Assembly: GCA_035699745.1 (NCBI GenBank)
Contig: DASSPH010000017.1
Coordinates: 1-64,000, forward strand
DNA from: Vicinamibacterales bacterium
GTDB taxonomy: Bacteria > Acidobacteriota > Vicinamibacteria > Vicinamibacterales > 2-12-FULL-66-21
Length of the DNA: 64,000 nt
Direction of reading: 5' to 3'
The notes beneath the pieces are model-generated. The model ran no database searches. It was not told where the DNA came from and worked only from the letters and a program-made list of their open reading frames with translations. This document shows positions 1 through 64,000 of this stretch, one piece after another. How positions within the stretch are numbered: the stretch's first letter is position 1; the number at the start of each line of letters is the position of its first letter. A program made the position numbers and the translations under genes.

Positions 1-905
1 AGGAGATCGACTTCCGCGTCTCGATCCTGCCGACGCTGTTCGGCGAGAAGATCGTCATGCGCCTGCTCGACAAGGACAAGCTGATGCTCGACATGACGAA
101 GCTCGGGTTCGAGCCCGACTCGCTTCGCAAGCTCGAGATCGCCATCGCCAGGCCGTGGGGCATGGTGCTGGTCACCGGCCCGACCGGCAGCGGCAAGACC
201 AACACGCTCTATTCGTCGATCGCCAAGATCAACACGCCGGAAACCAACATCATGACGGCGGAAGACCCCGTCGAGTTCAACCTCGTCGGCGTCAACCAGG
301 TGCAGGTGCGCGAGAACATCGGGCTGAACTTCGCCGCCGCGCTGCGCTCCTTCCTTCGCCAGGACCCCAACATCATCCTGGTCGGCGAAATCCGCGACTT
401 CGAGACGGCGGAAATCGCGGTGAAGGCGTCGCTGACCGGCCACCTCGTGCTCTCGACGCTGCACACCAACGACGCGCCGAGCACGATCAGCCGCTTGATG
501 AACATGGGCATCGAGCCGTTCCTCGTCGCCAGCTCGGTGAACCTGATCTGCGCGCAGCGCCTGGTGCGCCGCCTGTGCACGGAGTGCAAGACCGATCACC
601 CGCACGATCCGCAGGCGCTGGTCGCCGCCGGCTTCACCGAGGAGGAGGCGCACCGCGTCATCCCGAAGAAGGGCAAGGGCTGCGAGCGCTGCAACAACAC
701 CGGCTACAAGGGGCGGGTCGGCCTCTACGAGGTGATGGAGATCACCGACGAGCTGCGCGAGCTGATTCTCGTCGGCGCGTCCGCGCTCGAGTTGAAGAAG
801 AAGGCGGTGGACGAGGGCATGATCACGCTGCGGCGCAGCGGGCTGCACAAGGTGATGGAAGGCGTCACGTCGATCGAGGAAGTCGCGAGGGAGACGGTGA
901 AGTAG
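1..905 (+). CDS. pilB: Type IV pilus assembly ATPase PilB, C-terminal part (5' end outside window)
   Basis: The reading frame is open from the first bases of the window (codons from position 3), so this is the C-terminal part of a longer gene. PilB is the hexameric cytoplasmic GspE-family ATPase that powers pilus extension. Visible features are the Walker A motif GPTGSGKT, the Walker B region ILVGEIRD, the His-box stretch HLVLSTLHTND and the tetracysteine zinc site (CTEC, then CERC about 35 residues later) typical of extension ATPases. PilT lacks this zinc site, which separates the two. The internal ATG at 57 is not the true start, because conserved sequence continues upstream of it. pilT and pilC follow on the same strand. 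Confidence 0.96.
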   Translation, partial: EIDFRVSILPTLFGEKIVMRLLDKDKLMLDMTKLGFEPDSLRKLEIAIARPWGMVLVTGPTGSGKTNTLYSSIAKINTPETNIMTAEDPVEFNLVGVNQVQVRENIGLNFAAALRSFLRQDPNIILVGEIRDFETAEIAVKASLTGHLVLSTLHTNDAPSTISRLMNMGIEPFLVASSVNLICAQRLVRRLCTECKTDHPHDPQALVAAGFTEEEAHRVIPKKGKGCERCNNTGYKGRVGLYEVMEITDELRELILVGASALELKKKAVDEGMITLRRSGLHKVMEGVTSIEEVARETVK

Positions 906-1012
906 CAGTGCGCGGTGCGCGGTGCGCGGTGCGCAGTGCGCAGTGCCAGTGCGCAGTGCCAGTGCGCAGTGCCAGTGCGCAGTGCCAGTGCGCAGGCGCA
1001 GTGCGCAGTGCC
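906..1012. repeat. Imperfect 7-base tandem repeat array between pilB and pilT
   Basis: Starting just after the pilB stop, units of GCGCGGT grade into GCGCAGT and then alternate with a shortened GCCAGT, giving more than a dozen units. A second purine-rich run (variants of GAGAGCGG) lies at about 1027-1050. No ORF with coding character crosses it. It belongs to the family of short-word spacer repeats seen elsewhere in this window. Confidence 0.85.
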
Positions 1013-1082
1013 CGGCGGCCGTTGGGAGAGCGGAGAGCGGAAAGCGGAGAGCTGCTACTGAAAGCAGATAACTGAGACAAAT

Positions 1083-2222
1083 ATGGCAACCTTACCCGAA
1101 CTGCTGCAGACGCTGGTCGAGAACAGCGGTTCCGACCTTCACATCACCACCGACACGCCGCCGCAGATCCGTGTGCACGGGCATCTGAAGCCGCTGGACC
1201 TGCCGCCGCTCGGGCCGGCCGACACCAAGTCGCTCGCCTACAGCGTGCTGACCGATCAGCAGAAGAAGCGGTTCGAAGAGGCGCAGGAGCTGGACTTCTC
1301 GTTCGGCATCCGCGGCATCGCGCGCTTCCGCTGCAACGTCTTCAACCAGCGCGGCGCCGTCGCCGCCGTCTACCGCGTCATCCCCGAGCAGATCAAAGGG
1401 TTCCATGAACTCGGCCTGCCGCCGGTGCTGGCGACGCTGGCGGAGCGGCCGCGCGGGCTGGTGCTCGTCACCGGGCCGACCGGATCGGGCAAGTCGACGA
1501 CGCTGGCGGCGATGATCGACAAGATCAACACCGAGCGGCACGAGCACATCCTCACCATCGAGGACCCGATCGAGTTCGTCCACCCGCACAAGGGCTGCCT
1601 GGTCAACCAGCGCGAGGTGCACCAGGACACGCAGGGGTTCGCCAACGCGCTGCGCGCCGCGCTCCGCGAGGATCCGGACATCGTGCTGATCGGCGAGCTG
1701 CGCGATCTCGAGACCATCGAATCCGCGCTGCGCATCGCCGAGACCGGCCACTTGACGTTCGCGACGCTGCACACCAACTCGGCGGCGCAGACCATCAACC
1801 GCATCATCGACGTCTTCCCGGCGCACCAGCAGGGGCAGATCCGCACGCAGCTCTCGCTCGTGCTCGAAGGGATCGTCTGTCAGGCGCTGCTGCCGCGCGC
1901 CGACGGCAAGGGACGCGTCGTCTCGCTCGAGATCATGGTGCCGAACCCGGCGATCCGCAACCTGATTCGCGACGACAAGGTGCACCAGATCTATTCGACG
2001 ATGCAGACCGGGCAGGAGAAGCTCGGGATGCAGACGATGAACCAGTCGCTGGCGACGCTGTATCAGAAGCGACTGATCACCCTCGAGGCGGCGATGAACG
2101 CGTCGTCGCTCAAGGACGAACTGGAGCAGATGATCAATCGCGGCGCCGGCGTGGTCGCGGGCGCCGGCATGGGACACCGGCCGGGCGCTGGTCTTCCGAA
2201 CCGGCCGCCGGTCGCCCGGTAG
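1083..2222 (+). CDS. pilT: Twitching motility / pilus retraction ATPase PilT
   Basis: The 379-residue protein has the normal PilT length. PilT is the hexameric ATPase that depolymerises the type IV pilus and so drives retraction and twitching. The N-terminal PAS-like domain carries SGSDLHITT. The Walker A GPTGSGKST is at about residues 131-139, followed by the Asp box and the Walker B region IVLIGELRD. The AIRNLIRD motif near residue 300 is the PilT signature needed for retraction. There is no tetracysteine zinc site. The start ATG is preceded by an A-rich leader rather than a strong ribosome binding site. The last 20 or so residues are Gly/Pro-rich and poorly conserved. Confidence 0.97.
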   Translation: MATLPELLQTLVENSGSDLHITTDTPPQIRVHGHLKPLDLPPLGPADTKSLAYSVLTDQQKKRFEEAQELDFSFGIRGIARFRCNVFNQRGAVAAVYRVIPEQIKGFHELGLPPVLATLAERPRGLVLVTGPTGSGKSTTLAAMIDKINTERHEHILTIEDPIEFVHPHKGCLVNQREVHQDTQGFANALRAALREDPDIVLIGELRDLETIESALRIAETGHLTFATLHTNSAAQTINRIIDVFPAHQQGQIRTQLSLVLEGIVCQALLPRADGKGRVVSLEIMVPNPAIRNLIRDDKVHQIYSTMQTGQEKLGMQTMNQSLATLYQKRLITLEAAMNASSLKDELEQMINRGAGVVAGAGMGHRPGAGLPNRPPVAR

Positions 2223-2247
2223 CTTTGGGGTTGGGCTTTGGGATTTT

Positions 2248-2278
2248 CGAACCTCGAACCTCGAACCTCGGACCTCGG
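2248..2278. repeat. Short 7-base tandem repeat (CGAACCT) between pilT and pilC
   Basis: Three exact CGAACCT units and one CGGACCT unit lie head to tail in the 70-base spacer, ending about 15 bases before the pilC start. The preceding bases (2224-2244) are a looser run of TTGGG-type words. This is one of several spacers with its own repeat word. Confidence 0.85.
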
Positions 2279-2293
2279 TAATCGGAGCATGTG

Positions 2294-3514
2294 ATGCCTA
2301 CTTTTGCGTATAGCGGACGGACGCGGGCCGGACAGACGGTGACCGGCGAGCGCGTCGCGGAGACGGTCGACGCGGCCATCGCGGCGCTGCGCCGCGAACA
2401 GATCCAGGTGACGCGTATCGATCCGGCGAAGGCCGCCGCCGAGCCCAAGGTGAAGGCCAAGAGCGGGGCAAAGGGGGCCAAGGCGCCGGCGAAGAACCTG
2501 GCGATCTTCACCCGGCAGTTCTCGGTCATGATCGACGCCGGGCTGCCGCTCGTGCAGTGTCTCGACATCCTCGGCAAGCAGGAGCCCGACAAGGGGTTCT
2601 CCGGCGTGATCCTGCAGGTGCGCTCCGACGTCGAATCGGGCGCGGCGCTGGCCGACGCGATGAAGAAGCACCCGCGCGCGTTCGACGCGCTCTACTCGAA
2701 CATGATCGCGGCGGGCGAGGCCGGCGGCATCCTCGACACCATCCTCAAGCGGCTGGCGGTCTACATCGAGAAGAACGTCAAGCTGAAGGGGCAGGTCAAG
2801 TCGGCGATGATCTACCCGGCGGCGGTCATCATCATCGCGACGATCGTGGTGGCGGCGATTCTGTGGAAGGTCATCCCGACCTTCGCGCAGCTGTTCGCCG
2901 GCCTCGGCGCCCAGTTGCCGCTGCCGACCCGCGTGGTCATCGCCGCCAGCGACAACCTCGTGGCGTACGGACCGTTCATCCTCGTCGGCCTCGGCGGCGT
3001 CGGCTTCGCCATCAAGAAGTACTACGAGACCCCGGCGGGGCGCTATCAGATCGACGCGCTGGTGCTGAAGATGCCGATTCTCGGCATGATCATGCGCAAG
3101 ATCGCGGTGGCCCGCTTCTGCCGGACGCTGTCGACGCTGCTCTCGTCCGGCGTGCCGATTCTCGACGGCCTCGACATCACGGCGCGCACCGCCGGCAACG
3201 CGGTGGTGGAGGAAGCGATCCAGAAGACGCGCTCCAGCATCGAGCGCGGCGAAACCGTGTCGGCGCCGCTGCGCGAGACCAACGTATTCCCGTCGATGGT
3301 GGTGCAGATGATCAACGTCGGCGAGACCACGGGCGCGCTCGACGCGATGCTGGCGAAGATCGCCGACTTCTACGAGGAGGAAGTCGACACCGCCGTGGCC
3401 GGACTGCTGACGCTGATGGAACCGATCATGATCGCCGTCCTCGGCGGCGTGGTCGGCGGCATCGTCATCGCGATGTACATGCCGATCTTCGACCTGATCT
3501 CGAAGTTGACGTAG
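2294..3514 (+). CDS. pilC: Type IV pilus inner membrane platform protein PilC
   Basis: This is the GspF/PilC-family polytopic inner membrane protein, the platform that couples PilB/PilT rotation to pilin insertion or removal. The 406 residues contain two T2SSF domains (about residues 70-190 and 270-400), each followed by hydrophobic segments. The stretch beginning NLAIFTRQFSVMIDAGLPL is the typical family start of domain one, and MEPIMIAVLGGVVGGIV is the typical C-terminal membrane segment. GTG at 2291 and ATG at 2294 are both in frame. I chose ATG because GGAG at 2284-2287 is then better spaced. The pilB-pilT-pilC-pilS-pilR order is a common arrangement. Confidence 0.96.
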   Translation: MPTFAYSGRTRAGQTVTGERVAETVDAAIAALRREQIQVTRIDPAKAAAEPKVKAKSGAKGAKAPAKNLAIFTRQFSVMIDAGLPLVQCLDILGKQEPDKGFSGVILQVRSDVESGAALADAMKKHPRAFDALYSNMIAAGEAGGILDTILKRLAVYIEKNVKLKGQVKSAMIYPAAVIIIATIVVAAILWKVIPTFAQLFAGLGAQLPLPTRVVIAASDNLVAYGPFILVGLGGVGFAIKKYYETPAGRYQIDALVLKMPILGMIMRKIAVARFCRTLSTLLSSGVPILDGLDITARTAGNAVVEEAIQKTRSSIERGETVSAPLRETNVFPSMVVQMINVGETTGALDAMLAKIADFYEEEVDTAVAGLLTLMEPIMIAVLGGVVGGIVIAMYMPIFDLISKLT

Positions 3515-3554
3515 GCACCGGCATCCAGAATCCGACGAACCGAAAGCACCAGGC

Positions 3555-5285
3555 ATGACAGGGCCAACGAGCCGCGCGGGAGAGTCCGAGGGACGAAGCC
3601 CCTCGGCCGAGCACGCCGCACGGCGGCATCGGCTGTTGTGGCTGATCGCCGGCCGCGCGGCGGCGATCACGGCGCTCCTCGGCTCGGCGATCCTCGTCGA
3701 GTACCGCGGGCTGGGGGTGTTTCCCATCGACCCGTTCTTCGGGCTGCTCGGCCTCACCTACGCGCTGACGATCGTCTGGATCCTGACGCTGCGGTTCGTC
3801 GATCGCCACCCGTGGCTGATCGACGTGCAGCTGGCGTGCGACGCGCTGATCGCGTCGGCGATCGTGTATCTGACCGGCGGCGTGGGGAGCTACTTCTCGA
3901 CCCTCTACACGCTGCCGATCATCGCCGCGAGCATGGTGCAGTCGTGGCGCGGTGGGCTGACGGTCAGCGTGCTGAGCGCAGCGATCTACTCCGCGCTCGT
4001 CATCGCGCAATACCAGCACGTGCCGCTGCCGCTGGTGGTCCCGCCCGAGAGCCTGCCGGCGCCGCGGATGGCGTTCTACTCGGTGGGGCTGAACGTCTTC
4101 GGGTTCCTCGCCGTCGCCGCGCTGAGCGGCTACCTGGCGGAGGGCCTGCGGCGGACCGGGGCGCAACTCGCCGAGACGTCGACGCAGCTCGCGGATCTCC
4201 AGGCGTTCAACCAGCACGTCATCGACAGCCTGACCAGCGGCCTCGCGACCTGCGACGTGCAGGGACGGCTGCTGACCTTCAACCACGCGGCCGAGGCGAT
4301 TACCGGCGTTCCCGCGACTGATGCCGTCGGCGCCGACGTGCTGGCCGTGCTGCAGCTGCCGCCGCCGTTCCGCGCGCTGTTCGATCCCGGCCCGCGTCCG
4401 GTGCTGAAGCGCCGGGAGTACGGCTTCACCCGACCAGGCGGGCGGCCGATCGAGCTGGGCATCACCGTGGCGCCGCTGATCACGCCGCGCGGCGAGAGCG
4501 GGTTCCTGTTCACGTTCCTCGACGTGACCGAGCTGAAGCGCAAGGATCGCGAGGCCCGCGTGCAGCAGCGCCTCGCCGCCGTCGGCGAAATGGCCGCCGG
4601 CATCGCGCACGAGATCCGCAATCCGCTGGCGTCGATGGCCGGGTCGATCCAGATCCTGCGCGACGAGCTGCCGCTCACCAGCGAGCAGTCGCAGCTCATG
4701 GACATCGTGCTGCGCGAGTCGGACCGGCTGAACGAGACGATTCGCAACTTCCTGGCGTTCGCCAAGCCGCAGCGCTCGGCGGCGACCGACTTCGACGTCC
4801 GCCGCGTGGTCAGCGACGCGGCGCGGCTGCTCGAGAACAGCGCCGACGTCACCGCCGCCCACGCCATCGTCGTCGACGTGCCGCCGGATCCGGTGATCCT
4901 GCACGCCGACGAAGCGCAGATCCGGCAGATCGTGTGGAACCTCGCCACCAACGGGCTGCGCGCGATGCCCTCCGGGGGCCGGCTGCGGCTCGAGGTCCGG
5001 CGCGCGGCATCGGACGCCGCCGAGGGGGACGTGATCGTGGCGGTGCGCGACGACGGGGTGGGAATCGCGCCGGAAGACATGGACACCATCTTCCAGCCGT
5101 TCCGCGGCGGTTTCAGGGGAGGGACCGGGCTCGGACTCTCGATCGTCCACCGTATCGCGAGCGACTACGGCGGCGAAGTCCGCGTGGCCTCGGAGAAGGG
5201 GAAAGGCACCAGCGTGGAAGTGGCACTCCCGGTCGGCAGGCAGACCACACCGGAATGGGCGGCACCCGCCCGGGAGGAGGTCTGA
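3555..5285 (+). CDS. pilS: Sensor histidine kinase PilS (NtrB class)
   Basis: The 576-residue protein has an N-terminal hydrophobic region (about residues 28-200) with roughly six membrane segments, as in PilS. A PAS domain follows (about 215-325), then a HisKA domain with the phospho-acceptor histidine in GIAHEIRNPLA near residue 350, and an ATPase domain with the N box (NLATNGLRAM), G1 (DDGVGI) and G2 (GGTGLGLSI). It should autophosphorylate and control PilR, which starts two bases after its stop. In studied systems PilS senses pilin levels in the inner membrane. Its position directly before pilR and the pilA genes fits that role. Confidence 0.93.
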   Translation: MTGPTSRAGESEGRSPSAEHAARRHRLLWLIAGRAAAITALLGSAILVEYRGLGVFPIDPFFGLLGLTYALTIVWILTLRFVDRHPWLIDVQLACDALIASAIVYLTGGVGSYFSTLYTLPIIAASMVQSWRGGLTVSVLSAAIYSALVIAQYQHVPLPLVVPPESLPAPRMAFYSVGLNVFGFLAVAALSGYLAEGLRRTGAQLAETSTQLADLQAFNQHVIDSLTSGLATCDVQGRLLTFNHAAEAITGVPATDAVGADVLAVLQLPPPFRALFDPGPRPVLKRREYGFTRPGGRPIELGITVAPLITPRGESGFLFTFLDVTELKRKDREARVQQRLAAVGEMAAGIAHEIRNPLASMAGSIQILRDELPLTSEQSQLMDIVLRESDRLNETIRNFLAFAKPQRSAATDFDVRRVVSDAARLLENSADVTAAHAIVVDVPPDPVILHADEAQIRQIVWNLATNGLRAMPSGGRLRLEVRRAASDAAEGDVIVAVRDDGVGIAPEDMDTIFQPFRGGFRGGTGLGLSIVHRIASDYGGEVRVASEKGKGTSVEVALPVGRQTTPEWAAPAREEV

Positions 5286-5287
5286 TC

Positions 5288-6727
<1,440 letters not shown>

Positions 6728-6738
6728 GCCATCCGATA

Positions 6739-6796
6739 TGACAATAGCTGACAGTTTAGGGCACGGAATCCGCGCCACGAACTGTCAGGTCTGACA
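6739..6796. promoter_or_regulatory. Putative PilR enhancer: four TGTCA/TGACA boxes upstream of pilA1
   Basis: TGACA occurs at 6739-6743, 6749-6753 and 6792-6796, and its complement TGTCA at 6783-6787. Three of the four sit in the wider form CTGACA/CTGTCAG. They lie about 110-165 bases upstream of the sigma-54 core, a usual enhancer distance. Known PilR sites are short C/G-TGTC repeats, so the match is suggestive. That PilR binds here is inference. Confidence 0.55.
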
Positions 6797-6903
6797 AATA
6801 TTGGCAACATTTTCTGGCACCCCACCCGGCCGGCGCCCTCGCACCGTCGTCCTAATTGCAGCTGCTGCAACACTTAGGCGAATCCGGCGGGCACCGGCGG
6901 CCG

Positions 6904-6919
6904 CGGCACCTGCCTTGCT
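6904..6919 (+). promoter_or_regulatory. Sigma-54 promoter of pilA1
   Basis: The sequence CGGCACCTGCCTTGCT has GG and GC exactly ten bases apart and matches the -24/-12 consensus (TGGCACG-N4-TTGCW) closely. The predicted transcript start near 6930 leaves a leader of about 59 bases before pilA1. The site lies between the TGTCA boxes and the gene, as expected for a PilR-dependent promoter. Confidence 0.75.
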
Positions 6920-6988
6920 CAGTCCGGGACCGGCGCAACCAGCGTTGCGAGCTTCCGTTTCTCAAACTTTGGAGGAAGAGGGTTTCAC

Positions 6989-7504
6989 ATGCGCAATCAG
7001 AAGGGTTTCACGCTCATCGAGCTCCTGATCGTCGTCGCGATCATCGGCATCATCGCCGCGATCGCGGTCCCCGGCCTGCTCCGCGCCCGTATCTCGGGTA
7101 ACGAGGCCTCCGCCATTGGTTCGCTGCGCGCGGTCAGCAGCGCCCAGTCCACGTTCGCGGCCTCCTGCGCCAACGGCATGTATGCGCAGAGCCTGACCAC
7201 GCTGGGCAGCGGCCCCTCGGGCGGCTCGGCGTTCATCAGCCCGGACCTCGGCGCGAGCGCGACGGTGACCAAGAGCGGCTACTCGGTCTCGATGACCGGG
7301 ACCGCGGCGACCGGCACCACGGCGTGCAACGGCGCCACCGGCCTGGCCTCGGGCTACCACGCCTGGGCGGATCCGGTCTCGACGTCGACCGGCACGCGCT
7401 ACTTCTTCACCAACACGACGGGCACGATCTGGCAGGCGACCAGCTCGATCGGCTCGGGCGGCAGCGACACGGCCTCCCCCTCGGGCGGCACCGCGATCCA
7501 GTAG
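6989..7504 (+). CDS. pilA: Major type IV pilin PilA, copy 1
   Basis: The 171-residue prepilin has a six-residue charged leader ending in Gly (MRNQKG), then mature Phe and the fifth-residue Glu (FTLIE), followed by the long hydrophobic alpha-1 helix. PilD, encoded at 17702, should cut after Gly6 and methylate Phe. The globular domain is rich in Ser, Thr and Gly and has exactly two cysteines (C60 and C113), which could form one disulfide. GGAGGAAGAG upstream is a good ribosome binding site. It is nearly identical to pilA copy 2: only two residues differ in the mature part. Confidence 0.96.
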   Translation: MRNQKGFTLIELLIVVAIIGIIAAIAVPGLLRARISGNEASAIGSLRAVSSAQSTFAASCANGMYAQSLTTLGSGPSGGSAFISPDLGASATVTKSGYSVSMTGTAATGTTACNGATGLASGYHAWADPVSTSTGTRYFFTNTTGTIWQATSSIGSGGSDTASPSGGTAIQ

Positions 7505-7539
7505 TAACGGACCTCACCTCACTCTGAGGACGGAAGCAA

Positions 7540-7573
7540 GCCGGGTTCGCCGAGAGGCGGACCCGGCGTTTTC
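7540..7573 (+). terminator. Intrinsic terminator after pilA1
   Basis: GCCGGGTTCGCC and GGCGGACCCGGC pair across a GAGA loop (one G-T wobble), followed by a short T run (GTTTTCG). It lies 36 bases after the pilA1 stop and before the separate pilA2 promoter, so the two pilins are probably separate transcripts. Confidence 0.8.
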
Positions 7574-7626
7574 GTGTACCGGTCCGCGCCGGTCCTGCCG
7601 ACTGCGTCCCCCCGGACGACAATTGC

Positions 7627-7659
7627 TGTCATGACGCCGCTGGTTGTCACCTCCGACAA
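7627..7659. promoter_or_regulatory. Putative PilR enhancer boxes upstream of pilA2
   Basis: TGTCA occurs at 7627-7631 (inside TGTCATGAC) and 7645-7649, with a GACAA element just after. They lie about 75-100 bases upstream of the pilA2 sigma-54 core, repeating the arrangement at pilA1. Binding by PilR is inferred. Confidence 0.5.
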
Positions 7660-7724
7660 CCCTGTAAGACCGCTAAGTTCAAGCCGATACGTCTCTTAGC
7701 GAGCTTCGGTGCGAACGGCCGGGC

Positions 7725-7740
7725 TGGCATCGCCGTTGCT
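7725..7740 (+). promoter_or_regulatory. Sigma-54 promoter of pilA2
   Basis: TGGCATCGCCGTTGCT has GG and GC ten bases apart and an exact TTGCT -12 half. The predicted transcript start near 7751 leaves a leader of about 24 bases that contains the ribosome binding site AGGAGA at 7763-7768. Confidence 0.75.
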
Positions 7741-7774
7741 CATCCATGTGCATCCTCTTTTCAGGAGATGCAGA

Positions 7775-8296
7775 ATGAAAGTCCGGAATCAGAACGGGTT
7801 CACACTCATCGAGCTGCTGATCGTCGTCGCGATCATCGGCATCATTGCGGCGATCGCGGTCCCCGGTCTGCTCCGGGCCCGCATCTCCGGCAATGAGGCG
7901 TCGGCCATCGGATCGCTGCGCGCCGTGAGCAGCGCGCAGTCCACGTTCGCGGCGTCCTGCGCCAACGGCATGTATGCGCAGGACCTGACCACGCTCGGCA
8001 GCGGCCCCTCGGGCGGTTCGGCATTCATCAGCCCGGACCTCGGCGCGAGCGCGACGGTGACCAAGAGCGGCTACTCGGTCTCGATGACCGGGACCGCCGC
8101 GACCGGCTCCACGGCCTGCAACGGCGCCACCGGCCTGGCCTCGGGCTACCACGCCTGGGCTGATCCGGTCTCGACGTCGACCGGCACGCGCTACTTCTTC
8201 ACCAACACGACCGGCACGATCTGGCAGGCGACCAGCTCGATCGGCTCGGGCGGCAGCGACACGGCGTCCCCCTCGGGCGGCACGGCGATCCAGTAA
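7775..8296 (+). CDS. pilA: Major type IV pilin PilA, copy 2
   Basis: The 173-residue prepilin has the leader MKVRNQNG and mature start FTLIE. The mature protein differs from copy 1 only at the residues equivalent to S68 (Asp here) and T110 (Ser here). Both cysteines are kept. An upstream in-frame ATG at 7709 would add 22 residues, but the start at 7775 has the spaced AGGAGA and gives a normal leader. The near identity points to recent duplication or ongoing gene conversion. The separate promoter and terminator show that the copy can be expressed independently. Confidence 0.95.
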   Translation: MKVRNQNGFTLIELLIVVAIIGIIAAIAVPGLLRARISGNEASAIGSLRAVSSAQSTFAASCANGMYAQDLTTLGSGPSGGSAFISPDLGASATVTKSGYSVSMTGTAATGSTACNGATGLASGYHAWADPVSTSTGTRYFFTNTTGTIWQATSSIGSGGSDTASPSGGTAIQ

Positions 8297-8305
8297 CAGC
8301 TGGAG

Positions 8306-8364
8306 GATCGGGTGATCGGGTGATCGGGTGATCGGGTGATCGAGCGATCGATCACCCGATTTTC
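8306..8364 (+). terminator. GATCGGGT tandem repeat forming a probable terminator after pilA2
   Basis: Four exact 8-base GATCGGGT units (8306-8337) run into an inverted copy. ATCGGGTGATCG at 8331-8342 pairs with CGATCACCCGAT at 8349-8360, followed by TTTT. The array therefore supplies both arms of a terminator-like hairpin just after the pilA2 stop. Confidence 0.7.
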
Positions 8365-8398
8365 CGTTCATGCGATTCGATCGATCCGCCGATAATCC

Positions 8399-8450
8399 GA
8401 TCGCCCGATAACCCGATCGCCCGATCACCCGATCGCCCGATCACCCGATG
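8399..8450. repeat. Inverted-orientation 8-base repeat array running into the next start codon
   Basis: About six units of CGATCGCC / CGATCACC follow one another, with the last truncated unit CGATG containing the proposed ATG of the next gene. They are the complement of the GATCGGGT array 60 bases upstream, so the two arrays can pair. Confidence 0.85.
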
Positions 8451-10877
8451 TTCAAGTTCGCTCGCAGCCGCTGGCTGCTTCTCGCCGTCGCCGTGGCGAC
8501 CGTTCCGGTCGCCGGCATGTTCACGCTTTCGAAGATCTTTTTCGTCCGCGACCTGACGATGGCGTTCCGGTCGCGATTTCTGTTTCTGCGCGACAGCGTC
8601 CACTCGGGCACGTTTCCGCTCTGGGATCCGTATCCGGCGCACGGCCAGCCCGCCGCGAACGACGCGCTGTATCAGTTGTTCCACCTCCCGTCGCTGCCCA
8701 TCCGGCTGCTGCTGCCCGACGTCCTCGCCTACAACCTCTGGATCGCGCTCCCGATCCCGCTCGCCGCCGCCGGCATGTACCTGTTCCTGCGCCGCAGGCT
8801 GGGGCCGCAGGCCTCGGCGTTCGGCGCGGTCGCGTTCGCGGTGTCGGGACCGATCGTCTCGACGACGAATTTCCCCAACATGTCGTGGTCGGTCGTCGCC
8901 GCGCCGTACGTGTTCTGGGCGCTCGAGCGGCTGTTCGTCGAGCGGACCGCCAGGGCCATGACGGTGCTGGCGACAGCCATCGCGTGCCAGGCGCTGGCCG
9001 GGGAGCCGGTCTCGCTCGCCGCGACGCTGGCGATTGCCGCCGGCTATGTGCTGTTCCCGCAGGCGCGGTGGCGCGATCGCCGGCTCGCGATCGTCGCCGC
9101 GGCAGGCATGGCCGCCGGACTGCTCCTCGCCGCGATCCAGTACGTGCCGCTCGTCGCCGCCACCCGCGAGTCGATCCGCGGGACGATGGCGCCGAGCGAT
9201 TTCTGGGCGTTCCATCCGCTGGCGCTGCTCGAGCTGCTGGTGCCGCACTTCTTCGGCGACTACTTCAACTCGAACCTGCGCGAGCTGGTGTGGATGCTCG
9301 CCCTCAACAGCCAGCGGGATCCGTTCTACTACACGATGTACGTCGGCGTGCCGATCGTGCTGCTCGCCGGCGTGGCGATGCTCTCGGGACGTCCGGGGAC
9401 GCGGTTCTGGACGGTGGTGGTCGCCGCCTGCGCGATCGCGTCGCTCGGGCCGCATACGCCGCTCTATCCCGCGCTGCAGGAAATCGTGCCGCCGCTCAAG
9501 AGCTTCCGCTTCCCGGTGAAGTACCTGTCGCTGGCGGCGCTGGGAATCGCGACGCTCGCCGCGATGGCGTTCCAGTGGCTGCTCGATCGGCAGGTGCCGC
9601 CGCGCGCGCTGCGCCGCGTCCTGATCGTGACCGGGATCGCGGCGGCCCTCACCTATGGGCTGATCGCGTGGGTCCTGATCGCGCCGGAGTTGCCGATTCG
9701 CGGCTTCTTCCGCCTGGCGATCTGGGCGCACGTGCCGGCGCCGATTCAGGGAGCCGAGTTCCTGCTGTTCCGGGCGCGCCCGCTGCTCACCTCGCTGCTG
9801 TTGAAGATGCTGTGCGCGTCGTTCCTGCTCTGGCTCGCGGCTTCGGCGCGGCGCGAGCGGCGCACGGCGCTGGTCGTGTTCGCCGTCTTCGCGGGAATCG
9901 ATCTGCTCGCCTCGAACTCCAGCGTGAACCCGACCACCGATCCCACGCTGCTGGAGAATCCGGAATGGTCGCGCAGCATCCCGAAGGACCTGCACGAGCG
10001 CGTCTACGTCGGCGGCCGGCTCGAGGGCTACGTGAACACGACGGACGTGGACGCGCCGAAGTACGCTCGCTACCTCGACGAATACACCGAGCTCGAACAG
10101 CGGTATCTGATCGTCGGCCAGTTCATCTTTCATCCGTCCGGCCACCGCATCCGCGAGTCGATGTCATACGATCTGCCGGTGCTGTGGCCGACCGACTTCG
10201 CGCGGGCCGGAGGGTGGTTCAGGATCGCTCCGCGCGCGGATCGGCTGCGCTTCCTCTCGCGGGTGGGAACGCGCTTCGTGGTGCTGCCGACGCCTCCGTA
10301 TCCCGGGGCGCAGCCGCTGGCGCGCATGATCGGCGCGGAGCAGCTGCAGCTCTATGACTTCAACCCGAACGCGCGCCGGGCCTACGTCGTCCCCGACGCG
10401 CTCATGGGCCCCGACGTGAACTGGCAGATCCAGGGGCTGTTCATGGAGCGCTTCGATCCGGCGCGCGGTGTGCTCGTCAGCGAACCGCCGCCTCCGCCGG
10501 CCGGCGTGCCGGGCCGTCCGGTTCCCGCCTCGGCCACTTTTCTCGAAGACGGTCTTCAGCGGGTGGTGATCAAGGCGGGAACGCCGGGGGACGGCTACCT
10601 GGCGTTGTCGGACACGTACAACACGGACTGGCGCGTCGAGGTCGACGGGCGTCCTGCGCCGATGATGCGCGTCAACGGGCTCTTCCGCGGCGTGCACCTC
10701 ACCCCGGGCGAGCACGTCGTCACGTTCACCTACCGGCCGCGGAAGTTCTATCTCGGCGCGGCGGTCAGCGCGCTCGCGGCGCTCGGCCTGGCGCTGGCCT
10801 GCGCGATCGAGCCGCGGCTCCGGCGCCGGCGCGCGTCAGCGCACCTGCAGCCAGACGCGGCTCCGGCGGCGCCCTGA
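8448..10877 (+). CDS. YfhO-like GT-C fold membrane protein, copy 1
   Basis: The 809-residue polytopic inner membrane protein has about a dozen hydrophobic segments and a C-terminal soluble domain. The early loop FFVRDL carries the acidic residue expected in the first extracytoplasmic loop of GT-C glycosyltransferases. The overall pattern (WDPY..., a long membrane part, then a beta-rich tail ending in TFTYRP) fits the YfhO family, whose studied members add GlcNAc to cell-surface polymers. Here a role in modifying the Ser/Thr-rich pilins is plausible from context only. The start codon lies in a repeat array with no clear ribosome binding site, so initiation may be further in. The next gene is a paralogue. 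Confidence 0.78.
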   Translation: MFKFARSRWLLLAVAVATVPVAGMFTLSKIFFVRDLTMAFRSRFLFLRDSVHSGTFPLWDPYPAHGQPAANDALYQLFHLPSLPIRLLLPDVLAYNLWIALPIPLAAAGMYLFLRRRLGPQASAFGAVAFAVSGPIVSTTNFPNMSWSVVAAPYVFWALERLFVERTARAMTVLATAIACQALAGEPVSLAATLAIAAGYVLFPQARWRDRRLAIVAAAGMAAGLLLAAIQYVPLVAATRESIRGTMAPSDFWAFHPLALLELLVPHFFGDYFNSNLRELVWMLALNSQRDPFYYTMYVGVPIVLLAGVAMLSGRPGTRFWTVVVAACAIASLGPHTPLYPALQEIVPPLKSFRFPVKYLSLAALGIATLAAMAFQWLLDRQVPPRALRRVLIVTGIAAALTYGLIAWVLIAPELPIRGFFRLAIWAHVPAPIQGAEFLLFRARPLLTSLLLKMLCASFLLWLAASARRERRTALVVFAVFAGIDLLASNSSVNPTTDPTLLENPEWSRSIPKDLHERVYVGGRLEGYVNTTDVDAPKYARYLDEYTELEQRYLIVGQFIFHPSGHRIRESMSYDLPVLWPTDFARAGGWFRIAPRADRLRFLSRVGTRFVVLPTPPYPGAQPLARMIGAEQLQLYDFNPNARRAYVVPDALMGPDVNWQIQGLFMERFDPARGVLVSEPPPPPAGVPGRPVPASATFLEDGLQRVVIKAGTPGDGYLALSDTYNTDWRVEVDGRPAPMMRVNGLFRGVHLTPGEHVVTFTYRPRKFYLGAAVSALAALGLALACAIEPRLRRRRASAHLQPDAAPAAP

Positions 10878-10882
10878 CGCGC

Positions 10883-13882
10883 ATGGATGCGCGAACCGGC
10901 GGCCGCCGCTGGATTCCGCTCGTCGTCGCGCTGTCGCTGCTGCCCGTGCTCGGGCTCTTCACGACCCACCGCATCTTCTTCGTCCGCGACCTGTCGTTCT
11001 TCTTCTGGTCGCGGCACCTGTGGCTGCGCCACACGCTCGCCTCGGGGGAGGCGCCCTGGTGGGATCCGTACGTCGCGGCGGGGCAGTCCGCCATCGCGGA
11101 CGCGCTGAATCAGCTGCTGATGCCGATCACGCTGGCGATCCGGCTGCTTCCTTCCGACGTGATCTCGTTCAACCTGTGGGTGGCGCTGCCGCTGCCGGTC
11201 GCGGCGGTGGGCACGTTCCTGTTCCTGCGCTGCCGCGACCTGCCGCCGGCGGCCGCGGCGCTCGGCGCCGCGGTCTTCGCACTGTCGGGACCGTCGGTCT
11301 CGATGCTCAACGCGCCGAACCTGTCTTGGTCGGTGGCGCTGCTGCCCTGGGTGCTGTGGAGTCTGACGCGCGGCGTCGGCGCGACCGCCATCGCGTACGC
11401 CCTGCAGGCGCTGTGCGGCGAGCCGGTGACGTGGGTGACGACGGGGTTGGTGGGGGGACTGTGGATCTTCCGCCTGAAGGCGGAAGCCGCCCACGGTTCT
11501 TTCCGCGCGCTCGCCGGGCTCGTCGCCGGCGCGCTGCTGGCATCGGCGCAGCTCGTCCCGACCGTGCTGGCGGGATTGCGCGCGCAGCGCGGCGCGCTCG
11601 CGACGCCCGATTTCTGGTCCGTACATCCCATCGCCTTGTGGGACGCCGTCGCGCCGAACGTGTTCGGCAACTACTACGACGCGTTCCTCGCCGACCTGCC
11701 GTGGATGGCCGCGCTCAACTTCGGCCGCGATCCGTTCTTCTACTCGCTGTACGTCGGACCGATCGTGCTCCTGCTCGCGGTCATCGGCACCGCGTCCCGG
11801 CTGCGAAGAAACGCGTTCTGGGCTGCCGTCGCGCTCGTCGGCATCGTCGCGGCGCTGGGCGGGTACACGCCGCTGTATCCGTTGGCGCGGAAGCTGATTC
11901 CTCAGTTGATGTACTTCCGCTTTCCGGTCAAGTACCTGGTGTTCGCGGTGTTCGCGGTTGCGGTGCTCGTTGCGGAAGGATGGACCGCTCTCGCGTCGCG
12001 CCGGCACGACTCCGGTGCGGTTCGCACCGTGCCGCGCGCGGCCGCGCTGCTCGGCGCGGTCGGACTCGCCGCCGCGGCGCTGTCGTTCTTCACGCCGGAC
12101 CTGGTCTGGCAGGCGGCGCACTGGCTCGCGTCGGCGGCGCATCTGAAGGACCCGCCGGCGGGCGCGGCATTCCTCGCGCGGACCGCCCCGCCGCTCGCCG
12201 TTCGCGCATTCGCGCTGCTGCTCGCCGGCGCCGTCCTCGCGATCGCCGCCGAACGGCGGCCGCAGGCCTTCGCCGTGCTGTTCGTCGCCGTCTGCGCCGA
12301 TCTGGCGGTGACCAACGGCGACATCAATCTCACCATGGACGCGAAGCGCCTGGCGCCGCCGGACTGGTATCTCGCCGCCGCCGGGCCGCAGCGCGTCTAC
12401 ATCGGCGGCCGGATGCGCGGCTTCATGAACGCCGCCGATCCGGACGGCGTGAAGGAATGGCAGATCCCCGCCGAGGCCACCGCCGTGGAGGGGCGCATGC
12501 TGCTGAACGCGCAACTGCCGATGGCGCCCTCGGGCTGGCGCGTCCGCGAAGCGCTGTCCTACGACTTGCCATACCTCTGGCCGGCGGAGTACGAAGCGAC
12601 GCTGCGGCGCTTCGAGGAAGCGGAGCGCGACGCGCGGGCGGCGTTTCTGCGGCGGAGCGGCGTGCGCAAATGCGTGCTTCCGGAGGACGAGCCGCGCCAG
12701 TACTCTCCCGTCGCCGCGGTCCCGGACTGGAACATGATCGTCTTCCAGTGCGATCCCGGGGCCCGGCGCGCGTTTCTGCCTCCCACGGTGGAGGTCGCGA
12801 ACGATCCGGACGACCTCGCGTGGCAGCGGGAGGCGTTGTTCGATCCGGCGCTGTGGGACGATGTCGCCAGGGTGGACCGCATGCCGGCGGTCGCCGGGCG
12901 GCCCGGGCCGCCGGAGCCGCCGTCGGTCCGCATCGTCCACGACGGCGCCAGCACGGTCGTGCTCGAGGCCACGCTGAACCGGCAGGGGCTCGTGGTGCTG
13001 CGTGACACCTACGATCCCTCCTGGCGCGCCGAGGTGGACGGGCAGCCGGCGGAGATCGCGCGCGTGAACGGACGGTACCGCGGCGTGTCGCTGCCGCCGG
13101 GACGCCACGTGATACGGTTGGTCTACCGGCCGCGCGACTTCACAACAGGTCTAATCCTTTCAATGATTGCAGCAACCGGGCTCGGGCTCGGACTCGGGTT
13201 CTTCGGGTTCCTCGGGTTCTTCGGGTTCTCCAGGTTCCTCGGGTCGAACCCGAAGAACCTGAACCCGGAGAACCTGAACCCGGAGAACCTGAGGAACCTG
13301 AAGAACCCGAAGAACCCGAACAACCCGAACAACCCGAACAACCCGAACACCCCGTCCCCCCCGGTGGACCGCGGCTTTACGCTGATGGAACTGATGATCG
13401 TGCTGGCGGTGATCGGGATCCTCCTGACGATCGCGTTCGTTCAGTATCGCGGCATGCAGGCGCGCGGGAACGATGCCTCGGCGGTCGCGTCGCTCCGCGC
13501 GATCGCGGCGGCGCAGTGGCAGTTCGCGCTCACCTGCGGGAACATGAAATACGCGACGGTGCTGCCGGATCTGGCCAAACCGGTGCCCGCGACGGGCGAG
13601 GGGTTCCTCAGCCCGGACCTCACGACCGCGGACACGTTCGAGAAGTCCGGCTACATGTTCACGATGACAGGCAAGCCGCTGGACGACGCGCCGGCCGCGT
13701 GCAACGGGGCTCCCGTGGCCGCCGGGTACGCGGCCACCGCCGACCCGGTGCGGCCCGGGGTGACCGGCAACTACTTCTACGGCGTGAATGCCGACCGCAT
13801 CCTGTTCGTCGACGAGCAGGAGACCTACACCGGGAACCTGGGGGAATCCGGGGCGGCGGGGCACGGCGGAGAGGTGCGGTAA
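10883..13882 (+). CDS. YfhO-like GT-C membrane protein fused to a type IV pilin domain
   Basis: The single open frame encodes 999 residues. Residues 1 to about 770 match the preceding YfhO-like paralogue segment by segment (FFVRDL loop, LSGPSVS, MYFRFPVKY, final YRPRDF). The last membrane segment is followed by a repetitive Asn/Pro-rich stretch (about 790-825) encoded by a 9-base repeat array. From residue 828 there is a complete pilin domain: DRG, then FTLME and a hydrophobic helix, then a globular part resembling PilA (FLSPDL, SGYMFTMTG), with two cysteines at the positions seen in PilA. GTG at 13364 could serve as an independent pilin start (leader MDRG), but I see no ribosome binding site. 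Either this is a genuine fusion, or a repeat expansion removed the stop between two genes. Confidence 0.8.
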   Translation: MDARTGGRRWIPLVVALSLLPVLGLFTTHRIFFVRDLSFFFWSRHLWLRHTLASGEAPWWDPYVAAGQSAIADALNQLLMPITLAIRLLPSDVISFNLWVALPLPVAAVGTFLFLRCRDLPPAAAALGAAVFALSGPSVSMLNAPNLSWSVALLPWVLWSLTRGVGATAIAYALQALCGEPVTWVTTGLVGGLWIFRLKAEAAHGSFRALAGLVAGALLASAQLVPTVLAGLRAQRGALATPDFWSVHPIALWDAVAPNVFGNYYDAFLADLPWMAALNFGRDPFFYSLYVGPIVLLLAVIGTASRLRRNAFWAAVALVGIVAALGGYTPLYPLARKLIPQLMYFRFPVKYLVFAVFAVAVLVAEGWTALASRRHDSGAVRTVPRAAALLGAVGLAAAALSFFTPDLVWQAAHWLASAAHLKDPPAGAAFLARTAPPLAVRAFALLLAGAVLAIAAERRPQAFAVLFVAVCADLAVTNGDINLTMDAKRLAPPDWYLAAAGPQRVYIGGRMRGFMNAADPDGVKEWQIPAEATAVEGRMLLNAQLPMAPSGWRVREALSYDLPYLWPAEYEATLRRFEEAERDARAAFLRRSGVRKCVLPEDEPRQYSPVAAVPDWNMIVFQCDPGARRAFLPPTVEVANDPDDLAWQREALFDPALWDDVARVDRMPAVAGRPGPPEPPSVRIVHDGASTVVLEATLNRQGLVVLRDTYDPSWRAEVDGQPAEIARVNGRYRGVSLPPGRHVIRLVYRPRDFTTGLILSMIAATGLGLGLGFFGFLGFFGFSRFLGSNPKNLNPENLNPENLRNLKNPKNPNNPNNPNNPNTPSPPVDRGFTLMELMIVLAVIGILLTIAFVQYRGMQARGNDASAVASLRAIAAAQWQFALTCGNMKYATVLPDLAKPVPATGEGFLSPDLTTADTFEKSGYMFTMTGKPLDDAPAACNGAPVAAGYAATADPVRPGVTGNYFYGVNADRILFVDEQETYTGNLGESGAAGHGGEVR
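13180..13353. repeat. 9-base repeat array inside the fusion gene, with inverted halves
   Basis: The first half repeats CGGGTTCTT / CGGGTTCCT. The second half repeats the complementary words (AACCCGAAG, AACCTGAAC, AACCCGAAC). Because the unit is nine bases, the array stays in frame and contains no stop. It encodes Gly/Phe-rich and then Asn/Pro-rich residues between the YfhO-like part and the pilin part. Confidence 0.85.
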
Positions 13883-13897
13883 AATACGAGGGTTCTC

Positions 13898-15118
13898 ATG
13901 ACATCCCTGTCCCGGAAGCTGCTGGTTCTGTGTGCGCTGCTCGGCCTCGGGGCGTCGAGTGCGGCCACCTACGTCCACTACAACCTGATTCGCAACCCTG
14001 ACTACTCCAGCTTCTGCGACATCAACGCGACGGTGTCGTGCAAGGCTGCCTATCTGAGCCAGTACGGCTCGGTGATGGGGGTGCCGGTCGCGGTCGGCGG
14101 CATCGTTTTCTTCGGGTGGGTGCTGTTGATGCTGTGGGGGGCGGCGGGGAAGAGCCGCATCAAGGACAGCGCGCCCGCATACATCTTCGCGGGATCGACG
14201 CTCGCCCTCGCCATCGTCCTGTATCTCGCCTACGCGTCGTTCTTCGTGCTGAAGGAAGTCTGCCCGCTGTGCGTCGCCACCTACGTCGCGGTGATCGGGA
14301 TCTTCATCGTTTCCGGAGGAGCCAGTTCCGTGCCGATGTCCTCGCTGCCCAAGCGCGCCCTTGCCGACATGCGCGTCCTGATTGCCACGCCGCTGGCGCT
14401 GGTGATCGCGCTCCTGTTCGTCGCCGGCACGGCTCTCGGCCTGACGACGTTCCCGCGTGAAGCCGCCTCGGGCGGAGGTGCGGTCGCGTCGGTCGCCGCG
14501 GCGGCCGCCGCGCCGGCGGCGCCGCTCACCGCACAGCAGCAGGAGGAGCTCCAGCGCTGGTGGGCGATGCAGCCGGTCTCGCCGGACTTCCCCTACCCGA
14601 ACGAGGGGGCGAAGGTCCTCATCGTGGAGTTCGCCGACTTCCAGTGCCCGCATTGCCGCCAGATGTATCTGGCCTACAAGCCGATCCTCGACAAGTTCCA
14701 GGCGCAGTATCCCAAAGACGTGAAGTTCGTCTTCAAGACGTGGCCGATCAGCTCCAAGTGCAATCCGACGGTGCCGGGGATCAATTTCGTGGCGACGTGC
14801 GAAGCGTCGGCGGCGTATCAGATGGCGAAGAAGAACGGCACCGACGATCGGATGAAGGACTGGTTCTTCGTCAACCAGGAACAGATCAGCGTCGCCACCG
14901 TGAAGCGCATCGCCGGCGAGATGGCCGGCGTGAAAGACTTCGAAGCGGAGTATCAGAAGGTGATCGGCCAGGTCCGATCCGACGCGGAGGCCGGCTCGAA
15001 GCTCGGCGTCAACTCGACCCCGTCGTTCTTCGTCAACGCCAGGCGCATTCCCGGCGGCGGGATGCCGCCGCAGTATTTCGAGGCCCTGCTCGATCTGGAG
15101 TTGAAGAAGGCGAAGTAG
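13898..15118 (+). CDS. VKOR-DsbA fusion: disulfide-forming oxidoreductase
   Basis: The 406-residue protein makes and recycles disulfides in the periplasm. Residues 1 to about 155 are a vitamin K epoxide reductase-like membrane domain: a loop cysteine pair (FCDINATVSC, about residues 41-48) and the membrane CPLC near residue 122. After a short Ala-rich linker, residues 215-406 are a thioredoxin/DsbA-like domain with CPHC near residue 249 and a cis-proline region NSTPSFFV. Such fusions replace the DsbA/DsbB pair. It starts 15 bases after the fusion gene. Each pilin here has two cysteines, so pilins are obvious candidate substrates, though that is inference. Confidence 0.92.
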   Translation: MTSLSRKLLVLCALLGLGASSAATYVHYNLIRNPDYSSFCDINATVSCKAAYLSQYGSVMGVPVAVGGIVFFGWVLLMLWGAAGKSRIKDSAPAYIFAGSTLALAIVLYLAYASFFVLKEVCPLCVATYVAVIGIFIVSGGASSVPMSSLPKRALADMRVLIATPLALVIALLFVAGTALGLTTFPREAASGGGAVASVAAAAAAPAAPLTAQQQEELQRWWAMQPVSPDFPYPNEGAKVLIVEFADFQCPHCRQMYLAYKPILDKFQAQYPKDVKFVFKTWPISSKCNPTVPGINFVATCEASAAYQMAKKNGTDDRMKDWFFVNQEQISVATVKRIAGEMAGVKDFEAEYQKVIGQVRSDAEAGSKLGVNSTPSFFVNARRIPGGGMPPQYFEALLDLELKKAK

Positions 15119-16075
15119 TTGACGTCCGCCATCCGCATCCGCGAGCTGAGCAAGGACTTCTACGTCGGCTTCTGGCGCCCCCGCCCGTATCGGGCGCTGG
15201 ATCGGCTCTCCCTCGACGTCGCGCCGGGCGATGTCTTCGGCTTCCTGGGCCCCAACGGCGCGGGCAAGACCACCACACTCAAGCTGCTCATGCAGCTCGT
15301 CTTCCCGACGAGCGGCGACGCCGAGATCCTCGGGCGGCCGCTGGGCGACGTCGCGGTGCGCCGGCGGATCGGATACCTGCCGGAGAATCCCTTCTTCTAC
15401 GACCATCTGACCGCGGAGGAACTGCTCGACTACTACGGCCGGCTGTTCGGCATGCCTGCCGCGGATCGGCGGCGGAAGATCGCGGCGACGCTCGATCGGC
15501 TCGGCATCGGCGCCGAGCGCCGGCTGCCGCTGCGCAAGTACTCGAAAGGGATGCTGCAGCGGACCGGGCTCGCGCAGGCGGTGCTCAACGATCCGGACGT
15601 GCTGTTCCTCGATGAGCCGATGTCGGGGCTCGATCCGCTCGGCCGCCGCGACGTGCGCGCGCTGATGCTCGAGCTGCGCGATCAGGGCCGGACGATCTTC
15701 TTCAGCTCGCACATCCTCTCGGACGCTGAAGCGCTGTGCAGCCAGGTGGGGATCGTCGCCAAGGGACGGCTCGCCGCCGCGGGGCCGCTCAACGAGCTGC
15801 GCGAGTTCGCGGTCCACGGATGGGAGCTGGTCATGGCCGGCGTTCCCGCCAGCGCGCTCGACCGCCTGCGCGCGCGCGCGCAGCGCCTCCACGCGATCGC
15901 CGGCGATCGCTACGTCATCGAACTCCCGCCGGACGGGCGGCCCGAAGAACTGCTGCGCGAGCTCACCGGCGCGGGGGCCGCGCTGGTCTCGCTGAACCCG
16001 CTGCGCGAAACGCTCGAGGACGTGTTCGTCCGCCGCGTCGCCGAGATCGGCGACGGCGCGAGGGCGCAGTCGTGA
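15119..16075 (+). CDS. ABC-2 type transporter ATP-binding protein
   Basis: The 318-residue ATPase has Walker A GPNGAGKTT near residue 43, the Q-loop region LPENPFF, the signature SKGMLQ (a variant of LSGGQ) and Walker B VLFLDEPMSGLDP. The TTG start follows the upstream stop codon without a gap, and no alternative ATG gives a full domain, so translation is probably coupled. The next gene encodes the permease with a GTGA overlap. The substrate is unknown. Position within the pilus island suggests an envelope function. Confidence 0.9.
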   Translation: MTSAIRIRELSKDFYVGFWRPRPYRALDRLSLDVAPGDVFGFLGPNGAGKTTTLKLLMQLVFPTSGDAEILGRPLGDVAVRRRIGYLPENPFFYDHLTAEELLDYYGRLFGMPAADRRRKIAATLDRLGIGAERRLPLRKYSKGMLQRTGLAQAVLNDPDVLFLDEPMSGLDPLGRRDVRALMLELRDQGRTIFFSSHILSDAEALCSQVGIVAKGRLAAAGPLNELREFAVHGWELVMAGVPASALDRLRARAQRLHAIAGDRYVIELPPDGRPEELLRELTGAGAALVSLNPLRETLEDVFVRRVAEIGDGARAQS

Positions 16076-16878
16076 ACACGGCGCGCTGGGTCGCGCTCGC
16101 CGTCTTCCGCGAGTCGGTGCGCGACCGCGTCTTCTACAACCTCGTGCTGTTCGCGCTCCTGCTGATCGGCGCGTCGATTCTCATCGGACAGCTGACGGCC
16201 GGGCAGGACGTCAAGATCATCAAGGACCTCGGGCTGGCGGCCACGTCGCTGTTCGGGCTGTTCATCGCCATCTTCGTCGGCATCAACCTCGTCTCGAAGG
16301 AAGTCGACCGGCGCAGCGTCTATCCGCTCTTCGCCAAGCCGATCCGCCGCTCGGAGTTCATCGCCGGCAAGTACGCGGGCCTCCTGCTCACGCTGTTCGT
16401 CAACGTGCTGGTCATGACCGTCGCGCTCTACGTCGTCCTCTTCTTCCTGGCGCGCGGCGTGCCGGAAGAGATTCAGCGCGCCTGGGATGCGCCGGCCCTC
16501 GATCCGGCGCTGCTCAAGGCCTTCGCGCTGATCTACGTGAACCTGGCGGTGGTCACCGCGGTGGCGCTGTTCTTCTCCAGCTACTCGAGCCCGATGCTCT
16601 CCGCCGTCTTCACGCTCGGCGTCTACGTCGTCGGGCAGTTCAACGCCGACCTGAAGAACTTCGAGAGCATCGTCGACTCGCCGGCGGCGGTCGCGCTCGC
16701 GCGGGCGTGCTATTACCTGCTGCCCGATTTCGCGCGCTTCGACGTCAAGCTGGCCGTCGTGCACGGGATCCCGGTATCAGGGGCATATCTCGCGTCCACG
16801 GCCGCGTACGCCGCTCTCTACATCGCGGCGCTGCTGTTCGGGGCGATGGTGATCTTCGCGCGGAGGGACTTCAAGTGA
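16072..16878 (+). CDS. ABC-2 type transporter permease
   Basis: The 268-residue protein has about six hydrophobic segments and the NosY/ABC-2 style beginning (ARWVALAVFRESVRDRVFYN). It pairs with the ATPase encoded just upstream. The GTG start overlaps the ATPase stop (GTGA), which gives a normal length; the open frame continues upstream only as a shadow. The same overlap links it to the next gene. Confidence 0.87.
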   Translation: MNTARWVALAVFRESVRDRVFYNLVLFALLLIGASILIGQLTAGQDVKIIKDLGLAATSLFGLFIAIFVGINLVSKEVDRRSVYPLFAKPIRRSEFIAGKYAGLLLTLFVNVLVMTVALYVVLFFLARGVPEEIQRAWDAPALDPALLKAFALIYVNLAVVTAVALFFSSYSSPMLSAVFTLGVYVVGQFNADLKNFESIVDSPAAVALARACYYLLPDFARFDVKLAVVHGIPVSGAYLASTAAYAALYIAALLFGAMVIFARRDFK

Positions 16879-17705
16879 AGCCGGCGATCGGCGCGGTGGT
16901 GTGTCTCACCGGCGCCGTTTCCCTGCACGCCGTGCAGGATCGCTGGCCGGCGCCCGCGGTCGACCGCCCCGAGCTCCTCTACGTCCGCTCGCCGGCGGCC
17001 ATGAAGCGCGCGCTGCTCGGGTACGACGCGTTCGCCGCCGACGTCTATTGGATCCGCGCGCTGCAGCACTTCGGCAGCGAACGCCTCTCGCCGCCCGGGC
17101 ACGTCCGCACCTACTCGCTGCTGTATCCGCTGCTCGACCTGACGACGACGCTGGATCCGTATTTCAGCATCGCCTACAGGTTCGGCGCGATCTTCCTCGG
17201 CGAGCCGTATCCCGGCGGGCCGGGGCGGCCGGACCTCGCGATCGCGCTGCTGAAGAAGGGCATCGCGGCGCAGCCCGGGAAATGGCAGTACCTGCAGGAC
17301 CTCGGGTTCGTCTACTACTGGCACCTGCGCGATCACAAGACCGCGGCGGCGACGTTTCAGCAGGCCTCCGGGATGCCGGGCGCGCCCAACTGGCTGCAGC
17401 CGCTCGCCGCCGTCACGCTCGCCGAAGGCGGGCAGCGTGACGCCTCGCGCGCGTTGTGGCAGCAGCTCGCGAAGGCCGACGAGCCGTGGCTGCGCGACTC
17501 CGCGCACCTGCGCCTGACACAGCTCGACGCGATGGAGATCATGGACGCCTGGTCGCGGGTCCGCCGCGAGCGCGGCATCACCCCGCCGATGCCGCTCGAC
17601 CCCACCGGCACCCCCTTCGTGATCGATCCCGCGACCGGGGGGATCACCATCGCGCGGGAGTCGAAGCTGTTCCCGCTTCCCGGTCAGCTGCAGCCGCCGC
17701 GATGA
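16875..17705 (+). CDS. TPR-like protein linked to the ABC transporter
   Basis: The 276-residue protein begins with a short hydrophobic segment (signal or anchor). Helical repeats in its middle part resemble tetratricopeptide repeats (pairs around GKWQYLQDLGFVYYWHLRDH and PLAAVTLAEGGQRDASRAL). I do not recognise a named family. The GTG start overlaps the permease stop (GTGA), and its own stop overlaps the prepilin peptidase start, so it is part of the same translationally coupled operon. It may be a periplasmic or membrane-bound partner of the transporter; that is inference from context. Confidence 0.75.
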   Translation: MKPAIGAVVCLTGAVSLHAVQDRWPAPAVDRPELLYVRSPAAMKRALLGYDAFAADVYWIRALQHFGSERLSPPGHVRTYSLLYPLLDLTTTLDPYFSIAYRFGAIFLGEPYPGGPGRPDLAIALLKKGIAAQPGKWQYLQDLGFVYYWHLRDHKTAAATFQQASGMPGAPNWLQPLAAVTLAEGGQRDASRALWQQLAKADEPWLRDSAHLRLTQLDAMEIMDAWSRVRRERGITPPMPLDPTGTPFVIDPATGGITIARESKLFPLPGQLQPPR

Positions 17706-18481
17706 TGCCGCCCTCCGGGACCGTCGAGATCGTCCTCGCGCTCGCGGGACTCTGCATCGGCAGCTTCCTCAACGTCTGCATCCACCGCCTGCCGCTGAAG
17801 CAGTCGGTCGTGCATCCCGGCTCGCGCTGCCCGGACTGCGGCTACGCGCTGCGCTGGTACGACAACGTGCCGGTGCTCAGCTACGCCATGCTGCGCGGCC
17901 GCTGCCGATCCTGCTCGCGCCCGATCTCGCTGCAGTATCCGCTCATCGAGGTCGCGACCGCCGCCATCTTCGTCGCGCACTGGTACGCGTTCGGCCCGAC
18001 GGCGATGCTGCCGGTGCGGCTGGTGTTCGCGTGCGCGCTGATCGTGCTGTTCATGATCGATCTCGAGCATCAGATCCTGCCCGACGTCATCACGCTGCCG
18101 GGGATCGTCGCCGGCGTGATCGGCAGCCTCTTCCTGCCGCCGGGCCCCATGATGTCGGTGCTCGGCGTGGTCGCGGGCGGCGGACTGCTCTGGGCGATCG
18201 CCGAGGCCTGGTACCGGCTGCGCAAGGTCGACGCCATGGGGTTCGGGGACGTCAAGATGCTCGCCATGGTCGGCGCCTGGCTCGGCGTGAAGATGGTGCT
18301 GGTCACGTTCGTGCTGTCGTCGATGCTCGGCGGCCTGGTCGGCGCGCTGCTGATCGGTTCGCGCCGCGCCGACATGGCCACCAGAGTGCCGTTCGGGACG
18401 ATGCTCGCGGTCGGCGCGCTGGTCGCGAGCATGTACGGGGAAGCGCTGCTGTCGTGGTATCTCACCACGCTGGGGGGCTGA
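17702..18481 (+). CDS. pilD: Prepilin peptidase / N-methyltransferase PilD
   Basis: The 259-residue membrane aspartyl protease cleaves prepilin leaders after Gly and methylates the new N-terminus. The N-terminal domain has GSFLNVCIHRLP and a zinc-type cysteine set (CPDC near residue 43 and CRSC about 30 residues later). The two catalytic aspartates are in MIDLEHQ (near residue 120) and GFGDVKM (near residue 183). ATG at 17702 overlaps the previous stop. Substrates in this window include both PilAs, the pilin domain of the fusion protein and the minor pilins at 19893 and 20303. Confidence 0.95.
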   Translation: MMPPSGTVEIVLALAGLCIGSFLNVCIHRLPLKQSVVHPGSRCPDCGYALRWYDNVPVLSYAMLRGRCRSCSRPISLQYPLIEVATAAIFVAHWYAFGPTAMLPVRLVFACALIVLFMIDLEHQILPDVITLPGIVAGVIGSLFLPPGPMMSVLGVVAGGGLLWAIAEAWYRLRKVDAMGFGDVKMLAMVGAWLGVKMVLVTFVLSSMLGGLVGALLIGSRRADMATRVPFGTMLAVGALVASMYGEALLSWYLTTLGG

Positions 18482-18487
18482 CCGCGC

Positions 18488-19750
18488 ATGAACCGCGAAG
18501 CGATCGTCCTGCTCTCGCTGACCGCCGTGGTCGCCGCGCTGGCGGCCGGGCTCGCCTTCGTCGTGCTGCGCCTGTTCGCCGCCGCCAAGGGCTTCGGCCG
18601 GACGCAGCACGATGCCGGCGCGGAAACCGCGTTCGTCACCGCGGCGATGGAGGAGGCGGTCGCGCGGCTCAAGCTGCGCGAGCAGGCGATCGTCGCCCGC
18701 GCCGAAGCGAGCGAGCGCCTCAGCGACGAGATCATCGCCAGCCTGACCTCCGGCCTGCTCGTCGTGGACGACGACCGGACGGTGAAGTCGCTCAATCCGG
18801 CGGGGCGCCGGATGCTCGGACTGCCGGAGAAATACGCCGGCGGCACGATCGACGCGCTGCTCCGCAACGCGCAGCCGCTCGCGCAGGTGATCGACGAGTG
18901 CATGACGTCGGGGCAGCCGATCCGGCGCCGGGCGGTGCGGATCGAGCCCTACAACGATCGCCCGACGCACCTCGGCGTCACGGTGTCGCCGATCGGCACC
19001 GACCCGAGCGTCCAGCACGGCGCGATCTGTCTGTTCAGCGATCTGACCGACGTCGTGGAGCTGGAGGAGCAGCTGCGCCTCAAGGACGGCCTCGCGCAGG
19101 TCGGCGAGCTCACCGCGGGCATCGCGCACGAGTTCAGAAACGGGCTGGCGACCATTCACGGCTACGCGCGGCTGCTCGATCTCGATCGGCTGCCGCCCGA
19201 CATGCGCGCCTACGTGACCGGCATCCGGGAGGAGACCGACACGCTCGGCGCGGTGGTGCGGAACTTCCTCAACTTCGCCAAGCCGACCGAGCTGGTCCTC
19301 GGCAAGGTGGACATCCGCGCCGTCGTCGAGCGGGCCGCGGAGGACATCCGCGCCGAGGCGACCGCGAACGGCGGCAGCGTCGCCGTGCGCGGCGAGTTCC
19401 TCCGGGTCCAGGGCGATGAGGTGCTCCTGCGCCAGGCCTTCAGCAACCTGTGCCGCAACGCGCTCGAGGCGTGCCGCGAGGCGAAGATCCCGCCGCAGAT
19501 CCTGATCGAGGCGGCGCACGATCCCGGTCAACCGGTGTTGCGCATTTCGGTGATCGACAACGGTCCCGGCGTCGACCCGGGACTTGCCTCCCGGATCTTC
19601 CAGCCGTTCGTGACCACGCGCGCACGAGGCACCGGCCTCGGTCTCGCGGTCGTGCAGAAGATCATCGTCACGCACAACGGCCGCGTCACCGTGCAGGCGG
19701 AACCCGGCGGCGGCACGCGCTTCATCGTCTCGCTCCCCGCGGTCGGCTGA
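18488..19750 (+). CDS. NtrB-type sensor histidine kinase with PAS domain
   Basis: The 420-residue kinase has one N-terminal membrane segment (residues 5-28), a linker helix, a PAS domain (about 70-180), a HisKA domain with the histidine in AGIAHEFRNGLA, and an ATPase domain (NLCRNALEAC, DNGPGVD, GTGLGLAVV). It is the second kinase of the pilus island. Lying between pilD and the minor pilins, it is a likely partner of the orphan NtrC-type regulator at 22310. That pairing is inferred. Confidence 0.88.
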   Translation: MNREAIVLLSLTAVVAALAAGLAFVVLRLFAAAKGFGRTQHDAGAETAFVTAAMEEAVARLKLREQAIVARAEASERLSDEIIASLTSGLLVVDDDRTVKSLNPAGRRMLGLPEKYAGGTIDALLRNAQPLAQVIDECMTSGQPIRRRAVRIEPYNDRPTHLGVTVSPIGTDPSVQHGAICLFSDLTDVVELEEQLRLKDGLAQVGELTAGIAHEFRNGLATIHGYARLLDLDRLPPDMRAYVTGIREETDTLGAVVRNFLNFAKPTELVLGKVDIRAVVERAAEDIRAEATANGGSVAVRGEFLRVQGDEVLLRQAFSNLCRNALEACREAKIPPQILIEAAHDPGQPVLRISVIDNGPGVDPGLASRIFQPFVTTRARGTGLGLAVVQKIIVTHNGRVTVQAEPGGGTRFIVSLPAVG

Positions 19751-19754
19751 GGCC

Positions 19755-19802
19755 TCGGATGACACGGACGGCCACGGACCACACGGAGCGCCACGGATCG
19801 TC
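19755..19802. repeat. Loose CACGGA-word repeat before the minor pilin genes
   Basis: CACGGA occurs four times at spacings of about 8-10 bases in the 142-base spacer. It resembles the other short-word spacer arrays but is less regular. The rest of the spacer shows no confident promoter. Confidence 0.55.
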
Positions 19803-19892
19803 GTGACGTCACTGCCGTAGTCCGATCGCTCCGACTGCGCTCCGGGATCCTGGCGGTGCAATCCGCGGCGCGCGCCTTGCACGGCCAGGCGC

Positions 19893-20303
19893 ATGGCCCG
19901 CGATCGCCAGGGTTTCACGCTCGTCGAATCACTCGTCGCAATGGCGCTGGTCGTCACCATCGCGCTGGGGACGGCGCAGCTCTTCTCGATCGCGCTCGCC
20001 CGCAACCTCTCGGCGCGCGAACAGCTTGCGATGACGCTGCTGGCGTCAACCAAAGTGAACGATCTCGCCGGCGCGGCGGCAGACGGCACGATCGCCATCT
20101 CGCCGTCCGATTCGCTCGACTGCGTCAGCGCCGGGTACACCGACACGGTCGTTGACAACGGCCGCCCGTACGTCCGCTGCTGGCGCGTCTCGCGCGTGCC
20201 GGGCTTTGCAGACGACGTGGTGGGGATTGCGGTCAGGGTGGCGCCGGCCGGGGGCGTGGGCGACGTGCGCGTCGCGACGATTCGCGAGTGGCGGCGGCCG
20301 TGA
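19893..20303 (+). CDS. Minor pseudopilin, PilV/GspI-like
   Basis: The 136-residue protein has the leader MARDRQG, then FTLVES (Phe+1, Glu+5) and a hydrophobic helix typical of class III signal peptides, so PilD should process it. Length and the GFTLVESLVAM start fit PilV/GspI-type minor pilins, which help prime pilus assembly. Two cysteines are present in the globular part. Its stop overlaps the next minor pilin start (TGATG). The three pilin-like genes here form a compact cluster downstream of the second kinase. Confidence 0.85.
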   Translation: MARDRQGFTLVESLVAMALVVTIALGTAQLFSIALARNLSAREQLAMTLLASTKVNDLAGAAADGTIAISPSDSLDCVSAGYTDTVVDNGRPYVRCWRVSRVPGFADDVVGIAVRVAPAGGVGDVRVATIREWRRP

Positions 20304-21112
20304 TGCGCGCGGGCCGAAACGAGCGTCCGCCGTCGACGGCGGAGCGGCGGGAAACGGGGTTCAGTCTCGTCGAGCTGCTGATCGCGATGGCGATTACGAC
20401 CGCGGCGGCAGGCACGCTCCTGTCGCTGGTGCTCGCCGGGCAGTCAATCGCACGTTTGCAGCCGGAGGCGGCGGATCTGCAACAGCGCGCGCGGATCGCG
20501 ACCCAGGTCATCGGCGCCGAACTGGCGCGTGCCGGTGCGGGGGTCGACGCGGGGGCGCTTGCCGGTCCGCTGGTGCAGCGCTTTGCTCCGATCTCCGTGT
20601 CTCCGGCCGGCGAGTTGACGATCTGGTACGTGTCGGCGCGAGGCGCGCGGGGAACGCTGGCCGCCCCGCTGGCGGCGGATGCACTGGCCGCGACGATCGC
20701 GCTCGACCCTCCGTGTGCCGGCGCGTGCGGCTTCGCCGCTCAGACGACCGCCATCATTTTCGACAACTCCGGTTGTCACGATTTCGCGAGAGTCGAAGAC
20801 GCGACGTCCTCGGGGCTGGTGCTCGCGGCGGCCGCGCCGCGCAGCTGCGCGTATCCCTCAGGCGCCGCGATCGCTCAGGGGGAGGCGTGGACGTTCCATG
20901 TCGACGCCGCGGCCCGCCAGTTGTTGCGCCGGGACGAGGCGACGGGCATCTCCGTGCCCGTGTCCGACAACGTCGCGGCGATGAGCGTCGAGCCGCTCGA
21001 CTCAGGACGCCGGATTCGCGTGCGTCTCCGGTTCGTCCCCGCGTTGCTGCGCGAGGTGCCGGATTTCGAGGCCTCGCTCGACGTGCGGCCGCCGAATCTT
21101 CAGGTGCCCTGA
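20303..21112 (+). CDS. Minor pseudopilin, PilW/GspJ-like
   Basis: The 269-residue protein has a long charged leader (about 20 residues) ending ETG, then FSLVELLIAM with Glu+5 and a hydrophobic helix. Its size and start fit PilW-like minor pilins. I chose ATG at 20303, which overlaps the previous stop; GTG at 20288 would add five residues. Four cysteines are visible in the C-terminal half. Its stop overlaps the next gene in the same TGATG manner. Confidence 0.83.
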   Translation: MRAGRNERPPSTAERRETGFSLVELLIAMAITTAAAGTLLSLVLAGQSIARLQPEAADLQQRARIATQVIGAELARAGAGVDAGALAGPLVQRFAPISVSPAGELTIWYVSARGARGTLAAPLAADALAATIALDPPCAGACGFAAQTTAIIFDNSGCHDFARVEDATSSGLVLAAAAPRSCAYPSGAAIAQGEAWTFHVDAAARQLLRRDEATGISVPVSDNVAAMSVEPLDSGRRIRVRLRFVPALLREVPDFEASLDVRPPNLQVP

Positions 21113-21720
21113 TGGCTGTTCTGTCCGCGATGCTCGCCACCGTGCTGTTGATGGGACTCGGCATGGCCGTCGTGTTGATGGGGACGGCGGAGTCGGAGCT
21201 GGCGGCGCACGACCGCGCGGCGCGGCTGCTGCGCGAAGCATCGCTGGCCGCGGCGCACCTGGCAGTGGCGGACTTGCGTCAGCAGCCTTCCTGGTCGGCC
21301 GTCCTTGCCGCGGGCGCCGCACCTCTGTCGGCCGCGCCGGGCCGGGCGGTCGACGCCACGGCGACGCCCGCCCCTCCGTGGGGCGGGCCGCCGCTCGATC
21401 TGCGGCGGCTCACTGTAGACGTCGCGGCCGAAGCCGATACCGGGAGTGGAGACCCTCAGGCGTGGCGGCTCTACGAGTCCGGGTCGCTCCCCGGGCTGGT
21501 GCCGGGGGCGTCTGTGCCGGTATACGTCGCTGCCTGGGTGGCAGACGACCCGTCCGACGGCGATGGCGACCCGCAGGTCGACAGCAACGGCATCCTGTGG
21601 GTCCGCGCCGCGGCCTACGGGCCGGGCAGCGCGCGTGCGGTAACGGCTGTTTCCGTCCAGAAATCGCCGCCGCCGGCGGGTCCGGCGGTCCGGATCCTGA
21701 CCATCCGGCCTCAGCCGTGA
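21112..21720 (+). CDS. PilX-like minor pilin candidate lacking a clear leader
   Basis: The 202-residue protein starts with a hydrophobic helix (MAVLSAMLATVLLMGLGM) followed by an acidic/charged segment (TAESELAAHDRAARLL) like the PilX N-terminal domain. ATG at 21112 overlaps the previous stop, yet gives no leader or Gly-cleavage site. In the same frame just upstream, the codons read ESSGAL, which resembles a PilX leader end, but no ATG, GTG or TTG lies close enough to use it. The position after two minor pilins supports the assignment. Confidence 0.7.
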   Translation: MAVLSAMLATVLLMGLGMAVVLMGTAESELAAHDRAARLLREASLAAAHLAVADLRQQPSWSAVLAAGAAPLSAAPGRAVDATATPAPPWGGPPLDLRRLTVDVAAEADTGSGDPQAWRLYESGSLPGLVPGASVPVYVAAWVADDPSDGDGDPQVDSNGILWVRAAAYGPGSARAVTAVSVQKSPPPAGPAVRILTIRPQP

Positions 21721-21755
21721 CGTGCTAAACTATGGATACCCAAGGAGAAAGGTCG

Positions 21756-22309
21756 ATGAAGCTGTCCTGGACGCTGCTTGCCGCCGCGCTGCTCGTTGCC
21801 ATGCCGGCGTCTGCCCAGTCGCTCGGGGAGCTCGCCAAGCGGGAGCAGGCGCGGAAGAAGACCACGCCGCCCGCGAAGAAGACCTACACCAACGACGATT
21901 TGAAGCAGGTGCCGCCGCCGTCCGGCACGCCGGGCAAACCGGCGGACGAAGCGGCGAAGGCCGACGCCAAAGCCGGAGAGGCGAAACCCGAGCCGCAGAA
22001 GGTCGACGAGAAGAAGCCCGCCGAGCCTGCGAAGGACGAAGCCTACTGGCGCGGCCGCATCACCGCGGCGCGTGAGGACATCCGGCGGAACGAAGCCTTC
22101 AAGGAAGCGCTCCAGTCGCGCATCAACGCGCTCACCGCCGATTTCGCCGCCCGCGACGATCCGTATCAGCGCGCCAAGGTCGCCGACGACCGGCAGAAGG
22201 CGCTCGCCGAGCTGGCGCGCGTCTCTGAAGACATCGAGAAGGCGAAGAAGCTCATCGTCGAAATCGAAGAGGAAGCCCGCCGCGCGGGCGTGCCCCCCGG
22301 CTGGCTCCG

Positions 22310-22313
<4 letters not shown>
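21756..22313 (+). CDS. Secreted hypothetical protein with coiled-coil region
   Basis: The 185-residue protein has a clear signal peptide (hydrophobic residues 4-18, cleavage near PASAQS). A Lys/Pro/Glu-rich, probably disordered segment (residues 25-90) follows, then a charged helical region (about 95-175) likely to form a coiled coil. No known domain is recognised. ATG at 21756 is chosen over 21732 because AAGGAGAAAG precedes it at good spacing and the signal peptide then starts at the N-terminus. Its stop overlaps the proposed CTG start of the following regulator, suggesting translational coupling. Confidence 0.75.
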
Positions 22314-23704
<1,391 letters not shown>

Positions 23705-23743
23705 GTACGTGCGGAGGTTGTCCGCTGCCCAACGGAGGTTGTC

Positions 23744-23866
23744 GGAGGGAACGGCATTACCACCGGAGGAACGAAGGCAACGGAGGTCAACGGAGGCTCA
23801 TTAGTTTTTTTGATCTCCGTTTCCCTCCGTTGCCTCCGTTCCTCCGGTGGTAATGCCGTTCCCTCC
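23744..23866. terminator. Long inverted repeat between converging genes (bidirectional terminator candidate)
   Basis: A left arm at about 23744-23786 and a right arm at about 23824-23866 are near-perfect complements over more than 40 bases. Both are made of GGAGG/CCTCC-rich words. The loop contains seven consecutive T residues (23805-23811). The structure lies between the regulator (+) and aroB (-), so it could terminate both transcripts. Confidence 0.75.
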
Positions 23867-23888
23867 GTCAGTAATGCCGTTCCCTCCG

Positions 23889-24971
23889 TCAGCCTCCATT
23901 CTCCGTTCCCTTCAGGGTCCGCAGCGCGCGCTCGATCTCCGTTTTCGTCACGTCGGGGACGACCTCGCAGGCGCCGAGCCCGGTCGGCAGCACGTAGTGC
24001 AACTGCCCGGCGACGATCTTCTTGTCGTGCGTGATCGCCTCGAGGATCTCCTCGACGGGGATGTCGGCGATGGCGGGCAGCGGCCCCATCTTCACAATCA
24101 GCGCCGCGAGCGCTTCGCGGTCGGCGGCGGGCATGGTCCCGCGCGCGACGGCGATCTCGGCGGCCACGAGCATCCCGTAGGCCACCGCTTCGCCGTGGCG
24201 GAAGCGCCGGTACCTGGTGACCGCCTCGAGCGCGTGGCCGGCGGTGTGTCCGAGGTTCAGGGTCCGGCGGATGCCGGTCTCGTGCTCGTCCTGCTCGACG
24301 ATGGCGGCCTTGATCCGGCAGGACTCGGTGACGACGGGCATCAGCGCGTCGGGATCCCGGTTGAACAGCGCCGGCAGCGTGCCGGCGACCCGCTCGAAGA
24401 GCGAAGCGCTGGCGATGACGCCGTACTTGATCACCTCGTAGAGACCGGCGCGGAACTCGCGGCGGGGCAGCGTCGCCAGCAGCAGCGGATCGATCACGAT
24501 CGCGGCCGGCGGATGGAACGCGCCGATGAGGTTCTTGCCCAGCGCGTGATTGACGCCGACCTTCCCGCCGATGGCGCTGTCCACCTGCGCGAGCAGCGTC
24601 GTCGGGACCTGCACGACGGGTATGCCGCGGAGGTAGGTCGCGGCGGCGAATCCGGCGGTATCGCCGAGCACGCCGCCGCCGACGGCGATGAGCGTGCTGG
24701 CGCGATCCGCGCGGGCGCGAATCAGCGCGTCGTAGATCCGGCCCACCGTCTGCAGCGTCTTGTACCGCTCGCCGTCGGGGAGCAGGATCGGCTCCTCGGG
24801 GGTCACGCCGGCGAACGCCGGCTCGTGCAGGCGCCAGACCGTGGTGTTCGAGACGATGAACCGGCGCGCCGGCACGCGCGCCTCGGCGAGCCGCGCGGCG
24901 AGGGTGGCGGCCGCGCCGGGCTCGATGTGAATGCCGTAGCGCCCGCTGCGGCTGCCGACCTCGAGAAGCAC
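23889..24971 (-). CDS. aroB: 3-dehydroquinate synthase
   Basis: The 360-residue enzyme converts DAHP to 3-dehydroquinate, the second step of the shikimate pathway. The family motifs GGGVLGDTAGFAA (NAD binding), PTTLLAQVDSAIGGK and NLIGAFHPP are present, and zinc-ligand histidines lie in NLGHTAGHA. The open frame extends upstream to 25109. GTG at 24971 gives normal length and the usual beta-strand start, while the extension would overlap nadB. The start is only 19 bases from the divergent nadB start. Confidence 0.94.
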   Translation of the reverse strand: MLLEVGSRSGRYGIHIEPGAAATLAARLAEARVPARRFIVSNTTVWRLHEPAFAGVTPEEPILLPDGERYKTLQTVGRIYDALIRARADRASTLIAVGGGVLGDTAGFAAATYLRGIPVVQVPTTLLAQVDSAIGGKVGVNHALGKNLIGAFHPPAAIVIDPLLLATLPRREFRAGLYEVIKYGVIASASLFERVAGTLPALFNRDPDALMPVVTESCRIKAAIVEQDEHETGIRRTLNLGHTAGHALEAVTRYRRFRHGEAVAYGMLVAAEIAVARGTMPAADREALAALIVKMGPLPAIADIPVEEILEAITHDKKIVAGQLHYVLPTGLGACEVVPDVTKTEIERALRTLKGTENGG

Positions 24972-24990
24972 GGATGATACGATACTGAAA

Positions 24991-26478
24991 TTGCGGGCCG
25001 ATTTTCTGATTATCGGCAGCGGGATCGCGGCGCTGCGCGCGGCGGCGGCGCTCGACGGCGCCGGCGATGTGCTCGTCCTCACCAAGGCGGGCCCGCGCGC
25101 CGGCAACACCGGATATGCCCAGGGCGGTATCGCGGCGGCGGTCGGCCGTGACGACAGTCCGGCCAGGCATCACGCAGACACGATTGCGGCGGGGGACGGG
25201 TTGTGCGACGAGCGCGCGGTCGCCGTGCTCGTCGAGGAAGGCCCGCGCTACGTGCGCGAGCTGATGGACTGGGGGGCGCGATTCGATCGCGGCCCCGACG
25301 GCGAGCCGGCGCTGGCGCTCGAGGCGGCGCACAGCGAGCGCCGCGTGCTCCACGCGCAGGATGCGACCGGACGCGAGATCGGCCGGGCGCTGTGGGAGCG
25401 CGTGTCCGCGATCGCGAACGTCCGCATCCACGCCCACGCGCGTGCGGTGTCCCTGATCGTCGAGAACGGGCGCTGCGCCGGCGTGGAGTTCGTGCAGGAG
25501 GGCGGGGGGCGCGCCGCGGTGCGGGCGCCGCGCGTCCTGCTCGCGACCGGCGGCGCGGGCCAGGTGTTCAGCGAGACGACCAATCCGGCCGTCGCCACCG
25601 GCGATGGCGTGGCGATGGCGTATCGCGCCGGCGCGGCGGTCGCGGACCTCGAGTTCGTGCAGTTCCACCCGACCGCGCTGAAGATGCCGGGGCAGCCGCG
25701 GTTCCTGCTCTCGGAGGCGCTGCGCGGAGAAGGAGCGCGTTTGATCAACGCGGACGGCGACGCGTTCATGACGCGGTACGAGCCGGCCGGGGATCTCGCG
25801 CCGCGCGACCGTGTCGCGCGCGGCATCGTCCGCGAGGCGCAGCGCACCGGGCGCGATGTGTACCTCACGCTGCAGCACCTCGACCCGGCGTTCGTCCACG
25901 CCCGCTTCCCGCTGATCTCGGAGGCGTGCCGCGGCGCCGGCCTCGATCTGGCGACCGACCGCATTCCCGTCGGACCAGCCGCCCATTACCTCATGGGCGG
26001 CGTGGTGACGGACGTCGACGGGCGCACGACGCTGCCGGGATTGTTGGCCGCGGGCGAGGTGGCGTGCACGGGGGTTCACGGGGCGAACCGCCTGGCGAGC
26101 AACTCGCTGCTGGAGGGCCTGGTGTTCGGCGCGCGCGCGGGGCTGGCAATGCGGGCGGCAGCCGGCATCGGCAGCGCGGCCGGACTGGAGGCCGCAGGCA
26201 GCTCCAGCCTTCAGGTGGGCGATCGGCCCGACGCGGAATCAGCCCGTACGCTGATGTGGGAGCACGCCGGCCTGTTCCGCACGGCGAACGGGCTCCGGAC
26301 CGCGCTCGAACGGTTCGGCGCGATGCAGGCCGACGAGGACCCGGTCATCACCGTCGGACGGCTCATCGCGCGGGCGGCGCTCCGACGCGAGGAGAGCCGC
26401 GGCGGACACTTCCGGCTCGACTTCCCGGACCGGGACGATTTCCGGTGGAAGCACCGGATCATGGAGACTGTTGGCTGA
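24991..26478 (+). CDS. nadB: L-aspartate oxidase
   Basis: The 495-residue flavoenzyme oxidises L-aspartate to iminoaspartate, the first step of de novo NAD synthesis. The N-terminal FAD-binding motif LIIGSGIAALRAA starts directly after the TTG start. GGAGQVFSETTNP, the catalytic region FHPTAL and the late motif HGANRLASNSLLEG mark the succinate dehydrogenase flavoprotein family. Because the FAD motif begins at residue 5, TTG at 24991 is the only suitable start. No nadA or nadC is next to it. proS follows after five bases. Confidence 0.94.
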   Translation: MRADFLIIGSGIAALRAAAALDGAGDVLVLTKAGPRAGNTGYAQGGIAAAVGRDDSPARHHADTIAAGDGLCDERAVAVLVEEGPRYVRELMDWGARFDRGPDGEPALALEAAHSERRVLHAQDATGREIGRALWERVSAIANVRIHAHARAVSLIVENGRCAGVEFVQEGGGRAAVRAPRVLLATGGAGQVFSETTNPAVATGDGVAMAYRAGAAVADLEFVQFHPTALKMPGQPRFLLSEALRGEGARLINADGDAFMTRYEPAGDLAPRDRVARGIVREAQRTGRDVYLTLQHLDPAFVHARFPLISEACRGAGLDLATDRIPVGPAAHYLMGGVVTDVDGRTTLPGLLAAGEVACTGVHGANRLASNSLLEGLVFGARAGLAMRAAAGIGSAAGLEAAGSSSLQVGDRPDAESARTLMWEHAGLFRTANGLRTALERFGAMQADEDPVITVGRLIARAALRREESRGGHFRLDFPDRDDFRWKHRIMETVG

Positions 26479-26483
26479 GACTT

Positions 26484-27947
26484 ATGGCAGATCAGAAACA
26501 GGGAGAGCAGAAGGGCGGGGTGACCGAGATCACGCCGCAATCCGAGAACTTCTCGCAGTGGTATCTCGACGTCGTCCGCCGCGCCGAGCTGGCGGACTAC
26601 ACCGAGGTGAAGGGCTGCATGGCGATCCGTCCGTACGGATACGCGATCTGGGAGCTGATCCAGCAGGCCTTCGACCAGCGGTTCAAGGAAACCGGCCACG
26701 TCAACGCCTACTTCCCGCTCTTCATCCCGTCATCGCTCCTGATGAAGGAAAAGGAGCACGTCGAGGGCTTTGCGCCGCAGGTGGCGTGGGTCACCAAGGG
26801 AGGCGATGAAGTGCTCGCCGAGCCGCTCGTCGTGCGTCCGACGTCGGAAGCGATCATCGGCACGCTCTACGCGAAGTGGATCAAGTCGTGGCGCGATCTG
26901 CCGGTGCTGATCAATCAGTGGGCGAACGTCGTCCGCTGGGAGAAGGTCACGCGCCCGTTCCTGCGCACCACCGAGTTTCTCTGGCAGGAAGGGCACACCG
27001 CGCACGAGACCGCCGAGGAAGCGCAGGAAGAGACGCTGAAGATCCTGGCGCTCTACAAGGAGTGCGCCGAGACCGAGCTGGCGATGCCCGTCGTCGACGG
27101 CCAGAAGAGCGAATCGGAGAAGTTCGCCGGCGCGTCGCGGACGTACTCGATCGAGGCGCTGATGGGCGACGGCCGCGCGCTCCAGGCGGGCACCTCGCAC
27201 AACCTCGGGCAGAACTTCGCCAGGGCGTTCGGTATCCAGTTCCAGGGGCGTGACAAGACGCTGCAGCACGCCTGGACGACGTCGTGGGGCGTGTCGACGC
27301 GGCTGATCGGCGGCGTCATCATGACGCACGGCGACGACAACGGCCTGATCCTGCCGCCGCGCATCGCGCCCTATCAGGTGGTGATCGTGCCGATCCCCCG
27401 CGGCAACTGGCAGGAGACGGTGCTTCCCAAGGCCAGGGAGCTGCAGGCCGCGCTGCGCGGCCGCGGCGTGCGGGTGTTTCTCGACGACCGCGACTCGCAG
27501 ACGCCGGGCTGGAAGTTCGCCGAATGGGAGCTGCGCGGCGTTCCGCTGCGGATCGAAATCGGCCCCAAGGACATCGAGAAGTCCGCCGTGATGGTGGCCC
27601 GGCGCGACACGCGCACCAAGGAATCGTTGCCGATGGCAGGGCTCGCCGACGCGCTCGCCGCGAAGCTGGAGGAGATCCAGGCGGTGCTGCTGCAGCGCGC
27701 GCGCACCTTCCGCGACGAACACACCACGCGGGTGAACGGCTACGACGAGTTCAAGAGCGTGATGGACGGCCGGCCCGGCTTCGTGATTGCCGGCTGGTGC
27801 GGCAGCGCGGACTGCGAGGCGCAGATCAAGGCGGACACGCAGGCGACGCTGCGCAACATTCCGTTCGCGGGCGCAGAGGTGCGCGGCACCTGCGTGAAGT
27901 GCGGCAAGCCGTCGCCGGCGGAGGCCTGGTTCGCCAAGGCGTATTAG
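26484..27947 (+). CDS. proS: Prolyl-tRNA synthetase, archaeal/eukaryotic type
   Basis: The 487-residue class II synthetase charges tRNA-Pro. Motif 2 region FLRTTEFLWQEGHTAH and the RPTSEA loop are present. Unlike the longer bacterial ProRS with an inserted editing domain, this form lacks the insertion. It ends with a C-terminal domain carrying two cysteine pairs (WCGSADC and CVKC) and a terminal Tyr (AKAY), which marks the archaeal/eukaryotic type. ATG at 26484 is chosen because it follows the nadB stop closely and starts the normal N-terminus. Confidence 0.95.
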   Translation: MADQKQGEQKGGVTEITPQSENFSQWYLDVVRRAELADYTEVKGCMAIRPYGYAIWELIQQAFDQRFKETGHVNAYFPLFIPSSLLMKEKEHVEGFAPQVAWVTKGGDEVLAEPLVVRPTSEAIIGTLYAKWIKSWRDLPVLINQWANVVRWEKVTRPFLRTTEFLWQEGHTAHETAEEAQEETLKILALYKECAETELAMPVVDGQKSESEKFAGASRTYSIEALMGDGRALQAGTSHNLGQNFARAFGIQFQGRDKTLQHAWTTSWGVSTRLIGGVIMTHGDDNGLILPPRIAPYQVVIVPIPRGNWQETVLPKARELQAALRGRGVRVFLDDRDSQTPGWKFAEWELRGVPLRIEIGPKDIEKSAVMVARRDTRTKESLPMAGLADALAAKLEEIQAVLLQRARTFRDEHTTRVNGYDEFKSVMDGRPGFVIAGWCGSADCEAQIKADTQATLRNIPFAGAEVRGTCVKCGKPSPAEAWFAKAY

Positions 27948-27969
27948 GAAACCGTCGTGGACGGCGGCG

Positions 27970-29319
27970 GTGCGTGCGGCGCTGGGCCTGCTGGCCTGCG
28001 CCCTCGCCGCGCTGGTGTATCAGAACGCCCTCGACATCCCGTTCGTGTTCGACGATCGGGACACGGTCCTTCTCAACCAATCGCTGATCGCGCCGTGGGA
28101 CTGGCGCGCGGCGCTGCTCTACAACGCGGCGCGGCCGGTCACCAATCTCTCGTTCGCGGTCGATCGCGCGTTCTGGGGCTTCAGCTCCTTCGGCTTCCAC
28201 GTCACCAACACCGTCCTCCACATCGCGGTGGTCGCCCTCTTCTACGGCTGGTGCACCCGGACGCTGGGGGCGGCCGCTCAGACCGGGGACAGATCCGGGA
28301 CTGCCGCGTTTCCGTCGCCGGACTGGGCGGCGTTCTTCGCGGCGGCGGTGCTCGCGGTGCACCCGGTGATGGCCGCGGCTGTCGGATACGTGACCGCCCG
28401 GTCTGAACTGCTGGCGGCGGCGGGTTCCCTCGCGGCGCTGACCTATGCCCGGCGCGCGATCCTTCGCGGCGACCGCAAGGCCGGCATGCTCGCGGCGGCT
28501 TTCGGCGCGCTCGCGATCGGATCGAGCTCCTCCGCCGCGGCGCTGCCGCTCGTCGTCCTGGCGTTCGATGCCTGGGTCCTGCGCGATCCGGGCTGGCCGG
28601 TGCGCGCGGCGCGCATCTATGCGCCGGCGACGCTGGCGGTCGTCACTGCCGCCGCCTGGCACGCCATCGCCTCGCCGATGGCCGTCGTCCCCGAACGCGG
28701 GCTGCTTGCCAACGTGCTGACGGAGAGCCGCGTCGTGTGGCGGTATCTCGCCCTGCTGCTGGTCCCCCGCGGCCAGGCGATCGTCCACGACGTCCACTGG
28801 GTGACGTCGCCGCTCGATCCCGTGTCGATCGTGGCGTTCGCCGCGCTCGCCGCCGCCATTGGCGTTGCCGTCCTGCAGCGCCACGTCCGTCCGCTCGCCG
28901 CATTCGGCGCGGTGTGGTTCGTCGGCTCGCTCGCGCCCACCATTCTCGTGCCGGTCCGCGACGCGATGGCGGAGCATCGGCTGTATCTCGCCGCTCCGGG
29001 GCTGCTGCTGGCAGTGGCGTCGGTGACGTGGCGCGCCGTCGCCAGCGGACGGACCATTCGCTTCGCGCTTGCCGCCGTGCTGTTCGTACTTGCCGTCGCG
29101 ACCTATCGGCGCAACGAGCTCTGGTCTCGTCCGGCGGACCTCTGGGAGGAGTCGGTGCGGCGCGCGCCGGGGGCGTGGCAGGCGCACTGGGGGTACGCCG
29201 AGCTGCTCCGCGAGATCGGCCGGTGCGATCGCGCCAGGCCGGAGTACGACGCGGTGCTGCGCCTGTACTCCGGACACGCCGGCGCCCGCGCCGGGCTCGA
29301 TCTCTGCCGGCAGCGGTAG
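27970..29319 (+). CDS. TMTC-like GT-C membrane protein with C-terminal TPR
   Basis: The 449-residue protein has about nine or ten membrane segments followed by a short soluble tail with one or two TPR-like helix pairs (WQAHWGYAELLREIGRCDRA). The N-terminal loop contains FDDRD, the acidic pair expected in the first luminal loop of PMT/TMTC-type GT-C glycosyltransferases. It may therefore use a polyprenyl-phosphate sugar to modify proteins; this is inferred from architecture. The GTG start lies 22 bases after proS. It converges on the HEAT-repeat gene with six bases between stops. Confidence 0.7.
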   Translation: MRAALGLLACALAALVYQNALDIPFVFDDRDTVLLNQSLIAPWDWRAALLYNAARPVTNLSFAVDRAFWGFSSFGFHVTNTVLHIAVVALFYGWCTRTLGAAAQTGDRSGTAAFPSPDWAAFFAAAVLAVHPVMAAAVGYVTARSELLAAAGSLAALTYARRAILRGDRKAGMLAAAFGALAIGSSSSAAALPLVVLAFDAWVLRDPGWPVRAARIYAPATLAVVTAAAWHAIASPMAVVPERGLLANVLTESRVVWRYLALLLVPRGQAIVHDVHWVTSPLDPVSIVAFAALAAAIGVAVLQRHVRPLAAFGAVWFVGSLAPTILVPVRDAMAEHRLYLAAPGLLLAVASVTWRAVASGRTIRFALAAVLFVLAVATYRRNELWSRPADLWEESVRRAPGAWQAHWGYAELLREIGRCDRARPEYDAVLRLYSGHAGARAGLDLCRQR

Positions 29320-29325
29320 CGATCG

Positions 29326-30336
29326 CTACAGGCGTCCGAGCAGATCCGCCGCCGCGTCCGGCCAGCGCGACATCGTGCGCTTCACCGCCGCATGACGGCG
29401 GGTGAGTCCCTCGCGCTGCATGATGGCGCGGAACGCGGCGGCGACGTGCTCGCGCCACCAGGTGTCGCTGCTGCGCGACGACGCGTCGTAGGCGGCGGCG
29501 AGCGGCTCGAGGCAGCTCGCGTCGCCGATTTCCTCGAGCGCCGCCAGGAACGTCACCGGCAGGCGGTCCGCGCCGAGCAGGCTGTCGCGCAGATCGTAGA
29601 GCGCCAGCCGGCTGTTGCGGGACGCCAGCGCCTGATGCACCGCCCCGCGCACCGCGCGCCATTCCTCCCGCCGCACCCGATCCGCTTCCCGCTGCTCGTG
29701 CGCGCGCAGGTGATCGACCAGCCGCTGAAGGTCGGTCAGCTTTGCCGTGGAGCGTACGGCGGCCAGGGCCGCCTTGAGCGCCCCCGGCGACGCCGGCAGC
29801 CGGCCGGCCACCGCATCGCGCCACGTCGCGTCGTCGCGGCCGGGCGTCCCCGCGACGTGCGCGCTGACGTCCGCGTCGGGGTCGGTCGCGAGCAGATCGC
29901 GCACCGGCGAGCGGACGTCGCCGGGGAGATCGCGGAGCGCCTCGTACGCCGCGATGCGCACGATCGCGGCGCGGCGGCGATCGAGGGCGACGGCCACGAT
30001 CGCGTCGAGCGCGTCGCGCGCGGCATCGGGCTGCTCGGCGCCGAGAAACGCGCGGATGGCGGAGATCGCCGCGATCTGGATGGCGGCGGAGTTGTCCTCG
30101 AGCGCGGCGCGGGCCGGCGCGAGCGCGCGCGGATCGCCGGCCGCCTCGAACGCGCGGAGCATCCCGGCGCGCGTCCGTCCCGTCGCCCCGGGGAATTCCT
30201 GCAGCAGGTGTTCGACCGCCCGCTCCCCGATGACCGCCAGCCGCGCGACCGCCGCTTCACGCCCGACCTCGTCCTCGCCGCCAAGCGCCGAGATCAACTG
30301 GCGGATCTCGGCGTTGGCGGACGGGCGGATAGGCAT
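29326..30336 (-). CDS. HEAT-repeat protein of unknown function
   Basis: The 336-residue protein has no signal peptide or membrane segment. The first 150 or so residues form successive helix pairs with HEAT-like spacing (RAGMLRAFEAAGDPRAL, then AIQIAAISAIRAFLG, then RIAAYEALRDLPGD), suggesting a curved protein-binding scaffold. The C-terminal half is also alpha-helical. It lies downstream of the OmpA-family gene on the same strand, separated by a hairpin-forming repeat, so it may be expressed separately. No partner can be named. Confidence 0.75.
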   Translation of the reverse strand: MPIRPSANAEIRQLISALGGEDEVGREAAVARLAVIGERAVEHLLQEFPGATGRTRAGMLRAFEAAGDPRALAPARAALEDNSAAIQIAAISAIRAFLGAEQPDAARDALDAIVAVALDRRRAAIVRIAAYEALRDLPGDVRSPVRDLLATDPDADVSAHVAGTPGRDDATWRDAVAGRLPASPGALKAALAAVRSTAKLTDLQRLVDHLRAHEQREADRVRREEWRAVRGAVHQALASRNSRLALYDLRDSLLGADRLPVTFLAALEEIGDASCLEPLAAAYDASSRSSDTWWREHVAAAFRAIMQREGLTRRHAAVKRTMSRWPDAAADLLGRL

Positions 30337-30337
30337 T

Positions 30338-30431
30338 GGAATTTGGAAATTTGGAGATTTGGGAATTTGGAAATCTCCAAGTTACCCGATTTCACATTTC
30401 CAAATTTCCAGATTTCCAGATTTCCAAATTT
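30338..30431. repeat. 8-base ATTTGGAA/ATTTCCAG repeats forming an inverted pair
   Basis: The left half repeats words such as ATTTGGAA and ATTTGGAG. The right half repeats ATTTCCAA and ATTTCCAG. The halves are complementary and can form a long A/T-rich hairpin directly after the stop of the OmpA-family gene. This is a notably A/T-rich island in the window. Confidence 0.85.
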
Positions 30432-32154
30432 ATTGAATTCTGACCACGAGCGCGGCGCGGCGGTTCAGCCGCCGGGTCTCTTCGCGCGCGTTGTCGAACT
30501 TCGGGCGCTCCTCGCCGTAGCTGACGGTGCGCAGCCGATCCGCCCCGATGCCGCGGCTGGCGAGATACTCGCGGACGGCGGCGGCGCGGCGTTCGCCGAG
30601 CGCGAGGTTGTATTCCGCCGTACCGATGTTGCAGGTGTGCCCCTCGATCTCGAGGCGCAGCCCGGCGTTCTCCTGCAGCGCTCGCACCGCTTCGTCCAGC
30701 GCGCGCGTCGCCTCCGGCCGCAGGCTGTAGCGGTCGAAATCGAAGTGGACGTCCTCGAACACCACTTCCTTCACCGCCTCGCGCATCACCTGGATGGTGA
30801 CCACGTCCGACGCCGAGCCCCCCTTGCCGTCGCTGACGCGGACCGTGACCGGCACGGGGCCTTCGACCATCGGCGCCGTCCACGGCGTCTGCCGCGCCGC
30901 CGCGGTCGTGAGCGAGCCCGCGGGCGCGCTCCAGGCGTACGTCAGCGCATCGCCGTCCGGATCCTGCGCGTCTGCCGCGACCGTCGACGTGCGGCCGACG
31001 AACACGGTGCAGGGCTGACACGACGCCCGTACCGTCGGCGGCCGGTTCTGCGGCGCTGGCGGCGGTGGCGGCGGAGGCGGCGGCGGTGCGGGCGCCACGA
31101 ACACGCGCGCGCCGGGGTGGTAGCCGATGCGCCCGACGACGTCCATGCGATCGCCGGCGCCGTTGGTGAACTGGCGCAGGAACTCGTCGCGCGATCGCGT
31201 GGTGGCGCGCCACGTCCAGCCCGCCCCGGCGAAGAAGCCGTTCCGATGCTGCCAGGTCAATCCGAGATTCACGTTCACCGGCGACTTCATCTCGTAGGTG
31301 AAGTTCGCCGGGGCGAACGAGCCGTCTTCGCCGAGCAGCAGCATCCTGGTGCTCAGCGACCGGTTCGCATAGGCTTCGCCATCGATTTCCGCAGTGACGC
31401 GCAGCGCCCGGCGTGACGGGAAGGCGGCGCCGGCGCCCCAGCGGAAGCCGTTGGTCTCCTCCACTTCGTCCGGCTCGCCGCGAACGATGTATCCGGCGTA
31501 GCCGGACAGCTCGACGCGCGCGTTCAGCTCCTTGCTGAGAATCGCGTCGAACGCGAAGTCCGCCTTGCCGGTGCCCGCGCCGCTCTCCGTATCGCCGGTC
31601 GGCGCTTTGACCATCAGCCGCAGGGCGAATGCCGCCGGCTGCTGCCGCCATTCCGACAGCAGGTTGATCTTGCCGCCGAGCCACAGATCGCCGACGTTGT
31701 TGCCGCTCCACGCTCGCCGCGCGAGCGGGTTCTGCACGACGAATCCGCCCGCCTGGCGGTTGGCCTCCAGCGCCGACCCGCTGGCCGACGCCAGGAACAG
31801 CGGACGCACGTCCCGATCGATGCGGTTGACGACGACCAGCGAGCCGAACAGCTCGAGACGATCCTTGACCCCGATCCCGAACGTCACCGGCCAGTTGGAC
31901 ACGTCGGTGAATCCCTGGTCGTCGTCAAAGTTGACGCGATACGCGCTGAGCGACCATTTGCGGTGCGGCAGAATCTCGGCGGTAGGCACGTACCAGAGTC
32001 CCGTGTCACCGAGGAAGGTGGTGGTGGCTGGCCGGGTCTCCGTGGCCGCCGGCGGCGCGTCAGGGGCGGTCGTGGCGGGCGCCTGTGCCGCCGCCGTCGC
32101 CGACACAGCCAGGAGCGCCAGGAGCGACGCTCCAAGGGACAGGAACCGTCTCAT
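30430..32154 (-). CDS. OmpA-family outer membrane protein with beta-barrel and PKD-like domain
   Basis: The 574-residue protein has a signal peptide (ending near TAAAQA), then an aromatic-alternating region of about 300 residues that probably forms a beta-barrel. A Pro-rich linker with a run of prolines follows, then a PKD-like domain (DPDGDALTYAWS) and a C-terminal OmpA peptidoglycan-binding domain (HFDFDRYSLRPEA, IEGHTCNIGTAEYN, NRRAALVV). It should tether the outer membrane to peptidoglycan. ATG at 32154 is chosen over 32169 because GAGGTG precedes it and the signal peptide then begins at once. Confidence 0.85.
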   Translation of the reverse strand: MRRFLSLGASLLALLAVSATAAAQAPATTAPDAPPAATETRPATTTFLGDTGLWYVPTAEILPHRKWSLSAYRVNFDDDQGFTDVSNWPVTFGIGVKDRLELFGSLVVVNRIDRDVRPLFLASASGSALEANRQAGGFVVQNPLARRAWSGNNVGDLWLGGKINLLSEWRQQPAAFALRLMVKAPTGDTESGAGTGKADFAFDAILSKELNARVELSGYAGYIVRGEPDEVEETNGFRWGAGAAFPSRRALRVTAEIDGEAYANRSLSTRMLLLGEDGSFAPANFTYEMKSPVNVNLGLTWQHRNGFFAGAGWTWRATTRSRDEFLRQFTNGAGDRMDVVGRIGYHPGARVFVAPAPPPPPPPPPPAPQNRPPTVRASCQPCTVFVGRTSTVAADAQDPDGDALTYAWSAPAGSLTTAAARQTPWTAPMVEGPVPVTVRVSDGKGGSASDVVTIQVMREAVKEVVFEDVHFDFDRYSLRPEATRALDEAVRALQENAGLRLEIEGHTCNIGTAEYNLALGERRAAAVREYLASRGIGADRLRTVSYGEERPKFDNAREETRRLNRRAALVVRIQ

Positions 32155-32229
32155 AATCCGACACCTCATCTGTAGCCATGGTAGAGGTTCGCCCGATCTG
32201 TGTCAAAACAAACACAACCCCCGACACAG

Positions 32230-32289
32230 CCGGAAGCCGGTAGCCGGCAGCCGGTAGCCGGTAGCTGGAAGCTGGAAGCTGGAAGCTGG
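32230..32289. repeat. 7-base repeat (AGCCGGT then AGCTGGA) downstream of tatC
   Basis: About four units of AGCCGGT/AGCCGGC are followed by about four units of AGCTGGA, ending just before the tatC stop. The change of word partway through the array mirrors the composite array after pilB. Confidence 0.85.
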
Positions 32290-32295
32290 TCGCCG

Positions 32296-33099
32296 TCAGT
32301 CCGCGTCAGGGAGCCGGCGGCGCTGGAACACGAACGCGATGCCGATGCTGAGGATGTAGAGCACGATCATCGGCGCCGCCATCATGACCTGCGACATCAT
32401 GTCGGTCCCCGGGCTGATGACTGCCGCCACGATGAAGATCGCGAGGAACGCGTACTTGAAATACTTCATCAGGAAGCGCGCCGAGATCACTCCCATTCGC
32501 GCCAGCACGAAGACCAGCGTCGGCATCTCGAAGATCAGGCCGAAGCCCAGGATCATCTTGCTGTACATGGAGAACGCTTCGTCGACCTTGGGCACGAAGA
32601 TCATGTAGTCGTTCGCGAAGCTCCCGAAGAAGGTCCACGTCCACGGGAACGCGATGTAGTGCGCGAACAGGCCGCCGGTGGTGAAGAAGATCGTCGACAT
32701 GACGACGAAGGGGATCGCGAACTTCTTCTCGTGCGTGTACAGCCCGGGGGCGATGAACTTCCAGACCTGCCAGAGGATCAACGGCGACGCCAGGAAGATG
32801 CCGACGAGGAAGCCGATCTTGACGTAGAGCATGAACGGCTCGGCGCCGCTCGTGTACTGCAGGTGCGCGGACGGCCCCAGCACCTGCTGCATCGGCCGCA
32901 TGATGAAGTCGAAGATCTTGCCGATGAACACGTAGGCGACGACGCAGCCGGCGATCAGGGAGTAGACGATGTAGATGAGCCGTTTCCGGAGCTCGTCGAG
33001 ATGCTCCAGAAACGACATCTTCGCGCCGGTCTCGTCTAACGACTCGGCCTCGAGATCGTCGTCACCCGGCGTGGCGCTGGGAAAAGGAACGAGCGCCAT
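32296..33099 (-). CDS. tatC: Sec-independent protein translocase TatC
   Basis: The 267-residue protein is the polytopic receptor of the twin-arginine translocase. The conserved N-terminal motif FLEHLDELRKRL, the first-loop region and six hydrophobic segments are present, ending with a short charged tail. An acidic N-terminal extension of about 27 residues precedes the motif. It follows tatA after nine bases, so the two form an operon. Folded, often cofactor-bound proteins with RR leaders would be exported. Confidence 0.95.
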   Translation of the reverse strand: MALVPFPSATPGDDDLEAESLDETGAKMSFLEHLDELRKRLIYIVYSLIAGCVVAYVFIGKIFDFIMRPMQQVLGPSAHLQYTSGAEPFMLYVKIGFLVGIFLASPLILWQVWKFIAPGLYTHEKKFAIPFVVMSTIFFTTGGLFAHYIAFPWTWTFFGSFANDYMIFVPKVDEAFSMYSKMILGFGLIFEMPTLVFVLARMGVISARFLMKYFKYAFLAIFIVAAVISPGTDMMSQVMMAAPMIVLYILSIGIAFVFQRRRLPDAD

Positions 33100-33108
33100 G
33101 GCTGGACG

Positions 33109-33420
<312 letters not shown>

Positions 33421-33430
33421 ATCCGCGGAT

Positions 33431-33436
33431 TATACT
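33431..33436 (+). promoter_or_regulatory. Candidate -10 element for the S41 peptidase gene
   Basis: TATACT lies in an A/T-rich patch between the divergent starts and about 20 bases before the peptidase start. No good -35 hexamer is seen at 17 bases, so the promoter call is weak. Any promoter here would overlap the tatA start region. Confidence 0.35.
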
Positions 33437-33454
33437 CCCGAAAAGTCTGCTACG

Positions 33455-35089
33455 ATGCGATCCATGCGTACTCCCCGGTTTTTGTCGGTGGCGGCCCTGG
33501 CCGTGCTCCTGTCGGCCCTCGCGGGCGGGTTTTTCGGCAGTTCCGCGCAGGTGACGCAGGACCAGGTCGCCCAGCAGTACCGGGTGTTCACTGCCGCCCT
33601 GGATGCCGTCGACCGGGAATACGCCGAGCCCCTCGCCTCCGACCGACTGATCTATGACGCCGTCGGCGGAATGCTCCAGACGCTCGATCCGCACTCCAGC
33701 TTTTTCGACCCCCGCAGCTATGCGCAGATGCGCGAGCGGCAGGAGGGCAAGTACTACGGCATCGGCCTGTCGATCCAGGCGATTGACGGGGACATCACCG
33801 TCATGTCCCTGTTCGAAGGTTCGCCCGCCTATCGCGCCGGTATCCGGCGCGGCGACGTCATCGCCCGCGTGAAGGGGGAAGACGCCAAGAACTGGACGAC
33901 CGAGCAGACGGCGCGCCAGCTGAAAGGGCCGAAGGGCACCAAGGTCAATATCTCGATCCGGCGTCCCGGCTACGACAAGCTGATCGAGATGGAAGTCGAA
34001 CGCGACGAAGTCAACATCGTCACCGTCCGCGGCGCCTTCATGCTCGACGGGCAGACCGGCTATATCAAGCTCGGGGACTTCTCCGAGACGTCCGACAAGG
34101 AAGTCGGCGACGCGCTCGAGAAGCTCAAGGGGCAGGGGATGAAGCGCCTGGTGTTCGACCTGCGCGACAACCCCGGCGGTCCGCTCGATCAGGCGATCAA
34201 GATCGCCAACCGGTTCCTGCCGCGCGGCGACATGATCGTCTACACCCGCGGGCGCGTGCAGAACGCCGATCAGGATTACCGCGGCACCGACGAGCCGGAT
34301 TTCACCGGTCCGCTGATGGTGCTCGTCAACCGCCAGAGCGCCAGCGCCTCGGAAATCGTCTCGGGCGCGATTCAGGATCACGATCGCGGCCTGGTCGTCG
34401 GCGAAACGACGTTCGGCAAGGCGCTCGTGCAGTCGGTCTACCGCATCAGCGAAGGGGCCGGGCTCGCGCTGACCACCGGGCGCTACTTCACGCCGAGCGG
34501 CCGCATGATTCAGCGGCCGTGGGACAACGCCTTCGACGAGTACCTCACCTACTCGCTGCGCGAGCAGACCGAGAAGCGCGAGCACAACCCGGCGCAGCTC
34601 AAATACACCGACGCCGGCCGGAAGGTCTACAGCGGCGGCGGCATCGAGCCGGACAAGTTCTTCGTCGGCCCGGTGCAGGGATACAACCCGACGCGCTTCG
34701 GCCGCTCCCTCGTGGCGCGCGCCGCGTTCGCGAACTTCGCCGAGCGGTTCTACGCCGAAGGGGACACCCGGATGAGCGCGGCGAGCGAGGGGCGCACGCG
34801 TCTGGCGCGCGGCTTCACGATCACCGACACGATGCTCTCGGAGTTCAAGTCGTTCCTGCAGACCGAACAGAAGCTGAAGATCGACGACGCGGCGTTCGCC
34901 AGGGACCTCGACTTCATCAAGGCGATGATGCACTTCGAGATCGACGTCGCGCTCTTCGGCATCGGCGAGGCGCAGAAGAACCTGATTGCCAAGGATCCGC
35001 AGGCGCAGTTCGCGCTGACGCAGTTCGGCGAGGCGGTGAAGCTGACCGAGCTCGCGCGCAACCGGACGGCGAGCAAGGGCGGTAATTAA
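33455..35089 (+). CDS. CtpA-like S41 family carboxyl-terminal processing protease
   Basis: The 544-residue protein has an N-terminal signal or anchor (RFLSVAALAVLLSAL), a helical segment (YAEPLASDRLIYDAVGGML), a PDZ domain (IGLSIQAIDG to GDVIARVKG) and a serine protease core. The catalytic Ser is in RQSASASEIVSGA and the catalytic Lys in TTFGKALVQ. It probably trims periplasmic proteins at their C-termini. ATG at 33455 and 33464 are both in frame, and neither has a strong ribosome binding site. The tail of about 150 residues beyond the protease core is helical. Confidence 0.9.
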   Translation: MRSMRTPRFLSVAALAVLLSALAGGFFGSSAQVTQDQVAQQYRVFTAALDAVDREYAEPLASDRLIYDAVGGMLQTLDPHSSFFDPRSYAQMRERQEGKYYGIGLSIQAIDGDITVMSLFEGSPAYRAGIRRGDVIARVKGEDAKNWTTEQTARQLKGPKGTKVNISIRRPGYDKLIEMEVERDEVNIVTVRGAFMLDGQTGYIKLGDFSETSDKEVGDALEKLKGQGMKRLVFDLRDNPGGPLDQAIKIANRFLPRGDMIVYTRGRVQNADQDYRGTDEPDFTGPLMVLVNRQSASASEIVSGAIQDHDRGLVVGETTFGKALVQSVYRISEGAGLALTTGRYFTPSGRMIQRPWDNAFDEYLTYSLREQTEKREHNPAQLKYTDAGRKVYSGGGIEPDKFFVGPVQGYNPTRFGRSLVARAAFANFAERFYAEGDTRMSAASEGRTRLARGFTITDTMLSEFKSFLQTEQKLKIDDAAFARDLDFIKAMMHFEIDVALFGIGEAQKNLIAKDPQAQFALTQFGEAVKLTELARNRTASKGGN

Positions 35090-35331
35090 CGCTTTGGTCG
35101 TTGCACCTATTACTGGTGTTCTCGGATAGTACTTGCCCCTAGGTATGGGGCCTTGCTAGACTGACCGCCGTTCGCCGGCCCCAGGGGCCACTTCGCCTGT
35201 CGCGGGGTGTGGGGGCTGGCTGTTTCGGTCGTTGTCCAGTCGTTTCCTGACAATCTGTCGCGTCGAAGCGAACCCAGCCGCTTCCGTGCATTGGTGTGTC
35301 CGGAGCTGAACGTCCGGCCGGGTTATCCACT
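35090..35331. other. Spacer before smc: no gene seen, palindromes present
   Basis: This 242-base spacer has no plausible ORF or tRNA. It contains the perfect palindrome GGCCCC-A-GGGGCC at 35177-35189 and a weaker CCCCTAGGTATGGGG hairpin at about 35136-35150. Neither has a T run, so terminator activity is uncertain. Possible promoter words (TTGCAC with ATAGTA at a 19-base spacing) are weak. Confidence 0.5.
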
Positions 35332-38300
35332 ATGCGTTTGAACCGCCTCGAAATCGCCGGCTTCAAGAGTTTTCCCGATCGCTCCGAGCTCGCCTTCGAC
35401 ACCGGTGTGACCGCCATCGTCGGTCCCAACGGCTGCGGGAAGAGCAACGTCGTCGACGCCATCACCTGGGTGCTGGGCGAGCAGAGCGCCAAGAGCCTGC
35501 GCGGCGACCACATGCAGGACGTGATCTTCCAGGGCAGTGACGCGCGGAAGCCGACCTCGGCGGCGGAGGTGCGGCTGCGGCTGAGCGGCGTCGCGTCGCG
35601 CGTGCCCGGCAACGGCAGCGTCACGACGCTGCGCGAGAAGCCGATGTTCGCGGGAGTCGCGGGCGCGCCGGTCGGCGAAGCGATGGCGGTCACGGCAATC
35701 GAGGCGGCGCCGGCGGCGGACGCGTCCGGTGAAGCGGTCGACGAGGGGCCGCTGATCGTGCGGGACGTCGAGCTGTCGCGGCGGCTGTACCGGTCGGGTG
35801 AGAGCGAATACCTGATCGACGGCGAGGTCGTGCGCCTGAAGGACGTCCAGGATCTGCTGATGGATGCGGGTCTCGGCGTGAAGGCCTACGCGGTCATCGA
35901 GCAGGGGAAGATCGGGCAGATTCTGAGCGCGCGCCCGACCGATCGGCGGCAGTTGATCGAGGAGGCGGCGGGGATCACGAAGTACAAGAGCCGCCGCCGC
36001 GCCGCGGAGCTGAAGCTCGAGGCGGCCCAGCAGAACCTCACGCGCGTCGACGACATCATCTTCGAGGTGGAGAAACAGCGGGGGGCGCTGAAGCGCCAGG
36101 CGGCGAAGGCGCGCCGCTACAAGCGCCTGCGCGAGGAGCTGCGGCGCTGGGAGAAGGTCCAGTTCGCGCAGCGCTACCGCCTGCTGGGCGCCGCCATCGA
36201 GTCGGCGCGCGCCCGCCTGTCCGACGCCCGCGCGCGGGAAGCCGCGGCGGCGGCGCACGTCGCCGAGGTGGAAGCGTCGCTCGAGCGGCTGCGGCTGGAG
36301 CTGACCGAGGCGGATGCACGGACGACGGCGGCGCGCGAGGCGGCGCATGCCCGCGAGCTGTCGATCGGCCGGCTGCAGCAGCAGGTCGCGTTCGACAAGC
36401 AGCAGGTCGAGTCGCTGGCGGCCGCGGCGACGGCGCTCGACGCCGAGATTGCGGCGCTCGAGGCGCGGCGCGAGCCGGCGCGGGTCGAGCTGGACGCGCG
36501 GCGCGACGCGGCGTCACGCGCCGTCGAGGAGCGCACCCGCGCCGCGGAGGCGCTGGCGCAGGAAGAAGAAAGCTACGCGATCGCCAACCGGAACATCGAG
36601 GGGCTCGAGGCCGACGTCGAGGCGGCGCGCAGCGAGGTCTACGCCGCGGTCAACGCCGCGACCGCGCTGCGCCACGCGCTGGAACATGCCGCGGCCGCGC
36701 GGGCGCGGATCGGCGAGCAGCTCGCCAAGCTGGACGTCGAGCGGAACGATCTCCAGGTGGAGGCGCAGCGGGCGGCCGGCGAGCGGGTCGCCGCGGAGGA
36801 GTCGCTGCGCCGGTCCCGCGCGTCGATGGAGACGCTGCACGTCGAGCGCGCGGGACGCGAATCGGAGCTGTCGGTGGCGCGCGCCAGCCGGGAGGCGCTG
36901 GCCCGCGAGCTGCGGACCCGCGAGCACGATCTCGCCGGGGTGGCGGCGCGGCTGACGTCGCTCCAGGAGCTCGACGCGGCGCGCGCCGAATACGGCGAAG
37001 GGGCGCGCGTCATCCTGGCGGAGTCCGGCGAGGCGGTGCCGCACCTCGGCTCGGTGGCGGACTACGTCGAGGTCGAACAGCAGCACGAGCGCGCGGTCGA
37101 CGCGGCCCTCGGCGACCTGCTTCAGTACGTCGTCGTCCGCACCCATGACGATGCGGCGGCGGGCCTCGCGTTCGCGCGCGAGCGCGGCGCCGGACGGGTC
37201 GGGTTCCTCGTGGTTGGCGAGTCGCCCGCCGAGGCGGTGCGGGCGCTGATCGCCGACGTCCATCTCGCCGGCTCTCGCGGCGACGCGGTGGCCTACGCGA
37301 TCGAGACCGGCGGCATCGCGGCGACGCCGGACGGAGAAGTGTTCCGGGGCGCGCGCCGCGTCGAGGGGGGCACGCCCGGCGAGGCGCGCAGCATCCTCAC
37401 GACCAAGCGCGAGATCAAGGAGCTGCGCGAGCGCGCCGAGTCGCTCGAGGCGGTGCTCGCGCGCATGCGTGACGAGGCCGGCAATCTCGACGTCGCGATC
37501 GCCGCCGCCGAATCGGCGATCGCGTCGGTGCAGGGAGAACTGCACCGCCAGGAAAAGGCGATCGTCGGATTCGATCTGCAGGTGACGGCGGCGGGGGATG
37601 CCGCCGAGCGCGTGGCGCGCAAGCAGGAGCAGATCGCGATCGAGCGGCGCACGGCGGAAGAGGAGCTGCGCGCGCAGGAGCAGCGCGCGGAGGAAGCGCG
37701 CCAGTCGATCCAGCGGATCGAGACCGAGCAGCGCGCCGCGGACGAGCAGCTCTCGGCGGCGCAGCGCAGGCTGTTCGAGGCCCGCGAGTCCGCCAGCCAG
37801 CAGGCCCGCGTCACCGCCGAAGCCAAGGCGTCGCACGCCGCGCTCGTCGAGCGCACCAGCGCGCTGGCGATCGAGGTGCAGCGGCTGGAGGAGGCGGCCC
37901 GCGAGCTCGCGGAGCGCGCGGTTGCCCGCGCTTCCGAGCTGCAGCGCAATGCCGCCCGCCGCGAGGATCTGCGCGCCGCCATCGCGGCGTCGGAGCGGGA
38001 ACTGGACGAAGGACTCCGCACGTTCGACGAGCTGAAGGAGGCGGTGCGGACCGCCGACGAGGCGTCGCAGGCGCTGCGCGCCGTGTTCGACGAGCAGGAG
38101 CTGCGGATTCGTGAAGCGCGCCGGGCGCTCGAGTCGGTCCGCGAGGAGGCCGGGCAGCTCGAGGTGCAGCGCGCGACCGCGGAGTCGGACCTCTCGCACC
38201 TGGCGTCCTCCTGCCAGGAGAACACGCAGGCGTCGCTCGATGACGTCGCCGCCGAAGTGGCGCAGATGGAAGCCGACGGCCTGCTCGCGAGCCCCAAGGC

Positions 38301-39033
38301 AGTCGAGGACACGCCGGACGCCGCGGAGCTCGAAGGCGCGGCGCCGGCGCCGGCGGCCGAGCCCGTCGACGCGCCGGCGGTATCGCGCACGCTGACGCCG
38401 GACGAGATGGTGGCGGACCTGCGCGCCAAGATCGACCGCATGGGCGCCGTCAACATGATGGCCATCGATCAGTTCGACGATCTCGAGTCGCGCCACACGT
38501 TCCTCACCGCTCAGCGCAAGGACCTGGTGGATGCGATCGCGTCGACCAACGACGCCATCCGCAAGATCGACAAGACCACCCGCGAGCGCTTCCAGGAAGC
38601 GTTCCGCATCATCAACCAGAACTTCGAAGGGACCTTCACGACGCTGTTCGGCGGCGGCAAGGCGGGGCTCGTGCTGCTCGACGAGAGCGACGCCCTCGAG
38701 AGCGGCATCGACATCATCGCCTCCCCCCCGGGCAAGCGGCTGCAGAGCATCCAGCTGCTCTCGGGCGGCGAGAAGGCGCTGACCGCGATGGCGCTGATGT
38801 TCGCCATCTTCAAGTACCGGCCGAGCCCGTTCTGTCTCCTCGACGAGATCGACGCGCCGCTGGACGATGCGAACATCGGGCGGTTCGTCGAGATGCTGCA
38901 GGGGATGAACGATCACACCCAGTTCATCCTCATCACGCACAACCGCAAGACGATGGAGATCGCGGACCGGCTCTACGGCGTCACGATGGAAGAGCCGGGT
39001 GTCTCGAAGCTGATCTCCGTACAGTTGAACTGA
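35332..39033 (+). CDS. smc: Chromosome segregation protein SMC
   Basis: The 1233-residue ATPase condenses and segregates chromosomes as a dimer with ScpA/ScpB. Walker A GPNGCGKSN is near residue 32. A long coiled coil rich in Ala, Arg and Glu runs both ways from a hinge (about residues 540-660, region EGARVILAESGEAVP). The C-terminal head has signature LLSGGEKALTA and Walker B FCLLDEIDAPLDD. ATG at 35332 gives the canonical MRLNRLEIAGFKSF start. An insertion of roughly 45-60 residues (about 85-145) interrupts the N-terminal head before RRLYRSGESEYLI. An acidic Ala/Pro-rich linker (about 985-1020) is also unusual. Confidence 0.96.
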   Translation: MRLNRLEIAGFKSFPDRSELAFDTGVTAIVGPNGCGKSNVVDAITWVLGEQSAKSLRGDHMQDVIFQGSDARKPTSAAEVRLRLSGVASRVPGNGSVTTLREKPMFAGVAGAPVGEAMAVTAIEAAPAADASGEAVDEGPLIVRDVELSRRLYRSGESEYLIDGEVVRLKDVQDLLMDAGLGVKAYAVIEQGKIGQILSARPTDRRQLIEEAAGITKYKSRRRAAELKLEAAQQNLTRVDDIIFEVEKQRGALKRQAAKARRYKRLREELRRWEKVQFAQRYRLLGAAIESARARLSDARAREAAAAAHVAEVEASLERLRLELTEADARTTAAREAAHARELSIGRLQQQVAFDKQQVESLAAAATALDAEIAALEARREPARVELDARRDAASRAVEERTRAAEALAQEEESYAIANRNIEGLEADVEAARSEVYAAVNAATALRHALEHAAAARARIGEQLAKLDVERNDLQVEAQRAAGERVAAEESLRRSRASMETLHVERAGRESELSVARASREALARELRTREHDLAGVAARLTSLQELDAARAEYGEGARVILAESGEAVPHLGSVADYVEVEQQHERAVDAALGDLLQYVVVRTHDDAAAGLAFARERGAGRVGFLVVGESPAEAVRALIADVHLAGSRGDAVAYAIETGGIAATPDGEVFRGARRVEGGTPGEARSILTTKREIKELRERAESLEAVLARMRDEAGNLDVAIAAAESAIASVQGELHRQEKAIVGFDLQVTAAGDAAERVARKQEQIAIERRTAEEELRAQEQRAEEARQSIQRIETEQRAADEQLSAAQRRLFEARESASQQARVTAEAKASHAALVERTSALAIEVQRLEEAARELAERAVARASELQRNAARREDLRAAIAASERELDEGLRTFDELKEAVRTADEASQALRAVFDEQELRIREARRALESVREEAGQLEVQRATAESDLSHLASSCQENTQASLDDVAAEVAQMEADGLLASPKAVEDTPDAAELEGAAPAPAAEPVDAPAVSRTLTPDEMVADLRAKIDRMGAVNMMAIDQFDDLESRHTFLTAQRKDLVDAIASTNDAIRKIDKTTRERFQEAFRIINQNFEGTFTTLFGGGKAGLVLLDESDALESGIDIIASPPGKRLQSIQLLSGGEKALTAMALMFAIFKYRPSPFCLLDEIDAPLDDANIGRFVEMLQGMNDHTQFILITHNRKTMEIADRLYGVTMEEPGVSKLISVQLN

Positions 39034-39046
39034 GCCCCGGGCGGGC

Positions 39047-40093
39047 GTGAACGAAGACCGAGGCGCTCGCTACCACCGCCTGCGGCGGCAGGCGGGCGTG
39101 GTGTCCACGATCGCGGCCGCCGCGTGGCTGGGCGCGCTCGCGCTCACTGGATGGGCCGCCGGCCTGCCGCTCGCCGCGGCGGTCGCCGTGCTTGCCGCCG
39201 GCGGCGAGGCGGTCACCTTCCCCTTCACCGTCTACAAGAGCTTCGTGCTCGATCGCAGGTACGGGCTCACGTCCGAGTCCTTTGCGACCTGGCTGCGCGA
39301 TCACCTGAAGGCGTTCGCGCTCGGTCTCGCGCTCTCGGAGATCGCCGCGTTCGCCGTTTACTGGTCGATGGGCGCCGCCGGCGCCGCGTGGTGGGGCGTA
39401 TCCGCGATCTTCTTTGCCGCGGCCGGCATGCTGCTGTCACGCCTCGCGCCGGTGATTCTGATGCCGCTGTTCTACCGGTTCCGGCCGCTGGAGCGGGAGG
39501 CGCTGCGCGAGCGGCTGATGCTGCTGTCACAGCGGGCGGGTGTGCGCGTGCTCGGCGCCTTCGAGTGGGGGCTCGGCGAAAAGACGACGAGGGCGAACGC
39601 GGCGCTGGTCGGCGCGGGACGCACGCGCCGCATCCTGCTCTCCGACACGCTGCTGCAGCAGTACTCGGACGACGAGATCGAGGTGATCCTCGCGCACGAG
39701 CTGGCGCATCACGTCCACCACGATCTGTGGAGCGCCCTCGCCCTCGAGACGGGGGTGGTCGCCGCCGCGCTGCTGATCGGCCACGTCGCGATCCGCGCCG
39801 CCGGCTACCAGCTGGCGGACCCGGCGTCGCTGCCGCTCCTGGTGCTGGCTGCCGGCGCCGTTTCGCTGGCCCTGACGCCGATCGGCACGGCGTGGTCCCG
39901 CCACAACGAACGGCGCGCGGATCGGTTCGCGCTGGCGCTGACCGGCCGGCACGACGCGTTCATCTCGGCGATGCGCCGCCTCGGGGCGCAGAACCTGGCG
40001 GAGACGGATCCGTCGCCGCCGGTCCGCTGGTTCTTCCACACCCACCCCACGATCGACGAACGGATTGCGGCGGCGCGGCAGGCCGGCAGCTAG
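39047..40093 (+). CDS. M48 family metalloprotease (Ste24/HtpX-like)
   Basis: The 348-residue integral membrane protease has the zinc motif HELAHH near residue 217 and a distal Glu region (HNERRADRFAL). Several hydrophobic segments lie before and after, and the N-terminal membrane part has the Ste24-type sequence FPFTVYKSFVLDRRYGLT. Family members cleave membrane or prenylated proteins and act in membrane protein quality control. The GTG start lies 13 bases after smc. The C-terminal DPSPPVRWFFHTHPT resembles Ste24 ends. Confidence 0.9.
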   Translation: MNEDRGARYHRLRRQAGVVSTIAAAAWLGALALTGWAAGLPLAAAVAVLAAGGEAVTFPFTVYKSFVLDRRYGLTSESFATWLRDHLKAFALGLALSEIAAFAVYWSMGAAGAAWWGVSAIFFAAAGMLLSRLAPVILMPLFYRFRPLEREALRERLMLLSQRAGVRVLGAFEWGLGEKTTRANAALVGAGRTRRILLSDTLLQQYSDDEIEVILAHELAHHVHHDLWSALALETGVVAAALLIGHVAIRAAGYQLADPASLPLLVLAAGAVSLALTPIGTAWSRHNERRADRFALALTGRHDAFISAMRRLGAQNLAETDPSPPVRWFFHTHPTIDERIAAARQAGS

Positions 40094-40146
40094 GATCGCG
40101 GACGCCCGGCCCGGGGGGGCTTACCGGTGGCATAGAATGCAGCCCC

Positions 40147-42720
40147 ATGCGGCGTCGAACGACTGTGGGCTGCGCCATTCTGCTCCTGGCAGCGTTGTCG
40201 CTCCACGCCCAACGTCCGGGCATCACCACTCCGGAGCAGGCGCTCGGCTTCGCGCTCGGCGACGACTACCAGCTCGCCAACTACACGCAGATCGAAAGCT
40301 ACTGGAAGACGCTCGACAAGGAGTCCGATCGGATCGTCCTCCACGACATGGGGAAGACCGCGGAAGGCCGCACGCAATGGATGGCGATCGTCACCTCGCC
40401 TCGCAATCACCGCAGCCTCGCGCGGTATCGCGACATCTCGCGGCGGCTGGCGCTGGCCGAGGGGCTCACCGACGATCAGGCGCGGGCGCTCGCCCGGGAG
40501 GGGAAGGCGGTCGTCTGGATCGACGGCGGGCTCCACGCCACCGAGACGCTCGGCGCGCAGCAGCTCGCGCAGATGGTCTACGAGATGGCCAGCCGTGACG
40601 ACGAGGAGACGCGGCGTTTCCTCGACGACTGCATCATCCTGTTCGTCCACGCCAACCCGGACGGCAACGATCTGGTCGCCGACTGGTACATGCGCAATGC
40701 GGATCCGCGCCAGCGCTCGCTGGCGAACCTGCCGCGCCTCTACCAGAAATACATCGGCCACGACAACAACCGCGACTTCTTCGCGTCGACGCAGCCGGAG
40801 ACCGAGAACATCAACCGCGTGCTCTACCACGAGTGGCTGCCGCAGATTCTCTACAACCACCATCAGAGCGGTCCGGCGGGCACCGTCGTCTGGTCCTCGC
40901 CGCAGCGCGATCCCTACAACTACAACCTCGATCCGCTCCTGATCCTCGGCCTGCAGGCGCTCGGCACCCACATGCACCAGTGGCTCGCCGCGGAAGGCAA
41001 GCCGGGCGCGACGATGGCCTCGGGCGGCGCCTACGACGGCTGGTGGAACGGCGGCATCCGCAACACCGGGAACTTCCACAACATCATCGCCATCCTGACC
41101 GAAACGATCGGCAGCCCGACGCCGATGCGGATTCCGCTGGTGGCGCAGCGGCAGATCCCGAGCCGCGACCTGCCGTATCCGATCGCGCCGCAGGAATGGC
41201 GGTTCAGGCAGTCGATCGACTACTCGCTGTCGTTCAATCGCGGCGTGCTCGATTACGCGTCGCGCAACCGCGAGAACCTGCTGTTCAACATCTACAAGAT
41301 GGGGCAGCGATCGATCGAGCGAGGCAGCGGCGATTACTGGACGCCGTCCCCGTCGCGCATCAACGCGCTGCCGGCCTCGGGCCAGGGAGGTCGCGGGGGT
41401 GGAAACCCGGAGGCGGACGCCGCCGCATGGGCGGCGCTCCGCAGGCCCGAGCTCCGCGACCCGCGCGCCTTCGTCGTTCCGGCGAATCAGCCGGACTTTC
41501 CCACGGCGGTGAAGTTCATCAACGCGCTCCGCGAGGTCAACGTCGCGGTGCATCGCGCCACGGCGCCGTTCCAGGCAGCGGGCAAATCCTATCCGGCGGG
41601 GTCCTTCGTCGTCTTCACCAATCAGGCGTTCCGTCCGCACGTGCTCGACATGTTCGAGCCGCAGGATCATCCGAACGTCATTCCGTATCCCGGGGCGCCG
41701 CCGACGCGGCCGTACGACAACGCCGGCTGGACGCTGGCCTACCAGATGGGCATCGAGTTCGACCGGGTGCTCGAGGGATTCAGCGGCCCCTTCGAGAAGG
41801 TGACGGAGTGGAACGTGCCGGTGCCGCGCGTGACGGTGCCGTGCAGCAGGACGCAGAACGACTGTTTCCTGGCGATGAACCGTGCGTCGAAGGCGTCCGC
41901 GTCCGCTGCGGCGCGCGGCATGCGCATCGCGCTCTGGGACCAGTACGGCGGGTCGATGGAGTCGGGCTGGACCCGCTGGATCCTCGAACAGTTCCAGTTC
42001 CCCTTCGCGCGCGTGTTCGCGCCCGAACTGGACGCGGGGAATCTGAACGCGAAGTACGACGTCCTGATCTTCCCGAGCGGTGCGATCCCGGCGCCGCCGT
42101 CTCCCGCGGGCGGCCGCCCGCCGGCAGGCTCAGGACAGACGGGACGAGGCGGCGGCGCCGCGGGACCGGATCCGCAGACGATTCCCGCGGAGTACCGGAG
42201 TCAGCTCGGACGCGTCACCACGGACAAGACGATTCCGCAGATCCGCGCCTTCGCCGAGAACGGCGGAACGGTCGTCGCGATCAGCGACGCGGCGATGAAT
42301 CTCGCGGCGCAGTTGAAGCTGCCGGTGGAGAACCATCTCGTCGAGAATGGCGAGCCGCTGCCGGCGTCGACGTATTTCGTGCCGGGCTCCGTGCTCGCGG
42401 CGAGGGTCGATACCAGCCACCCGCTCGCCGCCGGCATGAAGGAGCGGACGGATGTCTTCTTCGACAACAGCCCGGTCTTCAAGCTGGCGCCCGGCGCCGA
42501 GGCCGCCGGCGTCCGTGCGTTCGCGCGGTTCGATTCGGCGGCGCCGCTCCGCAGCGGCTGGGCGTGGGGGCAGAAGTACCTGGACGGCGGCATCCTCGCG
42601 ATCGAGGCGCGGCTGGGGAAGGGGCGCGTGATCCTGTACGGGCCCGAGATCCTGCAGCGCGCCCAGCCGCACGGCACGTTCAAGCTGCTGTTCAACGCGC
42701 TGGTCGCCGGCGGCCGGTAA
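40147..42720 (+). CDS. Secreted M14-like zinc carboxypeptidase with amidotransferase-like domain, copy 1
   Basis: The 857-residue protein has a signal peptide (cleaved near LHAQ), then an M14 carboxypeptidase-like domain. Zinc ligands are expected in GGLHATE (HxxE, near residue 126) and in YNHHQSG (near residue 240). A Gly-rich linker follows. The C-terminal third (from about residue 590) starts with a Rossmann-like strand (MRIALWDQYGGS) and resembles a class I glutamine amidotransferase-like fold, without an obvious catalytic triad. Substrates are not evident. It is paralogous to the next gene. Confidence 0.82.
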   Translation: MRRRTTVGCAILLLAALSLHAQRPGITTPEQALGFALGDDYQLANYTQIESYWKTLDKESDRIVLHDMGKTAEGRTQWMAIVTSPRNHRSLARYRDISRRLALAEGLTDDQARALAREGKAVVWIDGGLHATETLGAQQLAQMVYEMASRDDEETRRFLDDCIILFVHANPDGNDLVADWYMRNADPRQRSLANLPRLYQKYIGHDNNRDFFASTQPETENINRVLYHEWLPQILYNHHQSGPAGTVVWSSPQRDPYNYNLDPLLILGLQALGTHMHQWLAAEGKPGATMASGGAYDGWWNGGIRNTGNFHNIIAILTETIGSPTPMRIPLVAQRQIPSRDLPYPIAPQEWRFRQSIDYSLSFNRGVLDYASRNRENLLFNIYKMGQRSIERGSGDYWTPSPSRINALPASGQGGRGGGNPEADAAAWAALRRPELRDPRAFVVPANQPDFPTAVKFINALREVNVAVHRATAPFQAAGKSYPAGSFVVFTNQAFRPHVLDMFEPQDHPNVIPYPGAPPTRPYDNAGWTLAYQMGIEFDRVLEGFSGPFEKVTEWNVPVPRVTVPCSRTQNDCFLAMNRASKASASAAARGMRIALWDQYGGSMESGWTRWILEQFQFPFARVFAPELDAGNLNAKYDVLIFPSGAIPAPPSPAGGRPPAGSGQTGRGGGAAGPDPQTIPAEYRSQLGRVTTDKTIPQIRAFAENGGTVVAISDAAMNLAAQLKLPVENHLVENGEPLPASTYFVPGSVLAARVDTSHPLAAGMKERTDVFFDNSPVFKLAPGAEAAGVRAFARFDSAAPLRSGWAWGQKYLDGGILAIEARLGKGRVILYGPEILQRAQPHGTFKLLFNALVAGGR

Positions 42721-42803
42721 CCAGTTGCCAGTGACCAGTTGCCAGTAACCAGTTGCCAGTAACCAGTTACCAGTAACCAGTTGCCAGTAACCCGTTGCCG
42801 GTT
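42721..42803. repeat. 7-base tandem repeat (CCAGTTG/CCAGTAA) between the two M14 genes
   Basis: About twelve head-to-tail units of CCAGTNR begin directly at the end of the first gene's stop codon: CCAGTTG, CCAGTGA, CCAGTTG, CCAGTAA and so on, decaying to CCCGTTG and CCGGTTG. The strict 7-base period is clear. Confidence 0.92.
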
Positions 42804-42840
42804 GTCTCGCCACCTTGCAGATACAATCCTGCTCACCGCC

Positions 42841-45531
42841 ATGCGTACGCCGACAGCACTTCTGCTCGCCCTCGCGCTCTTCGCCTCGACCCCTGTCGCC
42901 CAGAGCCGCAGCGGCGCGGTTCCGGCGCCAGAGTCGATCTTCGGCTTCACCGCCGGTGCCGACTACAAGCTCGCCACCTACGACCAGTCGATCGAGTATT
43001 TCAAGCAGCTCGCGGACGCCAGCCGCCACCTGAAGCTGTTCGAAGCGGGAAAGACGACGCAGGGCCGGACCATGTACTTCGCGCTGATCTCCAGCCCGCA
43101 GAACCTGGCCAATCTGGATCGTCACCGCGAGATCTGGCAGCGGCTCGCGCATCCGCAGGGACTGACCGACGCGGAGGCGCAGAAACTCGCCGCCGAAGGC
43201 GTCGCGCTGGTGCACATCGACGGCGGGCTGCACGCCACCGAGGTGGCCGGGCCGCAGCACGCGCCGCTTCTCGCCTACGACCTGCTGCGCAAGGCCAATG
43301 AGCCGGCGACCAGAGCCATGCTCGACAACGTCGTGCTGATGTTGTGGCCGACGATCAATCCGGATGGCCAGCAGATGGTCGCCGAGTGGTACATGAAGAA
43401 CGTCGGCACGCCGTACGAATTGTCTCCGCTGCCGCAGCTCTATCAGGAGTACGTGGGCCACGACAACAACCGCGACGCCTACATGCTCAACATGATCGAG
43501 TCGCGCGCCATCGAGCACACCTGGCGGCAGTGGGAGCCGCAGATCGTCTACGTGCACCACCAGGTCGGGCCGTTTCCCACCCGCATCTGGCTGCCGCCGT
43601 TCTCGGAGCCGGTCGGCGTCGAAGCGCCGCCGGTCATCGCGCGCGAGATCAACATGATCGGAATGGCGATCGCGAAGGCGCTCGACGAGAACGGCCAGCC
43701 AGGGGCGACTCACATGGGCCGCGCCTTCGACGCGTGGTATCCCGGTTACATCGACTACGCGCCGATTTTCAAGAACGTGGCGGCGTACTGGACCGAGACG
43801 GCGCTGTTCTCGTATGCCACGCCGCGCCAGTACACGATCGACGACTTCCCGCAGAACATGCGCGACCTGCGGCCGCAGAGCCTGTACTCGAGCCCGTGGA
43901 AACCGGGGTGGTGGCGGCTCCGCGACGCGGTCGAGTACATGGAGACGGCGTCGCTCGCCACGATCGAGTTCGCGGCGAAGTACAAGGACTCACTGCTGAT
44001 GAACCGGTATCGTGCCGGGCGCGATCAGGTCGCGCTGGGCGCGACGAAGCCGCCGTACGCCTACGTCGTTCCGCAGCAGCAGCGGGATCCGGTCGCGCCG
44101 GTCGAACTGCTGCGCCGTCTTGCCTTCGGCGGCGTCCGCGTGTCGCAGTTGACCGAGGCGGCGTCGATCGACGGCGTGGCCTACCCGGCAGGCACGTGGA
44201 TCGTGCCGACGGATCAGGAATTCGCGGCCATGGCGCGCGAGGTGCTCGACGTGCAGCGCTATCCGGATCTGCGTCAGTATCCGGGCGGACCGCCGGAACG
44301 TCCGTACGACGCCGCCGGATGGACGCTGCCGCTCCAGATGGGCATTCGCGTCGCCGCCGCGTCCACGCCGCTGTCCGCCGACGTGCGCACGAAGATGAAG
44401 CTGCTCGGTCCGCCGCCGGACGTGAAGGTCAAGCCGGTCCCTTACAGCTCCGCGGATCGGGATGCCGCCCCCTACGACAGCGTGCCCGGCGCAGGCTTCG
44501 ACACCCATCCCGGCGCCGCCGCCATCGTGCCGCCCGGCGGCCGCATCACCGGAGAGGGCGCGGCCCTGGCGCTCGATCCGGCACAGAACAACACCTACCG
44601 CGCGCTGAACCGCGCGTGGGCGAGCGGCGGCTCGGTGCACTACGCGGACGGCCGCTATCTCGTGTCCGGTCTCACGCAGCCGCAGCAGGACGCGCTGGTC
44701 AAGTCGCTCGCGCTGGTGGCGCAACGAGCCGCGGCCGGCGCATCCGCAGTGGCGAAGCCGCGCATCGGCCTGTTCCGCCCGTGGAGCGGCAGCATGGACG
44801 AAGGGTGGACGCGCTGGCTGCTCGAGCAGTACGGGTTCGAGTACGTGACGCTCCGTCCCGCCGATTTCAGGACGCCGCTCTCCGGAAGAGTCGACGCCGT
44901 GATCCTGGCGGACGATGCGCGGCTGCCGGTCGAGGGGGCGGCGGGCGGACGCGGTTCTTCGGCGGGGGCGGCGGCGGGGGGTCAGGGCGGCCGCGGCGGC
45001 GGCGCGGGGCGCGAGGTGCGTCCCGAGTACGCCACCCGGTTGACCGCGGCGGACCTGGCCACGTTCGAGCAGTTCGTGCGCGGCGGCGGCACGCTGATCT
45101 GTGTGAACGCCGCCAGCTCGTTCGCGATTCAGCAGTTCAAGCTCCCGGTGAGGAACGCGGTCGCGGGCATGCGCTCCGACGATTTCTTCATGCACGGCAC
45201 GATCGTGGAGGTGCTCGTCGATCGCAGCCACCAGGTGATGGCGGGCCTCGAAGAGAAGACGGCGGTGTTCGCTGACAGCAGCCCGGTGTTCGAGACGCTC
45301 GACGGCTTCAACGGGCGCGTGCTGGCCCGCTATCAGGATTCGGGGTCGCCGCTCCTGTCGGGATATCTGATCGGCGAGAAGAACCTGCAGGGCAAGGCCG
45401 CGGCGCTGGACGTCGAGGTGGATCGCGGCCGCGTGATTCTGCTCGGGTTCCGCCCGAATTGGCGCGGCCAGCCGTTCGGCACGTTCAAGGTGCTGTTCAA
45501 CGCGGCACTGTTCTCGTCGACAGGAAAATGA
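42841..45531 (+). CDS. Secreted M14-like zinc carboxypeptidase with amidotransferase-like domain, copy 2
   Basis: The 896-residue paralogue of the preceding gene has a signal peptide (cleaved near PVAQ), zinc-site candidates GGLHATE and YVHHQVG, and the shared segment GHDNNRD. The C-terminal domain begins with PRIGLFRPWSGSMDEG and resembles the amidotransferase-like fold of copy 1. A Gly/Ala-rich low-complexity stretch (about residues 705-725) interrupts it. The two copies have clearly diverged outside the motifs. Upstream in-frame starts are rejected because the signal peptide begins at 42841. It converges on the next gene with 17 bases between stops. Confidence 0.82.
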   Translation: MRTPTALLLALALFASTPVAQSRSGAVPAPESIFGFTAGADYKLATYDQSIEYFKQLADASRHLKLFEAGKTTQGRTMYFALISSPQNLANLDRHREIWQRLAHPQGLTDAEAQKLAAEGVALVHIDGGLHATEVAGPQHAPLLAYDLLRKANEPATRAMLDNVVLMLWPTINPDGQQMVAEWYMKNVGTPYELSPLPQLYQEYVGHDNNRDAYMLNMIESRAIEHTWRQWEPQIVYVHHQVGPFPTRIWLPPFSEPVGVEAPPVIAREINMIGMAIAKALDENGQPGATHMGRAFDAWYPGYIDYAPIFKNVAAYWTETALFSYATPRQYTIDDFPQNMRDLRPQSLYSSPWKPGWWRLRDAVEYMETASLATIEFAAKYKDSLLMNRYRAGRDQVALGATKPPYAYVVPQQQRDPVAPVELLRRLAFGGVRVSQLTEAASIDGVAYPAGTWIVPTDQEFAAMAREVLDVQRYPDLRQYPGGPPERPYDAAGWTLPLQMGIRVAAASTPLSADVRTKMKLLGPPPDVKVKPVPYSSADRDAAPYDSVPGAGFDTHPGAAAIVPPGGRITGEGAALALDPAQNNTYRALNRAWASGGSVHYADGRYLVSGLTQPQQDALVKSLALVAQRAAAGASAVAKPRIGLFRPWSGSMDEGWTRWLLEQYGFEYVTLRPADFRTPLSGRVDAVILADDARLPVEGAAGGRGSSAGAAAGGQGGRGGGAGREVRPEYATRLTAADLATFEQFVRGGGTLICVNAASSFAIQQFKLPVRNAVAGMRSDDFFMHGTIVEVLVDRSHQVMAGLEEKTAVFADSSPVFETLDGFNGRVLARYQDSGSPLLSGYLIGEKNLQGKAAALDVEVDRGRVILLGFRPNWRGQPFGTFKVLFNAALFSSTGK

Positions 45532-45548
45532 TCGCGGGCGCAGCCTGA

Positions 45549-47696
45549 TTACTTCGGTGCGGTCACCGGGAGCGGGAGCCGCTGTCGCAGCTCGCGCAGC
45601 CATTGCAGCACCACGAGAGCGCGCCCGGCTGTTGCGGGAGCGGCGGCGAGCAGCGCGCGTCCTGTGCTGGTGACGGCAAGCACCTGCGCGCCGGGGCGCG
45701 CGGCGATCGTCTCACGCGTCCGGACGCTGCGGCCGTCGAGATCGACGGCCGCGCGGATCACGGTGCCGCCCGAGGCGTAATAGATCGCGCGTCCGTCCCC
45801 GCTCCATTGCGGGCGGGTGCCACCGCCGTTCGAGACCGGAATTCGCGCGCCGCCGTCGACGGCGCGCGCCACGATCTCGGTCCGTCCCGATTCGTCCGAC
45901 TCCAGGGCCAGCCAGCGTCCGTCGGGCGAGAGTGACGGCGAACGTTCGTTGAACGGTCCCGTCTCGAGGATCGCGGGGGCGCCGCCTGCTGCAGGCACGA
46001 TCGCCGCTGCGGTATGACCGCTGCCCGTCACCGTGGTGATCGCGATGCGGCCGTCCGCGGCGATCGACGAGGGGAATGCGTGCGCGCCGGCGGTGCGCAC
46101 GACGCGCGCGGCTTCGCCGCCGCCCACGGCACGCGACGCGATCGTGTAAGGGCCGTTCGTGCGGGTTGCGAAGAACAGACGCGTGCCGTCGGGGGACCAC
46201 GCCGGCGACACGTTGGAACCGCCGTAGGTGATGCGCGTGAGCGCGCCCGACGACAGGTCCGCGATCCAGACGTCCGCGCCGCTGCCGTCCGCCAGCACGC
46301 CGGCGACGCGCCGTCCGTCCGGGGCGACCGCAATCGACGACAGACGCGACAGCGCGGCCGCGCCGGCGCCGTCGCTCCACAGCGGCGTTCGCATTCCGGG
46401 CGGCGTCGCGGCGACGAGGGTTCCACCCGCGATCGCGAAGTGCGCGATGCCCTCGCCGCCGGTGACCGACGCGAGCACCGAGTCCGCTTCGCCGGTCAGC
46501 GCAAGCGTGCGCTCGTCGAACGTCGCCGCCTGCAGATCGCTGCCTGCCGAGAGGAGCAGGTATCCCGGCCCGGCGATCGTGGCCCTGGTCACGCCGGCGC
46601 GAAGGATCTTCCAGTCGTTCGTCCGCGCCGGCTTGACGGCGAGCTCGCCGGGCGCGTCCGGCAGCGGCGACGCGGCAATGGTGAAGAGCAGCGCCCCTCC
46701 CGGCAGCCATGCCGGGTGCACGTGCCGCAGCTCGCCGCGCTCGCTTCGCGGCGAGGTCAGCGCCGTCACAGCGCCACCCTGGTCGGGCACCACGGCGAGG
46801 CCGCCGGCGGGACGTCCGGCAAAGACGATCCGCCCATCGCCAGACCACGCCGCGCCGCCGGGAACCGCGGCGTCCGCGAGGATCGCCGGCGCGCCGCCGG
46901 CGGAGGGGATTTTCTTGAGCTTGCCGTCGGCGAAGAAGCCGATCCAGCGTCCGTCGGGAGAGAAGAACGGCGCCGACGCGCCGTCCGTGCCGGGCAGCCG
47001 CGCTGGGTCCAGCCGATCCACGCGGCGGACGTACACCGCGCACCCCGCGCCGTCGTCCGCGCACGCGGCCCACGCGAGCGTGGCGCCGTCGGCGGAGACG
47101 GCCAGCGCCGGCGCGCGCGTGTCGAACGACGTGCCGTCCGCCGGGCGCAGCTCGAACCGCGCGATCGGCGGTGGTTCGGGCACGGGGTGTCCGGCCGTCA
47201 GCCGCCAGAGCGCCGCTGCGGCGGCCGCGGCGCAGAGAATCGCGATGCTCCATGGCAGCAACTGCCACGCGATCGACGGTTTCACAGCCGCCGGGGTCGC
47301 AGGAATTGCCCGTGGCTGGCTGGACACGGCAACGTGCTGTTCCGGGGTCCGACCCCCGATCGCGTCCGCGGCTGCCGGATTGGCGTCAGACCCCGAGACG
47401 GCGGCGACGAAGCGGTAGCCGCGGCGGTGGATGGTCTGGATGTAGCGGGGGGACTGCGGATCGTCGCCAAGCGCCTGGCGCAGGAAGCTGACCGCCTCGG
47501 CGAGCGAAGTGTCGGTGACGAAGGCGTCCTTCCACACCGCGTCCAGCAGATCCTGCCGCGCCACCACCTGGCCGGCGCGATCGATCAGCAGTTCGAGCAC
47601 ACCCAGCACGCGCGGCGGCAGCGCCACCTCGGCGCCGTCGCGCCAGAGCAGGCGGCTCTGACGATCGAAGGCGAACGGCCCGAAGCTGACCCGCAT
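45549..47696 (-). CDS. CadC-like membrane regulator: winged helix plus TolB-type beta-propeller
   Basis: The 715-residue protein has an OmpR/PhoB-type winged helix at residues 1-100 (LPPRVLGVLELLIDRAG, then TIHRRGYRF). A linker, one membrane segment near residue 150 (LLPWSIAILCAAAAAAAL) and a large extracytoplasmic region with repeated WD40/TolB-like blades (FFSPDGRWIGFF, AWSPDGTRLFFA, SLSPDGRWLALE) follow. This suggests a one-component regulator that senses an external signal and binds DNA directly. ATG at 47696 begins the winged helix; the open frame upstream to 48002 is not needed. Its targets cannot be read from the sequence. Confidence 0.85.
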   Translation of the reverse strand: MRVSFGPFAFDRQSRLLWRDGAEVALPPRVLGVLELLIDRAGQVVARQDLLDAVWKDAFVTDTSLAEAVSFLRQALGDDPQSPRYIQTIHRRGYRFVAAVSGSDANPAAADAIGGRTPEQHVAVSSQPRAIPATPAAVKPSIAWQLLPWSIAILCAAAAAAALWRLTAGHPVPEPPPIARFELRPADGTSFDTRAPALAVSADGATLAWAACADDGAGCAVYVRRVDRLDPARLPGTDGASAPFFSPDGRWIGFFADGKLKKIPSAGGAPAILADAAVPGGAAWSGDGRIVFAGRPAGGLAVVPDQGGAVTALTSPRSERGELRHVHPAWLPGGALLFTIAASPLPDAPGELAVKPARTNDWKILRAGVTRATIAGPGYLLLSAGSDLQAATFDERTLALTGEADSVLASVTGGEGIAHFAIAGGTLVAATPPGMRTPLWSDGAGAAALSRLSSIAVAPDGRRVAGVLADGSGADVWIADLSSGALTRITYGGSNVSPAWSPDGTRLFFATRTNGPYTIASRAVGGGEAARVVRTAGAHAFPSSIAADGRIAITTVTGSGHTAAAIVPAAGGAPAILETGPFNERSPSLSPDGRWLALESDESGRTEIVARAVDGGARIPVSNGGGTRPQWSGDGRAIYYASGGTVIRAAVDLDGRSVRTRETIAARPGAQVLAVTSTGRALLAAAPATAGRALVVLQWLRELRQRLPLPVTAPK

Positions 47697-47889
47697 CCCT
47701 GCACACGTTATCAAACATGCACTTGGGGAATTCTTCGCACCGGCCGCGGAGAAACCCCCGCGGAACCGCCAGAGCCGGGCGACGATCGCGAAAAATGCGC
47801 AGGAATTGCGGCTTCTCCCGCGGCATACCCGTTGCTCCTCGTCGGGCCACCGGCGACAGGCCACAGACCGCGGACTTCGGAGGACGTCG
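47697..47889. promoter_or_regulatory. Divergent spacer between the CadC-like regulator and the radical SAM gene
   Basis: This 193-base spacer separates divergent starts. It must hold promoters for both, but I see no strong -35/-10 pair or operator repeat. The ribosome binding site GGAGGA at its right end serves the radical SAM gene. Confidence 0.4.
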
Positions 47890-48630
47890 ATGCAGCTGCA
47901 GACCGGAACCGTGTACGGACCACTCAACTCGATGCGCTTCGGCCACATGCTCGGGGTCAATCTCGCTCCGTCGGGACACAAGGCCTGCAACTTCGACTGC
48001 ACCTACTGCCAATACGGACCAAGCGAGGCCCGGCAGGAAGGGGAGTTCCCCGAGCCGGCGCGGGTCATCGAGGCGGTGGACGAGGCGCTGCAGCAGCACT
48101 CGGACGTCGACACGATCGTCGTCGCCGGCACCGGCGAGCCGACGCTGCATCCCGCGTTCGCGCGGATCGCAGACGGACTGTGGGCGCTGCGCGGGCAGCG
48201 GGCGCCGCACGCGAAGCTCGCGCTGGTCTCGAACGGATCCACGCTGAACCGCCTCGACGTCGTGTACAGCCTGTCGCGCTTCGACCTGCGCTGCATGAAG
48301 CTGGACGCCGGCGACGCCACGACGTTCCGGGTGATCAACGCGCCGTCGGTGCCGCTCGGGCGGCTGATCGCGGATCTCAGGTTCGTCGGCGGCCTGACCG
48401 TCCAGTCCAGATTCGTGCGCGATGCGGCGCGCGGGATCGACAACACCACCCCGCGAGCGGTGGATGCCTGGCTCGAGGCGATCGAACGGGTGCGCCCCGA
48501 GGCGGTCGAGATCAGCGCGCTGAGCGCGTCGCCGCGGGGCGGGGCGCTCCAGCCGGTGCCGCCGGCAGTGCTGGACGCGATCGCGGCCCGCGTGCGCGGA
48601 CTTGGCGTCGAGGCCAGGGTTCTCGGCTGA
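47890..48630 (+). CDS. Radical SAM protein, TYW1-like (COG0731 type)
   Basis: The 246-residue enzyme has the radical SAM cluster motif CNFDCTYC (Cx3Cx2C, near residues 36-43), followed by GTGEPTLHP, typical of SAM binding. The N-terminal VYGPLNSMRFG and the overall size fit the small TYW1-related radical SAM family, whose substrate in bacteria is unknown. ATG at 47890 with GGAGGA upstream is preferred over 47806. It is divergent from the CadC-like gene and upstream of an amino-acid permease on the same strand. Confidence 0.85.
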   Translation: MQLQTGTVYGPLNSMRFGHMLGVNLAPSGHKACNFDCTYCQYGPSEARQEGEFPEPARVIEAVDEALQQHSDVDTIVVAGTGEPTLHPAFARIADGLWALRGQRAPHAKLALVSNGSTLNRLDVVYSLSRFDLRCMKLDAGDATTFRVINAPSVPLGRLIADLRFVGGLTVQSRFVRDAARGIDNTTPRAVDAWLEAIERVRPEAVEISALSASPRGGALQPVPPAVLDAIAARVRGLGVEARVLG

Positions 48631-48733
48631 GAACGCCCGCGCGGGTTCGGCTTGAGAAGAACTTAAGACTTTCTTCCGGCGTTTTGAACCCGCTTTCAAT
48701 ACTTCCTGCAGCCGGATCGCGCACGGTCTGGCG

Positions 48734-50233
48734 ATGTCCATATTCGCGACCAAGTCGATCGAACAGATCAAGCAGGAACAAACCGGATCGGGCGACGCCA
48801 CGCTGAAGCGGGTGCTCGGCCCCGGCCAGCTGACGATGCTGGGCGTTGGGGCGATCATCGGCACCGGCATCTTCGTGCTGACCGGACAGGCGGCCGCCGC
48901 CAACGCCGGGCCGGCCATCGTGATCGCGATGGTGCTCGCGGGCCTCACCAGCGTGCTCGCCGCGCTCTGCTATTCCGAGTTCGCCGCCAGCGTCCCGGTC
49001 GCCGGATCCGCCTACACCTATGCCTACGCGACGCTCGGCGAGTTCATCGCCTGGGTGATCGGCTGGGATCTGATCCTGGAGTACGCGCTCGGCGCGGCCA
49101 CCGTCGCGGTCGGCTGGTCGGGGAACCTGGTCACGCTTCTGAATCAGCTCGGCATCGGCTTTCCGGCCGCCCTCAGCGCCGCGCCCGGGACGGCGATTCA
49201 GCTGGCCAACGGCGCGACCGTCACGGCGGTCTTCAACCTGCCTGCGGTGTTGATCACCGTCCTCGTGACCGCACTCCTCATGGTCGGCGTCAGCGAGTCG
49301 GCGCGCGTGAATTCGGTGATCGTGGTCGTCAAGGTCGCGATCGTGCTGGTGGTGATTGCCGCCGGCGCGCTGTTCATCGACACGGCCAACTGGCATCCCT
49401 TCATCCCCGAGAACACGGGCACGTTCGGCGAGTACGGGTGGAGCGGCGTTCTGCGCGGCGCCGGCGTCATCTTCTTCGCGTTCATCGGCTTCGACGCGGT
49501 GTCGACGTCCGCCCAGGAGGCGCGCAATCCCCAGCGCGACATGCCGCTCGGCATCCTCGGATCGCTGGCCATCTGCACCGTGCTGTTCGTCCTGATGTCC
49601 GGCGTGATGGTCGGCGTGGTGCCCTATAAACAGATGCTGAACGAGCCCGCTCCGCTGGTCATTGCGATGGAGGCGGCGGCGGGGCGCGCCGCGAATACAC
49701 CCTGGGCGCCGCTGATGAATTCGCTGAGCATTCTCCTGACCGTCGGCGCGATCGCCGCGCTGACATCGGTGATGGTGGTGATGATGCTGGCGCAGCCGCG
49801 CATCTTCCTGGCGATGGCCAGGGACGGCCTCCTGCCGCGGTGGGCCGGCGTGGTGCATCCGAAATACAAGACGCCGCACCTTTCGACGCTGGTGACCGGG
49901 TTCGTCGTCGCGCTGGCGGCCGGGTTGACCCCGATCGCCACCCTCGGGCAGCTGGTGAGCATCGGCACGCTCATGGCGTTCGTCATCGTCTCGGCGGGGA
50001 TCATCGTGCTGCGGCGCACGCGTCCCGATCTGCCCCGCCCCTTCCGCATGCCGCTGGTGCCGCTGCTGCCGATTCTCTCGGCGGTGGTCGCGCTGGTGCT
50101 GATGCTGGGGCTGCCCTGGGCGACCTGGGAGCGCCTGATCATCTGGATGGGGATCGGGGTTGCGATCTACTTTGCTTATGGCTACCGTCGCAGCCGGCTG
50201 CGGCTGCCGCAGCCGACCTATTCCGAAAACTGA
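48734..50233 (+). CDS. APC superfamily amino acid permease
   Basis: The 499-residue transporter has about twelve membrane segments. The family motif region GVGAIIGTGIFVLTG near residue 38 (first helix break) and FFAFIGFDAVSTSAQEARNP near residue 255 are typical of cationic amino acid transporters of the APC superfamily. An N-terminal cytoplasmic segment of about 30 residues resembles eukaryotic-like CAT proteins. The substrate is not certain. The lysine biosynthesis operon lies 450 bases downstream on the same strand, which hints at basic amino acids but does not prove it. Confidence 0.9.
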   Translation: MSIFATKSIEQIKQEQTGSGDATLKRVLGPGQLTMLGVGAIIGTGIFVLTGQAAAANAGPAIVIAMVLAGLTSVLAALCYSEFAASVPVAGSAYTYAYATLGEFIAWVIGWDLILEYALGAATVAVGWSGNLVTLLNQLGIGFPAALSAAPGTAIQLANGATVTAVFNLPAVLITVLVTALLMVGVSESARVNSVIVVVKVAIVLVVIAAGALFIDTANWHPFIPENTGTFGEYGWSGVLRGAGVIFFAFIGFDAVSTSAQEARNPQRDMPLGILGSLAICTVLFVLMSGVMVGVVPYKQMLNEPAPLVIAMEAAAGRAANTPWAPLMNSLSILLTVGAIAALTSVMVVMMLAQPRIFLAMARDGLLPRWAGVVHPKYKTPHLSTLVTGFVVALAAGLTPIATLGQLVSIGTLMAFVIVSAGIIVLRRTRPDLPRPFRMPLVPLLPILSAVVALVLMLGLPWATWERLIIWMGIGVAIYFAYGYRRSRLRLPQPTYSEN

Positions 50234-50292
50234 TGGAGCCCATTCATTAATTCTGTTTTGGGTGGTGCGGACGCAGCGTTACTCTCTCGTTC

Positions 50293-50481
50293 ATGAGCAA
50301 CAACACCAGCCGCTTTCTCGCCGTCAACTTGACCGAGTCCGAATGGCAGGCGCTGCGTGCGGTCACGCCGGACCCCTGCGGATGGATCAAGCAGCAGATC
50401 CAGACCCTGCTCGAGCAGTCGGGGATCAACGTGTCCGAGGATGATCACGACGGGGCTTTTGCCGTAGGATTTGCGGACTGA
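50293..50481 (+). CDS. Small hypothetical protein
   Basis: The 62-residue product is acidic at its C-terminus, with no signal peptide or membrane segment. The central part (TESEWQALRAVTPDPCGWIKQQIQTLL) looks like two amphipathic helices. The start at 50293 has no strong ribosome binding site. It is not nested in another gene and its composition looks protein-like, so it may be real. It lies between the permease and the lysine operon. I do not recognise the family. Confidence 0.45.
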   Translation: MSNNTSRFLAVNLTESEWQALRAVTPDPCGWIKQQIQTLLEQSGINVSEDDHDGAFAVGFAD

Positions 50482-50597
50482 TGTTCCACGCCGTCCACGT
50501 CATCGCTCGAAAGCGGGCCAAATGGGGCCAGCCGGCGGGACGTGTGGACGCGTACGTGACCTAGACGAATAAGCTCGAGCGCGCGACCCACTCAGAA

Positions 50598-50632
50598 CAG
50601 ACCGCCGGCTCACCAGGGCCGGCGGTCTTTTT
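50598..50632 (+). terminator. Strong intrinsic terminator or attenuator before lysC
   Basis: GACCGCCGGC and GCCGGCGGTC form a perfect 10-base stem with an 8-base loop, followed by seven T residues. It lies 46 bases before lysC and 116 bases after the small ORF. It may end the upstream transcript or attenuate the lysine operon. Confidence 0.9.
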
Positions 50633-50678
50633 TTGTGTCGGCGGCCGGTTCGATGCCGGCCTGTAGGAGGATCGGGGT

Positions 50679-52082
50679 ATGCCTGCGGTTGTGATGAAGT
50701 TCGGCGGATCGTCCGTCGTCGACGCGGCGGCAATCGACCGCGTGGTGGCGATCGTCGAGCGCGAGCGCGCCAGGGGAAACACCCCTGTCGTGGTGGTCTC
50801 GGCGCTCGGCGGGGTGACGGACACCCTGCTGTCGCTGGCGAAGAGTGCGCGCGGCGGTGCCGCGGCCGAGGTGCGCGACGGCGTCGCGGCGCTGCTCGCC
50901 CGGCATCGCGCGCAGGCGGTTGCGCTCGGGGCGGACCGGGATCCATCGCTGGCGGCCGCCATCGACACCCTCGTTCAGGACCTGCAGCGCGTGCTGGACG
51001 CGATCCAGCAGCAGCCAGGGAGCGAACCCGCGGCGTTGGACGCCGTGGCGGCGACCGGCGAACTGCTGAGCAGCCGGCTGGTCGCCGCCGCGATGACCGG
51101 ACGCGGCCTCCCGGCCGTGTGGATCGACGCCCGCGACGCGGTGCGGACCGACGATCGCTACACCTGCGCGGCGCCGCTCGTCGAGCAGACGAACGCCGCG
51201 GTGGAGGCGGCGATCGGACCGGTGGTGGCCGCCGGCCGAATCGCGGTGCTCGGCGGGTTCATCGGCCGCGCGCCCGACGGGAGCACCACCACGCTCGGCC
51301 GCGGCGGATCCGATTACTCCGCGTCGCTCGTCGGGGCCCCCCTGCATGCGGCGGAGATTCAGATCTGGACGGACGTGGACGGCATGCTCACCGCCGACCC
51401 GCGCATCGTTTACGATGCCGAGGTCGTGCCGCACCTGTCGTTCGCCGAGGCGTCCGAGCTGGCCTATTTCGGGGCCAAGGTGCTGCACCCCAGCACGATC
51501 TTCCCGGCGGTGTCGCGCAACATTCCGGTCCGCATTCTCAACAGCCGGCGTCCGGAGGCGCGCGGCACGCTGATTACCGCCGACCCGCCCGTCAACAGCC
51601 GGCCGTTCGCCGCGCTCGCCTGCAAGCGCGGCATCACGGTGATCGACATCACCTCGACCCGCATGCTGATGGCGCATGGCTTTCTCCTGCGTGTCTTCGC
51701 GGCCTTCGAGGCCGCGGAAACGGCGGTGGACGTCGTCACCACGTCGGAGGTCAGCGTCTCGGTCACGATCGACGACAACCGGCGCGGGCCCGAGATCGTC
51801 GCCTCGCTGCTGGAGTTCGCCGAGGTGACGGTCGAGGAGCAGATGGCCATCCTGACCGTCGTCGGGGATCGGCTGGCGACCAACTCGACGCTCGCGGCGC
51901 GGATCATCGGCGCCATGACGGGATTCCCGCTGCGGATGATCTCTCAGGCGGCATCGCGGAAGAACGTCACCATCGTGCTGCCGGAGGCGTCGCTCGCGCC
52001 GGCGATGATGCACCTGCATCGCGAGCTGTTCCGATCTCCGGCGCTCGCCGAGGCGGCGGCAGGGCAGGAGCCCGCACGGTGA
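50679..52082 (+). CDS. lysC: Aspartate kinase (monofunctional)
   Basis: The 467-residue enzyme phosphorylates aspartate, the entry step to lysine, threonine and methionine. The N-terminal kinase motif KFGGSSV, the region GRGGSDYSASLVG and two C-terminal ACT-type regulatory segments (about residues 310-460, with TSEVSVSVTID) are present, so feedback control by an amino acid is likely. The length fits lysine-sensitive AK III-type enzymes rather than fused ThrA/MetL forms. TAGGAGGATCGGGGT gives a good ribosome binding site. Its stop overlaps the dapB start (GTGA). Confidence 0.95.
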   Translation: MPAVVMKFGGSSVVDAAAIDRVVAIVERERARGNTPVVVVSALGGVTDTLLSLAKSARGGAAAEVRDGVAALLARHRAQAVALGADRDPSLAAAIDTLVQDLQRVLDAIQQQPGSEPAALDAVAATGELLSSRLVAAAMTGRGLPAVWIDARDAVRTDDRYTCAAPLVEQTNAAVEAAIGPVVAAGRIAVLGGFIGRAPDGSTTTLGRGGSDYSASLVGAPLHAAEIQIWTDVDGMLTADPRIVYDAEVVPHLSFAEASELAYFGAKVLHPSTIFPAVSRNIPVRILNSRRPEARGTLITADPPVNSRPFAALACKRGITVIDITSTRMLMAHGFLLRVFAAFEAAETAVDVVTTSEVSVSVTIDDNRRGPEIVASLLEFAEVTVEEQMAILTVVGDRLATNSTLAARIIGAMTGFPLRMISQAASRKNVTIVLPEASLAPAMMHLHRELFRSPALAEAAAGQEPAR

Positions 52083-52795
52083 GCCAGCGGCTGCTCCTCG
52101 TCGGGCACGGCCGCATGGGGCGGCTCGTCGAGTCGATCGCGGCGGAATCCGGTTTCGTCGTCGCCGGCACGATCACCAGCCGCACGGCGCACCAGCGCAC
52201 GGAGTGGCCCGAAGCGGACGTGGTCGTGGACTTCTCGGTCGCGGATGCGGTGCCCGGAACCGTTGCCCGCCTGGCCCAGAGCGGCACACCGGTGGTGATC
52301 GGCACGACGGGCTGGCACGCGGATGAACCGGCAGTCCGCCTGACGGCAGCGTCGGGAAATCTCGGGGTGGTCGCCGCGCCGAACTTCGCGATTGGCGTCA
52401 ATATCTTCCTGGCCGTTGCCGGCCAGCTCGGCGCGCTGATGGCCGCTCAGCCGGCATTCGGCGCGTGGATCCACGAGCTGCACCACGCGGCAAAGCGCGA
52501 CGCGCCGTCAGGCACGGCACTCGCGCTCGCAGCGAGCCTGCGCGAATCGGGATACGACGCCGACGTCCCGATCGCCTCGACCCGCGCCGGGGCGATCCCC
52601 GGGACGCATACGCTGGGCTTCGACGCGGCCTCGGAAACGATCACCTTCACGCACCAGGCGCGCGACCGCGCGGCATTCGCGCGAGGCGCGCTCGCGGCGG
52701 CGCGCTGGGTGATCGGGAAACATGGCTGGTTCACCATGGCGGACGTAGTAGGGTTGGGTTCGCAGGCGAACGAACCCCCAAGGAGGACACGATGA
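52079..52795 (+). CDS. dapB: 4-hydroxy-tetrahydrodipicolinate reductase
   Basis: The 238-residue enzyme reduces the DapA product in lysine/diaminopimelate synthesis. The N-terminal nucleotide-binding motif LVGHGRMGRL, the DFSVADAVP region, the catalytic stretch HELHHAAKRDAPSGTA (the proton donor His pair and Lys) and GFDAASETITFTHQARDR are typical. The GTG start overlaps the lysC stop. The open frame extending far upstream is a shadow of lysC. The dapA start overlaps the stop (ATGA). Confidence 0.95.
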   Translation: MSQRLLLVGHGRMGRLVESIAAESGFVVAGTITSRTAHQRTEWPEADVVVDFSVADAVPGTVARLAQSGTPVVIGTTGWHADEPAVRLTAASGNLGVVAAPNFAIGVNIFLAVAGQLGALMAAQPAFGAWIHELHHAAKRDAPSGTALALAASLRESGYDADVPIASTRAGAIPGTHTLGFDAASETITFTHQARDRAAFARGALAAARWVIGKHGWFTMADVVGLGSQANEPPRRTR

Positions 52796-53691
52796 GACGC
52801 CCATTCACTGGATGCGGCACCGCGCTGGTGACCCCGTTCCGCGGCGACGGATCGCTCGACGAGGCAGGGGTCTCCAGGCTCGCGCGGCGTCAGATCGACG
52901 CCGGGATCCATTTCCTGGTGCCGTGCGGCACGACCGGCGAAGTGCCGACGCTCACGGACGAGGAGCAGATCCGCGTCGTCCAGCTGGTCGTGGCCGAAGC
53001 GAAGGGACGCGTCCCGGTGCTTGCGGGAGCAGGCGGGTACAACACCCGTGAAGTCATCCACGCTGCCAGGCGCATGCGCGATGCCGGCGCGGACGGCATT
53101 CTCTCGGTCACTCCCTACTACAACAAGCCGACGCCCGAGGGGCTCTATCAGCACTACCGCGCGATCGCCGAAGCGGTGGGCCTGCCGATCGTGGTCTACA
53201 ACGTGCCCGGACGGACCGGGTGCAACGTCGATCCGGCGACGCTCGTGCGCCTCAGCACCATTCCCAACATCGTCGGGGTCAAGGAAGCGTCGGGCAACGT
53301 CACGCAGATGTGCGAGATCTGCGCCAGCGTTCCCGCCGACTTCATCGTGCTCTCGGGTGACGATGCGCTGACGCTGCCGCTGATGGCCATCGGCGGCCGC
53401 GGCATCGTCTCGGTTGCGTCGAACGAGATTCCCTCGGAGATGAGCCGCATGGTGGAGCTGGCGGAGCGCGGTGACTTCGCCGGCGCGCGCGCGCTGCACC
53501 AGCGGCTGATGCCCTTGCTGCAGGTGAACTTCATCGAGTCGAATCCGATCCCGGTGAAGAGCGCGATGGCGATTCTCGGCCTGCTGGAAGAGGTGTATCG
53601 GCTGCCGATGGTGCCGCCGCGTCCCGCGTCGAAGCAGAAGATCGAGGCGGTCCTGCAGGCGCTCGGCATCACTGGAGGGGTTCCGGCGTGA
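52792..53691 (+). CDS. dapA: 4-hydroxy-tetrahydrodipicolinate synthase
   Basis: The 299-residue Schiff-base aldolase condenses pyruvate with aspartate semialdehyde. Family motifs are GTTGEVPTLTDEE, the YYNKPTPEG active-site Tyr region and the catalytic Lys in GVKEASGN. AAGGAGG at good spacing supports the ATG at 52792, which overlaps the dapB stop. Length and motifs distinguish it from related N-acetylneuraminate lyases mainly by the dap operon context. Its stop overlaps the dapD start (GTGA). Confidence 0.95.
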   Translation: MRRPFTGCGTALVTPFRGDGSLDEAGVSRLARRQIDAGIHFLVPCGTTGEVPTLTDEEQIRVVQLVVAEAKGRVPVLAGAGGYNTREVIHAARRMRDAGADGILSVTPYYNKPTPEGLYQHYRAIAEAVGLPIVVYNVPGRTGCNVDPATLVRLSTIPNIVGVKEASGNVTQMCEICASVPADFIVLSGDDALTLPLMAIGGRGIVSVASNEIPSEMSRMVELAERGDFAGARALHQRLMPLLQVNFIESNPIPVKSAMAILGLLEEVYRLPMVPPRPASKQKIEAVLQALGITGGVPA

Positions 53692-54539
53692 CGACAGCCG
53701 TGCTCGAAGAGACCGTCGAGCGGCTTGCGGCGGCCGGCGCCGAGGCGCCGCGCGAGGAGGCGCGCCAGGCATTCGCGGCCCTGCGCGCGGCCCTGTCGGA
53801 CGGCACGGTGCGCGCCGCGGAGCCGGATGCCTCGGCCCCCGGCGGGTGGAAAGTGAACGCCTGGGTCAAGCGCGGCATCCTGCTCGGATTCCGCTTCGGG
53901 GACATCATCGACATGTCGGCGGATCACGGGCGCTGGCCGTTCTTCGACAAGGACACGCTGCCGCTGAAAGCGATCGGCGCGTGGTCGGCGGTCCGCGTCG
54001 TGCCGGGAGGATCGACGATTCGCGACGGCGCATGGCTCGGACGCGGCGTGATCTGCATGCCGCCGATGTTCGTCAACATCGGCGCCTACGTCGGCGACGA
54101 GACGCTGATCGACTCGCACGCGCTGGTCGGGTCGTGCGCGCAGATCGGATCGCGGGTGCACCTGAGCGCGGCGGCGCAGATCGGCGGCGTGATCGAGCCG
54201 GTCGGCGCGCTGCCCGTGATCGTCGAGGACGACGTGCTGGTCGGCGGCAATTGCGGCGTCTACGAAGGGACCATCGTCAAGCGCCGGGCGGTGCTCGCCG
54301 CGGGCACGATTCTGACGGCGTCGACGCCCCTCTACGACCTGCCGAACGATCGCATCGTGGAGCCGGTGGCGGGCCAGCCGCTGATCGTTCCGGAAGCGGC
54401 GGTGGTGGTGCCGGGAACCCGGCCGGTGACGTCAGGCAAGGGGCGCGAGTGGGGGCTGTCGATCGCCGCGCCGATCATCGTGAAATATCGCGACGAGAGG
54501 ACTTCGGCGAGGACCGCGCTCGAATCATGGATACGCTAG
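53688..54539 (+). CDS. dapD: Tetrahydrodipicolinate N-succinyltransferase
   Basis: The 283-residue left-handed beta-helix enzyme transfers succinyl from succinyl-CoA in the succinylase branch of lysine synthesis. Hexapeptide-like repeats are visible (IRDGAWLGRGVICMPP, VNIGAYVGDETLID), and the stretch AAQIGGVIEPVGALPVIVED is typical. Its presence shows that the succinylated route is used, although no dapC aminotransferase is adjacent. The GTG start overlaps the dapA stop. The next gene starts 13 bases before its end. Confidence 0.94.
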   Translation: MTTAVLEETVERLAAAGAEAPREEARQAFAALRAALSDGTVRAAEPDASAPGGWKVNAWVKRGILLGFRFGDIIDMSADHGRWPFFDKDTLPLKAIGAWSAVRVVPGGSTIRDGAWLGRGVICMPPMFVNIGAYVGDETLIDSHALVGSCAQIGSRVHLSAAAQIGGVIEPVGALPVIVEDDVLVGGNCGVYEGTIVKRRAVLAAGTILTASTPLYDLPNDRIVEPVAGQPLIVPEAAVVVPGTRPVTSGKGREWGLSIAAPIIVKYRDERTSARTALESWIR

Positions 54540-55570
54540 CAGCGGTGGCGTTCGCGCGGGAACTGATCGACATCGACTCGACGACCGGGCGCGAACAACA
54601 GGCGGGGGAATGGCTCGCGGCGCGGCTGGACGCGCTCGGATACCGCGTCGAGCGCCAGCCCGTCGCCGACGGGCGGTTCAATGTGTTCGCGCGCCTCGAC
54701 GATCCGGTCGTGGTCCTCTCGACGCACTTCGACTGCGTCCCGCCGTTCTTCCCCAGCGACGTCCGTGACGGCACGCTGTTCGGCCGCGGCTCGTGCGACG
54801 CCAAGGGGATTCTCGCCGCCCAGGTGGCGGCGGCGGAGCAGATGCGCGCGCGAGGCGAGCGGCGCATCGGCCTCCTCTTCGTCGTCGGCGAAGAACGCGG
54901 CAGCGACGGCGCGGCGGTGGCGAATGCCGCCGCGCCGGGATCGGCCTTTCTCATCAACGGCGAGCCGACGGACAACCGGCTCGGAACGGCGACGCGAGGG
55001 ATGCTGCGGCTGCGTCTCTCGGCGGCGGGGCGCGCCGCCCATTCCGCCGCCCCGGAGCAGGGCATCTCCGCCATCGACAAGCTGCTGGATGCTCTGGTCC
55101 GGATGCGCCAGCTGAAATGGCCGGGCGATCCGGAGCTGGGGGAGACCTTCTACACCATCGGCCTGATCGAAGGCGGCGTCGCGCCGAACGTCATCTCGCC
55201 GGCGGCCTCGGCGGAGGTCATGTTCCGCATCGTCGGATCTCCCGACGACGTGCTGCAGGTGGCGCGCACGCTGGAGCCGGCGGTTGCGGTCGAAGAAGTG
55301 CTCCGCGTTCCCATGGTGCGCCTGCATACCATCCCCGGGATCAGGAGCGCGCTGTTTCCGTTCACGACGGATGTTCCGCTCCTCGATCGCTGGGGGGCGC
55401 CGCTTCTCTACGGCCCCGGGTCGTTTCTCGACGCGCATACGGCGCAGGAGCATCTCACGATCGCGGCACTGGAGCAGGCGATCGCGGGATATCAGACGCT
55501 CGCGTCGGCGTGCCTGGCAGCGGATAGAAAGCACGCATCGCCGTCATCATCGGCGCGCATCTCGAACTGA
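54527..55570 (+). CDS. dapE: M20 family deacylase, probable succinyl-diaminopimelate desuccinylase
   Basis: The 347-residue metallohydrolase has the first metal motif STHFDCVPP (near residue 65), the bridging Asp in FGRGSCDAKG, the catalytic Glu pair in VGEERGSDG and a late His in LDAHTAQEHL. A lid domain lies between about residues 170 and 280. Position as the last gene of the lys/dap operon makes DapE the best guess. By sequence alone it could be another M20 member (ArgE-like or a peptidase). ATG at 54527 overlaps dapD by 13 bases. Confidence 0.82.
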   Translation: MDTLAAVAFARELIDIDSTTGREQQAGEWLAARLDALGYRVERQPVADGRFNVFARLDDPVVVLSTHFDCVPPFFPSDVRDGTLFGRGSCDAKGILAAQVAAAEQMRARGERRIGLLFVVGEERGSDGAAVANAAAPGSAFLINGEPTDNRLGTATRGMLRLRLSAAGRAAHSAAPEQGISAIDKLLDALVRMRQLKWPGDPELGETFYTIGLIEGGVAPNVISPAASAEVMFRIVGSPDDVLQVARTLEPAVAVEEVLRVPMVRLHTIPGIRSALFPFTTDVPLLDRWGAPLLYGPGSFLDAHTAQEHLTIAALEQAIAGYQTLASACLAADRKHASPSSSARISN

Positions 55571-55679
55571 AACTGCGGGAAGTTCACCGATTGGCGCGCA
55601 GTACACATGCGCGCAATACCGACAATGTATCGAAGCGATCGCGGCGCAGGCGCTAGCCTCGGAATGAGGAGGCTGTTTC

Positions 55680-56240
55680 ATGCGCCGTGTCCGTTCGCTC
55701 GCCGTTCCGCTGGTGCTCGCTGCCGTCGTGCTGCCGGGTGCTCCGGCGGGATCGTCCGCTGCCGCCGTCTGTGAGTCCTCGCTGCCGATCAACATCGACG
55801 CGGGGGCCCTCGAGACCTTCGCCCTTGGGCTTCTGCAGCAGTCGCAGACGTTCCGGCAGCAGTGCCAGCGCCTCGCGGCGGTGATCGTCCTGCGCGTGCA
55901 GGTGCGGCTGGTGCCGTCGCGGTCGGGCAGCCGCGCCGAGACGACGATCCGGCGGTTCGACACCGGCGCGCTGCGGGCCGACATTCAGCTGTCGTTCGGC
56001 GAGGATTACGCGGAGCTGCTCGCCCACGAGTTCGAGCACGTGCTCGAGCAGGTGGACCGCGTCAGCCTGGTGAAGCAGGTCGAGACAGGCCAGGCGTGGC
56101 TGACCGAGCGAGGAGCCTACGAAACGGCGCGCGCGATCCAGACCGGCGCGCGCGCGCGGCACGAAAGCGAACTGTCAGCAGCGGAAGCGGTCGAAGCGAA
56201 CGGCCGGGCGGTTCCACGCCAGCGCCACCCGTTCCAGTGA
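55680..56240 (+). CDS. Secreted zincin-like protein with HExxH motif
   Basis: The 186-residue protein has a signal peptide (hydrophobic residues 7-20). A single HEFEH motif near residue 116 (ELLAHEFEHVLEQVDR) looks like the zinc site of a gluzincin/zincin. No third ligand can be assigned with certainty; Glu and His residues follow 20-45 residues later. GAGGAGG upstream is a good ribosome binding site. Its last 66 bases overlap the 3' end of ureD on the other strand. I do not recognise a named family. Confidence 0.7.
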   Translation: MRRVRSLAVPLVLAAVVLPGAPAGSSAAAVCESSLPINIDAGALETFALGLLQQSQTFRQQCQRLAAVIVLRVQVRLVPSRSGSRAETTIRRFDTGALRADIQLSFGEDYAELLAHEFEHVLEQVDRVSLVKQVETGQAWLTERGAYETARAIQTGARARHESELSAAEAVEANGRAVPRQRHPFQ

Positions 56241-56975
56241 TCGCTGGACCGCGGCGTCGAGCGCCGGCGCATCGTCGGCCAGCACGCGCAAGTAGGCCAG
56301 GCCGGGGCGCGACATGGCGAGCGCGGCGTCGGGGTGCGGGTCAGGCGCGGCGATCGCGTCCACGCCCGTGAAGAAGCCGGCGGCAAGATAGCGCCGGCCG
56401 TCGAGAATGCCGGCGTTGGCCACGTCGTGCTCCGCGGGCTCGAGCTGCAGCGCGTCGGCGTAGAGGAGCGTGCCGCCGGTTGTGAACCGTGTCCGGCTCG
56501 ACAGCGAGCGGAACTGCAGGTACTCGCCCCGCGCGCTGCGGCCGAGCGCCCAGCTCTCGACGACCGCGACACGCGCGCTTTCATCGGCGTCGATCGTGAG
56601 CGACTGGGTGAGCGCGCTGCCGGGAAACGGGATGGCGGGCGCCGGGTAGTACTCGAGCGACGCACCGGGCCCGGCGCGCAGCGCGACGTGCTGGCTGGCG
56701 CGGTCGCCGGGAGACATGCTCATGACGCGCGTGGCTGCCGTCGTGGTGAGGACGAGCGCCGCTCCCTCGTCGACGGCCACGTCCACGTGCACGGCGTCGC
56801 CGCCGCACAGTCCCGGTCCCAGCGTCACGAGCTGAATCACCAGCCGGCCGTCCGGCAGGTCGAACGGCCGGACGATCGCGAGCGGCGCGCTGACCTGTGA
56901 ATGGGCAAGCCGTGTGTGCCGTCCGGCGCGCGCGAAGCGCAGGGTGGCGCGTCCGGCCGCCTGCGTGGCGATCAT
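56175..56975 (-). CDS. ureD: Urease accessory protein UreD (UreH)
   Basis: The 266-residue protein is the scaffold that binds apo-urease together with UreF and UreG for nickel insertion. The Gly-rich stretch [15 protein letters not shown] and the conserved TTAATRV and [14 protein letters not shown] segments are typical. ATG at 56975 overlaps the ureG stop (ATGA), so it is the last gene of the urease operon. The open frame continues upstream only as an antisense-like shadow of ureG. Its 3' end overlaps the convergent secreted zincin-like gene by 66 bases. Confidence 0.93.
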
Positions 56976-57610
56976 CTGCCCGCCGGAGCGCCCGGCGCGG
57001 AGCCGGACGCCTCGAACAGCACGTCGTGCCTGATCCAGCCGATCACGGCGTCGAGCCCCTCGCCGGTCTTCAGATTGGTGAACAGGACGGGTTTGCCGCT
57101 GCGGACCGCACGCGCATCGCGCTCCATGACGGAGAGATCGGCGCCGACGTAGGGAGCGAGATCGATCTTGTTGACGATCAGCAGGTCGCTGCGCGTGACG
57201 CCGGGTCCCCCTTTCCGCGGCACCTTGTCGCCGCCGGCGACGTCGACCACGTAGATGCTGACGTCCACCAGTTCCGGGCTGAACGCCGCCGCGAGATTGT
57301 CGCCGCCCGACTCGAGGAAGACAATCTGCACGTCGGGGAACTTCGCGACGGCGGCGTCGATCGCTTCCTGGTTGATCGACGTGTCTTCGCGGATCGCGGT
57401 ATGGGGACAGCCGCCGGTCTGGACGCCGCGGATGCGGTCCAGCGGCAGCGCGCCCGACCGCATCAGGAACTCGGCGTCCTCGTCGGTGTAGATGTCGTTG
57501 GTGATCACGGCGAGGCTGTAGCGTTCGCGCAGCCGCTTGCACAGCGCATCGAGCAACGCCGTCTTGCCCGATCCCACCGGTCCGCCGACGCCGATCGTGA
57601 CCCTGGCCAC
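56972..57610 (-). CDS. ureG: Urease accessory GTPase UreG
   Basis: The 212-residue SIMIBI GTPase delivers nickel to urease. The P-loop [14 protein letters not shown] is near residue 9, the nickel-binding CPH motif is in [11 protein letters not shown], and ESGGDNLAA plus the specificity motif VNKIDLAP follow. The conservation is high enough that function is secure. It follows ureF after nine bases and overlaps ureD. Confidence 0.97.
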
Positions 57611-57619
57611 TGCCTGCTC

Positions 57620-58288
57620 CTATGTCTGAAACAGCCGCGTGTGCAGCGACGCCTGCTGGTGGCTGCGCAGATCCAGGGCCGGCGTGCAGGTGAAGAGCGA
57701 ATCCTCCGGATCTGCCATCGCCCGCGCGACCGCGGTGCCGAGCAGCGGCTGCACTTCGATCAGGACGGCCTGCGCCTGCGCCGCACCGATCGGCATGCAG
57801 CGCACCGCCGCGGCGAGCGTGCCCGCGGCCAGGCTCTGCGCGAACGCGAGAAGGAGCGGCCGCGACCCGATGCCGAGCCGCCGTCCCGCCACGCCGACCA
57901 CGATCGCGTGATGCGGGCGGGGAACGGGCGGCAGGACGCCTGGATGCAGGCGCACCAGCAGGTCGAGCGTGCGGCGTCCCAGCCCCAGGCTCATCTCGCG
58001 AATCGCCGGCACGACCTTGACGGCGTCCAGCATGGCGCCCAGTCGCGCGAGTGCCGGTTCGTCAATCGGATCGTCGGCGGCCTGCCAGGCGAGCCACGCC
58101 GCCGCGAGCTCCGAGCGCCCCCATCCGAGGTGAATCTGGGCGTGCAGCACCTGCCGCAGCTCCGGCAGCGCGCCGCCTCGTGCCGCATAGGTCTCGAGGC
58201 CGCCGGAGTGCGCGAACGCGCCGACCGGAAACTGCGAGTCGAACAGCTGCAGCAGCCGCAGCAGCCGCAGATCCTCATCGCGATCCAT
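57620..58288 (-). CDS. ureF: Urease accessory protein UreF
   Basis: The 222-residue all-helical protein is a GTPase-activity modulator in the UreDFG complex. The conserved QLFDSQFPVGAFAHSGGLE near residue 12 is the UreF signature. The C-terminal part binds UreD. Its ATG overlaps the ureE stop by one base (TGATG type), consistent with coupling. Confidence 0.95.
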   Translation of the reverse strand: MDRDEDLRLLRLLQLFDSQFPVGAFAHSGGLETYAARGGALPELRQVLHAQIHLGWGRSELAAAWLAWQAADDPIDEPALARLGAMLDAVKVVPAIREMSLGLGRRTLDLLVRLHPGVLPPVPRPHHAIVVGVAGRRLGIGSRPLLLAFAQSLAAGTLAAAVRCMPIGAAQAQAVLIEVQPLLGTAVARAMADPEDSLFTCTPALDLRSHQQASLHTRLFQT

Positions 58289-58680
58289 CAGTGCGCGTGC
58301 TCCCCCGGTGCCCGCCCGTGGAATGCCCGCCGCTCGGCAGTGAACGGCACGCCGATGCGCCGCAGGCGTTCGGCGAGCGCCGTGTCTGCGAGCGCGATCA
58401 CCGCGTCGCCGTCCGTCTCGATGTCGCGGTGCAGGTTGCCGATCACATGCCCCACCCGCGCCGACTCCGCCAGGCTCCCCGGCCGCACGACGACCACGTC
58501 TTCGGCGGCGGCGGCGACGACGTAAGCACGCCCGTTGGCTTCGTGCAGCACTTGACCGGGCTGCAGCACCGATCCGGCCGGCAGCTGCAGGGGGAACTGC
58601 ACGCCGTCGGGCGCCGACACCAGGCGGCGGACGCGCCGGCGGTCCGCCGCGGTCATCGGGATCTCGATCGTCTCTCCCAT
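58288..58680 (-). CDS. ureE: Urease accessory protein UreE (nickel chaperone)
   Basis: The 130-residue metallochaperone hands nickel to the UreDFG complex. The N-terminal peptide-binding-like domain (residues 1-65) and the metal-binding domain with GNLHRDIE (conserved His) are recognisable. The C-terminal tail is short, with only a few histidines (GEHAH), unlike the long His-rich tails of some bacteria. ATG at 58680 lies five bases after the ureC stop; the longer open frame upstream is a shadow of ureC. Confidence 0.88.
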   Translation of the reverse strand: MGETIEIPMTAADRRRVRRLVSAPDGVQFPLQLPAGSVLQPGQVLHEANGRAYVVAAAAEDVVVVRPGSLAESARVGHVIGNLHRDIETDGDAVIALADTALAERLRRIGVPFTAERRAFHGRAPGEHAH

Positions 58681-58685
58681 GTCCG

Positions 58686-60404
58686 TCAGAACAGAAAATA
58701 GCGCTGCGCCAGCGGAAGCGCCGCGGCGGGGCGCGGCACGATGCGTTCGCCGTCGATGGTCACCGTGTAGCGTTCGGGGTCGATCGCGATCGACGGCAGC
58801 GTGTCGTTCAGCGCCATGTCCTTCTTGCCAATCGCCCGCGTGCCGCTCACCGGCAGCAGCGACCGATCGAGCTGGGAGGGCAGCGCGCCGCCGTCCAGCG
58901 AGGCCTGTGACACGAACGTCCACGAGGTCGCCGCCGGCGCGCCGCCGAGCGCGGCGAACATCGGCCGATAGCGCACGGGCTCCGGCGTCGGGATGGACGC
59001 GTTGGGGTCCCCCATGGCGGCCGCGGCGATCGCGCCGCCCTTCAGCACGAGATCGGGTTTGACGCCGAAGAACGCGGGATCCCACAGCACCAGATCCGCG
59101 ATCTTGCCGACTTCGATCGATCCGACGTGGTCGGCGATCCCGTGCGCGCGCGCGGGATTGATCGTGTACTTGGCGAGGTACCGCCGTATCCGGAAGTTAT
59201 CCGCCGGACCTGCCGCGGCGACGCCGCGAACCGCCGCAGGCGGACGGGTCTCCTTCATCACGTGCGCCGTCTGCCACGTTCGCGCGATCACCTCGCCGAC
59301 GCGGCCCATCGCCTGCGAGTCCGACGACATCATGCTGATCGCGCCGAGATCGTGGAGCACGTCCTCTGCCGCCATCGTTTCGGGACGGATCCGCGATTCG
59401 GCGAACGCGACGTCCTCGGGCACCGAGGCGTTCAGGTGGTGGCAGACCATCAGCATGTCGAGATGCTCGTCGAGCGTGTTCACCGTATACGGCATCGTCG
59501 GGTTGGTGCTCGAGGGCAGGACGTTCGGCAGCGCGCAGACGCGCATGATGTCGGGAGCGTGGCCGCCTCCCGCTCCTTCGCTGTGGTAGGTGTGGATCGT
59601 GCGCCCCTGGAACGCGGCGATCGTCTGCTCGACGAACCCCGACTCGTTCAGCGTGTCGGTATGGATGGCGACCTGCACGTCGAAGCGGTCGGCGACGGTC
59701 AGCGCCGCGTCGATCGTCGCCGGCGTCGTGCCCCAGTCCTCGTGCAGCTTCAGTCCCATGGCGCCGGCGCGGATCTGCTCGTCGAGCGCCGGAATCGTCG
59801 CGGCGTTGCCTTTCCCGAGGAAGCCGAAGTTCATCGGCAGGCCCTGCGTCGCCTCGATCATCCGGTGCAGGTGCCAGGGTCCCGGCGTGCACGTCGTCGC
59901 GCGCGTTCCCTCCGCCGGCCCCGTGCCGCCGCCGATCATCGTCGTCACGCCGCTGTAGAGCGCTTCCCAGACCTGCTGCGGACTGATGAAATGAATGTGC
60001 GCGTCGATGCCGCCGGCTGTGAGGATGCGATGCTCGCCGGCGATGATCTCCGTACCGGGGCCGATCGCGAGTCCGGGCGTCACGCCGTCCTGGATGTCGG
60101 GATTGCCGGCCTTCCCGATGGCGGCGATGCGTCCGTCACGCACCCCGACGTCCGCCTTCACCACGCCCCAGTAGTCGAGGACGATGGCGTTGGTGATGAC
60201 GAGATCCGGTGCGCCGCCGGCGCGGGACAGTTGTGATTGCCCCTGCCCGTCTCGAATCACCTTGCCGCCGCCGAAGACCACTTCCTCGCCGTAGCTCGCG
60301 TGGTCCTTCTCGATCTCGAGAAAGAGGCTGGTGTCGCCGAGCCTGACGCGGTCACCCGTGGTCGGGCCGTAGAGGCTCGCGTAGGTGTCGCGGCGGATCT
60401 TCAT
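58686..60404 (-). CDS. ureC: Urease alpha subunit
   Basis: The 572-residue catalytic subunit hydrolyses urea to ammonia and carbamate with a dinuclear nickel centre. Nickel ligands are in [10 protein letters not shown]. The lysine to be carbamylated is in [10 protein letters not shown]. Further ligands lie in the HTDTLNESG and [11 protein letters not shown] region, the catalytic His is in [12 protein letters not shown], and the Asp ligand is in [11 protein letters not shown]. The length is standard and all key residues are present, so the enzyme should be active. ureB lies directly upstream with a short overlap. Confidence 0.98.
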
Positions 60405-60709
60405 CGCAGCGAGCCGTTGACCAGGCCGTTCATGCCGTAGACCGCCCGCGTTCCGGCGACCGGGATCAGCGTGATGTCGCGTTCGTCGCCCGGCTCGAAG
60501 CGCAGGGACGTGCCGGCGGGAATGTCGAGCCTGCAGCCGTAGGCCTGCTGGCGGTCGAACGTCAGCGCCGGATTGACTTCGAAGAAGTGGGTGTGGGAGC
60601 CGACCTGGATCGGCCGATCTCCGGTGTTGGCCACGCGGAGGCGCGTTCGCGGCCGCCCCGCGTTCAGCTCGATCTCACCTGGCTGGATGACGCGCTCGCC
60701 GGGGACCAT
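60401..60709 (-). CDS. ureB: Urease beta subunit
   Basis: The 102-residue structural subunit has the family motifs [10 protein letters not shown] and [13 protein letters not shown], and the late [12 protein letters not shown]. It is separate from gamma and alpha, as in most bacteria. It overlaps the ureC start by four bases and follows ureA after six. Confidence 0.97.
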
Positions 60710-60715
60710 GGCGCT

Positions 60716-61018
60716 TCACCTGATGGGATCGTGCACGGTGATCAGCTTGGTGCCGTCGGGGAAGGTCCCCTCGACCTGGACTTCCTTGATCATCTCGGCG
60801 ACCCCTTCCATGACGTCGGCGCGGCCGAGGACGGCGGCGCCGAACGCCATCAGTTCCGACACGCTGCGTCCGTCGCGGATGCCCTCGAGCAGCTCCGCGC
60901 TGATCAACGCGACCGCCTCCGGATGATTCAGTTTCAGTCCGCGCGACTTGCGGCGGCGAGCCACCTCCGCTGCCGTGAACACGAGCAGCTTGTCGACGTC
61001 GCGCGCCGTGAGCCTCAT
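60716..61018 (-). CDS. ureA: Urease gamma subunit
   Basis: The 100-residue structural subunit has the typical motifs [39 protein letters not shown] and [18 protein letters not shown]. It is the first structural gene of the urease operon. Its start overlaps the stop of the LysR-type regulator by four bases. Confidence 0.97.
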
Positions 61019-61929
61019 GACGCGCGGTCGACGGTGGAGAGCAGCGTCGGCGCCATGCGCGTGAGCGTCGCCATCATTTCCTGCACGACCCGCGGCACGC
61101 GCTCGTCGGACCGGTAGACCCAGCCGGTCTCGCGCACCAGGTTCTGGCCGCGGATGCGCGCAACCTTCAGCGAGCCGCCGCGGCTCTCGCGCTCGACCGA
61201 CTGGAAGGGGCAGATGCTCACGCCCAGGCCGGACGCGACCATCGACTTGATGATCTCGACGTTCTCGGTTTCAGCGACGATGCGCGGCTTGATCTGCTCG
61301 CGGACGAAGAACTCGTCCAGCGTGCGGCGGGTGTTCGAACCGGCCTCGAACAGCACGAAGGGCAGTCCGACGAGCGCCTCGACGCCGACCGACTGCTTCG
61401 AGGAGAGCGGATGGCCCGCGGGCATCACCAGCATCAGCTCCTCGCGCAGCACCGGAACGGTCGTGAACGCCGGATCGTCGATCGGCAGCGTCAGCAGCGC
61501 CAGATCCGCGCGCCGCGTGCGAAGGCGGCGCAGCAGCCGCTGGGTGCCGCCGGTCGCGACCTTCAAGTCGACGTGCGGATGGTGCTTCTTGAACTCCTTC
61601 AGCAACTGCGGGAACACGTAGAGACAGACCGTCATCCCGCCGACGAGATTCAGCGTGCCGGAGAGCGTCTTCTGCTTGTCGGTGATGCTGGCCGACGTAT
61701 CGCGGATGTCGTTGAAGACGCGATGACTGAGCTGGAGGATCGCCTCGCCCGCGGCGGTGATCTGCACGCGCCGCCCCAGGCGGACGAAGAGGCGCTCGTG
61801 GAACTCGTCCTCGAGCAGCAGAATCTGGCGGCTGATGGCCGACTGCGAGACGTGCAGGCGGCCGCCCGCCCCGGTGAACGAGCCGGTCTCGGCAATGGCG
61901 CGAACGATCTCGAGCTGACGGAGGTCCAT
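61015..61929 (-). CDS. LysR-type transcriptional regulator at the head of the urease operon
   Basis: The 304-residue protein has an N-terminal winged helix-turn-helix (residues 1-60, [19 protein letters not shown]) and a periplasmic-binding-like effector domain (about 90-295). It is the first gene of the urease transcript and overlaps ureA by four bases (ATGA), so it should be co-transcribed with the genes it may control. Most LysR genes are divergent from their targets, so this layout suggests autoregulation. The effector is unknown; nitrogen status is a guess from context. An AAATA-N5-TATTT palindrome lies upstream. Confidence 0.92.
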
Positions 61930-61984
61930 AATGCCCTGCCCGTGGGAAGACCCAGCGATTCTGGATCCCCGGCAGCCAGAAGCA

Positions 61985-61999
61985 AAATAGAAAGTATTT
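61985..61999 (-). promoter_or_regulatory. Candidate LysR operator upstream of the urease operon
   Basis: The 15-base element AAATA-GAAAG-TATTT is an A/T-rich inverted repeat, 56 bases before the regulator start, in a spacer that is unusually A/T-rich for this window. It fits the general T-N11-A type of LysR box. Function is inferred. Confidence 0.4.
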
Positions 62000-62027
62000 A
62001 TTCGAGCTATGCCTTGAGCTTATGAGA

Positions 62028-62408
62028 CTAGCGGACGGCCAGGGTTCCCTTCATATCCTTGCACTTCGGGTCCTGCGTCAGGTTGCAGTAGAAGGTGAAG
62101 GAGCCGGCCCGATCGGCCCGGAACTCGAAGGTGACGGTCTGGCCGGTCCCGGCGCGCTTCACGATGCGGTAATCGTCGATCGTGAAGCTGTGGGGCATGT
62201 CTTGGGCGGTGAAGGTGATCTTCACCAGGTCGTTCTTGTTGACCGCGAGCGCGGCCGGGCTGAAGGTGAAGCCGTTACCCGAAACGGTGAATTCGCGGAC
62301 CTGCCCCTGGTCCTGTGCACCGGCTTCCCGCGGAGCGGCCGCCGCCGAGACCAAATACAGCACGGACGCGGCGAGCGTTGAAAAACCTACCCACTGACGT
62401 ACGCGCAT
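62028..62408 (-). CDS. Small secreted cupredoxin-like protein
   Basis: The 126-residue protein has a signal peptide (cleaved near REAGAQ) and one cupredoxin beta-sandwich domain. Candidate copper ligands are the His in DMPHSFTI, the Cys in FYCN and the Met in KDMKG. Blue copper proteins normally have a second His between that Cys and Met, but here the loop reads NLTQDPKCKD and has a second Cys and no His. Copper binding is therefore uncertain or unusual. Its ATG lies in a spacer after pnp on the same strand. Confidence 0.85.
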   Translation of the reverse strand: MRVRQWVGFSTLAASVLYLVSAAAAPREAGAQDQGQVREFTVSGNGFTFSPAALAVNKNDLVKITFTAQDMPHSFTIDDYRIVKRAGTGQTVTFEFRADRAGSFTFYCNLTQDPKCKDMKGTLAVR

Positions 62409-62494
62409 CTTGGTGCCTCCCAAGGTATTAGACGGAACGGCCGGCCAAACGGCTGGCCGCCCCGCTGTGGCTGTCGCCGGGGAGGCCGCCTCCG

Positions 62495-64000
62495 CTATTC
62501 CCGCCGCGCCGGTTCGGCGGCGGGGACGGGGAGCAGCGCCTTCCGGCTGAGCCGAATCTTGCCGGAGGGATCGATGTTGATCACCTTGACCATCACCTGA
62601 TCCCCCTCTTTCAGCTCGTCGCGCACGTCCTTGACGCGATGGTGCGCGATCTCCGAGACGTGCAGCAGGCCGTCGAGTCCCGGCATGATCTCGATGAAGG
62701 CGCCGAAATCCGTAATCCGCTGCACCTTCCCCATGTACGTCTTGTTCAGCTCCGGCGTCGCGGTCAGCTCCTGGATGATGCCGATCGCCTTGGCCGCCGA
62801 GGCCTCGTCCGCCGAGGCGACGTTCACCGTGCCGTTGTCCTCGACGTCGATTTTCACGCCGGTGCGCTCGATGATGCTGCGGATCATCTTGCCGCCCGGG
62901 CCGATGACGTCGCGGATCTTGTCCACCGGGATCTTGATGGTGACGATCCGCGGCGCGTGCGCCGAGACGTCCGAGCGCGACGCGCCGAGCGTCTGCTGCA
63001 TCTTGTCGAGGATGTACAGCCGTCCGGCCCGCGCCTGATCGAGCGCCTTGGTCATGATCTCGGCGGTAATGCCCGCGACCTTGATATCCATCTGCAGCGC
63101 GGTGATGCCGTCGGCGGTGCCGGTGACCTTGAAGTCCATGTCCCCGTAGTGATCCTCGGCGCCGGCGATGTCGGTGAGCACGGCGTACTTGCCGGTGGAC
63201 TCGTCCATGATGAGGCCCATCGCGACGCCGGCGACCGGCTTCTTCAGCGGCACCCCGGCATCCATCATCGCCAGCGATCCGCCGCACACCGACGCCATGG
63301 ACGACGATCCGTTCGACTCGAGGATGTCGGAGACGATGCGGATGGTGTAGGGGAACTTCTCCTCCGCGGGGAGCATCGGCGTGAGGGCGCGCTCGGCGAG
63401 GGCGCCGTGGCCGATCTCGCGGCGGCCGGGCCCGGTGAAGCGGCCGACCTCGCCGACGGAGAACGGCGGGAAATTGTAGTGGAGCATGAAGCGCTTCCAC
63501 ACCTCGCCGTCCATGGTCTCGATCTTCTGCTGGTCGTCGGCGGTGCCGAGCGTGGCGGTGACGAGCGCCTGCGTCTCGCCGCGCGTGAACAGCGCCGAGC
63601 CGTGGGTCCGCGGCAGCACGCCGACCTCGATGGTGATCGGACGGATCTCGTCGAACTTGCGGCCGTCGAGCCGCTTGCCGCGCTCGAGCGCCTCGTCGCG
63701 CATGACCTGTTCCTTCAGGTCCTTGAACACCGCCTTGGCGTTGGCGCGCGCCTCGTCGTCGTCCTCGTCGTAGCCGGAGACGAGCTCGTCGAGCACGCGG
63801 TCGACGGTGCCGTAGTTCTCGAGCTTGTCCTGGATCCGCATCGCCGCGGCGAGCTTGTCATAGACCCTGCCGTGGACGTCGCGGCGGAATCCGTCGTCGA
63901 TGTCCCTGGCGGCGACCGCCGCTTTCGGCTTGCCGGCCTGCCCGGCGAGCGCCTCGATGCCGGCGATGATCTGCTTGATCGCGTTGTGCGCGGTCTCGAG
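62495..64000 (-). CDS. pnp: Polyribonucleotide nucleotidyltransferase, C-terminal part (5' end outside window)
   Basis: The frame is open to the end of the window, so only the last 500 or so residues are seen. PNPase degrades RNA 3' to 5' phosphorolytically within the degradosome. The second RNase PH domain ([19 protein letters not shown]), the [20 protein letters not shown] region, a KH domain with [11 protein letters not shown] and a C-terminal S1 domain ([15 protein letters not shown]) are in order. The tail after the S1 domain is short and Ala/Pro-rich. The internal ATG at 63841 is not the true start, because helical-linker sequence continues upstream. Confidence 0.97.

Follow-up and report, generated by a model that had tools for sequence, protein, structure and literature searches.

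Type IV prepilins are thought of as small proteins that carry a short leader. The prepilin leaders of S. sanguinis comprise 8-18 residues in the accessible part of PMC6497953, and the accessible sections of PMC11841053 and PMC5836110 describe a pilin-accessory cassette of P. aeruginosa in which a glycosyltransferase gene follows the pilin gene, with a terminator or hairpin between them, and TfpW as a GT-C enzyme acting on pilins. The same enzyme type has been proposed for B. subtilis YfhO (PMC5836110, accessible text), and Pgf of S. mutans modifies surface adhesins (PMC11983588, accessible text). In the accessible portions of these papers neither B. subtilis YfhO nor PgfM1/PgfM2 is described as joined to a pilin, whereas the YfhO protein considered here is fused to one. 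No description of a YfhO-pilin or glycosyltransferase-pilin fusion was found in the literature searched, which took in a minority of subscription papers. Each half of the protein falls into a known family; what is new is their joining, and the layout appears to be undescribed.

The fusion is encoded in the window, the 64,000-nucleotide stretch analysed here, which is the first 64 kb of contig 17 in a genome of 6.3 Mb and 110 contigs. Its parts are the following.

10883-13882, + strand: fused ORF of 999 residues, ATG to TAA, encoding a YfhO/GT-C-like protein, a linker and a type IV prepilin (aligned with three relatives)
10883-13192, + strand: YfhO-like GT-C half, residues 1 to about 770, with a predicted periplasmic beta domain and last transmembrane helix (Pfam, AlphaFold2, Foldseek, VIA-align)
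10985-10993, + strand: codons of R35-D36-L37 in the first loop after TM1, with the candidate GT-C catalytic Asp (invariant in 13/13 YfhO rows)
13194-13354, + strand: 9-bp array of two inverted arms, translated as the end of the last helix and the linker (among the four fused genomes, in the window genome only)
13373-13378, + strand: predicted PilD cleavage site between Gly831 and Phe832 (motif DRG/FTLMEL, N_methyl)
13376-13879, + strand: mature pilin domain of 168 residues (AlphaFold2 pLDDT 89; type IV pilins head both structure lists)

A preliminary description of this DNA had reported a 999-residue frame joining a YfhO-like protein to a pilin with an intact cleavage region and two cysteines, and both observations were confirmed. 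The ORF coordinates are exact and both Pfam domains exceed their cut-offs, with YfhO (PF09586) at residues 699-760 (29.6 bits, cut-off 28.5), a match to the C-terminal part of the profile only, and N_methyl at residues 829-852 (30.8 bits, cut-off 21.2). A long open frame was rejected as stand-alone evidence for a fusion, as pilins elsewhere in these GC-rich genomes also lie in long frames that are spurious extensions (L138, L139, L141, L142). In the fused ORF the upstream frame is a real coding frame because homology runs along the YfhO part.

The AlphaFold2 model of the whole fusion (pLDDT 71, pTM 0.74) displays a YfhO part that is mostly confident to about residue 780, a linker (residues 780-833) mostly below 50 and a pilin part below 50. 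For the YfhO half, Foldseek returned five matches at E<=0.001, all of them AftD or ArnT entries, which are GT-C enzymes. In VIA-align the best match was STT3/OST (Z 17.6, rmsd 4.5, 424 aligned), and further top rows comprised PglB (Z 16.0), AglB, AftD (Z 15.2) and Pmt proteins. The model of the YfhO half thus has the GT-C glycosyltransferase fold, with oligosaccharyltransferases and AftD as its nearest structural relatives; the fold itself leaves the substrate unspecified. The modelled likeness to PglB/STT3/AglB and AftD (Z ~14-17.6) is accompanied by a sequence identity of only ~9-16%, and the fused pilin has no counterpart in those proteins; a PDB sequence search with the profile gave two matches only (E 0.8-0.9). 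GT-C enzymes carry a conserved acidic residue in the first extracytoplasmic loop, a role that Asp36 of the RDL (Arg-Asp-Leu) motif would fill, the motif being invariant in all 13 aligned YfhO rows. Membership of the YfhO family, which includes B. subtilis YfhO and, distantly, S. mutans PgfM1/PgfM2, is indicated by the Pfam match above cut-off. The NCBIfam PgfM2 model gave a weak match to the fusion (E 5.7e-4; 18.1 bits against an equivalog cut-off of 1500) and to the unfused YfhO paralogue of the same locus (E 1.8e-7), both far under the cut-off, which denotes distant kinship only.

The pilin half carries the hallmarks of a type IV prepilin. Gly-1, Phe1, Glu5 and both cysteines (here Gly831, Phe832, Glu836, Cys885 and Cys940) are invariant in 9/9 pilins of the alignment that also supplied the 13 YfhO rows, and Cys885 and Cys940 would form the C-terminal disulfide. 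Modelled alone, the domain displays a long N-terminal α1 helix and a beta headgroup. Structural similarity searches with this model placed type IV pilins on top, with FimA as the best Foldseek match (E 6.8e-4) and PilA4 as the best in VIA-align (Z 9.8, rmsd 2.5, 119 aligned). The major difference from known prepilins concerns the class III signal, which in those proteins is N-terminal after a short leader and here is internal, following about 830 residues with many transmembrane helices; 831 residues precede Phe832 in the open frame, within which an internal start is possible. A polytopic "leader" of this size counts against PilD cleavage because it greatly exceeds the leader length of 8-18 residues in S. 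sanguinis. The fused pilin is a predicted PilD substrate, the site and a PilD gene both being present.

The fused ORF lies in a pilus operon, in which it is accompanied by the following features.

3555-5285, + strand: PilS-like sensor kinase (Pfam 6TM_PilS)
5288-6727, + strand: PilR-like sigma-54 response regulator (start codon assumed; conserved in synteny)
6989-7504, + strand: major pilin 1
7775-8296, + strand: major pilin 2, a near-identical copy
8306-8449, no strand assigned: inverted 8-bp arrays between pilin 2 and the first YfhO gene, forming a long hairpin
8448-10877, + strand: unfused YfhO paralogue, 42% identical
13898-15118, + strand: VKOR-DsbA fusion, disulfide formation (Pfam)
15119-16075, + strand: ABC transporter ATPase of the conserved operon
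17696-18481, + strand: PilD prepilin peptidase (A24), 4 kb downstream of the fused ORF (Pfam A24_N_bact and Peptidase_A24)

The order PilR, major pilin(s), [YfhO], pilin, VKOR-DsbA, ABC and PilD is kept in unfused relatives. The likeness to the TfpO/TfpW cassette, a glycosyltransferase gene adjoining a pilin gene with a hairpin between pilin and enzyme, is here one of gene order only; the P. aeruginosa genes are separate, whereas enzyme and pilin share one frame in the fused ORF.

A search of 100 whole genomes, the window's own included, revealed YfhO and pilin in the same frame in three more MAGs of the same family but two other genera (G002, G004 and G010), with identities to the window protein of 56-58% in YfhO and 62-66% in the pilin. 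The fused sequences known are thus four, at least three of them from MAGs. A profile built from the four recovered full-length fusions in 4/162 genomes of the order, while some match at E<=1e-45 was present in 18/162, the four fused included. Within the family of 12 genomes, the four fused (G000, which is the window genome, with G002, G004 and G010) are all those in which YfhO was found before the orthologous pilin. In five others the orthologous pilin is unfused and the fetched locus contained no YfhO, the pilin having a near ATG in G001, G003, G009 and G011 and a long leader of uncertain start in G008; the G007 locus is truncated by the end of its contig, and no match at the cut-offs was obtained in G005 and G006. 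The preliminary description had considered that the pilin might always be a separate gene in relatives, which does not hold, as 4/12 family genomes are fused. Across the phylum, with the two best candidates scored per genome, a match to both halves was found in the window genome only among 396 sampled genomes. In G062 and G028 a profile match seemed to extend back into YfhO; they were rejected as partial fusions, since tblastn at E<=1e-3 detected no YfhO and their pilins directly follow PilR. The hosts of the fusion are soil acidobacteria of one lineage.

Two midpoint-rooted trees, built from selected rows (25 pilins in one, 15 YfhO in the other), both place the fused rows in one group with support of 100/100. 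Branching inside the group is alike in both, with G002 separating before the window protein and the latter before G004 with G010, although the fork joining the window protein to G004 and G010 has moderate support (82/58 and 85/86). Rows not selected include the G007 pilin (contig end), the second of the two G057 YfhO sequences, the partial ones from G067 and G129, and numerous additional pilins. The two topologies fit one fusion event, inherited by both halves. The fusion is a genuine, conserved natural joining of a YfhO-family protein and a complete type IV pilin.

It is rather probable that a pilin glycosyltransferase and a minor pilin are translated from the ORF as a single chain, from which PilD would release the pilin. 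The chain would comprise a YfhO-family GT-C-like enzyme of about 770 residues, a disordered cytoplasmic linker and a complete prepilin domain. In the predicted topology the active loop of the enzyme is periplasmic and its C-terminus cytoplasmic, since the periplasmic beta domain followed by the last transmembrane helix would leave the linker on the cytoplasmic side, which is where prepilin leaders are processed. The linkers of the fused relatives are rich in Arg, in keeping with the positive-inside rule. The linker would place the Gly-1/Phe1 bond at the cytoplasmic face, where PilD of the same locus would cut between Gly831 and Phe832, so that the minor pilin would be freed in its mature form and the enzyme would retain a cytoplasmic tail. 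The most likely activity of the enzyme, by analogy with TfpW/TfpO in the pilin-accessory cassette of P. aeruginosa, is transfer of a lipid-linked sugar to pilins of the locus, with the fused pilin or the two major pilins as possible acceptors. The known YfhO target is lipoteichoic acid, which is not expected in the Acidobacteria group studied here, and the acceptor must therefore be another. Joined in this way, enzyme and minor pilin would be produced at a 1:1 ratio and at the same site. Somewhat more doubtfully, the protein may be a natural polyprotein whose C-terminal cargo is the glycosyltransferase's own pilin substrate or a priming minor pilin; the enzyme would modify pilins at the membrane, and prepilin peptidase would act as the polyprotein-processing protease that frees the pilin.

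The linker bears on whether the joining is accidental. The array at 13194-13354 could form a single long hairpin (-113.3 kcal/mol, z -8.9); its first arm codes for GLGFFGF-like residues, which extend the last helix, and its second for an NPKNLNPENL-like linker. The preliminary description had correctly placed a 9-base array at the junction and called it the same kind as the non-coding spacers nearby. Within the window that holds for the layout only, because the other spacer arrays there are mostly 7- or 8-mers, and the exact unit recurs only elsewhere in the genome, its 9-mer family being common there (14 other regions, both orientations in 10/14). The same description had proposed that a spacer repeat lost its stop and so fused two genes. 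In-register stop units number 0/12 in the forward arm of the fusion array and 57/220 in other arrays (arms of >=4 units in the 14 regions, with a search pattern that favours AAN units). The stop-free forward arm is suggestive only, because 7/29 arms elsewhere also have no in-register stop, 22/29 having one. The three other fused MAGs, which come from other samples, have unrelated linkers and no array, and the two trees each group the fused rows together; the array was thus rejected as the origin of the fusion and is most likely a later growth inside an existing linker. The linkers of the four fused proteins share little similarity beyond the last helix, and the distance from the RPR motif to Gly-1, last helix included, is 79, 56, 42 and 49 residues, in each case open and in frame. 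The chance of this without selection is roughly 0.002, an estimate that assumes unrelated linker sequences and three independent length changes. A functionless product of repeat growth or misassembly can accordingly be given hardly any credence, and the other alternative of the preliminary description, a functional fusion with predicted PilD cleavage, releasing the pilin from a membrane enzyme, is better supported than a stop lost in the array. It is also quite improbable that the fusion remains uncut, with the pilin staying on the enzyme to anchor or prime the pilus or to recruit substrate. Persistence in three genera and a disordered linker that could act as a tether would agree with such an arrangement, but the PilD site (Gly-1, Phe1, Glu5) is invariant, PilD lies downstream in the window and in 2/3 other fused loci (in the third, the fetched sequence stops short of that position), and a pilin still attached to the enzyme would hardly be extractable into a filament.

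A further explanation is that a nested gene, with an internal promoter and/or start in the last YfhO helix, yields a shorter helix-linker-pilin product besides or instead of the fusion, so that pilin would be in excess over enzyme. The features concerned are located at the 3' end of the YfhO part and in the linker.

13085-13153, + strand: significant synonymous-site conservation in the four fused genes, with rare codons ATA, AGA and GGT CTA (YfhO 3' end)
13139-13167, + strand: sigma-70-like match TTCACA-17-AATGAT (one found, 0.2 expected)
13163-13165, + strand: in-frame ATG in the last YfhO transmembrane helix, candidate internal start
13364-13366, + strand: in-frame GTG, candidate start giving the 4-residue leader MDRG (no Shine-Dalgarno)

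In a rarity-weighted synonymous-site test, restricted to columns with the same residue in all four proteins and free of Met, Trp and gaps, 0/3000 permutations scored as high as 13085-13153, and the rare codons are absent from five unfused copies compared. The result rests on this second statistic, because a count of identical codons in the same alignment was not significant (p 0.13). An in-frame ATG soon follows the conserved GGTCTWAY in all four fused genes, but its position in the alignment is not the same in all of them, and GGTCTWAY is no rare sequence, with two occurrences in the window against 0.8 expected. No sigma-70-like match was found in G004. The in-frame ATG/GTG codons of G002 would give ordinary leaders of 15 and 5 residues; in G004 and G010 the closest in-frame ATG/GTG/TTG is reached only 38 and 29 codons upstream of Gly-1, within the YfhO helix or directly after it. 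None of the candidate internal starts has a Shine-Dalgarno score beyond the 5% level of random positions (-7.0; best -5.5). The low scores say little, as those of four unfused orthologous pilins are weak as well (-1.5 to -3.8; three misplaced reference positions, two in L043 and one in L048, are left out), and they were rejected as proof that the pilin is translated from the fusion only. An RNA hairpin in the conserved stretch was likewise rejected, as its covariation was not significant (122/500 shuffles), and Rfam at gathering thresholds gave no match in 6700-14100. The conserved stretch may act as an internal promoter or start, as an RNA element or as a pause site. As synonymous-site conservation hints at an internal signal, the pilin may not come from the fusion alone. 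A nested gene is fairly unlikely. In any case the frame stays open, and an internal signal would give extra pilin without undoing the fusion.

If the polyprotein reading is true, PilD can cut after an 831-residue polytopic membrane protein, and a conserved fusion behind a polytopic enzyme would widen the range of substrates that prepilin peptidases accept. The fusion would also physically link a GT-C enzyme to the type IV pilus and suggest what the YfhO family, which is poorly understood, may act on outside Gram-positives. It offers a testable case of pilin glycosylation in Acidobacteria.

The neighbourhood of YfhO and pilin is not general, because a pilin motif accompanies 10/29 YfhO loci scanned (mostly with 1.5 kb flanks, some loci overlapping) and pilus genes are absent within 18 kb of the two YfhO genes in G057. 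Between YfhO and VKOR-DsbA of G022 no pilin was detected. G360 belongs to another class, and there the order is a PilR-like gene, YfhO and then pilins. G033 and G074, from another family, have YfhO between pilins in the same operon. In G074, which is of the same order as the window genome, YfhO terminates at a stop of its own, about 150 bases ahead of the start of a separate pilin gene. In G033 YfhO is followed by PMT_2 and GT4 genes, then by methyltransferase and GT2 genes on the other strand and by the next pilin, a set of glycosylation genes located between pilins.

In the genome that carries the window (G000), arrays of the 9-mer AACCCGNAG are scattered over 14 regions (L112-L125), which lie on contigs C10, C29, C46, C49, C50, C55, C61, C64, C69, C70 (two regions), C71, C99 and C104. 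A pattern search of this genome returned 88 matches, including the array of the fused gene (13194-13354). The variable triplet is frequently TAG, and both orientations of the array are present in 10 of the 14 regions. The AACCCGNAG arrays constitute a family that is spread genome-wide in G000.

Additional arrays in the window comprise 7-8-bp units and are located at

905-1012, 7-8-bp array
30336-30431, 7-8-bp array
32228-32289, 7-8-bp array
42713-42799, 7-8-bp array

Inverted 8-bp arrays occupy positions 8306-8449, between major pilin 2 and the unfused YfhO paralogue, and are predicted to form a long hairpin (-100 kcal/mol, z-score of -8.5). Inspection by eye revealed that several relatives display terminator-like hairpins 3' of the major pilin, at a position matching that of this hairpin. 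Upstream of pilin 2, a sigma-54-like site, TGGCATCGCCGTTGCT (7725-7740), lies ~35 bases from the ATG, and its counterpart precedes a pilin in nine of the ten loci scanned, the window among them.

Repeats were also observed inside pilin and YfhO genes of relatives. The unfused pilin orthologue of G008, a member of the same family, contains three 33-bp repeats in its presumed leader (L046:5277-5375), extending to the cleavage site; in this genome as well, arrays have entered the discarded part of a pilin. In the fused gene of G010, one loop of the YfhO half carries an in-frame insertion made of a tandem repeat with ~18-bp units (L045:3996-4197). Across the four fused genes, synonymous sites are conserved where the YfhO part nears its 3' end (13085-13153).

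In G033, which belongs to another family, type IV pilins flank genes encoding YfhO, PMT_2, GT4, a methyltransferase and GT2 (L047:1975-11690), which together make a likely pilin-glycosylation set. Record VFZL01000010.1 (L060) is titled Acidimicrobiia, while its YfhO protein matches that of G057, a relative from the Acidobacteria and the same order as the window; the Acidimicrobiia label is probably wrong.
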